Shown piece after piece: positions 1 through 64,000 of a stretch of DNA of 64,000 nucleotides; position 1 is the first letter of the stretch; each line of letters opens with the position of its first letter. The position numbers and the translations under genes are program-made. A model generated the notes under the pieces. It searched no databases. It saw only the letters and a program-made list of their open reading frames with translations, and was not told the DNA's origin. This stretch comes from Closterium sp. NIES-65 (taxonomy: Eukaryota; Streptophyta; Zygnematophyceae; Desmidiales; Closteriaceae). The DNA lies in contig CANXME010001269.1 of assembly GCA_948144175.1 (NCBI GenBank), forward strand, positions 375,001 through 439,000. Direction: 5' to 3'.

Positions 1-505
1 TTCAGCCACAAGCCGCGAACCTCAACAACCAGAGCACAAACTACATATCACCTTGACAGTTCCCTTCTGCCCGGAACCCACGTTGTTCAGTCCTTAGGTG
101 CACTATTCCATTCACTATGGAGCTCCACAGTGTGCACTTGTATCTGCGACTCAACCTCCTCCAAGTCACTTGCGCCTCTAATCCGCCATGGCTACCGCAA
201 ACGAGCAGCATAGCACGTAGCTTCGTTTGAGAACTCGCTCGCCCCATGTACGGTAGTCGAAGCAGGGGGTTGGACGACACAAGACCCTCCAAGTACAGAG
301 ATAGCGGGGAAAATTGGGAAACCATTTTAGTGAAGACTTGCCAACCGTCGCGTGTGGTCGGAGTCGCACACCGTTGCGTGCTTCGCACATGGTCCACAAA
401 CAACTCAGCCTTTTAAAGACCGACTACCGCTTAGCGTAAGCGCCACTTAGAGCCCGGAGCTCCGAGCGCCCTGAGGAGCGAGGTTGTTCGCCCCCGTGTT
501 GTAGC
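1..505. other. Upstream region of first gene, no gene seen
   Basis: I recognise no conserved protein or RNA here. Reading frames on the minus strand show no domain or compositional sign of coding. The stretch probably holds the promoter and 5' leader of the membrane-protein gene starting at 506. Confidence 0.3.
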
Positions 506-2680
506 ATGAGCGGCAATTCCGGAGCACCGATAGCGTTTATACCAATATCTTCATACATGATGTCGCAGAGCCATCAACGATTTTCACTACGCCGTCACCG
601 GGTAACACCGTGTCGCCACAGATGGCGGCTCTCCGCCTCACCTAGCTTCCTCCTCCTTGGTCTCCTCCTCTCCCTTCCACTCGCGTCGATCACCGCAACT
701 GCCGCCGTAACTTCCGCCGCAAGTGCCGCACCGCCGGGTGAGATAGAAGCAACTCTTCACAAAGTCACGGGATCGTCGGATCCTGCGCAGCCGCCGCCGT
801 CAGTGCTGTCAAAACCGGGCCAAAGCGGGCAGATTTCAATGCTCACCGCAATTACCAGCTGCCCGGATGAAGCGTTTTCTTGCCCCGCGCCGGTCGCCGT
901 GGTTTCGCCGAGCCCTGCCGCGAGTTGCCTCCGGATCCCACGACCTAGCGCGAGTCGGTCGTTCAGGATTGATTGGCTGGGGGATGCGTCTGCTGCGCTC
1001 GCTGCTGCTCTCGCAGCCGCCAATGCGATGGATAAGAGCACTTCTGCCGGTACCAACACTCCCGCTACAAGTACCCCAGCTACAAGCAAGATGGAAGCGA
1101 CTCAGGTTGGAGGATCAATTGGCGAGCGCATTTACATTTGCCAGTCGTTAGTCTTCTGGTCGTCCGTCAACTGCTCGCCGTTAGAACCGTCGTTCGCCAT
1201 CGTCATGCCTACGTGGGATTATTTAATCTCCACCGTCCGATCCACCCAACACTGTTTATCCAACCGTTCATCCTCAATTGCTTCCCCAAATTCCGGATCG
1301 GCCGGAGAACCCGCCGCGAAACCATCCAGCAAGGTGGCCCTCGACTCACCTGGTAGCATCAGTGCTGCCGTAAACGCAGCGCCGCAACTCGCGGCGGACA
1401 CTGCGGGATCCAAGTTACGGGGGGGGATGCGCACGATCAGGCTGCAGGGAGGAGCGATGGGTGCGCCGTTCGTCGCGCCGCAGAAGATGGGAGTAAGGTC
1501 GATTAGTTGCGAGGCAGCAGAGCCGTTCGATGGCGCTACGCTCGCGCTGCTCTTATCCTCCTCCGCGAATTGCACTCCCGCTAGCACCGGATCTGCCGCC
1601 CCTTCTTCAGGGAGCCCCGCGTCCGCGATTCCCGGCGCAGATTCTGGTAACACCACGGATATTTCTGCCACGTCATCGTCGAATGTCACGGCGACCACAT
1701 ATTCGTCTTCTTACCCCGTCCCTGCGAACGCAACTGCCACGTCGGATTCCGGATCGTCGGACAGCGTCACTTTATTCGCGTTAGCAGTCGCCGCGGTATT
1801 AGCGTCTGTGTGCGTGCTGGCGTTTGTCGGCGCCGCGTTCTATTTTGCTCCTGAGTCCGCTATCCGAACCGCGTCTGCCGCAGCCGCCGCCGCGAGTGCC
1901 GCCGCTTCTCTCGCCGCGGAAATCGCCGCGTCAACCGCGAGGCACGAGCGCGGGCGCGGAGATTCCCGCTCCGATTCCTCCCCCTCCGCCCCCCTGCGCT
2001 CCTCCCGCGCGCCGTCATCCTCGTCTTCAGCCTCCTCGTTATCGTCGTTAGCCGCTTCCTCGTCCTCGTCTTCCTCTGGTTCCCCGTCCTCCAGCTCCCG
2101 TTCCCCTGGCGGAAATATTGGCGCGTCGGAAAGAAGGGGTAGCAGGCGGCGAGGGGAAGAGGGGAGGGGACGGGGCAGCGGAGGTTCGAGAGAAGCGGAA
2201 CGAGGAGGAAATAGGGGGGAGGGCGGGAGAGAGAGGCGGAGACAAGGGCAAAGGCAGGGGCAAGTAGGGAGGCGAGTGGGGAGTCATGGCGAGGTGGGGG
2301 AAGGCGGGAAAGGGGAAAGAAGAGGGACACGAGAGGTGGTGGGAAGAGGGGGAAGGGAGGAGGGGAGGTGTTGCGGGTGTGGGAAGAAGGAGCGGGCGGG
2401 TGGCCGGAAAGAGACAACGGGGACAAGAGGTGCTGATGGTGCTCTACCGGATGTGCTTGTACCGATTGTGACTCAAGGGAGGAACGGGCAGAGGGAAAAC
2501 GAGGAGAGCCAGCCTGAAGCGGTCAGGGTTGGAGAGGGAGAGGCGAGAAGTGCAGCTGGAAGGAACGTCCAGGTTGGGGGTGTGATTGGGCAGGGAGAGA
2601 GAGAGGCAGGGAGAGGGATGGATAGGGAGGATGGGGCTGGGGAAGGGGGAGAGAGCAGAGATCAGGATTCACTTGTGTAG
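506..2680 (+). CDS. Unknown single-pass membrane protein with low-complexity tail
   Basis: A 724-residue open frame without a recognised domain. A basic segment followed by a hydrophobic run (about residues 48-68, LLLGLLLSLPLA) looks like a signal peptide or signal anchor. The region to about residue 415 is Ala/Ser/Pro-rich with scattered cysteines and NXS/T sites, as expected of an exported region. A second hydrophobic helix (about 421-447, LFALAVAAVLASVCVLAF) is followed by an Ala-rich stretch, a Ser-rich stretch and a roughly 180-residue Arg/Gly/Glu-rich tail. The predicted topology is type I: lumenal or extracellular N-terminus, disordered basic cytosolic tail. A second Met at residue 18 could also be the start. 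The last third may be partly non-coding or contain an unseen splice. Nothing ties it functionally to its neighbours. Confidence 0.5.
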   Translation: MSGNSGAPIAFIPISSYMMSQSHQRFSLRRHRVTPCRHRWRLSASPSFLLLGLLLSLPLASITATAAVTSAASAAPPGEIEATLHKVTGSSDPAQPPPSVLSKPGQSGQISMLTAITSCPDEAFSCPAPVAVVSPSPAASCLRIPRPSASRSFRIDWLGDASAALAAALAAANAMDKSTSAGTNTPATSTPATSKMEATQVGGSIGERIYICQSLVFWSSVNCSPLEPSFAIVMPTWDYLISTVRSTQHCLSNRSSSIASPNSGSAGEPAAKPSSKVALDSPGSISAAVNAAPQLAADTAGSKLRGGMRTIRLQGGAMGAPFVAPQKMGVRSISCEAAEPFDGATLALLLSSSANCTPASTGSAAPSSGSPASAIPGADSGNTTDISATSSSNVTATTYSSSYPVPANATATSDSGSSDSVTLFALAVAAVLASVCVLAFVGAAFYFAPESAIRTASAAAAAASAAASLAAEIAASTARHERGRGDSRSDSSPSAPLRSSRAPSSSSSASSLSSLAASSSSSSSGSPSSSSRSPGGNIGASERRGSRRRGEEGRGRGSGGSREAERGGNRGEGGRERRRQGQRQGQVGRRVGSHGEVGEGGKGERRGTREVVGRGGREEGRCCGCGKKERAGGRKETTGTRGADGALPDVLVPIVTQGRNGQRENEESQPEAVRVGEGEARSAAGRNVQVGGVIGQGEREAGRGMDREDGAGEGGESRDQDSLV

Positions 2681-3584
2681 TGGGGTGGGTTGTTCGTTAT
2701 AGGTATTCACTTGACTGGGTCTGCTTGGAAAATGGCCACCTCAGCTGACCCAGAAACCGTTTTTCTCTCATGATACAGGAGGGCTGGTAATAAGAATGAC
2801 CTGTTTGGAAAGGCTGTGGGGCAGAGCTGTAGTGTGGACTGAGGGTTCTGGCTGGAGTGGTGTTTGGAAGGGAGAGGAGAGGACCTTTTTCGGGCACAGG
2901 CGTGGGACTGGCAAGCTTGCCTGAATTGGTATGGGGGAGGGAGGGTAATATCTGCGCCTTTTTTGGGCGGATAAGTGGGTTTGGAAAGTGTGCCTTTCTC
3001 GGGGAGTACGGAAGTAGTGTGCCTTCCTCAGGCACATGTTACGAAACAAATGATTGCTGCACATATTTATTGAGCGATTGTGGTTTGGCTAGAATGTTTT
3101 TCTCGACATCCAGCTGCGGGCTGCCTGCCTGCCTGCTAAATTGCTTCAGTGTATGCTGCTTTGATTGTGGGGGGGCGGGGTGAACGGACACGTCACACGG
3201 GGCAGGCTGGTTCTGACTTCATTGCTGTAAAATGCAAATTTACATGCAATATGCTTGATTGGATCTCCAAGATATTTTGACAGTTTGACATGCAATATCT
3301 AAATAATCCTATTCTTTGGTCTGGATCTCCCAGAGCTAAGTGCTCTATTAATTGTTGATTCCAAACTAGTTAGATAGGTATTCTGTTCCTACCGTAATCT
3401 AAGCCAGAGCAAACATTAGAGAGTTACTCCGGAGGAAAAGAGAGTACTAGTAGCGAGTATATCTCTTGCATTCTTCATATATTTGGCGGGAATCTGTCCG
3501 CGAGTGTATGCCCTGCAGATCCTTATTCCATAAGCTATTTTGCGCCACACGAGAGGTTGCTGAGCATTCAGCTCGACACCACAC
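2681..3584. other. Intergenic region, no gene seen
   Basis: About 900 bases between the membrane-protein gene and the SET gene. The first half is G-rich, then it becomes AT-richer from about 3220 to 3420. No conserved coding segment was recognised. It presumably holds the 3' end of the first gene and the promoter of the second. Confidence 0.35.
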
Positions 3585-6500
3585 ATGCAATGCCAAGCAG
3601 CCATGGCCGTACTACTGCGTGTCCACCAAACTTGCGGCTGTCGTAATGATCCTCATAATGCTCGTCGCGGTGAAAGTCGTTTCGGTCGCAAAGGAGCGGT
3701 TCGCAAAGACGCTGGTCACCTACACCTAACTTTTCCCGCGATTCGAACTCGTCACCGCGTCCCCCGAGCACTCCTCCTCATTCTGTCGTTTCTCTTCGTT
3801 CTGCTGCTCGCGACCCCATCCTATGCGCTAGACACCACCGCCGGTCAATCCGCCGGCGATCACGCCGGACATTGCGCGGATAACAATGCCGCTGGCTCAC
3901 AGACTTGCGCTGCTAGTGCCGACGCGTCGCCCGAAGGATCTGAGGCCTATTCGGATTTAAAGACGTCTGAAATTGGAGCCGAATCTTATCCAGTTGAATC
4001 CGCGGACGACGGAGGATCTAGAAAGCTTGGGAGCGTCGAGCATGACGTGGCAGGATCGGAGCGCGCCATGGTGGAAGACATGCTGACGTGGATGGGACTG
4101 GATTGGACGAGAGATTCGGAAGGATCTGAATATGGCATTGTCGTTGACGGTACTATCGAGGTTAGTGCGGCGAATCTACAGCTCTTTTGGTGCAGTTAAG
4201 TCCCGAGTCCCGGAATACTGCGTGTTTTCGTCAACGCCTCGCGTTTCGCCACCTGCCACGTGGTGTTTCACAAGTGTGTCACCTTCCCGTGCGTCCGCGT
4301 GTCGCCAGGTGGACTTCTCCACTCGCAGCGTGCATGAAGCCGTGCCTGAAGCTCGAGGCGCTTCAGACAATCCCGAGGGTGGTGCAAGCGTGTGGAAACC
4401 GAACGACACGCGGTAGGGACTCAAGCAGGGTTACCACACGGTGTGCCGTAGGGACTCAAAGCATGTGAAGTTTCTCCGATTAAGACATAACTGCTTAGAC
4501 TTCAGCCTCTTACCTGTTTCCGTAGCCAGGCCCTTCGATTCTTGAACCAGCCGTGCCCTGCTTTCTTTCCACTTCGCATCCCCTCCTCCCCATTTATCGT
4601 CCCCTAACGGCACTGGCAGGGCGGACATTGGCTTTAAGGCAGCGCGCAGAATAGAGGCGGGCGAGGTGATCCTGATAGTTCCACGAAGGTTCTTCATAGT
4701 GGCCAACTGGATTGCCCTGGTGAGTGTGGTGTGACTGTGTGTGATTGTGACTGGGTATGGGAGAGTACATGGGTGTGATGAGTCGGTTTTTGAGTCGACT
4801 CAAAAACCGACTCATCAGTGTGGTGTGGCTATGTGTGATTGTGACTGAGTGTGGGAGAGTACATGGGTGTGTGTCACTTTGTATAGCTGGAACCGTGTGG
4901 GTGTGACTGCATGGGTGTGACTGCATGGGTGTGACTGCATGGGTGTTACTGTATGGGTGTGACTTTGTGGGCGTGTGTGAGAGAGAGGCCAACCACGCAA
5001 CCAGTAGGCCTTGCCTCCGTACCTTTCTCTCTCCAATTGTCCCTTTCACCCCCCTCCATCCCTCTCCACCACTCACATCCATCTCCCAACCCCCTTAACA
5101 GAAAGATTCAGAGCGCCATCTCCTCCCATATGACATGCAGCTACCAGTGCCGTACGGGTGGGACACATACACCGTGCTGGCAGCCTGGCTGCTGCGAGAG
5201 AGGGAGGCAGAACACCCAACCATTCATCCCTAGCACACCTCCTTCCTTCCTCCCGTTACTGTGTGCAGAACGAGTCCGAGCGCCATCTGCTCCCCTATGA
5301 CATGATACTACCGGTGCCGTATGGGTGGGACACATACACCGTGCTGGCAGCCTGGCTGCTGCGAGAGAGGGAGGCAGAACACCCAACCATTCATCCCTAG
5401 CACGCCTCCTTCCTTCCTCCCGTTACTGTGTGCAGAACGAGTCAGAGCGCCATCTGCTCCCATATGACATGACACTACCGGTGCCATATGGGTGGGACAC
5501 ATACACCGTGCTGGCAGCCTGGCTGCTGCGAGAGAGGGAGGCAGAACACCCAACCATTCATCCCTAGCACACCTCCTTCCTTCCTCCCGTTACTGTGTGC
5601 AGAACGAGTCCGAGCGCCATCTGCTCCCCTATGACATGATACTACCGGTGCCGTATGGGTGGGACACATACACCGTGCTGGCAGCCTGGCTGCTGCGAGA
5701 GAGGGAGGCAGAACACCCAACCATTCATCCCTAGCACGCCTCCTTCCTTCCTCCCGTTACTGTGTGTAGAACGAGTCAGAGCGCCATCTGCTCCCATATG
5801 ACATGACACTACCGGTGCCATATGGGTGGGACACATACACCGTGCTGGCAGCCTGGCTGCTGCGAGAGAGGGAGGCAGAACACCCAACCATTCATCCCTA
5901 GCACGCCTCCTTCCTTCCTCCCGTTACTGTGTGCAGAACGAGTCAGAGCGCCATCTGCTCCCATATGACATGACACTACCGGTGCCATATGGGTGGGACA
6001 CATACACCGTGCTGGCAGCCTGGCTGCTGCGAGAGAGGGCCAAGGGCGCTGCGTCCCCCTGGGCGCTCTTCCTGCGCTCGCTGCCCGCCTACGTGCCCCT
6101 GCCTGCTCTCTTCCCCCAACAGCTCATCGACCAGTTTGAGTACTGGCCGATCGTTGACCAGGTGGGTGAGTTATGGAGTGAGTGTTAGGGGAAGTCTGGG
6201 AAATAGAGACATGGTTTGCTCTGCATACTCTTCTTCACTCGTAATCCCCTTTTCACACTCCCCTTTTCACACTCCCCTTTTCACACTCCCCTTTTCACAC
6301 TCCCCTTTTCACACTCCCCTTTTCACACTCCCCTTTTCACACTCCCCTTTTCACACTCCCCTTTTCACAATCCCCTTTTCACACTCCCCTTTTCACACTC
6401 CCCTTTTCACACTCCCCTTTTCACACTCCCCTTTTCACACTCCCCTTTTCACACTCCCCTTTTCACACTCCCCTTTTCACACTCCCCTTTTACACTCCCC

Positions 6501-9500
6501 TTTTCACAATCCCCTTTTCATACTCCCCTTTTCACACTCCCCTTTTCACACTCCCCTTTTCACACTCCCCTTTTCACACTCCCCTTTTCACACTCCCCTT
6601 TTCACACTCCCCTTTTCACACTCCCCTTCACATACTCTTTTCACACACTCCGTGCTTGCCTGAGTGTCGTTGCTCGCTACCTCTCCTCTCCGTTTCGCAT
6701 CTCCCATGTCTCCCCCCTTCCCCTCCTTCTCTCCCCTCCTCCGCCCACCCTTACCACAGGCCACGCGTCTCAAGGCAGCACACGCTGACCTATACCATTG
6801 CTGCAGCGGCAACCCCGCTGCCATCCCGTGCTGCCGTTGCCCATGCCTGTTCACTCACTTGATTCCCACCACTCCCCTCACCCCCCCCCCCCCCCCCCCC
6901 CCCACACCACAGGCCACGCGTCTCAAGGCAGCATATGCGGACCTGTACGATCGCTGCAACAGCAACCCCACCACCATCGTCCATGCCTATTCCCTCCTTT
7001 TTTCCCTCTGCTCCCCATCTCCCCCCCGCACTCCACCACAGGCCACGCGGCTCAAGGCGGCATATGCCGATCTGTACGACAGATGCAACAGCAGCAATCT
7101 CGCTGCCATCGCCAACGCCACTCGCTCCGAGTTCTACTGGGCGCTCACTATAGTCACATCGCGCTGCTTCACCTTCTCGCCTTCAATGCGCGCCCGTGGG
7201 GGTGGGGAGGAGCAGCAGGCGGAGGGTGCGGAAGGGGCGGAAGGGGGCAGGGATGGGAGTGCAGATGGGGCAGAAGTAGCAGCAAATGTAGTGGAAGCAG
7301 TAGCAACAGAAGAGGCAGGAGGGGAGTCAGAGGAGGGGAGTACTAGCAGCAGCAGCAACAGTGGTGGCAGTGGCAGGAGAGCGGAGGATTGGTATGCCAC
7401 GTCAGCAGCCATGCTCCCATTCGCTGATCTGTTCAACCATGATTACTACCCCAACATGGGGTGGAAGGTGAGGGGTGGGAGGTGAGGGGTGAAAGAAGTT
7501 GCCATATGTCCCGCTCACCCTCAAAACGCCTGGGTATGAGCCTGATCTGGCTAACTATGAATGATCACCACCCCAACATGGGGATGTGAGGGGTGGAAGG
7601 TGAGGGGTGGGAGGAGCTGCCTTATCTCTCTTCTCTGTTCTCTCCCCTCCCATCTCGCCCTCCTCCAGCTCTTTGGAAACTCCTTCCCCTTCACCATCCA
7701 CCAGACCATCGGGCAAGGAGAGCTGCTGAGATGATCATATGTCCCATCCCCGCCCCACCCCCCCCTTGTCTAACTTCCCTACCCCCCCTCCACGCCCCCT
7801 TCCCTTCTTCCCGCCAGCTGTCAGGTGACCACTTCTTCTTCACGACCTACCAGGCCATGCGAGCCCCTGAGGCATTGTCCCAGCCCTTCCTCGCCCTCTC
7901 CTCCTGCCCCCTCCCCCGCCCCATTACCCCCCTTTTCCCTCCGCTCCAGCTCTCAGGCGACCACTTCCTCTTCACGACCTACCAGGCCATTGAGGAAGGA
8001 GAGCCGCTGAGCATATCATACGGAGCCAAGCCCAGCATTGACATGGTGGCGGAGTATGGCTTCGTGCCTTCATACAACCCTTATGACACCGTCATCCTCT
8101 TCCCCAGGTGAGGTTGTTGCAGTGCATTTGACACCACACTCAGGTGAGAATCCAGTGTTCCCAAGCCCACCATTGACATGGTGGCGGAGTATGGCTTCGT
8201 GCCTGCATACAACCCCTTCGGTACCGTCGTCCTCTTCCCCAGGTAATGTGCGGCATTCCAACTAGTCACAGCAAGCCTTTTGAGGCGCCTCAAAAGTCAT
8301 TCCATCTAGTCACAGCAAGCCCACCATTGACATGCTGGCGGAGTATGGCTTTGTGCCCGCATACAACCCTTATGACTCCGTCGAGCTCTTCCCCAGGTGA
8401 GTGCTGCATTGCATTCCATTGCCCTGTAAACCACTCTTGATTGACCCAACGCCCAAGCCCAACGCTCAAGCCCAACGCCCAAGCCCAACGCCGGATTAAG
8501 GTTCACCCCGGGATGAAGGTTCACCCCCGGATGAAGGCTCACCCCCGGGCCCAAGCCCAACGGCCATGCCCACCATTGACATGTTGGCAGAGTATGGCTT
8601 CGTGCCTCCGTACAACCCTCATGATACTGTCATACTACTCCCCAGGTAAGTTGCTTCATTGCCACAAGTGCACATCATGCCCAGCATCCACATACTCTCG
8701 TTGCACATCATGCCCAGCATCCACATGCTGTCGTTGCACATCATGCCCAGCATCCACAGGCTGTTGTTGCACATCATGCCCAGCATCCACATGCTGTCGT
8801 TGCACATCATGCCCAGCATCCACAGGCTGTCGTTGCACATCATGGCCAGCATCCACATGCTGTCATTGCACATCATGCCCAGCATCCACATGCTGTCGTT
8901 ACACATCATGCCCAGCATCCACATGCTGTCGTTGCACATCATGGCCAGCATCCACATGCTGTCGTTGCACATCATGCCCAGCATCCACATGCTGTCGTTG
9001 CACATCTTGCCCAGCATCCACATGCTGTCGTTGCACATCATGCCCAGCATCCACATGCTGTCGTTGCATGGCTTCGTGCCTGATGATGTTGTGCTTTGCT
9101 TTGCACTCTCGGCCACTCTTATCAGAGTGTATCTAATTTCTCTGGTTTGTTTCGTTGGTCTAGTACAACACGAGATTGGTGGGAGTAAGGCTTTTGCAGC
9201 CCACCTGTCCTCTCTTGACAGCTTTGCACTCTCGGCCACTCTTATCTGAGTGTGTCTAATTTCTCTGTTTGCTCCCCACTCCTCCAACCCTTGTCCAAGC
9301 CTCTATTCCTCGTCCCTCCAACCCTCTGGTTCTTCCCTCCAGCTCTGCTCGTCTGGTGGAGTATGCAGTGCAACAGACGCACCCCACTCAACCGCACCCC
9401 ACCCAGTCACACCCTGCTTATGCAACACTGAGGGGGGCACTGAGGGTTGCGGCGTCGGTGAGGGAGGTGGTGGAGAGGATGAGAGAGGAGAGGCGGACAG

Positions 9501-11756
9501 GGGTGCAGAAGGGACAGGGGCGGGCGGAGGAAGAGGGGGAGGGGCAGGAGGCGCAGGGGGAGAGGGGGCAAGGTGGGGACGGAAAAGGGGAGGAGGCGCA
9601 GAGGGAGGAGGGGCAGGGGGAGGAAGGGCAAAGGGTTGGCACGAGTGGGGATGGCAGCACGGGTGGGGAGTGGTGGGAGGGGATGGAGAGCGAGGAGGAT
9701 TTTGAGAGCGCAAAGAAGCAGCTGGTGGTGTGGGCGGGCGGGCATGCGAGCCCTGAGATGCTGGCCATGGCTGCTGCTGTGTGGCACTGGATAGACACAG
9801 GCCGAGGTGAGAGTTAGATTCGAGGGGTTGAGTGTGGTGGGACGAGGTATAACGGTGGCCATGGTAGCAGGCTGGGCAGGCAGGCATGCGAGCCGTGAGG
9901 TGCTGACCATGGGTGCTGCTGTGTGGCACTGGATAGACACAGGCCGAGGTGAGAGTTACATTGGAGGGGTTGAGTGTGGTGGGGCGAGGTGTAGTGGTGG
10001 CCACGGTAGCAGGCTGGGCGGGCGGGCATGTGAACCCTGAGATTCTGGCCATGGCTGCTGCTGTGTGGCACTGGATAGACACAGGCCGAGGTGAGAACAG
10101 GGAGGGGTGAGAGTACGGCGAGGTGAGAGAGTTTGGAAGGGTTGAGTGTGGTGGAGTGTGGCAAAAAGGTAGGGGAATGGGCGGGCGGGCATGCAAGTCC
10201 TGAGATGCTGGCCATGGCTGCTCCTGTGTGGCACTGGAAGAACACCGGGCGAGGTGAGAGTGCTTGGAGGGTTTGAGTGTGGTGGAGTGTGGTAGAATGG
10301 TAGGAGAATGGGGGAAGGGGGTGTGCGAGTCCTGAGATGAGTCTTTTGTTTTCCCATCCCTCGCCCTTGCCCCCTCCTCTGCCCCCATCCACGCCTTGGC
10401 CCCCTCCTCCGCCGTCTCCTCTACCCCCTACCATGCTCACTCTTCTCCAGAGTTAGATTTGAAGCAGCTCGCCAGGGCAGCCATGCACCTGAGTGTCCCC
10501 ATCTTGCGCACAGAAAATCACTGCCCTGAGTTGAATGCGGAGCAGCTCGCCAGAGCAGCCATCCTGAGTGCTCCCATCTTGGACAACAGGAGACCTCAGC
10601 CCTCTCAGCTGCTCTCATCCCTGCTTCCTCTCCCCTGCTTCCTCTCCCCCCTCTTCCCATGTTCATTCTTTCTCAGAGCTGGATGCGGAGCAGCTCGCCA
10701 CGGCAGCCACGCACCTGAGTGCGCCCATCTTGGATAAGGAACTCCTCTACCCTCTCAGAACCACGCTCCCCTGCTTCTTCTCCCTCTTACTCTCCCCACT
10801 CTTCTCTCTCCCTTGCTCGCTCTTTTCCAGAGTTGGATGCGGAACAGCTCGCCACGGCAGCCATGCATCTGAGTGCACCCATCTTGGACAATGGGAAACC
10901 CTTTACTGATGATGAATATGATGGTGGTGCTGGTGATGGTGATGATAATGATGGGGCTTCAGCTGTACCTGCTGGTGATGATATTGAGGATGCTCCAGCT
11001 GCTGCTGCTACTGATGCTGGTGATGGTGATGATAGTAAGGGGGCTTTAGCTGCGGATGCTGCTGCTGCTGGTACTGCTGCTGATGTTGATGTTAGTGATG
11101 ATGTGCATAATGCGGGAGCAGCAGCAGAGGAAACAGAGCCAGATTCACACGGTACAGAGGATCAAGAAGCTGGATCCAGCACAGCAGACGAACCCCATGA
11201 CATGGCAGCACAGGCTGCTGACACGTGGCAGCAGCTGGCCCAGTCCACGTCAGCAGACATCCTATCCTCCCTGTCAGCAGCAGCATGCGCAATCCAGCAG
11301 CGGGTGAGAGCCCTATTGGGCGTGGGGCTGACAGGCGAGGAGAAGAGGCGGGCAGCGAGAGAGGCTTCTGAAGCAGAGTCGAGGCTGTCAGGAGGATGGT
11401 CTTTCTCAACGGATTACTATGAGGATGAGGATAGGTTGAGGGAGCTGGTGGCGTGTCGAGGGGGCAGGTACAGGAGTGCGAGTGAGATCCTGGCAGGGGA
11501 CAGCGGGGAAGCGAGTGGTGAGGAGGATCGGGGAAGCAGGGAGGGGGATGCGGACGAGGGCGAGCAAACAGATGGCTCGGCAGGCGGTTCGGCAGGTGGT
11601 TCGGCAAACAAGCCGGTGTGTTCACCTGGTGTGATGCGGTGGGTGCATGAGAGGGAGACAGTGCTGCAGTTCCGGATGGTGAAGAAGTCGATTCTGAGTG
11701 AGGCAGATGTCGCCATGGGTGAGTGGTGCCGCAGCATGGGGCGTGCTGCCAGTTAA
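3585..11756 (+). CDS. SET-domain protein methyltransferase, Rubisco-LSMT-like
   Basis: Split gene. Likely exons: 3585-about 4160, 4620-4719, 5937-6161, 7042-7467, 7950-8107, 9343-9806 and 10831-11756. Phases agree at every junction except exon 1/2, which I could not resolve. Exon 1 carries a hydrophobic signal or anchor (LLLILSFLFVLLLATP). Exon 2 gives the SET start (IGFKAARRIEAGEVILIVPRR). Exon 3 gives WDTYTVLAAWLLRERAKG. Exon 4 ends with the LLP-FADLFNHDYYPN motif, matching the family's D-x-x-N-H segment. Exon 5 gives EGEPLSISYG and YGFVPSYNPYD, the cofactor-pocket end of SET. The last exons resemble the LSMT substrate-binding domain (ETVLQFRMVKKSIL). Acidic and low-complexity insertions lie in exons 4, 6 and 7. 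It should transfer methyl groups from S-adenosylmethionine to lysine; the substrate is unknown. Nearly every intron holds extra partial copies of the adjoining exon. Confidence 0.75.
4776..4817. repeat. 42-bp perfect palindrome in intron 2 of the SET gene
   Basis: The left arm is the exact reverse complement of the right arm, 21 bases each, centred on TCGA. The core is TTTTGAGTCGACTCAAAA. On both sides lie near-identical copies of a roughly 55-bp GT-rich sequence containing GGGAGAGTACATGGGTGTG (about 4720-4775 and 4818-4873), so it sits at a tandem-duplication junction. Confidence 0.9.
5102..6038 (+). repeat. 167-bp tandem repeat, six copies of the start of SET exon 3
   Basis: Units begin at 5102, 5269, 5436, 5603, 5770 and 5937. 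Each starts just after a CAG acceptor and encodes SERHLLPYDM...YGWDTYTVLAAWLLRER. Copies 1-5 then run into AEHPTIHP and a stop without a GT donor. Only copy 6 continues into AKGAASPWALFLRSLP and a proper donor at 6162. Copies 2 and 4 share one variant and copies 3, 5 and 6 another, so part of the array has a 334-bp two-unit order. Copies 1-5 each carry a usable acceptor but would truncate the protein. Confidence 0.9.
6246..6628 (+). repeat. 14-bp minisatellite in SET intron
   Basis: About 27 head-to-tail copies of CCCCTTTTCACACT with a few single-base variants (CACAAT, CATACT) and one missing base near 6490. It lies between exon 3 and the exon 4 copies. It is pyrimidine-rich on the coding strand. 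Confidence 0.95.
6760..6990 (+). repeat. Two partial copies of the start of SET exon 4
   Basis: Segments at 6760 and 6913 each follow a CACAG acceptor and encode ATRLKAA(H/Y)ADLY followed by CCSGNP or DRCNSNP, matching the start of exon 4 at 7042 (ATRLKAAYADLYDRCN). Neither copy continues into the conserved part of the exon. A run of 23 cytosines (6881-6903) precedes the second copy. Confidence 0.8.
7672..7890 (+). repeat. Two partial copies of the start of SET exon 5
   Basis: At about 7668 (LFGNSFPFTIHQTIGQGE) and 7818 (LSGDHFFFTTYQAM) there are acceptor-preceded copies of the start of exon 5, whose full form begins at 7950 (LSGDHFLFTTYQAIEEGEPL). The first copy is much diverged, the second is close. 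Confidence 0.75.
8159..8646 (+). repeat. Three partial copies of the end of SET exon 5
   Basis: Segments at about 8161-8242, 8320-8397 and 8568-8646 encode PTIDM(V/L)AEYGFVPAYNP...LFPR. Each ends at CCCCAG followed by GTAA or GTGA, so each keeps the 5' splice donor of exon 5 (7950-8107) while lacking its first part. Confidence 0.85.
8277..8296. repeat. 20-bp palindrome at an exon-copy junction
   Basis: CTTTTGAGGCGCCTCAAAAG, a perfect palindrome. It separates two direct repeats, CATTCCAACTAGTCACAGC (8254) and CATTCCATCTAGTCACAGC (8298), next to duplicated ends of SET exon 5. The right flank continues GTCA, as in other members of this family. Confidence 0.9.
8655..9080 (+). repeat. 33-bp minisatellite derived from SET exon 5 sequence
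   Basis: About 12 or 13 copies of a 33-bp unit containing GCCCAGCATCCACATGCTG, with few substitutions. It resembles the coding segment GCCCAGCATTGACATGGTGG of exon 5, and the last unit runs into ATGGCTTCGTGCC, which is also exon 5 sequence. The array therefore looks like an amplified exon fragment. Confidence 0.85.
9865..10253 (+). repeat. Three partial copies of the end of SET exon 6
   Basis: Around 9872-9948, 10015-10091 and 10180-10253 the sequence repeats the end of exon 6 (AMAAAVWHWIDTGR) with its GAGGTGAGA donor. Surrounding intron sequence (GGTTGAGTGTGGTGG) is duplicated too, so the unit spans the exon-intron boundary. Confidence 0.85.
10451..10740 (+). repeat. Three partial copies of the start of SET exon 7
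   Basis: Segments at 10451, about 10521 and 10677 encode EL(D/N)xxQLA(R/T)AA...SxPIL, matching the start of exon 7 at 10831. The first and third follow CAG acceptors; the second lacks a clear one. None continues into the acidic region of the real exon. Confidence 0.85.
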
Positions 11757-13070
11757 CGACAGGCAGCGGTATGATGAGGTTGGGGTGGGTTGAAATGGGT
11801 AGGATATTCTCATTCTCTAACGAGGGCAGGGCTGCAGTTTTCGCGTAGATTTGTTGTGAGACATATCGATAAGCTTGATATGGTGCTGCTGTTCTGCACG
11901 CTGGAATGGGCGTGCTCTGTATGAGTTGATAGTTAGGTGGAACATTTATCCTCACACAAGCCATTACCCGACAGCTTGTTGCAAGGATGGTTGGAGGTGG
12001 TTTTAAACCACTTGGATGATTATGACAAGGGAATTTGGCGTATCTTTACAAATATCATGTAATGACAAATTATGGAATGCCATAAACATTACTTTTATAG
12101 AATAAAACTAGATATTTTTACATGGTAACTTTTCTATTTTGTGAGATTTCGGTTGGGTTCTCTTGGTTTCCGGTCGGTTCTCTTGGGTTCCCTTGAGTTT
12201 CCCTTGGGTTTACTTGGGGTCTTTTTGGGAACAATCCCAAAAAGATGAGACCAGCGGCATATTGATGAGTCTCGGCAACAATCCCGAGGAGTGATCCACA
12301 TACAGCAAGGGTGGTTCCGTCAAGATCCCGCAAAGCGAGCTGGCCATAAAGACGGCCGGCAGAAGTCACGACTCACAAGTGCAGCCGATATGTATCCGTG
12401 CGGGCTGCTAGCGGAAGCGACTAGCCGTCAACTGAGGAGGTGAAGTCAAGCCGTCGTTAATCGAGCATTCAGATACTCTACTGCGATGCGAAGAAGGACC
12501 CAGTCCTGCCTCACTCCTGCCCACAGTTCCGTTTCAAGGGCGAGTTGTGGTGGAGTGGAGAGTGTCCTTGGGTACATTACTATAGCCGAGAATCTTGGCG
12601 ACCACTGCCACACCCTTGTCGTTCTCCGCCCAAATCTAGGTCATATTTTTCCTTCACCCTTACGATTTCTTTCGATGTACAGTAGCGTGTGATGGTTGTC
12701 AGTCAGCGGTGCCCCTGGGAAGCCCGGAATCATAAGCACAGCTTCAGGAAGAGATCACCCAGCGAGGCTGATGGCCGCCGTGGATTGATCATGCGTAGAG
12801 CACAACGGACGGCTGAGATCAACGTACGATGAGCTCAAGGTTGGAGCGACGCCGGATGATGAGCTCTACGGCCCCGTCCTCACTTGAAGTTGCAATCACG
12901 GTAACCTCGAAAATCGCGTTTCCACCGAGATTAGCTTGCTCAGACCTAGCTCACTGCCAGCTATTCCGGGAATACCTCACCAAGATAAGCAGGCCACGTG
13001 TCTCCGATGAAACACTCGAAACACCGATATCATCTTCTACACACACGACATCTATGAGTCTGTGTGCACC
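11757..13070. other. Intergenic region with dispersed repeat and hairpin
   Basis: About 1.3 kb between the SET and PC-esterase genes, with no coding segment I can support. It contains a hairpin (12220-12245, arms TCTTTTTGGGA / TCCCAAAAAGA, 4-base loop) and a roughly 100-bp sequence that recurs upstream of the plastid-protein gene. Confidence 0.5.
12350..12465. repeat. Dispersed repeat, copy 1
   Basis: Shares ACGGCCGGCAGA, GTGCAG and GCGACTAGCCGTC in the same order and similar spacing with 36798-36890. Both copies lie about 600 bases upstream of the next plus-strand gene. It may be the remnant of a mobile element or a shared promoter module. Confidence 0.6.
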
Positions 13071-16000
13071 ATGGGGACACCATGGCTACGTCACAGAAAT
13101 AGCATCCTCGGTTTCCACTCGTCCCTTCGCGCTGCGGTCCACTTACTCCTTATTGCAGCGGTCGCGGTCCTGTCGTTGCTTAGTTATTCCTGCAAATGTC
13201 GGGACAGTATCGGACACAGTGAGGTCGCAAACGTCACAGTATCAGAGGGGATTAAAGCTGGATTTTCCGCTGACAGAAGCGAGGAATCGCGGAAAGATTT
13301 AACCGACTCGGACTCGTATCACGGCGAGGTTCTGTGCTGGTGGTCTGGGGATCACGGCGGCTATGACGGAAAAGACTCTTCTTGGTCGAACCAGATCCAT
13401 GGTTCCGATGATGCTACTGTAGTACTTTCCACAACTGAAGCCGCTCCCGTTCGTAGTGGTAGTTCAAGCGATGAAATCCGAGGCCGCGGCGGCGTGGTGA
13501 TTTTTGGACCAGGATGTCGCCATTGCGTCGCCGGGCGACTGTGCACGTTCGAGATCGCCGTGCGACGGCCTGCGACGTGGACGGTGCCGCCAGGCATGGC
13601 GTTCAAGCACGAGCTGGCGGTGCAGCTGGTGGGACCGTCGCTCGTGCGAGCTGACGTCACGGCTGAGAGAGGCGACGTCAGCTGGTGGCGGGTGGCATAC
13701 CGTGTATGGGACGCTGGCTTGTACGAGTAAGTCTTCTCCTCAGCATTCATTCAAATAAAGACCAACTAGATCGCGTATATAAGCCGATTACGCGGCAATT
13801 GGCGAGCCTTTTTCTAATTGGCAGAGGCTGATGGAACGAGATACTTTTACCTTGACCCTTCCCTTGCCTTCCGTTCACGACAGAGTGGTCGTTCGGTCCG
13901 GATGCGGCTCTTTGAACTATTCCGCTTCCTTCGCTCACGCACATGAGCACGACATGGCGCAATGGACCCTCGCCGTCCGTCCCAGTCGCAAGCTCAAGAC
14001 CAGCACACTTCCAGCAGCCCGGGTTCAGCAGGAACCGTCCTTCTCACTTTCCGAGGCAGCAAAGGGGGACGCAGTGGCTGATGGAATGTTGGGTTCAGCC
14101 TGTGACCACGGCGCCTCTCACGGCCGCTGGCTGAGGGATGGCAGCACCGGAAATTACAGGTACGGACATGGCAGGTACGGACATGGCTCCGCTGTCGCAC
14201 CTGATAGCCTTGAATCCTGATTCCCAATGCACACCCATGTTACGTTATCATTCTTCTGCTGCTCTTACCCGTTATGTAGTTGGCAAAAAAGGCACGTTGT
14301 AAGGGCGCGTGTCTTTTGCTGTAGAGGTTCGAAAAATTGGTTGAGCTTTTGATGGTAACCCTTTTCGCGAATCTCACTAAATGTTTCGTATATCCATCGT
14401 GTGTCCCTGTACAGCATTGTATATGAAGTAGGACACTAAACCTGGGTCGAGCTTTCAAAACAAACCATGCGTGAACGAAACGTCAGTTGTGTGTCCTCTT
14501 GACCATACACGAAGAATCTGCAACTTTGGCGAGAGTCGCAGCACGAGCGACTTTGGAAATTAGGGTCCGGGCCTCTTCAAACACACACCAGGTAACCGTT
14601 CGTGAGCTGGACGCGACTCGGGTACGCTGTAAAAGTTCAACTTCGATAGTCTGAACTTTTGTGTGTCCTGTGATTCTCGTGAGTGGAGGAGCAGCGACTC
14701 GGGTCACAGATGCCGAAATAGTCGGGCCTAGGTCGACCTAGGTTCAACTGTGTTAGTTCAACTCAAAAACTCGAGTTTTGCATACAATTTCCAAAAGACA
14801 CGCGCCCTAATTATCTCAGTTCCCTCCTCCTTCCACCTCGCCCATTTCAGGTGGGAGTTCTTCCCGTGTGCGCCTCCTCTTCCTCCGCCATCCCACTGGG
14901 TCTCAGCCTTGGCATCACGTGGCATCAGGGAGATCAACTTCGTGGGCGACTCACACCAACGCTTACTGATGCTGCACCTTGCTTTCCTCTTGACGCACAG
15001 CGTCAATGACTCCCATGTGGGCTATCATGGGGATATCTCCATCTCTGTACCTGGCCCTGCTCCAGCTTATGATACAGCACCACGGGGAGATGATGTGGCG
15101 TTGGGCGTGCGAGGGGGTCTTAGGGGGGGAAATGGGGTGAATCAGCAGCAAGAGCAGGAGAAGAAGCAGCGGCAGTTTGAGGGACTGAAGCTGAATTTCT
15201 ACTGGGTTGATGGCATTTACCGAAATGGGCAATTCGGATGCGAGTAAGTCAACAGCCGCCGCACACATTGAAACACCCCTCATTGGAAGACTCAATTTGG
15301 ACCATGAGCTTGCAGCATATTGCACTATTGCACTCATTTCATGCTCCAATTCCAATTCACTCCGACTACATCCTCCTTCCCATTCCCACTTCAGGCGAAG
15401 AGGCTATTTCTCTGGCAGGCAGGAATCCTTCCCCAACATCTCCCTTACGGCTGATGTCACAGTAATTGATGCTGGCACCTGGTCCGGCTGGCTCTGTGAG
15501 GAGCCTGAGAGAGCCTACAGTGTTCACCTGCCTGCTTTTCTTGAATGGGCAATTGGACAGAAGCGTAAAGCAGAGGAGCAGCACCAGAGGGGGTATGCAA
15601 AGCTACTGACAACAACTCTTGATGTTGCCGATTTGGCAACAGATGGTAGTAGTGGGGGAGCAGAGGGTGGCAGTGGTTATGGTATGAACGGTACAAGAAT
15701 GCTAAGACAACGCGCATGGAGGCCAAAGTTTCTGTTCCGGTCCATTCCTCCAGTTCGGCAAATCACCGAGGATTGCTTCACTCCGACACTACTGAAATCG
15801 TTTTCGGTAGTTCAACCTGCCACAAACTCGCTCATCGAGTACATGAATGGACTTTTGGAGGGGCAATTACAGCGCTACAATATCCAGCTGCTTGATGGAT
15901 GGCCACTGGAAGCTCCTAGGCACAGTGACACATGTGGTCCAAAAAACGTACACTACACTTGTTTTGACGCTGGTGAAGCAGAGAGAGGGTTTGAGAAAGG

Positions 16001-16079
16001 GTTGCTTTATGGAGAAGTTGGTGAGGCTATGGCGAATCTTACAATGCACCATCTGTTGTATAATCTGCATAAGCAATGA
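13071..16079 (+). CDS. Filamin-Ig plus PC-esterase protein, NXPE/TBL-like
   Basis: Four exons: 13071-13726, 13827-14159, 14851-15243 and 15395-16079. All phases agree, giving 688 residues. The first ATG in frame is 13071. A hydrophobic helix near the N-terminus (LRAAVHLLLIAAVAVLSLL) predicts a type II Golgi or secretory membrane protein. Exon 1 continues into a filamin-type Ig repeat (GPGCRHCVAGRLCTFEIAV... WWRVAYRVWDAGLYE). Exon 3 has the PC-esterase GDS motif in NFVGDSHQR (about residue 362). Exon 4 has the D/H region HSDTCGPKNVHYTC near residue 646. This order resembles animal NXPE proteins and plant TBL-like polysaccharide O-acetyltransferases. The likely role is acyl transfer on a glycan in the secretory pathway; the substrate is unknown. 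Low-complexity Gln and Gly inserts lie in exons 3 and 4. Confidence 0.7.
14303..14807. mobile_element. PIF/Harbinger-like MITE in intron 2
   Basis: A 505-bp element bounded by 16-bp perfect terminal inverted repeats (GGGCGCGTGTCTTTTG at 14303, its complement ending at 14807). It is flanked on both sides by TAA, the 3-bp target duplication typical of PIF/Harbinger and Tourist elements. It encodes no transposase, so it is non-autonomous. Internal palindromes CCTAGGTCGACCTAGG (14727-14742) and AAAACTCGAGTTTT lie near the right end. Confidence 0.8.
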
Positions 16080-16254
16080 GTCTGAGTGAACATAGTTTCT
16101 GTCCATGCTCGATAAATTTGTTTTGAGAGGATGCTGAATGTGTATTACCGTATTTCCTTTTGTTGGTTGATTTATGGCCTCGTCTAGATCAGTGGCTCCG
16201 GTTTGTGTCAGATAATCAATCGCCTGGCCAAATCAACGAGTAACAATCTGTTGT
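16080..16254. other. 3' flank of the PC-esterase gene
   Basis: AT-richer sequence between the PC-esterase stop codon and the Ty3 element target site. It probably holds the gene's 3' untranslated region. Confidence 0.3.
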
Positions 16255-16309
16255 CCAGCTGTAAGGAATTTTCCCGAATTCCTTATCGGGGTTGACTGCT
16301 TCGCGTACT

Positions 16310-17655
16310 TATCGGAGAACCTCCAGACTCAGCACCGCCAGACGCCACAAGGGGATGTCCAGCGACCGCAGGCTCCGCACCTCCAGGCTCAGCAGCTCCA
16401 GACGCAGTACCCCCTGGCTCAGCACTCCCAGGCACAGCACCCCCAGGCTTAGCACCCCCAGGCCCAGCACCCACGCGCGCAGCACCCCCAGAGTCAGCAC
16501 CCCCAGGCTCAGCACCCGCAGCAGTACCAGAGTCACCAGTAACCTCGACAGGCTCGACTGCGTCTACCTGGGACACACCTGAAGGGGCAGGACCCTGAGG
16601 GGGAAGGGGGTCTACCGGGGGGGGACCTGGCACGAGGAAGTGCGGCGGCGGGGGGAGGGAAGGAGTGCGGTAGGGGAAGAGGCGGTAGAAGGGGACTGAC
16701 TCGTCGAACGTGACGTCCTGGGAGGACAGAACACGACGAGAGGAGGGGTGGTAGAACTGCCACCCTAGTGCGTCAGGGAGGAAGCCGAGGAAGACACAGG
16801 GAGCAGCACGAGGGGACAGCTTGTCCGCAGACAAGTCGCGGACAAACGCCCGAGATCCCCGGACACAGAACGCAGACGCATCGCCGACCTTCCCCGTCCA
16901 TAGTAGAGCTGGGGAGGTCTCCGCCGGGAGACCCTGGGGTGAAGGTTGATCTGATGCGCCGCGTACCGAACCGCAAACGGCCACAGAAAACGGGGGGCAG
17001 CCGCATGCATCATGGACGTACGAGCGACGTCCATGACCATGCCAATGCGGCGCTCAGCAATCCCATTTTGCTGTGGAGAGTCCGGAAGCGTGAAGGTCTG
17101 GCAAATGCCTCGCGCACGACAGTAGGCTAGCAGAAGGCCAGAGGAGAACTCTCCGCCTCGGTCAGAGTGCAGACGCAGAACAGGAAAGTCTGAGCCGAAG
17201 CTCCTCGTGAGCTGGAGACGAGCTGCGCGGATCCAGTCGATCAACACTGCAGTGACATCACCCTTGCTGCGCAAGGGGAAGACTGTGGTGTAACGCGAGT
17301 AGTCGTCAACCACCAGCAGGAAGTAGCGCTCGTGACCCTGTCCACGGACGCGGGCCGGGCCCCACACGTCCAAGTGAAGCGTCTGCAGCGGAGCCTCTGT
17401 TGGGGGAAACTGAGAGGAGTGAGGGGCAGCCCGGAGCCGCCCCTCGACACAGGGGACACAGGAAGGACCAGGCCCCAAAGGAAGGGGAGGGAGGGACTGG
17501 GGGAGACCAGAGACCAGGACACGGGAGGCCATGTCCCGAAGACGAGGCAGGGAGGGGTGACCAAGACGGTGGTGCCACAGGAGAGTCTCGTGAGACAGGA
17601 GGCGACACGAGCAGGGGGCAGACTCAGGACCAGACCTGGACGCAGCAGCAAACAC
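16310..17655 (-). pseudogene. Copia integrase and linker, frameshifted
   Basis: Continues the Gag-protease frame after one stop. It shows the pre-integrase zinc motif (LLWHHRLGHPS, CVPCVEG) and the integrase core with HLDVWGPA, LHSDRGGEF and SPQQNGIAERR, i.e. the DDE residues. A frameshift near 16870-16960 moves the reading to another frame with CVFLGF and VTFDESVPFY. A Gly/Ala/Glu-rich linker follows, and the sequence is cut at the gypsy LTR. Confidence 0.8.
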
Positions 17656-17673
17656 CTGACCTGACGCAGCTAC

Positions 17674-19575
17674 CTAGCCAGACGGAGAGATAGGAGGAGA
17701 CGCAGTGGTCAGGGTGTAGAGACTCGACCCCGGCCTGCGTGAAAACGTGGCCAGGTGTCGGCCTGTGCGGGCATCCGAGCAGTGGGTCACCCGCTGACTC
17801 GCAGGAGTGAACTTGTGAACCCCCGCATCCTGCAGGTCAGCACCACTCACCAAGTTCGTCGAGAATGAGGGGAGGTACAGACCAGACAAGGTGCCCGAGG
17901 GGGCAACCGGACACGGGAGGACTGTGGAGAAGTGAGAGAGGACAGGACCCCCAGAGGGGTCAGCTAGGGAGACTGCAACCGGCCGACCAAGCGGCGTGAG
18001 TGTGGTGCGGTCTCGAAAGAAGGAGCGAGAAGCCCCTGAGTCAAGCGTGAAGGTGAGGGAGGCCGAAGCCGACGCAGTACCTGAGAGCGCAGCCTCACCA
18101 GTACCTGAGGGCGCAGACGCGCTGGCACCCAGAGCAGCAGCCTCACAAGCACCTAGCGCAGCAGTACCTATGCCCGGGTCGGGCGGGAAACACCGGTAAT
18201 AGTCACCCTCATCACTAATAGTCACAGCATATATGGCAGCAAGGATAGCATCAAAGTCAAGATCATAGATAGCTACGCCTGCCCTAGACAGCTCTCCCCA
18301 GCGGGGGATCTCATTAGCCTCGGGGAACTGCTGACGCCAAGCGTCCGTCAGGCGGCCAAAGCAGCGCTGGGTGGGGTGGGCACCTCCACACTGCTCACCC
18401 GCGCGGTCGCCGGAGCGAAGGACGTAGGTGCACGGACCAAAACCCCCACCACGCTGACGCTGCGTGTACCACTCACGGAGCTGCTGAGGGGGGGGAATGT
18501 CACGAGAACGCTGCTGCTGCTGCTGCTGCTGCTGGCGGTGACCACTACCAGAGCCGCTCCACTGCGAGGCACCACCCTGACCAGCTCCACTTCCTCCGCC
18601 ACCGCCGCCTCCACCGCCTCCACCACCGCCACCTCCGCTCCCACCGCTACCGCCGCCGCCGCCTCCGCCTCCACTGCCGCCACCACCACCACCACCACCT
18701 CCGCCACCACTCCCACCGCCACCCCCACTCCCTCCGCCGCCTCCACCGCCACCTCCACCACCCCTGCTAGCTCCACCCGCGCCGTTGCCCCCCTTGCCCT
18801 TGCCAGAGCGGCGTCTCCCGCTAGGGGCAGACGCCGCACCGACCGACTCAAGACCAAGTAGGTCGGCCGCAGCAGCAGAGGCGACAGAGGGCAACAGGGG
18901 GGAAGGGGAACACCCCTCAAAGATGGGGGTGCGAGGGTCACCACGAGAGGCTCCTACAGCGACTATGCTCTTCTCCGCTGCTAGGAGGGCCTTCTCTAGG
19001 AGGTCAACAGTGAGAGTGGTGGGAAAGACTGATAGAAAGTGGTCCCTGACTACGCGAAGGGAGTCAGGGAGGCGGGTGACTATGTAATAGAGAGTGATGT
19101 ACATGGGGGGGGGGTTCTTGGCGCAGAACTCAGCAGGCAGCGCGGCGCGGTAGCGAGTGTCACTAGTGCGGAGGTGCGTAATGAGGTCAGCAACTGTGGG
19201 AAATGCAGCAAGGTTAGGGAAGAGGTACGGTAGCATGAGGCGGCTCAGTGCAGCAGTGGCAGGGGAAGAGTAGCGCGCAACTAGAGCGTCGTACAAGGTC
19301 TGAGCACTCTTGTACTGACTAAAGTGCGCGCGCTCAATGGTAGGCAGGTGGCGACGCACAGCAAGACGTGCAGCAGCATCGCGGGTGGCCCATTGAGAGC
19401 GAACAGTGGGGTCAGCATCAGCAGCAGGGGCAGGAGAGGCGCCAGAGGTGAGGTCAAAGAGAGAAAGACCGTCCGCCCTATCGCACTGTAAGAACAGCTG
19501 CAGGTCGTCGACCCAGACCTCAAAGTCAATGGCTCGACCCTCAGCGTCAAAAGCGAGGACACTAGGGGTAGCCAT
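17674..19575 (-). pseudogene. Copia Gag and protease
   Basis: A 633-residue frame starting MATPSVLAFDAEGRAIDF. The N-terminal 230 residues match a copia Gag and are followed by a long poly-Gly linker (about residues 255-330). A Cys/His segment (CGGAHPTQRC) may be a reduced zinc knuckle. The protease has the active site LDSGAS. The frame ends at a TAG that is in the same frame as the downstream integrase frame. One base change, probably from CAG, would account for it, so this is a nonsense mutation rather than a designed end. Confidence 0.8.
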
Positions 19576-19639
19576 GACGACGGTAGACTAGCAGTGCAAG
19601 CAGTAGGGGAAGGGCACGCAGTGACAGAGAGGCTGTGCT

Positions 19640-20530
19640 CACCGGACAGGGCTGCTCGGGCGGCTCAACTGTAGGGCGGCTCGGCGGCTGGGCGGCTCGG
19701 CTGCTGGGCGGCTCGGCGGCTCTGCTGCGGGGCGGCTCGGCTGCTGGGCGGCTCGGCGGCTCGGCGGCTGGGCGGCTCGGCTGCACGGCGGCTCGGCTGG
19801 TGGGCGGCCGGGCGGCTCGGCGGCAGGGCGGCTCGGCTCCTCTGGTACAGGGCGGCGCGGCGGTCGGCGGCTCGGGCGCGCTGCTGCAGGAGGGGAGAGC
19901 GGGGGGGCCGCAACAGACGGGCAGCGGGGCCCGTTGACGTAGGGCAGCGGGGCCGGTGAGGTAGGGCGGCGGGGCCCTTGAAGTAGGGCGGCGGGGCCGC
20001 AGGTGTAGGGCGGCGGGGCCGCAGCAGACGGGCGGCGGGGCCGCAAACGTAGGGGGGCGGGGCCGCTGAAGTAGGGCGGCGGGGCCCGTTGAAGTAGGGC
20101 GGCGGGGCCGCGAAGTGGGGCGGCGGGGCCGCGAAGTGGGGCGGCGGGGCCACAGCAGACGGGCGGCGGGGCCACAGCAGACGGGCGGCGGGGCCGCTGA
20201 AGAAGGGCGGCGGGGCCGCGAAGTGGGGCGGCGGGGCCGCAGTAGACGGGCGGCGGGGCCGCTTAAGAAGGGCAGCGGGGCCGCGAAGTGGGGCGGCAGG
20301 GCCGCAGCAGACGGGCGGCGGGGCCGCTGAAGCAGGGCGGCGGGGCCGCGAAGTGAGGGCGGCGGGGCCGCAGGAGTAGGGCGGCGAGGCCGCAGTTAGG
20401 GCGGCGGGGTCGCGACGTAGGGCGGCGGGGCCGCGAATGCGGGTGGCGGGGCCACGCTAGTAGGTGGCGGGGCCGCACGAACGGGCGACGGGGCCGCTAA
20501 GGTAGGGAGGGCCGCTAGGGCGTAGGGGCC
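19640..20530 (-). repeat. GC-rich tandem repeat in the copia leader
   Basis: About 900 bases of variable 8-22 bp units built on GGCGGCGGGGCCGC and GGCGGCTCGGC, between the primer binding site and the Gag start. The related copia at 28061 has a different GC-rich array in the same position. Confidence 0.85.
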
Positions 20531-20719
20531 GCTAGGGCGGCTCGACGAGGTGAGAGCGCGACTCGGGCGGAGCGCGCTTCGGGCAGGAAAAAAAAATTCG
20601 AAATTTGGTGGGCCCTAGGCACAGTTCCCACAGGGGAACCTGCTCGATACCATGAGAAAATGAGAACGAGAATGAATGAACTATGAATGAAATGAGTACA
20701 AGTACTAACCCTAATTGGG

Positions 20720-22372
20720 TTGTACAAGTACTTAGACGATATCCTCATTTTTAGCAAGACAAGGGAGCAGCACCTCCGTGACCTGGACGCAGTGTTTAAG
20801 CGGCTGCAGGAGAACCGACTCATCACCAAGGGCTCTAAGTGCGAGTTTTTTAAGCAGGAGTTGGAGTTTTTGGGGCACGTCATCTCGCGCGACGGCATTA
20901 AAATCGACCCGGCGAAAATCAAGACCATACAGGAGTGGAAATCCCCGACGAACGTCACGGAGCTCCAGAGTTTCCTCGGATTCGTAAATTACGTCCGGAG
21001 GTTTATCCCGAATATGGCGGGGATAACCGGCCCGCTGACCGACCTACTGCACAAGGACAAGAATTTTGTGTGGGGGGAGGAGGCAGAAGCGGCGTTCCTG
21101 GAACTCAAGAATTTTCTCGTATCCCCTCCTGTGCTGCGCATCGCCGACCCATCGAAGCCGTTCGAAGTTGTAACCGACGCCTCAGATTTCGCCATCGGAG
21201 CTGTGCTCCTCCAAGATTTCGGGAACGGGCTGCAGCCGATAGCCTACGAATCACGCAAGCTGCAGGCAGCCGAACGCAACTACCCGATCCACGACAAGGA
21301 GATGCTCGCCATTATACACGCATTTAAACTATGGCGATGCTACCTGGTGGGCGCCGACGTCACTGTTCGCACGGACCACAAATCCCTACAGTACCTGCGA
21401 GCCCAACCCAACCTCAACCCACGACAGATTCGATGGCTCGACTACATGGAGAGCCATTTCACCTACCGCATCACGTACAAAAAAGGGGCTAATAACATCG
21501 CCGACGCCCTGACCCGACCGACAGTACAATCCGCTGCAGTACTCATCACCCACTCGAACCCGCTACTTACCGGACTATTCACCCACGGCTACACGACAGA
21601 CCCCTTCTTCACAACGGGAAACCATCAGCAGACTACGACGCAGAAAGGGGACTATTACCTAAAAGCCGGAACCGACCGGATTTGGGTTCCCGCTTACCGT
21701 CTGCTGCGTGAGCTTCTCATCCAGGAGATACATGATTCAAACCTCTCCGGACATTTCGGGGTCGATAAGACACGGAAACTACTGCACCGTCACTATTACT
21801 GGCCTGATTCCTCTAACGACGTGCAGCGCTATGTGTCCTCATGCAGGGTGTGCCAAGCAATGAAGTCAACACGTCAGCGACCAGCTGGATTGCTGCAACC
21901 CCTCGAGCCACCCGAACGACCGTGGCAACAAGTGACGATGGATTTTGTCACGGGGATGCCAGTTGGGCCGACAGGCAACGACGCTGTTCTCGTCGTCGTC
22001 GACCGCTTCACGAAAATGGCGCACTTTGCACCATGCCGAACGACAATCACAGCCGAAGAAACTGCGCGACTTTTCATATCGACGGTCGTGCGACTGCACG
22101 GCATCCCTTCAGGGATCATCAGCGACCGCGACCCAAAATTCACATCCAAATTCTGGAAGGAGACATGGGCGCAATACGGCACGAAGCTACAGTTCTCATC
22201 GGCTTACCACCCGCAGACCGACGGTCAAACAGAGCGGACCAACCAGACCATGGAGCAGTTAATCAGGACAAACTGCCCGACCCTGCCCGCTGGGAAGACT
22301 CGCTCGCAATGCTGGAATTCGCTTTCAACAACGCACCATCCAGCACGACTAATCACTCCCCATTTTTCCTGA
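20720..22372 (+). pseudogene. Gypsy Pol: partial RT, RNase H, integrase
   Basis: Starts within the RT catalytic motif (YLDDILIFSK). It continues through the RT thumb and connection, RNase H (VTDASDFAIGAVL, NYPIHDKEML), the integrase zinc region (HFGVDKTRKLLHRHYYWP, CRVCQAMKS) and the integrase core (DFVTGMP, SDRDPKFTSKFW, YHPQTDGQTERTNQ). A frameshift near 22265-22290 moves the rest of integrase to the next frame. Confidence 0.9.
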
Positions 22373-22998
22373 ATTATGGGATGGACCCGGCGGTTCCGAC
22401 GACAACTACACTCGACAATCCGGTACCGCGTTCCCAGACTTTCGTGACGGAACTCCAGGAAGTCTGCGAAAAAGCCGCCGACGCAATTCGCAAAGCGAAT
22501 ATTACTTCCCGCAAATACACCAACCTTCTTCGCCGGGAACTCGTCTTGACTACTGGGCAACTAGTCCTCCTCGACACGAAAAACCTGAACCTGCCCGGCC
22601 CTGCAAAACTTCGGCCACGATTTTGCGGACCGTTCAAAATCCTCAAGATGGTGACACTTGTCACCGCGAAGCTGTTGCTACCCGACGATTGGCGTATACA
22701 TGACGCGTTCCACATCAGCCTTCTTCGGAAGTTCGTGCCTACCACGACCGACATCGCACGTCAGCAAGCGGCCCCGGCAGCTCGCCCCGTCCCGGAGCCA
22801 ACACTTGACCCTTCCAAGATTCTCGCTCATCGGGTCCGCCTTGACGCCGCTGGACGCCACGTGGAATTCTTAATTCGCTGGACCGACCGCACCAGTGAGG
22901 ACGACACGTGGGTGCCATCCGCTTCAATGGACGCCTCGACACTTGTTGGTGATTATCTGGCGCGACGGCGTGTTTCGGCCATTGACTACCTTTCTTAA
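22275..22998 (+). pseudogene. Gypsy integrase C-terminus and chromodomain, shifted frame
   Basis: Continues Pol after the frameshift: WEDSLAMLEFAFNN, then the GPY/F-like region (LRPRFCGPFKILK) and a C-terminal chromodomain-like segment (FLIRWTDRTSEDDTWVP). The chromodomain places the element among the chromoviruses. It ends at a stop just before the G-rich polypurine tract. Confidence 0.85.
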
Positions 22999-23022
22999 GG
23001 GGGGGGGGGGGGGGGGGGGTGG

Positions 23023-23299
23023 TGTAAGGAATTTTCCCGAATTCCTTATCGGGGTTGACTGCTTCGCGTACAACCCGATTTTCGGAGTTCGCACGTTCGG
23101 CCGATTTCAACGCAGTCGAGGCTCCTCACGTCGCCTTCGGCTTTCCCATCGCCAAACCTGCACCCAACCTCGCTCGTCCGAGGTTTCCTCCTAGCTAGAG
23201 TAGTCCTACATTAGTCTGTGCATTCATTGTATTCGCAGTTGATTCAGTCACAGCTTCGTTATTCGTTTACCTGCGCACTCTCTTTTACAACTCATAACA
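23023..23299 (+). repeat. 3' LTR of the gypsy element
   Basis: A 277-bp LTR with TG...CA ends. It starts TGTAAGGAATTTTCCCG, identical to the 5' remnant at 16260, and ends CTCATAACA before the target duplication CCAGC. Confidence 0.85.
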
Positions 23300-23304
23300 C
23301 CAGC

Positions 23305-23925
23305 GTAGCATACTGCATACATTCCTACTCGAGCTCTATTAAAACCCGGGGTCAGCATGGTAAATTATCAAGTTATGTGGACTTGAAATAGGCTGCATGC
23401 GAGAATGGCGAAACCTATTTCGGTTGGCTGCCTTTAGCGAGAACAAGTATCCTCCGCGAATCCCACCAACCCAAAGCGACAAATGTGTCGCACACCTCCT
23501 CTCTTGCATCGAGCATGGAAAGTGTGGCTCAATCGAAGTCTCCTCACCACTGAATCAGCTCGATGCTAACGGGAAATAAAAAAACAGAGCAAGCAACGCA
23601 CGTGCTGGGTATCAACGCCACCTACTCAACGCCACAACAGAAACGTGTTCGAGACGATCCTTACCCCATATTACTAGCTTACCGACTATTGCAGGAGCTG
23701 GCAACAGCAAAGTGTAGGAACGTGCAAGCACGGACGCTTGTACGGGAAAAAGTCCGTGACGACAGATTGGAGACTACGGTTACCTAGGCACAAACAAGAA
23801 ACCGGGAGTGTATTGGAGTCGTTGTGTCTAGCCAGGGGGGAAGAAACCGGCGGAGATTCGGCTCTCGCACCAAGCGCCGAGCAGCACCCGCTCGTCGCAT
23901 TTAGGTGCTCGCGTTCTGTGCGACG
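23305..23925. other. Non-genic sequence after the gypsy element
   Basis: I see no conserved protein here. Short frames have no recognisable domain. The sequence leads into a series of minisatellites. Confidence 0.3.
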
Positions 23926-24115
23926 CGGAGCCCGCATTCCTCGCGACGCGGAGCCCTCATTCCTCGCGACGCGGATCCCGCATTTCAGGCGGATTGGAGC
24001 CCGCCTTTCAGTCGACGCGGAGCCCGCCTTCCAGGCGACGCGGAGCCCGCGTTCCAAGCGACGCGTGGCCCGCATTCCAGGCGACGAGAAGCGCGCGCTC
24101 CAGGTGACCGGGCTA
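23926..24115 (+). repeat. Minisatellite, about 21-22 bp unit
   Basis: Degenerate tandem units built on CGACGCGGAGCCCGCATTCC, about eight copies, with substitutions and small length changes. Confidence 0.75.
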
Positions 24116-24239
24116 CGACCACCGCGCGCACAACTAAGGCAGATACTGCGTAATGACGGGGAGCAAGGGGCAGCACACGCCCCTGCGGGTCGCTCGAGAG
24201 GAGAGCCCAGGTGAGTGCCCTATTCCCTGCTATTCGACT

Positions 24240-24715
24240 ACAGTACAGCGACAATGGTCGCTGCTGCCTTGGGGGTCCTATCACGCTCACGTTTCACGAG
24301 GCAAAGGCAGCAGCAACCATCAACACCGGGTGCTGCTGCCTTGGGGGTCCTATCACACTCACGTGTCACGAGGCAAAGGTAGCAGCAACCTTCAACAATG
24401 GTTAGTGCTGCATTGAGGGCCCTATCACGCTCACATGTCACAAGGAAAACGCAGCAACAACCTTCAACAACGGTTGCTGCTGCCTCGGGGGTCCTATCAC
24501 GCTCACATGTCACAAGGCAAAGGCAGCAGCAACCTTCAACAACGGTTGCTCCTGCCTTGGGCCTGCTGTCACCACAATGCACCCACCTGTGCTGTGCTGT
24601 CTCAAGGCAGCAGCAACATTGGTTGCTGCTGCATTGGGCCTGCTGTTACCACAATGCACGCACCTGTGCCATGCCCTTCCCTGTCCTGACACGCACAGCC
24701 TTTCCCTTCTCCATC
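24240..24715 (+). repeat. Tandem repeats of about 70 bp
   Basis: About four copies of a unit containing GGGGTCCTATCACGCTCAC and AAGGCAGCAGCAACC, then two copies of a related unit with CACCACAATGCAC and CACCTGTGC. No coding function is apparent. Confidence 0.75.
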
Positions 24716-24719
24716 TAAA

Positions 24720-25310
24720 CATGCCATGCTATACCAGGAGAGGCCCTGCCCTGCCCTGTCATGCTCTGGCTTGCCCTGTCATGCCCTTCCCTGCCCTGCC
24801 CTGCCCGGCCCTGCCCGGCCCTGCCCTGCCCTGTCCTACCCTTATTTGCTACCAATAAGCATGCCATGCCATGCCCCTCCCTGTCCTGCCCCGCACCGCC
24901 TTTCCCTCTGCCCTCTAAACAGGCCATGCCACACCAGGAGTTGCCCTGCTCTGCCCTGCCCTGCCCTGCCCTGACCTGCCCTGCCCTGTCCTGCCCTGCC
25001 CTGTCCTGCCCTGTCCTGCCCTGCCCTGACGTGCCCTGTCCTGCCCTGCAATGCCATGTCCTGCCTTGTCCTGCACCGCCCCGCCATTGTCTGCACCCTC
25101 TATGCATGCCATGCCATGACTAGAGGGGCCATGCATGCCCTGCTTTGTCATGGCCTGCCCCGCCCTGGTCTGCTCCTTCTGCGACATGCCATGCCATGCC
25201 ATGCCCTGCCCTGCCCTGCCATGGTTCTCCCCTGTCATGCCCCGCTCCGCCCTTCTCCCTTCCCCACTCCAGGCATACCCTACCCTTGCCCTGACCCGCC
25301 TTGCTCTGCG
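24720..25310 (+). repeat. CCTGC-based degenerate minisatellite
   Basis: About 600 bases dominated by CCCTGCCCTG and CATGCCATGCC motifs. It abuts the broken 3' end of the minus-strand copia, so it may have formed at a deletion or rearrangement point. Confidence 0.8.
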
Positions 25311-25369
25311 GATGAGATTCTCTCTCTGCTACTGTTAGCCAGGCAACGAAGGCTGCGAATGCCATGTCG

Positions 25370-26535
25370 CGGCTAGGGAGGTTTAGGTGCCAGACGTAAC
25401 GAGAGGTGGCGTCAATGAAGGTGATCGTGTAGTTGTATGTTACTTGTCCTGGTTCCCGATTGAACATGATGTCGCTATACACCTTTTCGATTGGTGCGTA
25501 CGCAGGAGCGCTCGGGTTGTGATGAGGCGCGAACGGTCGATGTGGTAAGTCACCTTCAGGGCAGGTGAAGCACGTTCCGCGTACACGTTGAAGTTCTCGT
25601 CCGTCGGTCAGTAGGAGTGAGTCCTTGTTGAGTACTCCTGCTCTTATTGTATTGTTTAATACTGTGTTGCCTAGATGTCCCATCCTTGCGTGCCACGTGC
25701 TTTCGTCGGCGCGATGTTCGGGTGATCGTCGGTACATGTCGGAGTTGGAGTAGAAGGTGGCGATGAAGTTGGCGCTACGATGAATTTCTCGTGGTGCTGG
25801 GTGTAGTTGTTGCGCTGGTATCGGTGGTGTGTCGTCAATGAGGAGCGGTGTCGTTGAAGGACCAGCAATTGGTGTTGACGTTCCTGCTGCTGCCGTTGAT
25901 GGTTCTGCTACTGCTGATGTTGTCTCAGCTGCTGCCGACGTTGTCTCTGCTGCTGCCGATGTTGTCTCTGTTGCTGCCGATGTTCTCTCTGCTGCTGCCG
26001 ACGTTGTCTCTGCTGCTGCTGATGTTGTCTGAATTGTTGCTAACGCCCTTGTTCTTTCTACTTCAGGGATGGTGTGTGAATACCAGAAGCCTTCTGGATT
26101 GAAGTCTGGATCAAGGTCTGGAGGGTGCGTCCAGACGGTGAAGTTAACGATGGCGTCGCTGTCGGCGGTGCCAAGGTCAGGAACGAAATCAAGAACGAAG
26201 ACGTTGTTCTTGAGGACCGCCTTGCTGATGTAGAGACCTCCTCTCCCGTGATACAGCTTGAATTCTTGGGTGGTGCTGTCTGCTTCGAGGTGAATCCCCT
26301 TCGCCATCAGCTGACTGACGCTTAGTAAGTTGTAGCCGAGTCCTTCGGCGATTAGTACCTTTGACATCCGCAGTACAACGTTTGTTTCCCTTGACTGAAG
26401 TTGAACTATGCCTTGTCGTCGTGTTCGCAGGTTCTGATTGTTGGCGACTGTAAGGACAACTTTGCGTTGAAGCTGGTGTTCTCGTTGAACGAAGCATCCT
26501 GAAGAGCACATGTGTTGTCCGCAACAACTGTCCAA
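25370..26535 (-). pseudogene. Copia protease-integrase fragment (decayed element)
   Basis: Contains a protease remnant, LGYNLLSVSQLMAKGIHL, a tandem TTSAAAE repeat of about seven units (residues about 165-215), the pre-integrase HxxxH/CxxC segment and the first integrase strand. It then breaks down into minisatellite sequence. Confidence 0.75.
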
Positions 26536-27224
26536 GAACCATGTGTCCTTTCCGGATGGTTCGCTTTGGGCGATGGCGACGTATGTCGGGTTCGGCTGAA
26601 GTGACTCGCGGCGGGGTGTGGTTTCGTCGAGTTGTTTACGGTGAGTAGTGTGGTGGTGACTCGGTGATGCAGGAGTCTATCAGCTTTGTCATGCAGCTGA
26701 AGATGTTTCTTACTCCTTGTGCAGGTTGTCCTGTTGAAGCTTGAATCTGAGCCGTAGGGTTTACTTGCGTTGAGGCGATTTGGTTGCTTGAAGGTCGAAG
26801 TTGCCGCTGTGGCTTTGTTAACTGTTGACGATTTGGGCAGTGCGTGCGCGGGTGTCATGAAGTTTTACAGATGTGGCAGAACGGAGGGACTGGCTTCGGT
26901 TGTTGCTGCCGGTTGTTGTTGTTGTTGTTGTAGCGTCGCTGTGTGTGCAACGCGAATTCCGGTACTGATGTTTTCTTTCTGTGTCGTTCTTCTTGCAGGT
27001 CCATGTCTTACTGCTCGGCGTGGATTTCGGCGCAGAGCGCTGCTTCGGAGATTCTTCCGTGAGCTCGGACAATGGCCTTTGTGGCACGCCATTGAGGACC
27101 GAGGCCGCCGATGATGAGTGTCACGAAGGCGTCTTCAGAGATCGACCCTCCGCATCGAAGAAGCTTGTCGCGCAACTCGCGACATCGACTGATATACGCC
27201 ATTCTTTTTTCCCCTGGTTTCATT

Positions 27225-27989
27225 TCAACCGTTGTCAGTTGCGCCATTAACCGACTTTGACTTGTCTGTTGCTTGATACAGGCTCTTCAGGTGGTTGTAC
27301 GCGAGCTCCGCGGAGTTACCGTAACCTCGGTAAGTCCTTATGTTCTGCTGTTGAGTCGGGGTGATGTTCCTCAGTAGGATCGTGTACGCCATCATTGACT
27401 GATAGGTGTACTGCTGCTTCTCGTACTGTGTGCCGTTTACTGGGTATGGCAGGGACCCGTCGAAGAACCAGAGTATCTGCGCGCCTTCCATCATCAGCTC
27501 AATCTCGAACGACCAGGTGAAGAAGTCCTTTCCATCGAAATGTCTTGACGTCTGCATCTTCAGAACGTGTGCGAACTGCGACTGAACTTGTAATGCGTCC
27601 AGTGGTTTTTCTTGTCCAGGTGAGAGCTGTGGGTGTGGCATGAAGCTGATGGACCCGCGCTCGTATGGAGCAAAGGTAGGCTGATGTTGCTGATTTCGTC
27701 GTGCATACGATGAGCCGTCGAGACTCATGGGTGTTGCTCCGTTGTTGTTGCTGTTGTGTGACTGCGCAGGTGCCGATTGCTGGTGTTGCTCGTAGAAGGA
27801 CATGAAGGAGAAGAACTTCTCCATCATGCTTTGGTCGAAGTCTGTAGGTTGATTCGTGGGAGTCTCAGTAGATGTTGTTCTGGAACTTGTTGCGGTGCCC
27901 TCCTCTGTTTGTACGCCAGAGGAAGGAGGTGGAGTACGAGTAGTGCTCTGGGAGCCGTTGGAGTTGCTCCTTTCCTTTTGTGTAGCCAT
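27225..27989 (-). pseudogene. Copia Gag (decayed element)
   Basis: Gln/Ser-rich N-terminus, then DFDQSMMEKFFSFM and a central Gag segment (HFDGKDFFTWSFEIELMMEGAQIL). The frame ends at 27225 and coding similarity continues in a neighbouring frame (27008-27247). The upstream Met at 28040 lies within the leader, so 27989 is the likelier start. Confidence 0.7.
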
Positions 27990-28060
27990 GCTGATTGGTA
28001 CTGTTGGTATATAAGTTGAATTCCCCCTGATAGCTCTCATACCATGTTGGGCTGAAAAAG

Positions 28061-28177
28061 TGTCAAATATTATAGCCTGTAGTGGGTTGGGCTATATGGG
28101 GTACAACTAGTTAGGGTTAGGTTATGTACCCCAATTCTGTCAATACAACGCATTCCGCTGTAGTTCTCATTTTGACA
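28061..28177 (+). repeat. 5' LTR of the copia element
   Basis: TG...CA ends (TGTCAAATATTATAGCC ... CATTTTGACA). It is 117 bp and matches the 3' LTR except for one T/C difference near its end. Confidence 0.92.
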
Positions 28178-28259
28178 TGGTATCAGCAGTAGGTTAGCGC
28201 TCCTAGTCCTAGGCCCGCCCTTCCCTACCACTAGGGTTACCACTGCGCCCTGCCAGCCC

Positions 28260-28770
28260 GCCAGCGCCCTACCCCACGCCCCAGCCGGCGCGCCCCTCCC
28301 CTCCCCGCCCTTAGCCAGCGCGCCAGCAGCCAGCGCGCCAGCCAGCCAGCGCGCCAGCCAGCCAGCGCGCCAGCCAGCCAGCCAGCGCGCCAGCCAGCCA
28401 GCGCGCCAGCAGCCTGCGCGCCAGCCAGCCAGCCAGCGCGCCAGCAGCCAGCGCGCCAGCCAGCCAGTGCGCCAGCCCGCCAGCGCGCCAGCCAGCCAGC
28501 GCGCCAGCGCGCCAGCCAGCCTGCGCGCCAGCCCGCTTGCACGCCAGCCCGCCAGCGCGCCCGCCAGCGGGCGCACCAGCGAGCCCGCGGGCTCGCCTAC
28601 CAGCGCGCCCGCCAGCGAGCTCGCCAGCGCGCCCGCCAGCACGCACGCCAGCGCGCCCGCTAGCGCGCCCGCCAGCGCGCCACGCCAGTGGGCCCCGCCA
28701 GCGCGCACGCCAGCGCGCGCCCTGCTTAGCCGCCCGCCAGCGCGCCGCGCCCGCGCGCCACGCCAGCCAG
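28260..28770 (+). repeat. GCCAGCGCGCCAGC tandem repeat in the copia leader
   Basis: About 500 bases of GCCAGC / GCGCGCCAGC units between the primer site and Gag. It occupies the same position as the GGCGGCGGGGCCGC array of the copia at 16310-20719. Six-frame translation gives Ala/Arg/Pro low complexity only. Confidence 0.9.
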
Positions 28771-28893
28771 CGTGCGCCCCGCCGCCCCGCGCCCAGCCAG
28801 TGCGCGCCTCGTCTGCGCGCACCCGCCTCGCACTCAGCTCCCTCTCCTCCTCCTCTCGCGGCTGGCGGCCGCTATCACTTGTCCTCGCCCCTC

Positions 28894-31373
28894 ATGGCGA
28901 CGTCTCGCGTGCTCCGTTTCGACCCTGAGGGGCGTGCGATCGACTTTAGTACCTGGCTGACGCAGGCCCAGCGCCACCTTAGGAGCCAGCGCCAGGATGG
29001 CGGGCACCTGTTTGCGCATGCGTCCGGTGCTCTGCCCGCCCCGCGCCGCAGCCTTCACCACTGCCCACTTCCCCACCGCCTACTTCCGAGCAGGAGGCTG
29101 AGTACCAGCGCCGGTTCCTTGCTCGTGACGTGTGGGAGTCTCGTGACGCTGCTGCCTGCCTCGCCCTGACCGACCTTCTCCCGCCAACTGAGGCTGTCCA
29201 CTTCACTCAGGTCGAGTCTGCTGCAGACCTTTACACTGCTATTGTTGCTCGCTACTCCACTCCCTCCTCTGCCTCCCTCAGCCGCCTCCTCGTCCCCTTT
29301 ATCTACCCTGACCTCGCCTCCTTTGAGACTGTCGCTGACCTCGCTACCCACCTGCGCTCCCTTGAAGCTAGCCTCAAGGCCGCTTGCACTGAGGAACAGC
29401 TTGCCCTTGCACCCCCCCCCATGTGGCTCACTATTCACTGGTTAGTCACTCGCCTCCCTGACCGTCTAGCCACAGCCCGCGACGCGCTTCTCCTGAAGCA
29501 CCCCACTGAGCTTACTATCGATCTTCTTGAGACCGCTCTCTCGAAGATCGAGAGTAACCTCCTCGCTGTTGCCTCCGCCTCTTCCGCGCCTCCTCCTCGT
29601 CTCTTTGAGGGGTGTGCGGTACCACAGCTTCCCACCTTCACTGCCTCGCTTGCCTCTGCCGCGTCTTCTGCCTCTGAGGAGACGGCGGCCGTTTCTGTCT
29701 CTGGCGGACAGAAACGTGGCAAGTCTGGCAAGAAGGGAGGGAAGGGCGGCGGGGATTCTGGGGGTGTTGCGGGTGGCGGCGGTGGCGGTAGTACTAGTGG
29801 CGGGGGTGGCGGCGGGGGTGACTCGGGACCTGACGGCTCTCCTCTAGACGGTGGTGAGGGGTTTTCGCAGCAGCAGCAGCAGACTCCTCCGCAGCTGCCA
29901 CCGCCTGGACAGCAGCAGCGGCAGGGACAGCAGCAGCAGCGCCAGGGCCAACAGCAGCGTCCGCCTCAGCAGCAGCTCCAGCAGTGGGGCACTCTGCAGC
30001 AGTGGGGCACTCATCAGCAGTGGGGCCCTTCGCAGCAGTGGGCCCCCCCGCAGCAGTGGAGACCTACGGGCCCCCCGAGCACTGGGCGCAGTGGTGCCCC
30101 TTCTAGTCGGGGACCCCGCTCGGCCGGCCGCGACGTTGGTCCCTGTGAGTACTGGATCCTGACGGGTCCGCACAGGGGCACGTACTGCGGCCGCCCTGAC
30201 CACTCTGCTGCACGCTGCTTCAGCCGTCTTGACGACCTGTACGTCCTGCACCACGGTCCCTCCGCTCCCCCGCCACCGCGCTGGGGACCACTCCTTGCTC
30301 GTGGTGTTGCTGTGTTTGATATGTCTATGGATGATGCTAGGTCTTATGCCATGTATGCTGATGTTGACTATAGTGCTGTCGGATCTGTTTACTTGCCTGT
30401 ACCTAGCGTAGGATCTTTGCCTGTTGCTAGAGTAGGTGCTGGTGTAGGATCCTGTCTAGCTACTAGTACAGGTGCTCCCTCGGCGGACGCGTCGCTCTCC
30501 TTCACACTGGACTCCGGAGCGACGCAGTGCTTCTTCCGCGACAGCACGACTCTTACTCCACTCTCGGCGCCGGTTTCTGTAGCACTGGCCGATCCCTCTT
30601 CGGGACCGGTCATTGCGACTCACGCCACTACCCTCCCGTGCCCAGCTGCCCCTTCCGGTTCTCTGACCAGCCTCCACGTTCCTACTTTCTCTAGGAACCT
30701 GGTTGGTGTGGCTCCTCTGGCGAGACAGCACGTCGGGGTCTGGTTTGAGCCTTCGGGTGACACTGTAGTCTGTGTGGACGGTGACACGTACGCCCCTCTG
30801 GCCACTTTTCGTCAGGAGCCGGGCTCTGGTCTGTACACCCTCCACACCGACACCCGTCCGGTTCCCCCGTCCCACCAGGTAGCCAGGTCCAGTCAGGTAG
30901 CTGTGCCAGGTCTAGTGGCTGCGTCGTACTCGTGTCGGTCGCTGTCCCACCCTGCCCTCCTCTGGCACCACCGCCTTGGTCACCCGTCCCTCTCTCGTCT
31001 CCGCGCTATGTCCAGTCAGCGTCTTGTCTTAGGCCTCCCCCGCGACCTCCCGCCGCTCCCGCCGTCCCCCGCTCCTCCGTGCGGTCCTTGTGTCCAGGGT
31101 CGGCTGCGCGCCACTCCTCACTCCTCCTCCCTTCGTCCAGCCTCCGAGCCCTTTGAGACACTCCACTTAGATGTCTGGGGCCCCGCTCCCCGGCTTGGAC
31201 CTGAGCGAGAGCGCTTCTTCCTAGTGGTCGTTGACGACTACTCTCGGTACACCACCGTGTTCCCTTTGGCGAAGAAGTCCGACGTGACTTCTTACGCTGA
31301 TCCAGTGGCTGCTCGCCACCGAGAGTACTCGTCGTCGTCGTGTCAGTTGTCTCCACTCCGACCGTGGGGGTGA
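28894..31373 (+). pseudogene. Copia Gag, protease and integrase start, two frames
   Basis: Gag starts at 28894 (MATSRVLRFDPEGRAIDF). A frame change near 29040 leads to the frame read from 29130 (DVWESRDAAACLALTDLL). After the Gag core come a Gly/Gln-rich linker and a Cys/His segment (CGRPDHSAARC), then protease (LDSGATQCFF), the pre-integrase zinc motif (LLWHHRLGHPS, CGPCVQG) and the integrase start (HLDVWGPA, VVDDYSRYTTVF). Another frame change near 31290 interrupts integrase before HSDRGG. Confidence 0.85.
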
Positions 31374-32549
31374 TTTTCGCTCCGGCATTCTCGCCAGATT
31401 CTGTGTTGAGCAGGGCATCACCCAGTCCTGGACTCTTCCAGACTCTCCACAGCAGAATGGGGTTGCTGAGCGCCGGCTAGGCCTGGTCATGGAGATTGCC
31501 CGCACCTCCATGATCCACGCCCGCGCGCCCCATTTTCTATGGCCCTACGCGGCTCGGTACGCCGCTCACCAGCTGAACCTCTGGCCTCGCGTCTCTCGGC
31601 CAGGGGCTTCACCGACCAGTCTTTGGACAGGGTCCCCTGGTGTTGCGTCAAGGTTTAGTGTCTGGGGCTGCTTGGCGCTTGTCCGCGACACCTCTGCGGA
31701 CAAGCTCTCACCTCGCGGCGTCCCCTGTGTCTTCCTTGGTTTCCCTGAGGCCTCCTCTGACTTCACCTTTTACCACCCTCCCTCCCACCGGTTCTTTGAC
31801 TCTCGTGACGTCAGTTTCGACGAGTCCGTCCCCTACTACGTCCGGTACCCCTGTCGAGGTCTCTCGGTTCCCCCCCCTCCCCTCTTCCTCGCCCCAGCTC
31901 CTCCTCCTCCCGCTCCCTCTCCTCCGGTACCCCCCCCGGTTCCCGCTCCGTCAGGTGTGTCGCAGGCTACCCCCCCTCCCTCGGTCCCCCCCCAGGTCTC
32001 TCCTCCTTCCCCACAGTCGTCCTCACAGCCTCCGCAGCAGCCGTCGGCGCTTCCTCTCCCGGCCACTGCGGACTCTGAGGGTGTTGGTGCTCGAGGTGAG
32101 GGCTCTGGCGGTGCCGGTTCTGGGGGTGTTGGAGTTGGAGCTGAGCGTGCACCTGCCGCAGCTGCACGTCCCGAGCGTGTTGGAGTCGGTGGTGGTGCTG
32201 GAGCTGGTGGTGTTTCTGGAGCTGGAGAGTCTGGGGCTGGTGCTGGTGCCACTGGCGGTGCCACGACTGGGGGTGCGGGTACACCTCCTACAGGTACTAG
32301 TCGTGCTGCCGCAGGGGGTCATCGCTCTGCGGGTGCTCAGCCGGGTCCTGTCGAGGGTGGAGCCGGTTCTTCTTCGTCGTCTCCTGACACCACTCCTCCT
32401 CCTCACCCCTACCCGACTCGTTACCAGGCCCTTCGTCTTCTAGAGCGTGAGGAGCAGCAGCGTTTGGAGCGTGAGAGGTCGGAGGTTCAGCAGCGGGTGG
32501 AGCGTGAGCGGTTGGAGTTTCAGCAGCAGCAGCAGCCGCAGCCACAGCC

Positions 32550-32594
<45 letters not shown>

Positions 32595-32595
32595 G

Positions 32596-32626
<31 letters not shown>

Positions 32627-33480
32627 CGCAGCCACAGCCACAGCAGCAGCAGCAGCAGCCGCAGCAGCAGCAGCAGCAGCCGCCGCAGCTGCCGGAGCAG
32701 CCTCCGGCCCCTGTTTCTGGCCTTCGGGCCCTTGGTCTCCCCTCCTCTCCTCCTGTGTTCGGTCCCACGTTTCCTCCTCCGGACTCCACTCCGGCTGTCT
32801 TCCCTCGTTCTCAGTCTCCTCCGTCCCCCCCTCCTCTCGCCCACACTTGGGCCTCTCGCCCTCCTCGTGCTCGTCCCTCGTCCCCTGTCACTGACCTCCG
32901 TACCGTGTTGTTTCGTCCTCGTCCTCCTCGTTCTCCTCCGTCTGTCCTTCCTCGTCCTCCTGAGTCTTCCCTCACTGCCTCCCTGTCCACTCCGGTCACT
33001 GACTACTACCGCACGTACCGCCCCACTCTCTCTCGTGTTCTCGCCTCTCTTGTTACAGACCCTCGTGCCTCTCCTTCCTCCGTCGCGGTCCTCACTGCCG
33101 CTGTCACTGACTTTACTGCTACGCGTCGCCTTGACTACGCCACTCGAGTTGTGGCAGCTCCTCCTGACCGTCCTCTGTCCGCCGGGGGTGTGTGTGCCCT
33201 TGGCTGTGACGTCCTAGAGGACAGACAGTTTGAGCTAGAGTTCCTGGCAGCTGCTTCGCCTCATCTCTGTGCCATGCTGCTCACTCCTGAGGGAGACCCC
33301 GACGCTCCTGACATACCTACTCCTCGCACTTATGCTGAGGCAGTGTCAGGGCCTTGGGCCTCTCAGTGGAGAGCTGCCATGGACGCAGAGATGGCTCCTA
33401 CAGGTCCACAGGCACTTACGTTGACGAGGTTCCCCCCCCAGGGGCGAACATTGTTGACGGCATGTGGATCTTCAAGGTGA
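31365..33480 (+). pseudogene. Copia integrase remainder and polyglutamine linker
   Basis: Contains HSDRGGDF, DSPQQNGVAERRLG, CVFLGF and DVSFDESVPYY. A Pro/Gly-rich linker follows, with a CAG/CAA tract at 32521-32695 encoding a nearly pure Gln/Pro run. It ends with MDAEMA, where the frame changes again (about 33390) before RT. Confidence 0.85.
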
Positions 33481-34874
33481 AGCGGCCGCCGGGATCTCCC
33501 CCAGTCTTCAAGGCACGCTACGTGGCTAGAGGGTTCAGTCAGCGCGAGGGGGTTGACTTCTTTCAGACCTTCGCGCCCACCCCGAAGATGACCACTCTTC
33601 GGGTGTTACTGCACGTAGCAGCGCAGAGAGACTATGAGCTACACTCTCTTGACTTCTCCACTGCCTTCCTCCAGGGCTGCTTACACGAGGAGATCTGGCT
33701 GCGTCGTCCTCCGGGCTTCACTGGCACTTTCCCGCCTGGGACCCAGTGGAGCCTCAGACGACCGGTCTACGGCCTCCGCCAGGCACCCCGTGAGTGGCAC
33801 GACACTCTCCACTCTACTCTCTCCGACCTCGGGTTTGAGCCGTCTTCCGCCGACCCGTCGCTGTTTGTTCGTCGTGGCCGTACACCTTTCTTCGTCCTAG
33901 TCTACGTTGACGACTTGGTTTTTGCCACGGCCGACACAGCTGCACTGGCGGAGGTGAAGTCCGAACTGCAGAACAGACACACCTGCACTGACCTTGGGGA
34001 ACTGCGCCGCTATCTTGGCCTGCAGATCTCCAGGGACAGAGCCGCTCGCACCATCACTCTCACTCAGTCACACATGGTGCAGCAGGTTCTTCAGCGGTTC
34101 GGGCTTCAGGACTCTTCTCCTGCCCCCACTCCTCTTGCTGTAGACCACAGACTCACTGGGCCTTTTCCTGACGAGCCGTTCGAGCCTAGTGGTCCCTACG
34201 CAGAGCTGGTGGGCTGCCTCATATACCTGATGACGTGCACTCGCCCGGACCTCGCCTTCCCCCTTAGCATCCTGTCTCGCTTTGTTGCGACTGGGAGACA
34301 CCGTCCTGTTCACTGGGCGGCGGCTAAGAGGGTGGCGAAGTACCTTGGCGCGACATCAGGCATGGGGCTTGTACTTGGAGGGACACAGCCAGTTGTACTC
34401 ACCGGTCACTGTGACTCTTCCTACGCTGACGACGTTGAGACTCAGAGGTCTACGCAGGGTTACTGTTTCAGCCTGGGTTCTGGAGCTGTTTCGTGGAGGT
34501 CTACTCGGTCCTCCTCTGTTGCGACTTCTACCGCAGAGGCCGAGATCTACGCTGGGGCCCTTGCTGCTCAGGAGCTACGCTGGTTGACCTTTTTGCTCAC
34601 TGACCTTGGTGAGCGGCCGAGCTCTGCACCGACCCTGTTTGCTGACAACAGGGCGATGATTCTCCTGTGTCGTGAGCCTCGACTGGAGAGCAGAGTGAAT
34701 CACATCGACGTCAGGTACTTCCTCCTTCGAGAGTTGCACAGACGCGGACAGGCTCGTCTGGACTTTGTGGCCTCCGAGGCCAACACTGCAGACATCTTCA
34801 CCAAGGCCCTCCAGCCTTGTGACCACCGTCGGTTTTGTCTGCAGTTAGGCCTCGTTGAGACTGGGTCTAGTTGA
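33390..34874 (+). pseudogene. Copia reverse transcriptase and RNase H
   Basis: RVT_2-type RT starting at VDEVPPPGANIVDGMWIFK, with KARYVARGFSQ, LDFSTAFLQG and the catalytic VYVDDLVFA. RNase H follows, with HCDSSYADD, STAEAEIYAG, FADNRAMILL and VASEANTADIFTKAL. The frame is uninterrupted from RT to the stop at 34874, about 230 bases before the 3' LTR. It would be intact if the frame change at its start is an assembly error. Confidence 0.9.
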
Positions 34875-35104
34875 CTGTTGTAGGGTGCTCTTTGTCTGTT
34901 GCTTGCTTGTACCTTATATATATATATATATATATTTGTTTGCACACTTTTGGACTGGCCTTGTGGCCCTTTGCTTGTGCTCAGATTAGGTGGTGACGTT
35001 GTGATCCACCCTGAGCTTTGTTTTCTTTCTCTTGTTTTTGACGGGTCTTGTGACCGTAGGTTGCTTGTTGTTGATTGGCCTTCCCCACTTAGGCTATGGG
35101 GGTG

Positions 35105-35221
35105 TGTCAAATATTATAGCCTGTAGTGGGTTGGGCTATATGGGGTACAACTAGTTAGGGTTAGGTTATGTACCCCAATTCTGTCAATACAACGCATTCC
35201 GCTGTAGTTCTCATTCTGACA
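35105..35221 (+). repeat. 3' LTR of the copia element
   Basis: 117 bp, TG...CA, preceded by a purine-rich CTATGGGGGTG tract. It is followed by the target duplication AAAAG. Confidence 0.92.
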
Positions 35222-35226
35222 AAAAG

Positions 35227-36390
35227 GCCCTTAGGATCTTTGGAGGGGTGAACTCTGGGTAGAGTTGGTGTAGTAGCGGAAGCGTTTAATAAAGAGTTTG
35301 TGAACCATCTTACGTTAGTATGTGAGGGCAAAGTAAGTTGATTAAAACAAAGAGATACGAGATTATATATGAATAGAGGGAATATGAAAAGACACAGTTA
35401 TAACTACTTTACTGTTGCTGTTGCGGTTCGATATAGTGACGACTCGGGCAACTGCTCTGTAACGAGTCAGTTGTGTGTCCTTGCTGTCGCGCTTTTTTGT
35501 CAGGTCAAAGGTCGCTGACCTTTGACTTTCGCGTAACCTCCAGCGGTTACTTCAACCTCCGAGGGTTGACTCTTTGGTGCCTCGATATGCGTTGCTTCGC
35601 TTGTGCCTTAGTGTTTCGACACGACAGAGGCGCTTAGGAACGGTTGTTTCCAATATTAGGGTAGGAAAGGGGGTACACCACCAAATAGGATATCACGATA
35701 TTACTACACTAACGTTAGAACTACATGCAGTTATAACTACATAATTCTGACACAGAGTGACTACTAAACTGGAGGTGGAGTGTTGCAGGGCAGGCAGCAG
35801 GGCTCGTTCAGATAGCTGCGGATGATTTGAATTCGAGTCGTTGAGGGGTCAAGTGATGACTACAAAAGTGCCTCGAATTTGGGGGAGATGATGCTAGGAG
35901 GATGGGTATGTCCCGAATTTAGTGTTCTCCGAAGTAGGGATGATACCAGTAGGTGCACTTCATGTGACATAGGGTAGTACACGGGACACAACACACTTGT
36001 AGATCAGTCAGTGTAGATCAGTCAGCACACTCAGATGTGACTAGGCATACATTTGCACAAATTGCTGGCATACATTTTCACAAATTGCATGGTACTACTT
36101 TCATATTTATTTCCCTAGATACGTACACCTGTATATCACTCTCAGCTTACCGTAACTGCTAACACATCTTGGGTCGCACGAATAAATCAATTGGCTGCCA
36201 AAAACCTGTGTACAAACACGTTCTTTTGAACCACTGCCTCAATCTTGCCGGCCAAGGATGATTGCCTTCTATTACCTAGTATATCCTGTACATGCCCCTT
36301 CCATACTCATGCGCTTGCAACCATGGCTGTTTTTATGAACTCGTAACGAGTTATTTCCTGACCATAGTGTCAGTCCGCGGCGGGCACAAC
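35227..36390. other. Rest of decayed copia LTR and unassigned intergenic sequence
   Basis: The first few hundred bases should contain the displaced part of the minus-strand copia LTR, interrupted by the younger copia. I could not find its end. A strong inverted repeat (35504-35526, arms GTCAAAGGTC / GACCTTTGAC, 3-base loop) is present. From about 35640 the sequence is AT-rich with no coding segment I can support. Confidence 0.4.
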
Positions 36391-36696
36391 ATGGCTTTAA
36401 CTCGCTTCACGGGCGGCAACGCGAACAACTCGTCGCACGCGCCGCTCCCGGCGAGAGTGCCGGCGCAGGAGACGGCGGTGGAGAGGAGGAAGAAGGACGC
36501 GCAGATGACGTTGAAGATAGACGTTCCTCCCATCACCATGGCGCGACGGCGAATGAGGGAAGGCGGATTGGTGGAGTTCGGCGCGCAGGTTCGACAAGTG
36601 ACTTTTTTAAGTCGACTCAAAAGTCACCGCGAGGGAACGGCGGATAGCGGATCAGACCGACGCGCGGGGATGCCTAGTCTGCTGCGAAAGATGTAA
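36391..36696 (+). CDS. Small orphan ORF, possibly a first exon
   Basis: A 101-residue frame starting MALTRFTGGNANNSSHAPLP, rich in Arg and Ala, with no family I recognise. A possible donor (GCGCAGGTTCG, about 36586) suggests that only the first 65 or so residues may be coding. A near-palindrome of the TTTTGAG family lies just after that point, within the open frame. Coding status is uncertain. Confidence 0.3.
   Translation: MALTRFTGGNANNSSHAPLPARVPAQETAVERRKKDAQMTLKIDVPPITMARRRMREGGLVEFGAQVRQVTFLSRLKSHREGTADSGSDRRAGMPSLLRKM
36598..36627. repeat. Near-palindrome of the TTTTGAG family
   Basis: Arms GTGACTTTTTTAAGTC and GACTCAAAAGTCAC around TCGA. The left arm has two extra T and one G-to-A change. 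I see no obvious direct repeat on either side, unlike the other members. Confidence 0.75.
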
Positions 36697-37433
36697 CCCT
36701 TAAGTTGTTACTCGAGGATGTCGGTAATGTCATAAACGACTTGACAGGACGGTAACGTCGAAGAGTGCTAGAGAGAAGAGCTCTGATATTGAAAGCCGAA
36801 ACGGCCGGCAGATGTCGCGAGTGCAGACGGTATGCTCATGGAGGCGACTAGCCGTCGACTGCGGAGGGAAAGTGATTAATTAAGCATTGACAACTGGACT
36901 GACAGAAAGCGAAGAGTTGCAGTGTGAGGGATCAGCAATCCGTGGCAACTACATAGGAACATATGCACCCGCGAAAGGCGGGAGACTTGGCTACCTGAGT
37001 TTCAGCATCCAAGATCTGGTCTGGGCGGGTTCAGGTTGGTTCTGGAATTTGGATATCTCCCCATCTCTGCATTTGAAAGTTTCAAGGTTTGGCTTGTGCA
37101 TTAGTTTCATCGATTCTTACATTTCGGCGGTTTCATACAAAAGCGATCCTTTAAAAGCTGAATATTTGCGGCATCCACAGGGTGCCACATACACACAATG
37201 CGTGTGTTTCTAGCCCTACCGGAACCAACCTCGACGTGCCATTTCAGACAGCGAGATGACCCGTGGTTAGCCAGGTCAGCCTCGACATTTCCGGCAAACC
37301 AAACCCAATCCAATTCCTGGTTTCCCATTTCGATCACTTCACAAGGCGAATTCATACTTGACCTCTATTCATTGTCTTGTCATTTCCCGCTTCTTGCTTT
37401 CCCTCAAGCTCTCACCTCGTCGTATCCTGTCGC
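36697..37433. other. Intergenic region upstream of plastid-protein gene
   Basis: Contains the second copy of the dispersed repeat and otherwise no recognised feature. It probably carries the promoter of the gene at 37434. Confidence 0.35.
36798..36890. repeat. Dispersed repeat, copy 2
   Basis: Matches 12350-12465 in ACGGCCGGCAGA, GTGCAG, TATG and GCGACTAGCCGTC. It lies about 550-640 bases upstream of the next gene start, as does copy 1. Confidence 0.6.
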
Positions 37434-39497
37434 ATGCCGATTCGGCTTATGGCGGCGTCGCTTCTTGCTCCCGTCAGCTCTCGCCTCGTCGTATCCTGTC
37501 GCACGCCCTGTCGCGCATCTGTCGCTAATGCGGCTGAATGGGGACGACGAGAGTTGAACACGCGACGTCGCCTCGTTTTCTGCTCAGCTCAACCGCCCGC
37601 AAGCAACGCAGAGAACGACAAGGATAAAAACGACAAAAGCCAAGAACAACAGCCCTACCCAGAACCCATCGCCCCGCCTCCCGCAGCGTCATTCGCGGCG
37701 TCTCCTGAGGGGCGCGATGCGATAATGGCGGAGCTGGATCGCGCGTTGAGCGGCGAGGAGTCGAAGGCGCTCTGGGCGGACCTCGAGTCAGCCGCGCTGC
37801 GCGTTTCCCGCGCGCGCGCGTCGTACGAGGAGATGGAGAAGAAGGAGAAGGAGCTGCTCGCGCTCAAGGCGGAACTGGAAGCCGCCGCGCTGATGGAGGC
37901 GGAACTCGCGCAGGCGGACGCGCAGGTGAGCGGAAAATATCAGAGCCGGCGCAAGCGGGAACCAGGGGGTATGAGGGAAGATTTGGGGGGGGTTGGGGGG
38001 GGGGGGAAGAGGAGGGAGAATAAACAAGCGCCCTAAAAACAACTCTCTAGAGGGTTAAAACCCGCCCTTGAGTCCACCACCTGCGCATAGATATCACACT
38101 GGAAATGCGATGAGGCAACTCCGGAACCGAAGTCTGATCGCCCCTTGCAGGCGATCACACAACTCTAAATCCTGATCCAGGGTCTCCCCCTGCAGGTCCT
38201 GCATGGTCCCGCATGGCCCCCCTACATCCCTCCACACTATCCCCCACACTTCTCGCGAAACCATCCCCTCAACCCCATTGTCTTGCTCTCCTCCGCTTCC
38301 AATACTTGCTCTCCGTCTCTCTCCATGTCCGCTTAATTGTCACTCTTCCCCTCCCATTCACCCCCTCCCTCTGCCATCCTCATTCCCCCCATCCTGCTGC
38401 CATCCTCATTCCCCCCATCCTGCTGCCATCCTCATTCCCCCCATCCTGCTGCCATCCTCATTCCCCCCATCCTGCTGCCATCCTCATTCCCCCCATCCTG
38501 CTGCCATCCTCATTCCCCCCATCCTGCTGCCATCCTCATTCCCCCCATCCTGCTGCCATCCTCATCGCTCCCCAATCCTTCCGCCATCCGCACTTCTCCT
38601 CCCCATGTTATGCCCCTCTGTCACCCCCCCTCCTCCCCCCCCTCCCTTCCCCTCCGCCGCTAAACTCTGCAATGGCAGCAGCTATGACAGCCTTCCCTTT
38701 CTCCCCTCCTACCTTTAAGAACTTTAGGAAGGGAGCTTTGAGCGAAGATTAAACATGACATCTTAAGACTAGTTTGTGGAGGCTAAATCGCCATCTGGAC
38801 ACCTCCCTCCCTGTCGCTTTGTACCCTTTAGGTGGAGAAGCTCGAAGCTGAGGTGGCTGCAGCAGAGCAGGCAGCCAGGGCTGCCGGAGCAGCCCTCATC
38901 GAGGCTCGGGCAGGCGGCGGCTTCCGAACCAGCAGCGCAGGCTCGGGGGAACAAACAGCCGGAAAATGGGCGGTGAGCACCGGCACGATCGATGACGACA
39001 AAGAACGAGTGGAATCAGCCAAGGCGGCCACTGTAGCAGCTGTAGCTGGCACTGTAGCAGGCCTGCCATTCCTGCTGAGTCAGCGAATACAGGAAGGAGG
39101 GACGGGATTGAGTTTCCTGGTGGCAGCGGCGGCGCTAGCAGCAACATGTGCTCTGTTCGGTGTAACCTACCGGTACATAGTCCGGAAAGACATGGGAAAC
39201 ATTCATCTTAAAGCCGGGGCGGTGGGTGCTTTCGGGCTAGCGAGAGGGCTGGCTCAAGTGGACTCCACATTCTCTCTTGTGAGCGCAGGGTCTGCAAATA
39301 ATGGTCTCTCGGATGACGTCATGGGTAGTATGACGGATGGTGCCTTGGTGCCGGTGGCACTATCGTTGCTGGAGGCAGGGGAGGGGGTGCTGGTGCTGGC
39401 CCTCACTGCCACTGCGCTTGAATACTGCCTGCAAACAGGATTCCTGTCCACGTTCCCTGCTGAAACATCCTCCGCATCTGATTCATCTCCAAAATAA
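37434..39497 (+). CDS. Predicted plastid-targeted membrane protein with coiled coil
   Basis: Two exons, 37434-37925 and 38832-39497, in phase, 385 residues. The N-terminus (MPIRLMAASLLAPVSSRLVVSC..., Arg/Ser/Ala-rich, few acids) looks like a chloroplast transit peptide; a second Met lies at 37449. A coiled coil follows at about residues 110-190 (EEMEKKEKELLALKAELEAA and on across the splice). Then come conserved-looking membrane segments: VESAKAATVAAVAGTVAGLPFLLS, LSFLVAAAALAATCALFGVTYRYIVRKD and, near the end, VPVALSLLEAGEGVLVLALTATALEYCL. It resembles a conserved plant plastid protein of unknown function that I cannot name. The intron holds a minisatellite. Confidence 0.7.
38381..38570 (+). 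repeat. 26-bp minisatellite in intron
   Basis: About seven near-perfect copies of a 26-bp unit containing CCCCATCCTGCTGCCATCC, in the intron of the plastid-protein gene. Confidence 0.95.
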
Positions 39498-40403
39498 GAG
39501 GTTCATTTCATATTAAATTCTAATGGAAAAGAAGACATGTATGGTAGTTCCGAGATATAAATTACTACTCAAAATGTTGGGTAGTAGTTCTGTATGTACT
39601 GTAGGGTTATGCAAGCCTTGTTGGTTTAGCCCATGGGTGTTCTAAAAAGGTCCTAATTCTCAGGAGTCCAGCAAGGGAAACGAGTTGTCCAGATTATAAT
39701 AAGACGTCTTCATTTTCAATGCAATTTAGTGATCAAATTCCTACCACCTAAATCAGAGTAGGTCAATGCTTTCTGGGAGAATGAAGGTAATGGATTTCCA
39801 TAATTGAGTAGGACAATTTCAGTATTCCATGTAAGAGTTGTATAAAGCTGTGACGACTACTCGATACAAGACACGGTCTTTCGGCAATCCCAAGGCCAAC
39901 CACCCGCCGTCGGCTAATGATCTCCATTTCTTCCTCCACCTTCTCATCTCTGCTCGGTCGTTTCTATCTTCTAGTGACCAATGACCATTCCCACCATGAC
40001 CATGACTTTTCGTGGTCAGATGGCTAAGTCTAGTTGACCTGTCTTTCAAATCAACATTGGCCTCGCATTGGCTTTGTTCTCTCTTACGCGAGTCGTAAGA
40101 GTTTTTCTTTTTGGGTTAGGTGCTTACATCCCGCCGACGTCCTAGGTTGAATCCTATGTGGCTTGCATTAGTCAGTGCAGCTGCTTCATTGACAATAATA
40201 TTTTAAGCAATTGACGCATGCCAAATCGAGCGTATCTCACTTATTCTGCTTTCTCTTCGCAATCGCCGAAAGAATCTTAAGATTTCCCAACAACCTCCAT
40301 TTAGCACCTTATTCTCCTCGGACACCTTAAGCGATAATTGGTGCCTTGCGATTCTCGCTCCGCAGCCTTATGCCTGTACCGCACTCGCTGCTGATACTAG
40401 GTA
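39498..40403. other. Intergenic region, no gene seen
   Basis: AT-richer sequence between the plastid-protein gene and the S9 peptidase gene. No conserved coding or repeat structure was recognised. Confidence 0.35.
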
Positions 40404-43400
40404 ATGCAAAGCTCCTTTCATCGAAACCCTAGCGACTTGAGGGAGGAGAGCCCGAAGCGACTGCGCACCGAACGGGCAGAAGCACCATCAGCAGCATCTG
40501 CAGCTGCAGCAGCGACATCAGAAACCCTAATCGTCGGCATTCCTGTTTCCCACCCGCCTGCGCATTCTATCTTCGCTAACGAGGTGTCCGGCATAAACAT
40601 TCCCGATACAGCGAAACATCTGGGTTCGGGAATGTCAACCCCAACCAGGGGCGGTCCCCCCGCCCCTGGAACCGAACCCCACCCCGCGACAAATCACCAA
40701 AATTCCCATCCTCACGCTCAGCATGCTTCACCGCACCAGCAGCACCGAGGCAGCGGATTGCCGGGCGACAAAGACGAACTCTCGCGAAACTTCCCCGTCG
40801 ACGACATTGTGCAGCATCCGTTACCCGGTTACGTTTCCCCGTCCGCGATCGCGTTTAGTCCCGACGATCAAATGATCTCTTACCTGTTCAGCGAAGAGGG
40901 TACCCTCACGAGGAAGCTATTCGCGTACGAGTTAAAGACGGGTCAGCAGAGGCTATTAGTGGCTCCCCCGGGCGGCGGAGTCGACGAGGATAATCTCTCC
41001 ATGGAAGAGAAATTAAGGCGCGAGAGGCAGCGGGAGCGCGGCTTGGGAATCACGCGCTACGATTGGTCCAAGAACGTGGCGGTTCCGCGCATCATGATAC
41101 CGCTGCCAGATGGCGTGAGTTCATTGGCCTGCTGCTACCTGTGCCACCGCTGCAATTTGTGCCGTCGTTCCCGCGACTGTACATTGAAAAACCTTCTTGC
41201 CTTTCCCCCCCTGCCCCCCTTCCCCGGCCTCTCCCTTCTTACGACCCCAGCAATGATCTCCCCCCTGCTTTTTGCGCTCACCCTATCTCCCCCCCAAACC
41301 CCCCCCCCTTCCTTCTCCCTTCTCCCCCGTGTCCCCCTCCTCCCCACCTTCCCCCTCTCCCCCCCCCCCTCTCCCCCCCCCCCTCTCCCCCCTCCTCAAC
41401 CCGCGCTTTGCAGGTGTATGTGCAGGACGGCATGGGCGCGGATCTGCGCCTGCGCATCCCGGGGGGCGCGTCCCCCATCCTGGACCCGCAGATCTCCCCC
41501 GACGGCTCCGCCATCGCCTTCGTGCGCGACGACGAGCTCTTCGTCGTCTCCACCACCGCCGGCGCGCCCCGCCAGCTCACCTTCGGCGCAAAGGAGGCCC
41601 ACAAGGTGTGGCTGAGGGGCAAAGATTGAGTTCGGGGTTGGAGGTGGGATAGAGTGAGGACTCGACACAACGATGAGCTCTTGGTCGTCAACGATGAGGA
41701 CTCCACCACCGCAGGCACACCCAGGCAGCTCAGCTGCGGCGCCAAAGAGGCTAATAAGGTGCGGTTCAGTGCGAACATTGAACATCTGGGTGTGGTGGGA
41801 GTGGTATTAGCGTGAGGGCTTGATCCACGGAAGCACGGACGAGCTCTTCGTCGTCTCGTCTCGTCTCCGCAACCGCCGGCGCGCCGCAGCAGCTCACGTT
41901 TGGCGCAAAGGAATCCAACAAGGTGCGGTTGAGCACTGGAAAGGAAATTGAGTTCGAGGGGAGAGTGCTTGGGTGGAGAGCCGGGGTGGTAGATAAGAAG
42001 AGTAGAATGAGGACCCGACACGCACCTCGCGATGCGCCTAACCCCTCGCCTCTCGTTTGCCTGCATGTGTTTGGATGTGCGCGTGTGTCTGTGCTCCCCC
42101 GCTCGTGTGCCCCCATGCGTGTGCCTGTGTGCCCCCATGCGTGTGCCTGTGTGCCCCCATGCGTGTGCCTGTGTGCCCCCATGCGTGTGCCTGTGTGCCC
42201 CCATGCGTGTGCCTGTGTGCCCCCATGCGTGTGCCTGTTTGCCCCCATGCGTGTGCCTGTGTGCCCCCATGCGTGTGCCTGTGTGCCCCCATGCGTGTGC
42301 CTGTTTGCCCCCATGCGTGTGCCTGTGTGCCCCCATGCGTGCGTGATGTTTCGACTACGCAGGTCCATGGCTTGGCAGAGTATATCGCACAGGTAAGCGC
42401 GTCCCTTTTCATCCCACATGACTTGAAATCCGATATACCACCACCCACGTGCACCCAACCCAAACCCTCACCAGTATACCTCTCTTCAAATTTACTCGCC
42501 ACCCTTCGGTTGATGTACTGAATGCGTGCTTGCTGCTTCATTATATGCTGCAGCAAGCACGCATCCACGTTACTGCTGCTCGTGCTCGATGCCCCACGTT
42601 GGGCTCGTTCTATGCTTTATTGTGGCAACGAACCCAGCGGTCGTTCTACAAGCCTACCCACCATTCAGAGTCGACGTGGTGCTCATCAAATCCATCTCAT
42701 TCCCTCACTCAACCCTTCAAACCCCTACCCCTCCCCCTCTCCTCTCCCTGTCCCCCTTTTCTTCCCGCCTTCCCCGCTCCCCCTTCTGCATTCTTCCCCC
42801 TTCCCCCGCGCCTTCTCCTTCTTTGTCCAACCCGCCCCCTCCCCTTTCCTGCCCGCCCACCCCCTTCTCCCTCTCCTTCTCCCTTCGCCCACCCACTTCT
42901 CCCCCTCCCACCTCTCCTCCTATTCGCCCTCTCTCCCCCCCCCTTGGCGAGTGCAGGAGGAGATAGAGATCAAGCCCTCACGCTAATACCACTCCCACCA
43001 CACCCAGGAGGACACCTCATCAAGCCCCCCTGGAGAGCCGCAGTGGCTTCTGGTGGGCGCATGACAGCACGCGCATCGCCTTCACCCAGAGCGACCCCCC
43101 CTCACCCTGCCCACCTCCTGTCCAAACCCCGTCTCCAACCCCCCCCGCCCCCCTCCCCCCTCCCTCCCCCGCATCTGCTCGCATTCACCCTCATCCTGCT
43201 CTCCCTCTGGCCCCAACAGGAGGAGATGGAGAGGCGAAGTGGCTTCTGGTGGGCGCATGACAGCACGCGCATCGCCTTCACGCAGACACATGAAGACCCT
43301 GCCCACCTCCCTGTCCAAACCCCCATTCTTCCCCCATCCACTCCCATTCCCCCCCTGTAATGCCCCCTTCCCAGGAGGAGATGGAGAGGCGAAGTGGCTT

Positions 43401-45007
43401 CTGGTGGGCGCATGACAGCACGCGCATCGCCTTCACGCAGACAGACGCCTCTGCTGTACCGCTCTTCCGCATCCCCCACTGCACTCGCCCGCCCGTGGGG
43501 GCGGACTCGGAGGAGGAACATGCATATCCCTTCGCAGGTAGTTTACTTGATATGTGCCTGATTGAATAGGTGCCTTAAGCATAGGTTCCTCCGCTTCCCC
43601 CACTGCACTCGCCCACCCACGGGGGAGGACTCGGGCGAGGAGCATGCATACCCCTTCGCAGGCACTTCATTTCATACTTAAGTAGCGCTTTTTAGGGGGT
43701 ATAGAGATAGGCTAGGCTTTTCCGCTTCCCCCACTGCACTAGCCCGCCTGTGGGGGCGGATTCCGAGGAGGAACACGCCTGCCCACTTGCAGGTACAAGT
43801 AAGGTGCCAGGTTCGGGTCTCAGGTATGGTTTGCCATTGCCAGACTTGGGAGGAGCTTGGAGGACGAGGTTAAGCAGCAAGAAACTGTCAGCTTGATTTG
43901 GCTCCCCAATTATTAGGTCCTTCCTCCTTCCCTGTTCTTGAGACCCCCCTGTTTCAGCCACGTCCTTTCACCTTTCTCCCTTTTTCTGTTGTGTTCGCCA
44001 TTTCAACCGTCCTCGTCCCTTCGTTCTTCCCTTTCCAGGCCAGGCGAACGTGAGCGTAAGGCTCGGGGTCGTTCCCGTGGCTGGCGGCGAGGTTCGGTGG
44101 ATGGATCTGCATTGCGGCTTGGCAGGCAGCAGCTTTGGTAAAACAAAAAGCAGCAGCAGAAGTGGCGGAATCAACAGCAGCAGTGGGGTTAGAAACGCTG
44201 GTGCGGGTAATGATGGCAACGGCGGCAATGATGGTGGTAATGGCGTTGGTGATGGTGATGGTGTACGGATAGGAGGAGGCACAGGGCAGGTGGTGGCACA
44301 AGACAGTGGGGTGTTTCAGCAGGGAGAAGCAGCAAGGACAGTGGGTAGCACACACGAGGGTGATGCAGGGAACCTACCTGGAAGGGACGCTGGGGAACCA
44401 GCACTGCCTGAGAAGGAAGCGAGTGCGATTGCGACTGCTGGCAGTAGTGGCAGTGGCAATGGCACTGCCGCAGCTGCTGCAGCTGCTACAGCTGCTGTAG
44501 ACGATGATGACGACGATGAGGAATACCTAGCACGCGTGTCATGGCTCCCAGATGGGCGTCTGTCCGCGCAGGTACAGAACCGCAGGCAGACGCGCCTCAA
44601 ACTCCTCCGCTTCGACCCCACCACAGGCAGCAGAGACCTCGTTCTCACTGAAACCAACCCCCTCTGGGTGAACCTGCACGACTGCTTCACCCCCCTGGTG
44701 AAATCCGGAGGGGAGCTGCGCGGGGGGTTTCTGTGGGCGAGTGAGCGCACGGGGTTCCGGCACTTGTACTTGTATGCGGGGTCGGGGCGGTGTGTGGGGG
44801 CGGTGACGGCGGGGGAGTGGATGGTGGAGCAGGTAGCTGGGCTGGATGAGGGCGCTGGGTTGGTGTATTTCACTGGGACCATGGATAGCGCGTTGGAGAG
44901 TCATTTGTATGTGACAAGTCTGTTTGGGGGCGTGGAGGGGGCAGGAGGGGGTGCTGGTTTGGGGCCTGCGTTGGGGGCAGACAAGCGTGATGCGTTTTCT
45001 CGTTATG

Positions 45008-45038
<31 letters not shown>

Positions 45039-46459
45039 GGTGCCGATGGTGTTAGATTCGGTGCAACCTACCGCAACTTCATCACCATCATCAACAGGAG
45101 CAGCAGCAGGAGTAGCTTCACCAGGTCTACCTGGCTCCAACCCATCAGCACCACCACCAGCACCACCCGCAGCAGCAACAGCACTCCACGCACCCTCCTC
45201 CTCCCTCGCCCCCACCGCCCCCTCCTCTCTGCCGCCCGCCCGCCCCATCCGGCTGACCCAGGGCCCCGGGCGGCACCTGGTGGTCCTGGACCACAGCCTG
45301 CAGCGGTTCGTTGACCTGGTTGACTCGCTTGACTCGCCGCCCGCCGTGCGCCTCTGCTGCCTGGCGTCGGGGCGGGTGCTGGCGGTGATCTTCCAGCAGC
45401 ACTCGCCCAACCCCCGCGTGCAGCGCCTGCAGCTGCGGCCGCCTGAGCTTGTGGAGGTGACTGCTGCTGATGGTACCACCCTGCACGGGGCCATTTACCG
45501 GTGAGTGCTGGCATAGGGAAACCCTCTCCTTCGGGGCGAGTGCTGGCGGTGATCTTCCAGCAGCACTCGGCCAACCCCCGCGTGCAGCGCCTGCAGCTGC
45601 GACCTCCCGACCTCGTGGAAGTGACTGCTGCTGACGGCACCACCCTGCACGGGGCCATCTACCGGTGAGTGTGGGCTCTGGGCTCTGGGCTCTGGGCTCC
45701 CCTCCCTCGGGGCGAGTGCTGGCTGTGATCTACCGGTGAGTACCGTCTTTGGACACTCTTTGGGGCGAGTACAGCCACTGGGGAACCCTCCCTCAGGGCG
45801 AATGCTGGCGGTGATCTTCCAGCAGCACTCGCCCAACCCCAGAATGCAGTGCCTGCAGCTCCGGCTGCCAGAGTTGGTACAGGTGACTGCTGCTGACGGC
45901 ACCACCCTGCACGGGGCCATTTACCGGTGAGTGTGTATGGGGGGATTGCAGGATCATTCTCTGGGTGTTGACTTTTGAGGCGCCTCAAAGGTATCACGGG
46001 ACCACAGGATCATCCTCTGGGTGCTGTTATGTGGGGGTGGCATGTGCAGCAGTCTCGTCCCGCCTGAGCTCATGCAGCTCACTGCTGCAGATGGCACCGC
46101 ACTGCTCGGGGCCATCAGCAGCAGCAGAATCCACTGGTGAGTCTGTATGGGGGGGTTGCAGGAGCATACCTTGCCTGTGTGCAACACTTTATCCCCCCTG
46201 GCCCCCAGTTCTCCCCTCCCCCCTTGCGTGCTGTGGTGAGTATGTCACCTTATCCCCGCTCTCCCCACCCTCTCTTCCACACCCACCCTCTCTCCCCATC
46301 CTCTCTTCCACCACCCTCCCCTCTCCCCCACTTTCCAGCCTGATCCGGCCATCTTTGGTCCACCACCCCACCGCTTGGTGGTGAGTGTATACAGGAGACC
46401 ACATGTGCAGGTGGCGTGTATGGCACCTTATCTCTTCCCTCCCACCCTTTCTCTCTCCC

Positions 46460-46553
<94 letters not shown>

Positions 46554-47827
46554 CGTGCAGCCCTGACCTGGCCATATTTGGTCCGCCTCCCTATCGCACA
46601 GTGGTGAGTGTGTACGGGGGGCCGCACGTGCGGACGGTGTGCATGACACCTCATCTCCTCTCTCCCATCCTCTCTTCACCTCTCTCTCTCCCGTGCAGCC
46701 CTGACCCGGCCATCTTTGGCCCGCCTCCCTACCGCACGGTGGTGAGCGTCTACGGGGGCCCGCACGTGCAGACAGTGTGCGAGTCGTGGCTATCCACAGT
46801 GGACATGCGCGCCCAGTTCCTGCGTGCTCGAGGCATGCTGGTGTGGAAGGTGTGCACCAGAGACACATGCTCACACACACTCGCACACTGAGAGACACAC
46901 AGACACACTCAGACAGGCCGACTGTCAGACACACAGGCAGACACATGCACATCGAGACAGAGACACGGACAGACCAGCACGCATGCAGGTGGTGTGCGAG
47001 TCGTGGCTGTCGACGGTGGACATGCGCGCTCAGTTCCTGCGTGCTTGAGGCATGCTGGTATGGAAGGTGAGCACAAAGCACAGAGTTCGTACGGGACAGA
47101 GAAGCACTCACACACGCACATTAACCGAGACTAACATAGCCAGGGTCGTCTCATGATGAGTCCTTGCATTCAACCTCCCAAGCGTTAATGGGTCCAACAA
47201 CGTCCTTGTCCAACGTCCCATATCTGCATGCATCCCTCTTCCCCTTGCATCTCACCTTCAACTTCTCCCCAGCTTGACAACCGGGGCAGCAGTCGCCGTG
47301 GGCTGGCCTTTGAAGGAGCCATCAAGTGCAACATGGGCGGCATTGATGCTGACGACCAAGCGGCCGGCGTCCGTTGGCTTATCCAGCAGGGCCTCGCCGA
47401 CCCAAACCGGATCGGGATTTACGGGTGGAGCTACGGGGGGTACCTCTCAGCCATGTGCTTGGCTCGGTACCCAAGCCTATTTCGCTGTGCCATTTCTGGA
47501 GCTCCGGTAACCAAATGGGACGGTTACGACACACATTACACAGAGCGTTACATGGGTCTGCCTGCAGAGCAGCCCACAGCATATGACCGGAGCTCTGTAA
47601 TGCGGCATGTGGGTGGGATTCGAGGGAAGCTGCTGCTGGTGCATGGGATGATAGACGAAAATGTGCATTTCAGGCACTCGGTGCGGCTGGTGCAGGCACT
47701 TACTACTGCTGCTAAGCAGTATGAGCTGCTGCTTTTTCCCGAAGAACGGCACATGCCGAGGGGTCTCCGTGACCGGACGTATATGGAGGAGAGGATTTAC
47801 GAGTTTTTGACTAGATGCTTGTCGTGA
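40404..47827 (+). CDS. S9 serine peptidase, dipeptidyl-peptidase IV-like
   Basis: Seven exons: 40404-41114, 41414-41605, 42363-42392, 43375-43537, 44039-45500, 46699-46849 and 47273-47827. All are in phase, giving 1087 residues. The first half is a DPP-IV-type beta-propeller ([88 protein letters not shown]). The C-terminal alpha/beta hydrolase starts around [20 protein letters not shown]. The catalytic triad is visible: Ser in GWSYGGYLS, Asp in [10 protein letters not shown], His in EERHMPRG. It should cleave dipeptides from peptide N-termini, preferring Pro or Ala at position 2. No signal peptide is seen, so a soluble intracellular enzyme is likely. Exon 5 carries Gly/Ser/Ala and Gln inserts of 60-100 residues absent from typical family members. 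Exons 2, 4, 5 and 6 have extra partial copies in the introns. Confidence 0.88.
41670..41921 (+). repeat. Two partial copies of the end of S9 exon 2
   Basis: Segments ending at about 41759 and 41921 repeat GACGAGCTCTTCGTCGTC ... CAGCTCA ... GGCGC(A/C)AA(G/A)GA with AACAAG or AATAAG and a GTGCGG donor. This mirrors the exon 2 end ACAAG|GTGTGG. Both have indels that break the frame. Confidence 0.8.
42108..42345 (+). repeat. 22-bp minisatellite in S9 intron
   Basis: About eleven copies of a 22-bp unit containing GTGCCCCCATGCGTGTGCCT, just upstream of the 30-bp exon 3. I see no similarity between the unit and the exon. Confidence 0.95.
42953..43300 (+). repeat. Partial copies of the start of S9 exon 4
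   Basis: Copies at about 42957 (EEIEI, short), 43030-43088 (GGCTTCTGGTGGGCGCATGA, no acceptor) and 43220-43292 ([23 protein letters not shown] after an AACAG acceptor) precede the full exon 4 at 43375. Confidence 0.85.
43585..43796 (+). repeat. Two partial copies of the end of S9 exon 4
   Basis: At about 43590-43661 and 43720-43792 the sequence repeats CGCTTCCCCCACTGCACT ... GAGGAGCATGCATACCCCTTCGCAG and its diverged form. The second keeps a GTACA donor; in the first the donor is GC. Confidence 0.8.
45525..46140 (+). repeat. Partial copies of the end of S9 exon 5
   Basis: Copies at 45533-45665 ([11 protein letters not shown]...GAIYR, with donor), about 45718-45737 (short), 45797-45927 ([11 protein letters not shown]...GAIYR, with donor) and a diverged one at about 46050-46139. 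The full exon 5 ends at 45500 with the same LHGAIYR|GTGAG junction. Confidence 0.88.
45974..45989. repeat. TTTTGAG-family palindrome between duplicated copies
   Basis: Perfect core TTTGAGGCGCCTCAAA, with TGAC on the left as in the family consensus. It separates GGATCATTCTCTGGGTG (45950) and GGATCATCCTCTGGGTG (46006), i.e. lies between two tandem copies in the same intron. Confidence 0.85.
46336..46650 (+). repeat. Two partial copies of the start of S9 exon 6 with CT microsatellite
   Basis: Copies at 46339-46380 ([14 protein letters not shown]) and 46561-46640 ([27 protein letters not shown]) precede the full exon 6 at 46699. A pure CT repeat of about 48 dinucleotides (46457-46553) forms the polypyrimidine tract of the second copy's acceptor. 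Confidence 0.88.
46986..47067 (+). repeat. Partial copy of the end of S9 exon 6
   Basis: Repeats [19 protein letters not shown], then an in-frame TGA where the real exon has CGA, then GGCATGCTGGTATGGAAG and a GTGAGC donor. Use of this donor-side copy in place of the real exon would terminate translation. Confidence 0.88.
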
Positions 47828-48038
47828 TCCGTGGTGGCATGCCGAAAGCTGGCACACCTGTGGCAGCCTTGAAGATAATACTATCTATTTTCTAGATTGT
47901 TGCCTGATATCTTGTTTCATGTAGCTTGATACACGTTTCAGAGGTAGTTCTCCACGAGCACTGGGTTGTATCTCTGCAAGGCTTCCAAGATTTTTGTCCC
48001 CTTGGGCCACTGATGAAGGGCTTCCATAGTTATCACCC
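47828..48038. other. 3' flank of the S9 peptidase gene
   Basis: Short AT-rich region after the stop codon, likely 3' untranslated sequence and intergenic DNA before a solo LTR. Confidence 0.3.
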
Positions 48039-48365
48039 TGTTACGGGTGCAATGAATCGAAGTAGCGAGAGTTGCACTAAGGTGTCAAACGAGTACAAAA
48101 ATGTGAGTGAAGGCATGAGCGAACATTTATATGCAAAACATGCAAACGGTAACGTGGTGCGTGCGAGCTAGCTAGTGCTACGCTGGAGCGAGGCTCGGGC
48201 TAGTCCCGAAGCGTAGGCCGACACGGCCAGGCCAGCAGTGCGAGGTTTGGTGAAACAGTGCGCGCGAAGTCGGCGAAACCCCGTTAGCAGTAACGGGCGA
48301 ACAACGGCTGTTGCTGTACGCAATGTAGTCGGGCTCCGTAAGGAATGCCGAGAAAATTCCTTACA
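48039..48365 (-). mobile_element. Probable solo LTR related to the gypsy element
   Basis: On the minus strand it starts TGTAAGGAATTTTCTCGGCATTCC, written here only to its shared part: TGTAAGGAATTTTC then ATTCCTTA then TTGCGTAC, like the gypsy LTR at 23023. It ends with CA (TGTTACGGG on the plus strand at 48039). Flanks CACCC and CTCCC match at four of five positions, consistent with an aged 5-bp target duplication. No internal element sequence is present. Confidence 0.6.
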
Positions 48366-50518
48366 CTCCCTCTCTCTATATGTAAGAAGCTTTAAAATAT
48401 GTGTGATTACTGTTACGAGGAGGTTTACACTCCACGTTCCGGTCAGCCCAAATCCGTGTGATCTTGCCAATTGAAAAACAAGATCAATCCAGATCCAGCT
48501 CCACACGTCTCCTCAGCAGGCATCACATGCTCTGTTCAACTTGTGCCCGACCAGCATTGTGCCGTGCATCTCTCCCTGCACTGCTGGCGGATAAGGTGTA
48601 AATTTGGAGAACTGTACCTTGACCGTCTCTCAACTCCATGTCCACCCATCGCTCAACCAATCGATGAACAAATTGAAAGCATGCGTGATTCGTGATGCTT
48701 GTAATATCGGCGAGCGATGTCGACGTGGCTCAGATTTCTGGTCAGAATTAATATATTTCCAAAGCAGCTGGAAGGCTTTTCGTGCACTGCATTCGAAAAT
48801 TCTGAAATTGCAGGCTACATGCATCCACAACCTTCTAGAACCTTCGCCCACATTCTAGAGACAAGGGCAGCAAAACTGCTTGCCAGGTGGGCATCGATAA
48901 AAAAGGTCTTCGGATATTCCTCAGGACACCTCATGCTGTGCCTTTTTCTCCTAACCCTCGCACTGCTGGCGTTTACTTTTTCTTCTCATTGGCAGGTGTG
49001 AATTGGAGCGGGCTGCAGCAGAATGGAGGGGCAGATAAAGGAGTTACGGATTCGCCATTGCCAGGATGTCGTTTCGCGCCCAAAACAATGGACAGGGCAC
49101 ACATGGTCCATCCCGGAACTACTGTTCACTGTCGCATCAGCTGAACCTATCACTCTTTGGAATAAATCACGAGAGTTTCCCCAGTTCGACTGCCGATGTA
49201 TTGTGCACTTATAGTACCTTTCTTAAAACAGAGTACGAGAGTTTCCAAGAATGGAACTTTGAGAATTTTCTCCCATAATTAAATACAATATCTCTCATGG
49301 AGGGGTACAGCCGACACGAGTGCTCGAAAGAAACCGTGGAGAAAAACGTCGGCAGCCATTAAGTGGTGAGTACATAAAGACGTAGCAGACCGAGTCAGCA
49401 GGGTAAACTTTGATTTTGGAACGTTGCCCGTTTGGAATTCCTTTCGCTTTGCCCTCATCTCTTGTCACCCCAAGAGACGTCCTTCCTGGCTCGGTGTCGT
49501 GTTGTGGGAGGAGGTTGAGGTATGGAGGAAGCTCTTGGTGGTCCGTGCTTCAAGAGCAACCAACCATCCGCTGAACCCCGATCTTTTCGTCATCCCCTCA
49601 CGTGCTCCCCGTACCTGGAGGGTTGCTACGGTAATCCTCCTCAGCAGCAGCTTGGTGGCTGACGTGTTAAAATATCAACCAACGCTCCAGTGCGCGAGGT
49701 GCCTCTCGTTCCTCCCGTGCGCGAACTACAGTGTTCATTAATGACAGTTCTTGCCCCCTTCCTGTCATTGCTGCCTGTGGGCACCTAGTGGCAGCAAGCG
49801 GAGCATGGCCCCAGTGTACACCACCGCGGAGAGCTGCCCAGCGCCCTAGCGGAAAAACAAATATCTTGCGAAAGCCGGCTCCACATTACACTTTCGTTCA
49901 GAAAAGGGGGCGCGAGTTTTCCTTTCCCACTGCGCACAGAAATTTCCCAGCCCTTGTTCGAGTTCCATCCGGACCGCTATGATTGCATTTTATCCTTCTT
50001 CGTAAACCTGTACGCGCACAGAAGGATAACAGAGGCTGGCTGTTAACGCTACAGAGCAAGCACAGCCTTCCCGCGCGTTACGAACGTTGTCTTGAAAGTC
50101 TGCTAGAACTGGCGGGTCTTCCGACCAGAAAAGGAGTGACGTGTCCTCCTCATTCCGAGGCGAGAAGCCAACTAAGCCCTAACGCTTCTCGCAGCGCAAG
50201 CGTTGAACTGTAACTCCCATAGTCAGAGGCTAGAAGCCTCGTTTTATCGGGTGAGATTTGGGAAACACATGGTGCTTGCCGCAGATTCACGACCGCAACT
50301 CTTTTTCAAGTCACAGAGGAGCCCGGGGACACTACCGACTTCAAGGATTATCGAACGACGAGACTGAAAAATCACGCAACCTCTGACTCAGCGTCGAAGG
50401 ACGCCTCCTTGCCAGGGCCTTGATTATCCTGACGAGAAATCCACTCACACGCGTCATTCGCTGTCAAAATTCGTTGCGACTCACTGGTCGACTCGATTCG
50501 AATTCGCCCTCCATTGTC
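48366..50518. other. Intergenic region upstream of RWP-RK gene, no gene seen
   Basis: About 2.1 kb with short unrelated frames. One at 48887-49001 includes a hydrophobic run (LMLCLFLLTLALLAFTF) but has no recognisable homology or clear splice context. The last few hundred bases are likely promoter and leader of the RWP-RK gene. Confidence 0.4.
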
Positions 50519-52735
50519 ATGTGTCAACCCGTCGCTCCATTCACGGTGGAGATTCTCCTCCGCCTCGGTCCCGCCGATACCGCCATTGGCTTCGAAGAGC
50601 GCGCCACACGCGCTTCCGCCACTGTAATGGCGACTGCGGGTCCCGCAGATCGCGGCGCGTCTTCTGGTCCAGCTGGATCGAGTCAGCAGGCGCTGAGTCA
50701 CCGCGACGCATCTGTCGGTTGGCCCGCTGCGACGCCGCCGAGCCGGCGTGCCACGTCACGCTCAGAAGCCGCACATACCTCTCCCGTAACGTCGAAACGT
50801 GTGGCGCCGTGTTTAAACACTCCTCAGAACTCTCTCGGGAAAGTACAATGCGGCGCGGTCCCGCCACGTAGTCCGCTGGCCGTGACTCCAACGGTCACCC
50901 CGGCGAACCATCGCATGCGGCCAATCACACTCCAAGAGCTCAAGGAAAGCTTTCACCTGCCCATCAGCGAAGCCGCCCGAAAGGTACTTGACCTTTTGCT
51001 TTTCTTTCCCCGCGCTTCGGCTAGATCGATAAATGCAAAGCGTTGCATCAATTTGGCAGCCGCTTGCGCGCTGGCCCTTGCTGCTCTTTGCCGCTCCCTT
51101 CCGCTCATCCTCGTCGTCCCCCTCTTCCCCGCCCCATTCGCGTGTGCAGCTCGGCGTGTGTGTGACGGTTCTGAAGCAGCAGTGCCGCGAGCATGGCGTC
51201 GCCCGATGGCCGTTCCGCAAGGTACGCCGTGACGAGCAGCTGTGCGTTTTTTCGTTTGTTTTTTTTTTTGCGAAATTTCTCTGGCATTTAAACGAAATGT
51301 ACCCAGTCTGCGAATCCGGACTTGCTGCTTGCGTCACTCTCGCCCTCGCCTATTCAGATCTACGCAATGGCCCTTCCTTGACTCCAACCCTTTTTCTCCT
51401 CTCCTCTCTCCTCCCATTATCCCCCATCAGATCCGCAAGCTCGATCACATGCTGTGCGCGCTCGAGGGGGCCGTCAACCGCCCGGGGGCGGCGAGCAGCA
51501 GCCAGCCCGCGCTCACGGCGCAGCAGGCGCACACGAACCACCAGCGGAAGCGCAAGATTGGCGCGGTGAAGGAGACGCTGTCGGGGCTCTTGACGGATCC
51601 CAACTCCGCGGCGCACATGCGCCTCGGCAAGATTAAGTACAAGCGCTTCCGGCCGTTCCTCGCGGAAGATGATCGGAACATTCGCCCGCGGCCCCTGCAC
51701 GCGTCGGCTCGACACGCTCACGCTCCCGCTGACGTTCCCGCCGACGCTGACATTGACGTTGACGTTGACGCTAACGTCAGTGGCTCCAACGCCGAGGCGC
51801 GCAATGCCGCTGGCGCTGGCACTTTCCACATGCCGGACTTTGACATGAACGAGCCGCCTTGCAGCGAGGTCGAATTCGACAGTTCCGCCGATTTAACCCG
51901 TTGCGCGGATGCCGTTGCTTGCGCGCGCGACATTGCGTGCGCGGACGGCATTGCTTGCGCGGGCAACGAAGCACGCGCGGACGACGTTGCTCGCGCGGAC
52001 GGTATTGCGGCCGACTCGTCCTGTTTCACGACGCCTCTCCCCACGCCGCTGCCCACGCCGCTTTCCACGCCCACGTCCTCTCGTCGCCCGCCGCCCGCGC
52101 TTCCCCCTTTTTCCCTCGAGCCGTGCAGCGCGCTGGCATGCGCGCGCGCACTTCCCCGCTCCTTACTCTCCCCTATTGCCTCCGCTGGAAACGCGAATCC
52201 ATTCACCTCGCCGCTGCACCTGCCATCACTCCCATCCCTTCCACTCGCGTCGCCGCTCTGCCTGGACGACGATGTACCAGCTGCGGTCACCGTGGCAGCG
52301 TGCCAACCGTTTTCTTCATCTCAACCCGCCGTCGCTACAACCCAACACCTAATACTATCTACGCCAAAGCTTTTTACTTCGTCGCAACCTCCGTCAGCAT
52401 CCCTGCAGCTATCAGCAAGCCAACTGCCTGCCCCGAGCTCTACGCACAGCAGCGTCGTCACCAGCAGCAGCGGCAGCAGCAGCGCCACCACCACCAACGC
52501 GGTTTGCGCAACCCGCAGCAACGGCAGCAGCAGCAGCAGCACCGGCGGTTGCAGGCGCGTCGGCTCGACCACTCTCGCGTTCTCGTTTTGCGGCGATCCG
52601 ATTCTGCCTGCCCTTACGAACGACACTGTTCTTCCTCGGAATGAACAAGCTACACTGATATTCTGTGGGTATAGAATCCCTAACACAGAACATCAAATGT
52701 TTTTGCAGAGGCATTGTCTATACAATGCATTCTAG
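50519..52735 (+). CDS. RWP-RK domain transcription factor, RKD-like
   Basis: Three exons, 50519-50983, 51150-51221 and 51431-52735, in phase, 613 residues. The RWP-RK domain is split over all three: ITLQELKESFHLPISEAARK, LGVCVTVLKQQCREHGVARWPFRK and IRKLDHML. It carries the ARWPFRK signature (usual form RWPYRK/RWPFRK). The domain predicts DNA binding in the nucleus; plant and algal RKD proteins act in egg and gamete identity or nitrogen response. There is no PB1 domain and no long N-terminal sensor region, which favours RKD over NLP. The C-terminal 400 residues are low complexity, with Ala/Asp/Cys repeats (ACADGIACA), Pro- and Ser-rich stretches. The upstream frame to 50420 begins with TTG, so 50519 is the first ATG. 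Unlike its neighbours, this gene has no exon-edge duplications. Confidence 0.85.
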
Positions 52736-53224
52736 GGGGCGAAACTCTTCTGTAATGATAAATTTGTATCCATAGCATAATGTACCGTAAGCAGATTGTG
52801 CCTGCTATGAATAATGGGCCCTACGTTTTATTCAGGAAAAAATTGCTATCATCCCTCCCATGCCATCCATCTTTGCAGCATGCGCGCATGACAACAGTGA
52901 TTTGTTGTTCGGTAAGAGAGACCTCTTTCAGCACACCGTACCATGCGTTGCTACCAATACAAGATGGCGTGGCACAGCATGTCACCACATCTCATCACTC
53001 ACAACAAGTACCGTGCCATTACCATCAACATGTAATCCGACAAACCTCTCAGACTCGCCTCAGTGCGAGTTCGTTCGGATTCGATTCAGTGCACCAAGAC
53101 ACAAATCTGATTAGAGGTTGTGAATGGCAGTCACGCCACGCCACCCTTCCAAGATGCTCATGAGACCCCTACAGCGACGCACCACAAACGACTACACTAC
53201 AGCCATGCATATCAGGACTCATGA
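52736..53224. other. Intergenic region between convergent genes
   Basis: Separates the RWP-RK gene from the 3' end of the minus-strand RPA2 gene. No coding feature was recognised. Confidence 0.35.
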
Positions 53225-53590
53225 TTCACACACCCAGTGTGAGCTACATATTCATCGCAGCGAGCTGTATGATGCATACATCCATGCTTCCACTACAGAA
53301 GCCTAACCAGCGAGCCATGCATGCATATAACGATGCACAAACCTGCCCAGCGGTGCAAGCTTGATGTTCATCGTTGCCCAAGGCAGCTGAGCTCAGATGC
53401 GCCTCATGTTTACTTCCAGCCATCGACTCCCCCACAGCGACCTAAGAAATCATCGTGACGTGAAACACCGCAGTCCACACACCCAGTGTAAGCGTGATGT
53501 TCATTGCTGCCAGCTCAGCAGCCAGATACTTGAACACATACGGCATGGCCACTCGCACCACGCCCTTTCGAAGTAGACTCAGAAGTCACA
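53225..53590 (-). repeat. Copies of the RPA2 terminal exon end, downstream of its stop
   Basis: On the minus strand, 53480-53562 repeats [15 protein letters not shown](T)LTLGV almost exactly. More diverged copies of the same segment lie at about 53345-53400 and 53225-53275 (CACCCAGTGTGAGCT...). They lie beyond the stop codon of the real last exon (53595) and so extend the donor-side duplication pattern past the gene end. Confidence 0.75.
53563..53589. repeat. Degenerate TTTTGAG-family element between exon copies
   Basis: TTTCGAAGTAGACTC then AGAAGTCAC, about five differences from the family form TTTTTGAGTCGACTC AAAAGTCAC. It lies exactly between the real end of the RPA2 last exon and its downstream copy. 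Confidence 0.55.
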
Positions 53591-53594
53591 GGCC

Positions 53595-56500
53595 TCACAC
53601 ACCCAGTGTGAGCTTGATGTTCATTGCTGCCAGCTCAGCAGCCAGATACTTGAACACATACGGCATCGCCACTCGCACCACGCCCTTCCCCGTACCACAC
53701 ACACGACACACCATCTTCTTCTGTCGCAGCTCCCCCCCCACCGTCCCATACCCCACGCCAGCCCCCAGCCCCAGGCCTAGCGCCACAGCTGTGTCCGAAC
53801 CTGCCGACCCGCCTCGGGGACGAGACAGCGCCGGAGCTAGCAGGGAGCCGCAGAGAGAGCAGACGTCAGTGGTGTGGTAGTCTGAGCACGAGTGTAGCCG
53901 GTCGTGTAAGAGAAACGCCGCGCCGTGGGACAGCATTGCATCGCGCTCCATCTCTCCGAACCGCACTCCACCGCCCTTCTTCCTCCCCTTCACCGGTTGC
54001 TGCGTGAGCGGGTTCACAGGCCCGGTAGACCGCACCTGGAATTTATCTGATACCATGTGCCGCAGCCGCTGATAATACACCACTCCTAGGTAAATTTCAC
54101 ACTCCATTTCGCACCCGTACACTCCGCTATACATGGTCTCTGTGCCATAGTAGCTGAATCCCTTTTCCACCAGTTGCCGCCCGAATGTGTCCACCAGATC
54201 CTCGCGATTCTGTGGCTGATTTGATTCTCCCGCCCTACCTGCTGCCGCCGGACCTGCAGCAGGTTTGGCAGCCAGGCCAGGCTTGGCAGATGAAGCAGGG
54301 GTTGGGAGATCCAAGGGTGTGAAACTTCCAGGCCCTTTCTCAGCACCACCAGCAGCAGCAGGAGTGACAGGAGTAGCAGGGGTGGGGGGGGCACCAGATT
54401 TCTTGTGCAGTTTTGGGCGGGGTACAGGAGTGGAGAGACCAGGGGTACCAGCAGAGGAACGGGCCAATCGGGAGGCGCCACGTCGCGGGGCGGGCTGGCG
54501 AGACTTGAGGCTCATGGTGAGCGGCGGGGGGTTGGGCGTGGCAGGGCGGAACGGGGAAGCATCCACGAAGTTTCCGTGCAAGGCTCCACCCTGCCATGGA
54601 GGGGAGGAGGTTGGGATGATGCGGAAGGAAAGCAGAACAAACAAGTTTGAAAGGGTATACAAAGAGAGACAAGGGAACAGGGAGGGGGGGGGGGGGTGAG
54701 GGAAATGGAAACATTAGAGGGTTGGGGCGAAATGGACTCAACCTAGCCACCACAGACCCAACGAGCAGGGCAACGCCAAGCCAAGCACATCTCATCTCAA
54801 CTCACCTTGGCTGCAACTGATTCGACGAGCATGCCTATGGTCATGCGCGAGGGGAAGGCGTGGGGGTTGATGATGATGTCTGGACGCATGCCGGAGGAGG
54901 AGGCGAAGGGAGGAAGGGTATCGACTCAGGACACAAGTCACTCTGCACAGCAAACGCCTTTCTCTCACCTTAGCAGCAACTGACTCGACGAGCATGCCAA
55001 TGGTCATGCGCGAGGGGAAGGCATGGGGGTTGATTATGATGTCTGGACGGATGCCGGAGGAGGAGGCGAAGGGCATGTCCACATCGGGCCAGAGCTGTGA
55101 TAGCACTCCCTTCTGCCCGTGCCTGCTGCTGAACTTGTCCCCTATTTGTGGCAGGCGACCAAAGCGCATGCGCACGGATGCCTGCGGGGAAAGGAAGGAA
55201 AAAGGGGAATAGGGGGGTACAGATGGGTGCAGAAGGGTGCAGATGGGTACAACGGAGGTGGTGGGGAGGGGGATCCAGGGAGGGTGGCAGGTCGGCATTC
55301 TAACAGGGGAGGAGGAGGAGGCGAAGGGCATGTCCACATCGGGCCAGAGCTGTGATAGCACTCCCTTCTGCCCGTGCCTGCTGCTGAACTTGTCCCCTAT
55401 CTGCGGCAAGCGCCCAAAGCACATGCGCGCGGAGGCCTGGAACAAGGTACGGGGTGGTACAGGAGTGGCCAAGGGAGAATGGTGGGTGAATCTCACTTCC
55501 CTGAGTACACACCCTTGTGCCCGTGGCGGCTGCTGAACTTGTCCCCTATTTGCAGCATGCGACCAGAGAGGAGCCGAACGGAAGCATGCAACGGCGGGAA
55601 GCAGGGGATGGCAATGCAGGGATACGGGGGAACAGGGACACAGAGATACAGAAGGGTTGTACTTTGGCACCTGCCTAAGCCACTGCCATGCCTGTTCTTT
55701 TCCTGCATCTACTGATCGCACCTTAGTGAGGGCTGTCTTGGGGCCGGTGCCGGTGAGTGTGGGTGAACCCATCCACCACCGCATCCTCCCACCCCTTCAG
55801 TTTCATCTCATCCGCTCATGATCAGAGTGAACCCTCCCCCCACGATCCCCCTGTGCCTACTCAGCTGAATGCCCTCTCATCTGACCCTCCCACGCACCTT
55901 GGTGGGCGCTGTCTTGGGGCCGGTGCCGATAAGCGTGCCGATAAAAGAAGGAGTGTTTTGAGACGTCTCAAAACACTCCTTCTTTCACGTGGTTTCAATA
56001 ACCGTGCCGATGAGCGTGACCCCATCCACCACCGCATCCTCCCACCCCTTCAACCCCTCCAGCCATCCTCCCCACCGTTGACGACCCCAATACCCCCCCA
56101 CCTTTCCTGCACCTTCTATCAAACCTCACCACAGAGGTTCAGGGCCGCACCTTAGTGAGCGCTGTCTTAGCGCCGGTGCCGATGAGCGTGACCCCGTCCA
56201 CCACCGCATCCTCTGACCCCTTGAGCTTGATCTCGTCCGCCTTGCCCGTCACCGTGTTCACCTTGCATGCATACACGTCGCCGCTCGTGATGTGCTGTTA
56301 AGGGGGTAGCGGAATGAAAGGGAGGGGGGGGGGGATGTGATTTAGATAGCACCAATTCTGTCGCCTCCGCCTTGGCCCCTTGCCAGCCGCCCCCCCATCA
56401 TCCCCCTACCTCCCTCCCTCCGCGCCCCCTCCCCTCATAACAAACGCACCTCCCCGGGGCGGGGCAGCCCATCGGTGTCGATGGTCCACTTGTGCCCGCG

Positions 56501-59500
56501 CCTGTTCCCAGCCGCCCGCCCCAGCATCTGCACTGCCAGGCCAGCCCTTTGCCTCTCTCTCTCCCTCCCTCCCATTCGCCCACTTAATCCCTTGGTTCAT
56601 TCACTCACGCACCTCCCCAGGGCGGGGCAGCCCATCAGTGTCAATGGTCCACTTGTGCCTGCGCTGGTTGCTAACAGGCCGCCCCAGAATCGGCACAGGC
56701 AAACCCTCCCCCTCTGCGCTCACCTCCCCAGGGCGGGGCAGCCCATCGGTGTCGATGGTCCACTTGTGTCCGCGCCGGTGACTGGCCGCCCGCCCCAGCA
56801 TCTGCACGGGCAGCCCGGACGGCGTGAACTTGGCCACACGTGCCGCTGAGCCCTGGGTGGCCTCGATCACCTCGTTCTGTTACGGAGTGGGATCCGGGCG
56901 GCGGGCGGGCGGCAAGACAGAGATGTGGCAAAACAAAAGGAGGCTCATGAGGGTACAGGGCGTGGGTGGGTATCGAATTGGCTCAGGTGCATTGTAGAAC
57001 TAACAGTACCATGTGGATGTAACCGTACCTTGTAGATGTAACCGTACATTGTAGATGTAACCGTACCTGGTAGATGTAACCGTACCTGGTAGATGTAACC
57101 GTACCTTATAGATGTAACCGTACATTGTAGATGTAACCGTACCTTGTATATGTAACCGTACCTTGTAGATGTAACCGTACATTGTAGATGTAGCCGTACC
57201 TTGTAGATGTAACCGTACATTGTAGATGTAACCGTACCTTGTAGATGTACCCGTACCTTGTAGATGTAACCGTACCTTGTAGATGTAACCGTGGCCAAAG
57301 CCCCTCTCCATGGACGACTTGTTGATGATCATCGCATCCTCCATGTCGTACCTGGTGCACGGGCAGGTGAACGGGCAGGTGCACGGGCAGGTGAACGGGC
57401 AGGTGCACGGGCAGGTGTACGGGCAGGTGTACGGGCAGGTGTACGGGCAGGTGAACGGGCAGATGAATGGCGAGTAACGGGCACACATGGCGTTGGAAGA
57501 AAACAAGCGAGTGGGACGTGTGAGATAGAGCAGACGCACAGCCATGGGAGTCGTACAACTATGAGGTGTACCCCTTACAGCAAACCCCACATACCTGGTA
57601 TAAGCCAGCACGGGCACGGCCACCACAGCATTGGCTCCCGCTATACCTGTGCAAAGGGGCGAGCCGAGTAATGCTCGACTCCTCCCTAGCCTTGCTCGGC
57701 CGAGTACGAGCCCGAGTCGAGTAATACTCGGCCGAGCATTTTTCCCCCAAACAGATACTCGGTACTCGCCTTTTTAAAGGAAACTCGGGCGAGCATTTAG
57801 AAAAGCTCATCCGAGTACGAGTAATGCTCGGCCATGTGCCCTACTCCTGCATATAATGACTCTGTACGTTACATCTAGTGAAGGCCATTGGTACCACGGG
57901 AGTATTGGGGTTTCCAGGGCCGCCCAGGCAAACCCAAGGTGGTCCCAGGAAGCCTAGGGAAGCCCAGGAAAGCCCTGGGTTGCCCTGGGTAGCCCAGGGT
58001 AGACCTGGATAGGCGAGTACTCGTCGAGCAAAAAAAACTCGGCGAGTAAAACTCGGCTCGACTCGCCCGAGTAAAATTTACAAAAACCGAAACTCGTTAC
58101 TCGCACCCAAACGAGTAACGCGGGCGATACCGAGCGAGTAACTCGTCTCGTTGCACAGGTATAGCTCCCACCGGGTGTTGATCCTTGGCATAGTCATCAT
58201 ACGCTGCCGTGCTGCTGCCCACTCACTCACCCATCCCCCTTGTAGCACACCCACATACTCAGTATAAGCCAGCACCGCAACGACAGCGTTGGCCCCAGTG
58301 GGGTAGTGGTCCATGGCATAGTCGTCATACGCTGCCGTGCTGCCCCCCCCTCTCCCATCCATGATCCATTCCCCCAATAGCACACCCCACATACCAGGTA
58401 TAAGCACATACCCGGTATAAGCACATACCCGGTATAAGCCAGCACGGCCACGACCGCGTTGGCCCCAGTGGGGTAGTGGTCCATGGCATAGTCGTCATAC
58501 GCTGCCGTGCGTGCGATGGGCGTCTGGGGCGTCTGTAGGCGGTACAGCTTGTTGTCGTTGCGGAAGGGGAACGAGTGCAGCGGCATGCCCATCGTTTGCT
58601 TCCCCATCTGTTGTATACAGACATATGAGACACATGCATGGTGGGCCAACACACACACACATCCATGTTGAGACGATGGGCAGTAAGAGCACATCAGCAG
58701 CACATGCTGACCTGGCACTGGTACATGCTGTGCTGACCCGACACTTGTACAAGCTGTGCTGACCTGTCAAGGGTACATGCTGTGCTGAACTGGCACTGGT
58801 ACATATTGTGCTGACCTGGCACTGGTACATGTTGTGCTGACCTGGCACTGGTACATATTGTGCTGACCTGGCACTGGTACATATTGTGCTGACCTGGCAC
58901 TGGTACATGTTGTGCTGACCTGGCACTGGTACATGTTGTGCTGACCTGGCACTGGTAAATATTGTGCTGACCTGGCACTGGTACATATTGTGCTGACCAG
59001 GCACTGGTACATCCTGTGCTGACCTGGCACTGGTACATGTGCTGACCTGGCACTGGTACATATTGTGCTGACCTGGCACTGGTACATATTGTGCTGACCT
59101 GGCACTGGTACATGTTGTGCTGACCTGGCACTGGTACATGTTGTGCTGACCTGGCACTGGTAAATATTGTGCTGACCTGGCACTGGTACATATTGTGCTG
59201 ACCTGGCACTGGTACATCCTGTGCTGACCTGGCACTGGTACATCCTGTGCTGACCTGGCACTGGTACATGTTGCGGGGGCTCTGGTTGTAATCGGACCAA
59301 GGGGTCAGGCTCGCCATCACACTCAGGATATCCGTCGGCCGAACCTCCTCGTGCGTCGCCGAACCTGTCGCCGAGGCTTGGCCGGACGGGGCGGAAGGGG
59401 CCGACGAACCATCGGGGCAGAGCACGTCAAGAAAGACCTGCCGGGGGAGAAAGGCCGGGAAGGGGTGGGGAAGGAAGAGGACGGGGAGAGGGATTTTTGC

Positions 59501-62500
59501 GTCGACTTGAAATTCACGATGAGCATCCGGGCAGAGCACGTCGAGAAAGACCTGATAGGAAGGGAGGAAGAGGGGGATGAAGGAGAAGAGACGGAAAGGA
59601 GTAGGGGGGAAGGGGGAGACGGGGTACAAGAGAGAAAGGGGAAAAGTGGGAGAAGAAAGAAAGAGACATGGGAGAGTTGTAGTCCTGTGAGTGGATAGGG
59701 AGAGTACGCATGGTGGGCGTGGGCGAGTGAGAAGCAGAACCCAGCAGATGTAGCTCAGTGCTCTGCTCTGCTTCTCACATGCCCACGCCCACCACGTGTA
59801 CTCTACCTACCTCGCTCCCATGCCGTTCTCGTTGCTACTACTGCTACTCCAGTGCCCACCTGCTCCAGTACCCACCTGCCCCAGTGCCCACCTGCTCCAG
59901 TGCCCACCTGCTCCAGTGCCCACCTGCCCCAGTGCCCACCTGCCCCAGTGCCCACCTGCCCCAGTGCTCACCTGCTCGAGGCTGCCAATGAGCTCGAAGG
60001 TGGGTGCAGCGGCGGCCCTGGGGTTGAGGGAGGGCAGCTGCCGCACAGGCCGAACGAAGCGAGCCGGCGCAGAGAAGAGGAAAATGCCCGGGAAGGTTCC
60101 TTGCTGGGAGAAGGGGATGAAGGCGACCTCTAGGTCCCGAGGGATCTGCGAGCAGAGGGGGGAGGTTTGGGTGCGGGGGGGTGGAAGAAGGGAAACATGG
60201 GTTGGAGTGGAAAAAGGGGAAAGGTGGAGGTAATGGTATTGGTATTGGTGATAGTTATGGTAGTGGTAATGGTAATAATAATGGTAATGCTAATGGTAAT
60301 GGTGATGGTAATGGTAATGGGAACGGTGATGGTAATGATAACGGTGATGGTAATGTTAATGGTAATGGTAACGGTGATGGTAATGGTAACGGTGACGGTG
60401 ATGGTAATTGCAATGGTAACCGTGATGGTGATGGTAATGGTAATGGTGACGGTGATGGTAATTGTAATGGTAACGGTGATGGTAATGGTAATGGTAATGA
60501 TGACGGTGATGGTAATTGTAATGGTAACGGTGATGGCAATGGTAATGGTGACGGTGATGGTAATTGTAATGGTAACGGTGATGGTAATGGTAATGGTAAT
60601 GGTGACGGTGATGGTAATTGTAATGGTAACGGTGATGGTAATGGTAATGGTGACGGTGATGGTAATTGTAATGGTAACGGTGATGGTAATTGTAATGGTG
60701 ACGGTGATGGTAATTGTAATGGTGACGGTGATGGTAATTGTAATGGTAACAGTGATGGTAATTGTAATGGTGACGGTGATGGTAATTGTAATGGTGACGG
60801 TGATGGTAATTGTAATGGTAACAGTGATGGTAATTGTAATGGTAACGGTGATGGTTATGGTAATGGTGACGGTGATGGTAATTGTGATGGTAACGGTGAT
60901 GGTAATGATAATGGTGTCCAAACCACACCCCAACCATAGAAACACACATTTAGAGCCACTCGGATGCTTCACCCCAGCCGGTGCCATCTCGGAATGAATG
61001 TGCCCCATCACACACCCATCCACCATCACCATCAGAGACACTGCCACTAGCCCCACTGAACTGCATACCACACTCACAAGTAGGGGAACAAACAGTTAGT
61101 GCCACTCACCCCAGCCTCCCCAGTGGCCTTAAGGCACCTCAGATGCTTCACCGCGGCCGGTGCCATTTCTGAGTGAATGTGCCCCAGTAGACACCCATCG
61201 AGCATCACCGTCAGAAACACCGGAGGCGGGGCAGGGGGCGGCACCCCCGCCCCCACCGCCGCCAGCCCAAACGGCGCCAGACACCGCAGCACCGCTCGGC
61301 CAATCGCGTCGCGGGACTTCACCGAGCCTACCCCCGAACCTAGCCCCGAGGCTAGGGAGGCTGCTCCGGGAGTTCCGGCAGGTGTGGAGGGGGTGTGGGG
61401 GACGAGAGCAGAGCCAGGGGTGGAGGGGAGGAGGGCTAAGGAGGAGGAGGGGGGCGGAGGGGGAGGGGGAGGCGAGGGGAGGGGGAGTGAGGTCGGTGGT
61501 GACAGTGCATGGGGCTGACAGGTGAGTGAGGAGACCGCAGGGGGCCCCATCGGGTGTGTGCACGGGACACACGAACCCCCACGACCTGCCGTGAGATGAG
61601 ACGGGGTGGGTGGAAAAGAGGGAAGGGGGGTTGAGGTTGGCGGCGACAGTGCATGGGGCTGAGAGGTGGGTGAGCAGGCCACAGGGGGCGCCGTCTGGTG
61701 TGTGCACGGGACACACGAACCCCCACGACCTGCAATTATGGGGTGAGACGCAAGGAGGGGACACTGGAAGATGAGAAATTGAGGAGAGAGGATTGCAGAA
61801 AATTGCAGAAAATTGCAGCGCTACTCCTTGAGTGGTTGAGAAGACCGTAGAGGGTCCCCACCCCTCCCACCTCCGCCCCCCACCCCACTAGGCGCACTCA
61901 CTCTTACAACAGCTTGCGCACAGTGGTGGCGCGGAGAGTGGAGAAAAAAACTCCTTAATGCACTGACCAAAAGTGAGGCAGGTACCGATGCCAGTTCAGC
62001 TTATCCCCTCAGGCACTCTCACCACACAGCCCTATCCCCCTCTCTCTCCCCCCCCCCCTCACCGCACTCACTCTGGCAACAGCTTGCGCACGGTGGTGGT
62101 GCGAAGAGTGGAGATGCACGGACCTAAAGTGAGAGAGGAACCGATGCCAGTTCAGCTTATCCGCCACCACCGTGAACCCCGACCTCTGAGACATGTCCAG
62201 CCCTCACGAGCTCTATTACACCCCCCTCCCTCTCACTCCCACTCGCACTCCCACCCCCACACTAAAGCACACTCACTCTGGCAGCAGCTTGCGCACAGTG
62301 GTGGTCCGAAGAGTGGAGAAGAACGCCCCTCGATGCATGGATCTAAAGTGAGACAGGTAGCGGTGCCAGTTGAGCTTATCCGCCACCACAGTGAGCCCCG
62401 ACCTCTGTTGCATGTACAGCCCTGACGGGCTCGCGAGATTCCCCGTGTTCAGCATGTACTCGATGTCCTTCCCAATAAACGTCATCGCCAGCCCAGCCCT

Positions 62501-64000
62501 GACGGGCTTAGCCTTCAGGCACCCTCACCACACCACACAGCCGCCCTATCCCCCTCTCCCCCCGTTCACCCTACTCACTCGGGCAGCAGCTTGCGCACAG
62601 TAGTCGTCCGAAGAGTGGAGAAGAACGCTCCTCGATGCACGGAGCGGAAATGCGAGAGGTAGCGGTGCCAGTTGAGCTTATCCGCCACCACAGTGAACCC
62701 CGACCTCTGTTGCATGTCCAGCCCAGACGGGCTCGCCAGATTCCCCGTGTTCAGCATGTACTCGATGTCCTTCCCTATAAACGTCATCGAAAGCCCACCC
62801 GCCGGCGCCGCCCCTGCCGCCCCGGGCCGGCCGCCCTCGACGAGGCGGCGCAGCCAGTTGGAGGCGCGGAGGTCCGTGGTGGTGGGGTTGTCGACGAGCT
62901 CCTGGGCGGCGTGCGCTTGGATCTTGTGCAGGTGTACCTGCAGCTTCTCCTGAGGTGGAGAAGAGTGAAAGGGAAAGGGAAACAAGGGGAGGGGAGGGGA
63001 GCGGAGGGGAGGAAAGGGGTGGGTGGCATGCCGCATGCGCGTGTATCTTGTGCCAGTGTAGCTGCAGCTTCTCCTGAGAGGGTGGAGTGCGGGATACGGG
63101 GCAGGGAAAGGAAGGGGGGAGAAGTGAGGAGGGGGGGCGGCATGCGCTTGGATCTTGTGCAGCTGTAGATTCTCCTGATATGGTGGAATGTGGGGTATGG
63201 AGAAGGGAAGGTAAGGGGAGGGAACGGAAGGGGCCAGGAGGGAAGGGAAGGGGATGGGAGGGAAGGGAAGGGAAGGGGGGGGGGGGGGTTGACAAGGGGA
63301 ACGGGGAGGAGAAGTGAAACGAAAGCTGCATAAGTATAGCTGGAGCTTCTCCTGTGATGGGGGAATGTGGAATACGGAGAAGGGAAGGGGGCACAAGGGG
63401 AGGGGAGGGGAGGGGAGGGAAGGGGAGGGGAGGGGTGCGTTCCATAGGCAGGCATAGGGAGTGCAGCAGTTACAACTTCCTAGAGAGGGAGCGGACCTTG
63501 ATGAAGATGTTGAGGATGTGGCCAGGCAGGTAGAGCTCGTGATGCATGAGATGTCTCAGGAAGACAGCAGGAAAAGAAGATTGAGAGAGCATGGAGAGCG
63601 CAGGGAGAGAGCAAGAGAGAGAGGGAGCGGACCTTGATGAAGATGTTGAGGATGTGGCCTGGCAGGTAGAGCTCGTGATGCATGAGCGTGTCCATTGAGT
63701 CCTCCTGTGATAGCCCGTCCACCATCGACCATAGCTTGTGCAGCATAAAGCTGTTAATGGGGGGGAGAGGGGCACAAGCACAAGAGGGGAGGTGACGTGC
63801 ATTAGAGCTCGTGATGCATGAGCGTGTGTCTTCTCTGTCCTCCTGGGATAGCCCATCCACCATCGATCGACCACAGCTTGTGCAGCATGAAACTGAGAGG
63901 GAGGGGTGGAGGCACGAAGACATCAGAAAGAGGCAGGCACAGGCACAAGGCAAAGAGAGCCGAGCGCAAAAGGGGGGAGATGAGCCCTATAACGAGCCAA
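53595..64000 (-). CDS. RPA2: RNA polymerase I second-largest subunit, 5' end outside window
   Basis: Minus-strand gene, N-terminus beyond 64000. Likely exons in coding order: 63633-63750, 62579-62949, 61110-61585, 59972-60145, 59255-59437, 58429-58607, 57276-57351, 56724-56876, 56151-56294, 54969-55181 and 53595-54590. Diagnostic segments are [86 protein letters not shown] and [21 protein letters not shown], and in the last exon [35 protein letters not shown] and a zinc-binding CSLCGSLL...CRVCG. The MGKQTMG and last-exon sequences fit Pol I rather than Pol II or III. It forms half of the catalytic cleft that transcribes rRNA in the nucleolus. The last exon has a Pro/Ala-rich insert. In exon 61110-61585 the frame changes between its two conserved ends, so a further intron or an indel lies there. 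Most exons have extra partial copies. Confidence 0.85.
54806..54907 (-). repeat. Partial copy of the end of an RPA2 exon
   Basis: Minus-strand copy of [31 protein letters not shown] with its GTGAG donor, repeating the end of exon 54969-55181. Confidence 0.9.
55317..55592 (-). repeat. Two partial copies of the start of the same RPA2 exon
   Basis: At 55317-55437 ([33 protein letters not shown]..., close) and about 55505-55592 ([26 protein letters not shown], diverged) are minus-strand copies of the start of exon 54969-55181. Both lie on its acceptor side. Confidence 0.88.
55722..56062 (-). repeat. Two copies of the end of RPA2 exon 56151-56294, one split by a palindrome
   Basis: Copies of [21 protein letters not shown] lie at 55722-55802 and 55895-56060. 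The second is interrupted by about 60 bases containing the 42-bp palindrome, with GTGCCGATAAGC and GTGCCGATGAGC repeated on either side. Confidence 0.85.
55944..55985. repeat. 42-bp perfect palindrome inside an RPA2 exon copy
   Basis: Perfect 21-base arms centred on ACGT, core TTTTGAGACGTCTCAAAA. It is the same length as the palindrome at 4776-4817 but has different outer arms (AAAGAAGGAGTG here). It lies within the duplicated end of exon 56151-56294. Confidence 0.92.
56453..56700 (-). repeat. Two partial copies of the end of RPA2 exon 56724-56876
   Basis: Copies of [15 protein letters not shown] with the GTGAG or GTGCG donor at about 56453-56540 and 56613-56698, downstream of the full exon in gene orientation. 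Confidence 0.88.
57008..57292 (-). repeat. 19-bp array built from an RPA2 5' splice junction
   Basis: Fifteen 19-bp units. Read on the gene strand, each contains TACATCTACAAGGTACGG, i.e. the last codons of exon 57276-57351 (YIYK) plus its GTACGG donor. The array begins at the true junction and runs into the intron. A few units have CAATGT in place of CAAGGT, which removes the donor GT pair's exon context. Confidence 0.93.
57361..57468 (-). repeat. 12-bp array upstream of an RPA2 acceptor
   Basis: Nine 12-bp units; on the gene strand GT(A/T/G)CACCTGCCC. It abuts the acceptor GTGCACCAG|GTACGAC of exon 57276-57351, and each unit resembles that acceptor with ACCTG for ACCAG. Confidence 0.85.
57642..58163. 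mobile_element. hAT-like MITE inserted in an RPA2 exon copy
   Basis: A 522-bp element with 13-bp perfect terminal inverted repeats (TATACCTGTGCAA). It is flanked by 8-bp duplications GCTCCCGC / GCTCCCAC (7 of 8). Subterminal regions are rich in CGAGTA / GAGCCGAG motifs as in plant hAT MITEs. It encodes no transposase. It splits a duplicated copy of the RPA2 segment [25 protein letters not shown], so it inserted after that copy arose. Confidence 0.8.
58164..58345 (-). repeat. Partial copies of the end of RPA2 exon 58429-58607
   Basis: [26 protein letters not shown] recurs at about 58255-58345. It recurs again at 58164-58200, with its remainder at 57592-57641 beyond the hAT-like insertion. Immediately next to the true donor, a 17-18 bp unit GGTATAAGCACATACCC is repeated (58395-58440), again spanning the junction. 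Confidence 0.85.
58703..59275 (-). repeat. 26-bp array built from an RPA2 5' splice junction
   Basis: About 22 units of 26 bp. On the gene strand each carries ATGTACCAGTGCCAGGTCAG, which is the end of exon 59255-59437 (NMYQCQ) plus its GTCAG donor. It starts at the real junction and fills the intron to near the next exon. One unit is shortened by several bases near 59035. Confidence 0.93.
59494..59517. repeat. Degenerate TTTTGAG-family element between exon copies
   Basis: TTTTTGCGTCGACTTG then AAATTCAC, about four differences from the family form. It sits between the start of RPA2 exon 59255-59437 (GGGCAGAGCACGTCAAGAAA) and its acceptor-side copy (GGGCAGAGCACGTCGAGAAA, about 59528-59553). 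Confidence 0.55.
59520..59556 (-). repeat. Partial copy of the start of RPA2 exon 59255-59437
   Basis: Minus-strand [10 protein letters not shown] copy with acceptor context, followed by unrelated sequence containing the degenerate palindrome. Confidence 0.8.
59848..59976 (-). repeat. 16-bp array at an RPA2 5' splice junction
   Basis: Eight 16-bp units; on the gene strand GCAGGTGGGCACTGG. The first unit is the real junction of exon 59972-60145 (CTCGAGCAG|GTGAGCACTGG). Every unit keeps CAG|GT(G/A), so the array is a string of potential donors. Confidence 0.9.
60225..60920 (-). repeat. GGTAAT/GGTGAC hexamer-based array in RPA2 intron
   Basis: About 700 bases of GGTAATGGTGACGGTGATGG-type units with higher-order blocks of 24-36 bp. 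In other frames it gives only repeats such as VTITIT or GNGDGN. I see no clear exon origin. Confidence 0.92.
60950..61055 (-). repeat. Partial copy of the end of RPA2 exon 61110-61585
   Basis: Minus-strand [27 protein letters not shown], a copy of the full exon's [27 protein letters not shown], followed by the hexamer array. Confidence 0.85.
61630..61735 (-). repeat. Partial copy of the start of RPA2 exon 61110-61585
   Basis: Acceptor-preceded copy of [28 protein letters not shown] (exon copy top at about 61729), upstream of the full exon in gene orientation. Either acceptor could be used. Confidence 0.85.
61905..62505 (-). repeat. Three partial copies of the end of RPA2 exon 62579-62949
   Basis: Copies at about 62274-62500 ([21 protein letters not shown]...[10 protein letters not shown], nearly complete), 62085-62192 ([26 protein letters not shown], frame broken) and 61908-62005 (more diverged). 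All lie downstream of the full exon and the better ones keep the PE|GTGAG donor. Confidence 0.88.
63030..63360 (-). repeat. Three partial copies of the start of RPA2 exon 62579-62949
   Basis: Minus-strand copies of QEKLQLHxHKIxAHAA after TCAG or ATCAG acceptors at about 63035-63075, 63140-63178 and 63320-63355. The full exon begins at 62949 ([21 protein letters not shown]). G-rich simple sequence separates them. Confidence 0.82.
63495..63560 (-). repeat. Partial copy of the end of RPA2 exon 63633-63750
   Basis: Copy of [18 protein letters not shown] with its AAGGTCCGC donor, downstream of the full exon in gene orientation. Confidence 0.85.
63800..63895 (-). repeat. Partial copy of the start of RPA2 exon 63633-63750
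   Basis: Copy of [21 protein letters not shown], with four extra bases (CGAT) relative to the full exon, on the acceptor side. Confidence 0.8.

Follow-up and report, generated by a model that had tools for sequence, protein, structure and literature searches.

A large family of very short palindromes, often bordered by direct repeats, in the genome of Closterium sp. NIES-65

The window analysed here, a stretch of 64,000 nucleotides from Closterium sp. NIES-65 (C1266:375001-439000), raises the question of why similar short palindromes recur in it, several of them beside or between direct repeats. An earlier note had listed seven such palindromes and offered three origins for them: a tiny mobile or templated insert, a terminal palindrome left after the excision of a larger transposon, or a break-prone hairpin that seeds tandem duplications. 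We searched the whole assembly (874,075,685 bases, 874 Mb, in 2400 contigs) for the core pattern TTTTGAGNCGNCTCAAAA, an 18-bp palindrome with a variable NCGN centre. The core pattern read backwards, likewise a palindrome and of equal composition, served as the control. The core with its NCGN centre had 24,964 exact matches in the assembly, while the reversed pattern had none. When any four central bases were allowed, the core had 30,327 matches and the control 4; by arithmetic, the sixteen fixed bases are expected about 0.2 times by chance in the whole assembly. Within the window, the core was matched six times with at most three mismatches, compared with a mean of 0.16 and a maximum of 2 in 100 dinucleotide shuffles. 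A palindrome family with a shared core is thus real, and chance frequency, the outcome of a genome search that the earlier note had named as speaking against its proposal, is excluded. As to the seven palindromes it had counted in the window, six lie within three mismatches of the core, and that at 53563 lies beyond this limit and is, by eye, degenerate with an indel.

The family is far larger than is visible from the window alone. We also counted inexact cores in 264 kb, composed of the window and 20 fetched stretches (L005-L024), which were picked for holding exact copies and are not a random sample. In these, 57 exact cores, 35 with one mismatch and 26 with two were found, compared with zero in each class for the reversed core; at three and four mismatches, the counts were 24 and 118 for the core and 9 and 60 for the reversed core. 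A viral source for the palindrome was considered and rejected: 11 stretches of viral contigs match the core at one site each, some of these stretches are related to one another, the centre is self-complementary in 2 of the 11, none has a long palindromic extension by eye, and the matches look like chance.

The features of the window are collected in Table 1. Direct repeats are present at sites 4776, 8277, 45974, 53563 and 55944, as had been claimed for six of the seven window palindromes, while none is clear at 36598. At site 45974, where bases 45974-45989 form a perfect 16-bp palindrome, plain local alignment chooses a longer and more distant repeat than the 19-bp one found by eye.

Table 1. 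Palindromes, inserts and direct repeats at the seven sites of the window
Feature	Position	Strand	Remark
42-bp perfect palindrome, TCGA centre, outer arm TGATGAGTCGG (site 4776)	4776..4817	.	same in homologous contig C783 (L056)
left direct repeat of site 4776, 51/55 identical to right copy	4723..4777	+	
right direct repeat of site 4776	4817..4871	+	
20-bp perfect palindrome, GCGC centre (site 8277)	8277..8296	.	1 copy in window, 5 in C783 (last with changed centre)
left 24-bp direct repeat of site 8277, 23/24 identical	8254..8277	+	
right 24-bp direct repeat of site 8277	8298..8321	+	
core with one mismatch, GTGAC/GTCAC flanks, no clear direct repeat (site 36598)	36605..36622	.	same in C783
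core with one mismatch, GCGC centre (site 45974)	45973..45990	.	same in C783
insert at site 45974	about 45968-46004		between 19-bp repeats 45949-45967 and 46005-46023 (18/19, by eye)
decayed relative (site 53563)	53562..53595	.	unit once in window, twice in C783
left 86-bp direct repeat of site 53563	53476..53561	+	
right 86-bp direct repeat of site 53563	53596..53681	+	
66-bp insert, not in C783 (site 55944)	55938..56003	.	contains palindrome 55944-55985 (42 bp, perfect, ACGT subfamily, left end truncated)
left 15-bp target duplication of site 55944	55923..55937	+	
right 15-bp target duplication of site 55944, one mismatch	56004..56018	+	
decayed relative, 3 core mismatches	59495..59512	.	same in C783
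gapped repeats around 59495..59512	59404-59492 and 59516-59606		score 65, not above random-spot 90th percentile

The window appears to be nuclear, judging from its protein domains. DPPIV-type peptidase domains are found in pieces at 43942-45501 and 47189-47824, minus-strand frames situated between 53598 and 63555 encode Rpb2 polymerase domains, and the frames of an LTR-type retrotransposon span 31288-34871 (retroviral polymerase SH3-like domain, 31288-33477; RVT_2 reverse transcriptase, 33339-34871). No core within three mismatches was found inside these retrotransposon frames. Closterium strains are described as carrying duplicated genes on most contigs (PMC10407611). The window also holds tandem duplications of tens to about 170 bp (5230-6020, 8162-8413, 45461-45957 and 61900-62700), by eye likely at exon edges; most are without an intervening palindrome, and 8162-8413 has one. 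Long minisatellite-like arrays lie by eye in or beside genes at 6240-6640, 57000-57290, 58700-59270 and 60220-60900. A second, unrelated dispersed hairpin repeat was noticed at L016:6472-6551: its 80 bp comprise CCTGTTCGGTTCGCCTCGAACGTGTTCGAGGCGAACCGAACAGG followed by a run of T and other sequence, and copies that are 95-99% identical lie on many contigs.

Do direct repeats accompany the palindromes more often than could be expected in such a genome? By plain local alignment of the flanks, the seven window sites score, in order, 90, 121, 23, 74, 157, 103 and 65, while 1000 random spots in the window have a median of 21 and 80th, 90th and 95th percentiles of 57, 115 and 171. The window repeats alone are thus unexceptional, since the window is full of tandem duplications, and the case for the repeats rests on abutting repeats in a larger sample and on empty homologues. 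In the abutting test, a site was scored as positive when it had an ungapped direct repeat with a score of at least 30, the copies of which ended and started within 10 bp of the core; random spots at least 200 bp from exact cores, in the window and in L005-L024, served as the control. Abutting repeats were present at 38 of 55 sites and at 157 of 1500 random spots, and when only isolated sites were considered (no neighbour within 300 bp), at 14 of 25. About 10% of random spots pass the test because the genome is rich in tandem repeats. The enrichment over random sites that the earlier note had predicted is therefore found across the 21 stretches, but not in the seven window sites taken alone by local alignment.

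A qualifying ungapped repeat was lacking at 17 of the 55 sites and at 11 of the 25 isolated ones. Several of the sites that failed have gapped, offset or more distant repeats, and at L010:2020 and L012:5174 nothing was convincing as a direct repeat. Over all loci tested, abutting repeats were found at 66 of 89 sites (92 were found, and 3 were too close to an end); this set adds the array-rich L036 and L041 and drops L042, L051, L052 and L053 as homologues or overlaps and L001-L004 as duplicates. A cruder version of the abutting test was positive at 29 of the 57 exact sites and at 122 of 1000 random spots. An earlier test by plain local alignment gave 51 of 57 sites and 171 of 600 random spots at a score of 30; its result is blurred by arrays and by tandem repeats in the background, and it gave way to the abutting test. 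Filtering for a score of at least 32, an identity of at least 0.94, a length of at least 18 bp and no core inside left repeats at 29 sites, some of them in arrays, with lengths of 18-84 bp, of which the filter itself sets the lower bound. No target motif was evident by eye at the repeat boundaries of these 29 sites, some of which border array neighbours.

The palindrome itself is the whole unit, and lone half-sites, searched genome-wide for two subfamilies, are rare. The half-site TTTTGAGNCG occurs 147 times in the 264 kb; full palindromes account for 102 of these occurrences, and among the remaining 45 a second arm with no more than two mismatches is present in 41. Genome-wide, GACTTTTGAGTCG stands without palindromic continuation at 19 places. 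Inspected by eye, the second arm is clear in nine of these, where it follows extra or missing central bases, damaged in five, and absent in five (L038 and its homologue L053, L044, L048 and L054). For GGAGTGTTTTGAGACG there are 2 such places, one of which was read and proved to be a complete palindrome whose centre has two extra bases. Neither the half-site scan of the 264 kb nor, for the two subfamilies, the genome-wide searches gave any sign of a larger element with half-palindromes as its ends. Near position 1500 of L048 lies a rare one-armed copy, in which half a palindrome and about 23 bp of other sequence stand between direct repeats. At L036, L041 and L047 (near position 1500) and at L071:140-160, the centre lacks one base or has one to two extra bases, and these copies look as if the centre were a junction.

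Copies fall into subfamilies by centre and arms. Among the 89 scored sites, the centre is TCGA in 47, ACGT in 15, GCGC in 15, AATT in 4 and another in 8. The arms track the centres: TCGA often occurs with GAC, TGAC or GGTGAC, and ACGT with GAAGGAGTG in some copies; the TGAC/GTCA extensions described for the window recur in TCGA-centred copies. The longest perfect palindrome among the exact cores examined measures 52 bp (L021:4611) and consists of an ACGTGAAAGAAGGAGTG-core arm and its complement, of the ACGT subfamily. Near-complete relatives of it lie in L058 (C1610) and L060 (C2079) with other flanks, so that the centre and arms of a subfamily are common to unlinked contigs with different flanks. 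The outermost bases vary from copy to copy and, within a copy, from side to side, whereas almost every core is complete; as sites were located by the core, copies truncated within it are undercounted, and truncation inside the core was judged from the half-site counts alone.

Changes in the core tell how copies age. Among 160 sites whose cores have no more than two mismatches, changes confined to one arm number 117 and symmetric ones 2; sites were deduplicated only if identical over 38 bp, and copies in an array can repeat a change. Correction of the hairpin in place, which would keep the arms symmetric, is ruled out by these numbers. Since copies are not kept palindromic in place, the symmetric variants of centre and arms must have arisen at the source, and perfect copies are probably young. 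The decay pattern argues for dead-on-arrival copies of a few masters and against in-place hairpin repair.

The assembly holds pairs of homologous contigs, that of the window being C783, and copy number could be compared at 25 sites: two are filled in one homologue and empty in the other, three differ in array number, and at 20 no difference was seen. Between L046 and L049 the difference amounts to 94 bp: in L046, two 75-bp copies of a repeat X, identical at 75/75 bases, enclose the 19-bp insert TTTTGAGTCGACTCAAAAG, while L049 has X once. Site 55944 of the window is empty in C783, which has one copy of the 15-bp repeat and no palindrome; the aligned segments of the query, 1-538 and 605-901, meet at C783 656919-656933. 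At both sites, the insert is accompanied by the second repeat copy, and where one is missing so is the other. We take the polarity of these empty sites to be insertion, although precise deletion between the repeats would leave the same picture. The identity of the 75-bp copies favours a recent insertion in L046, and the polarity rests mainly on these copies.

Array differences were seen at site 8277, where the window carries one palindrome between two copies of X and C783 the array X(palindrome X)5 with a unit of 44 bp, at site 53563 and, from overlapping alignments only, at L015:3954. No difference in copy number from C783 was seen at the remaining four sites of the window. Thirteen sites were placed in the comparison of C9 with C1759; at 12 the palindrome or its place is present with no copy-number difference seen, and L017:334 is only partly covered by the alignment. 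The homologue of L016:5619 has no palindromic self-match among those listed and is probably no longer perfect. Five more sites were compared in other pairs: L046/L049 contributed two, one of them the empty site, and L038/L053, L050/L052 and L039/L040 contributed one each, L040 alone being exact in the last pair. L039 and L040 also differ by a palindrome-free tandem duplication of 130 bp.

In arrays, X often stands before the first and after the last palindrome, giving the form X(palindrome X)n; a group can comprise as many as 11 cores (at most two mismatches). Elsewhere the outer X is weak or missing, or the group is made up of simple 24-bp satellite units. One group, at L012:6185-6450, has 11 GCGC-type cores (at most two mismatches) at a spacing of mostly 24 bp and resembles a satellite-like outgrowth of the palindrome. 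Such an array form would be expected if insertion with duplication were followed by slippage, or if insertion recurred at one place.

We consider it likely that the palindromes are non-autonomous, ultra-short mobile elements that insert at staggered breaks, where fill-in makes the long direct repeats. In this process, two offset nicks would be made on opposite strands, tens of bases apart. The break would capture a free palindromic DNA, either duplex or hairpin, derived from a small number of source sequences, and fill-in and ligation would then turn the protruding ends into flanking direct repeats. Arrays could grow later through slippage or re-insertion. Breaks with protruding ends made by Cas9 have been shown to yield small tandem duplications via fill-in and end joining (PMC8355091). 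Of the three origins in the earlier note, the tiny mobile or templated insert is the one that the subfamilies, the abutting duplications and the two filled/empty comparisons support. No source gene, transposase or RNA for the palindrome was found in this analysis.

Other processes could be imagined to leave palindromes between direct repeats. A short RNA with the 5' end GNCGNCTCAAAA... might be reverse-transcribed from both offset nicks, with the two cDNAs annealing by their palindromic 3' ends. Such two-ended reverse transcription would give an exact centre, ragged outer ends and a long duplication, and it matches the self-complementary six-base centres (GTCGAC, GACGTC, GGCGCC and GAATTC), the ragged outer ends, the long and variable duplications and the rare junction-like centres with extra or missing bases at L036, L041, L047 and L071. 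We nevertheless regard it as rather unlikely: an RNA gene with this 5' end was not found, lone half-sites are rare in the two subfamilies, no A-tail was seen in the inserts of the 29 filtered sites, and no known RNA family was detected in the window at Rfam gathering scores. That the palindrome came first and, as a break-prone hairpin, stimulated tandem duplication of its flank is less probable still. Array copy number does differ between homologues (1 and 5 at site 8277, 1 and 2 at 53563), for which hairpin breakage may account as later array growth, and palindrome-free tandem duplications occur too, such as that between L039 and L040. Duplication of palindrome and flank together would, however, give equal numbers of palindromes and repeats, while non-array sites show one palindrome between two repeats, and each empty site has a lone repeat copy and lacks the palindrome.

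Two further readings have little in their favour. Inverted ends between direct repeats look like a footprint, as if the ends of a larger transposon had been joined head to head after its excision. Against the 24,964 full palindromes of all kinds, the half-site searches for two subfamilies gave only 19 and 2 places genome-wide, and 14 of the 19 keep a second arm, intact or damaged; neither an intact element with the same ends, sought by half-sites in these two subfamilies, nor an element with internal sequence was seen, and the conserved part is the centre rather than a fixed outer end. We therefore judge excision, and with it the larger transposon that the earlier note had suggested looking for, to be very improbable. 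Finally, the centres match restriction sites, which we take to be those of SalI, AatII, NarI and EcoRI, as might an adaptor or linker introduced during library preparation or assembly. Such an artefact is scarcely credible for copies that decay in one arm, lie at the same place in homologous contigs, belong to more than one subfamily and have diverged genomic repeats on either side.

How do the proposed mobile palindromes compare with known systems? MITEs are non-autonomous elements with inverted symmetry, conserved outer ends and a short target duplication of fixed length. The palindrome family resembles them in being non-autonomous, in its inverted symmetry and in its target duplications, but its centre is conserved instead of its ends, which vary by copy and by side, and its duplications range over 18-84 bp at the 29 filtered sites, with 15 bp at site 55944. 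Target duplications of variable length are shared with LINEs and SINEs. In CRISPR spacer acquisition, insertion at staggered cuts produces a repeat(insert repeat)n architecture; the analogy is formal only, since here there is a single kind of insert, a palindromic one, and each site has its own repeat. Fill-in tandem duplications at staggered breaks were reportedly described by Vaughn and Bennetzen in 2014. Duplications of this kind share with the family the direct doubling of short stretches by fill-in and end joining, but the excerpted text of PMC8355091 does not describe a recurrent palindromic insert between the copies.

The nearest known kind is the mitochondrial GC clusters of Saccharomyces. 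These (for example GC42) are described as short, dispersed, proliferating palindromes, the mechanism of which is unsettled; they have 5 to 25 identical copies of the commonest kinds in one strain, looped hairpins and direct repeats of 2-3 bp, AG or ACT (PMC4478555). The likeness lies in size, symmetry, dispersal and presence or absence between homologues (PMC4478555), the last of which was seen here at 2 of the 25 compared sites. GC clusters are organellar and have 2-3 bp repeats, whereas the family described here has about 25,000 exact copies, perfect palindromes and duplications of 15-84 bp in an apparently nuclear genome. Ultra-short elements of organelles also include the MUSEs of Podospora and the double-hairpin elements of Allomyces. 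The A/T palindromes of Fusarium belong among these as well (PMC7218506). All three are similarly tens of bases long and palindromic, and their mobility is argued from optional presence; they are organellar, though, and the excerpted text does not mention long flanking duplications for them (PMC7218506). No nuclear equivalent was found among open-licence papers, represented by titles and the starts of abstracts, which makes this weak evidence of absence.

A bolder reading, which we consider slightly more probable than not, is that the family forms a new class of mobile element: a nuclear perfect palindrome of about 19 bp at minimum, without fixed ends, that has reached tens of thousands of sites in trans with its centre nearly always kept, doubles 15-84 bp of target each time, seeds X(palindrome X)n arrays and adds to the short tandem duplications of the genome. 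Because filled and empty homologues occur within one assembly and the core can be counted with one exact pattern, the process is measurable across strains and in mutation-accumulation lines. If the interpretation is correct, few DNA units known to spread in a eukaryotic genome would be as small as this palindrome, and it would raise the testable question of what moves 19 bp that offer no fixed ends for recognition. Short direct and tandem duplications, usually credited to anonymous break repair, would also be linked to a specific insertion event.
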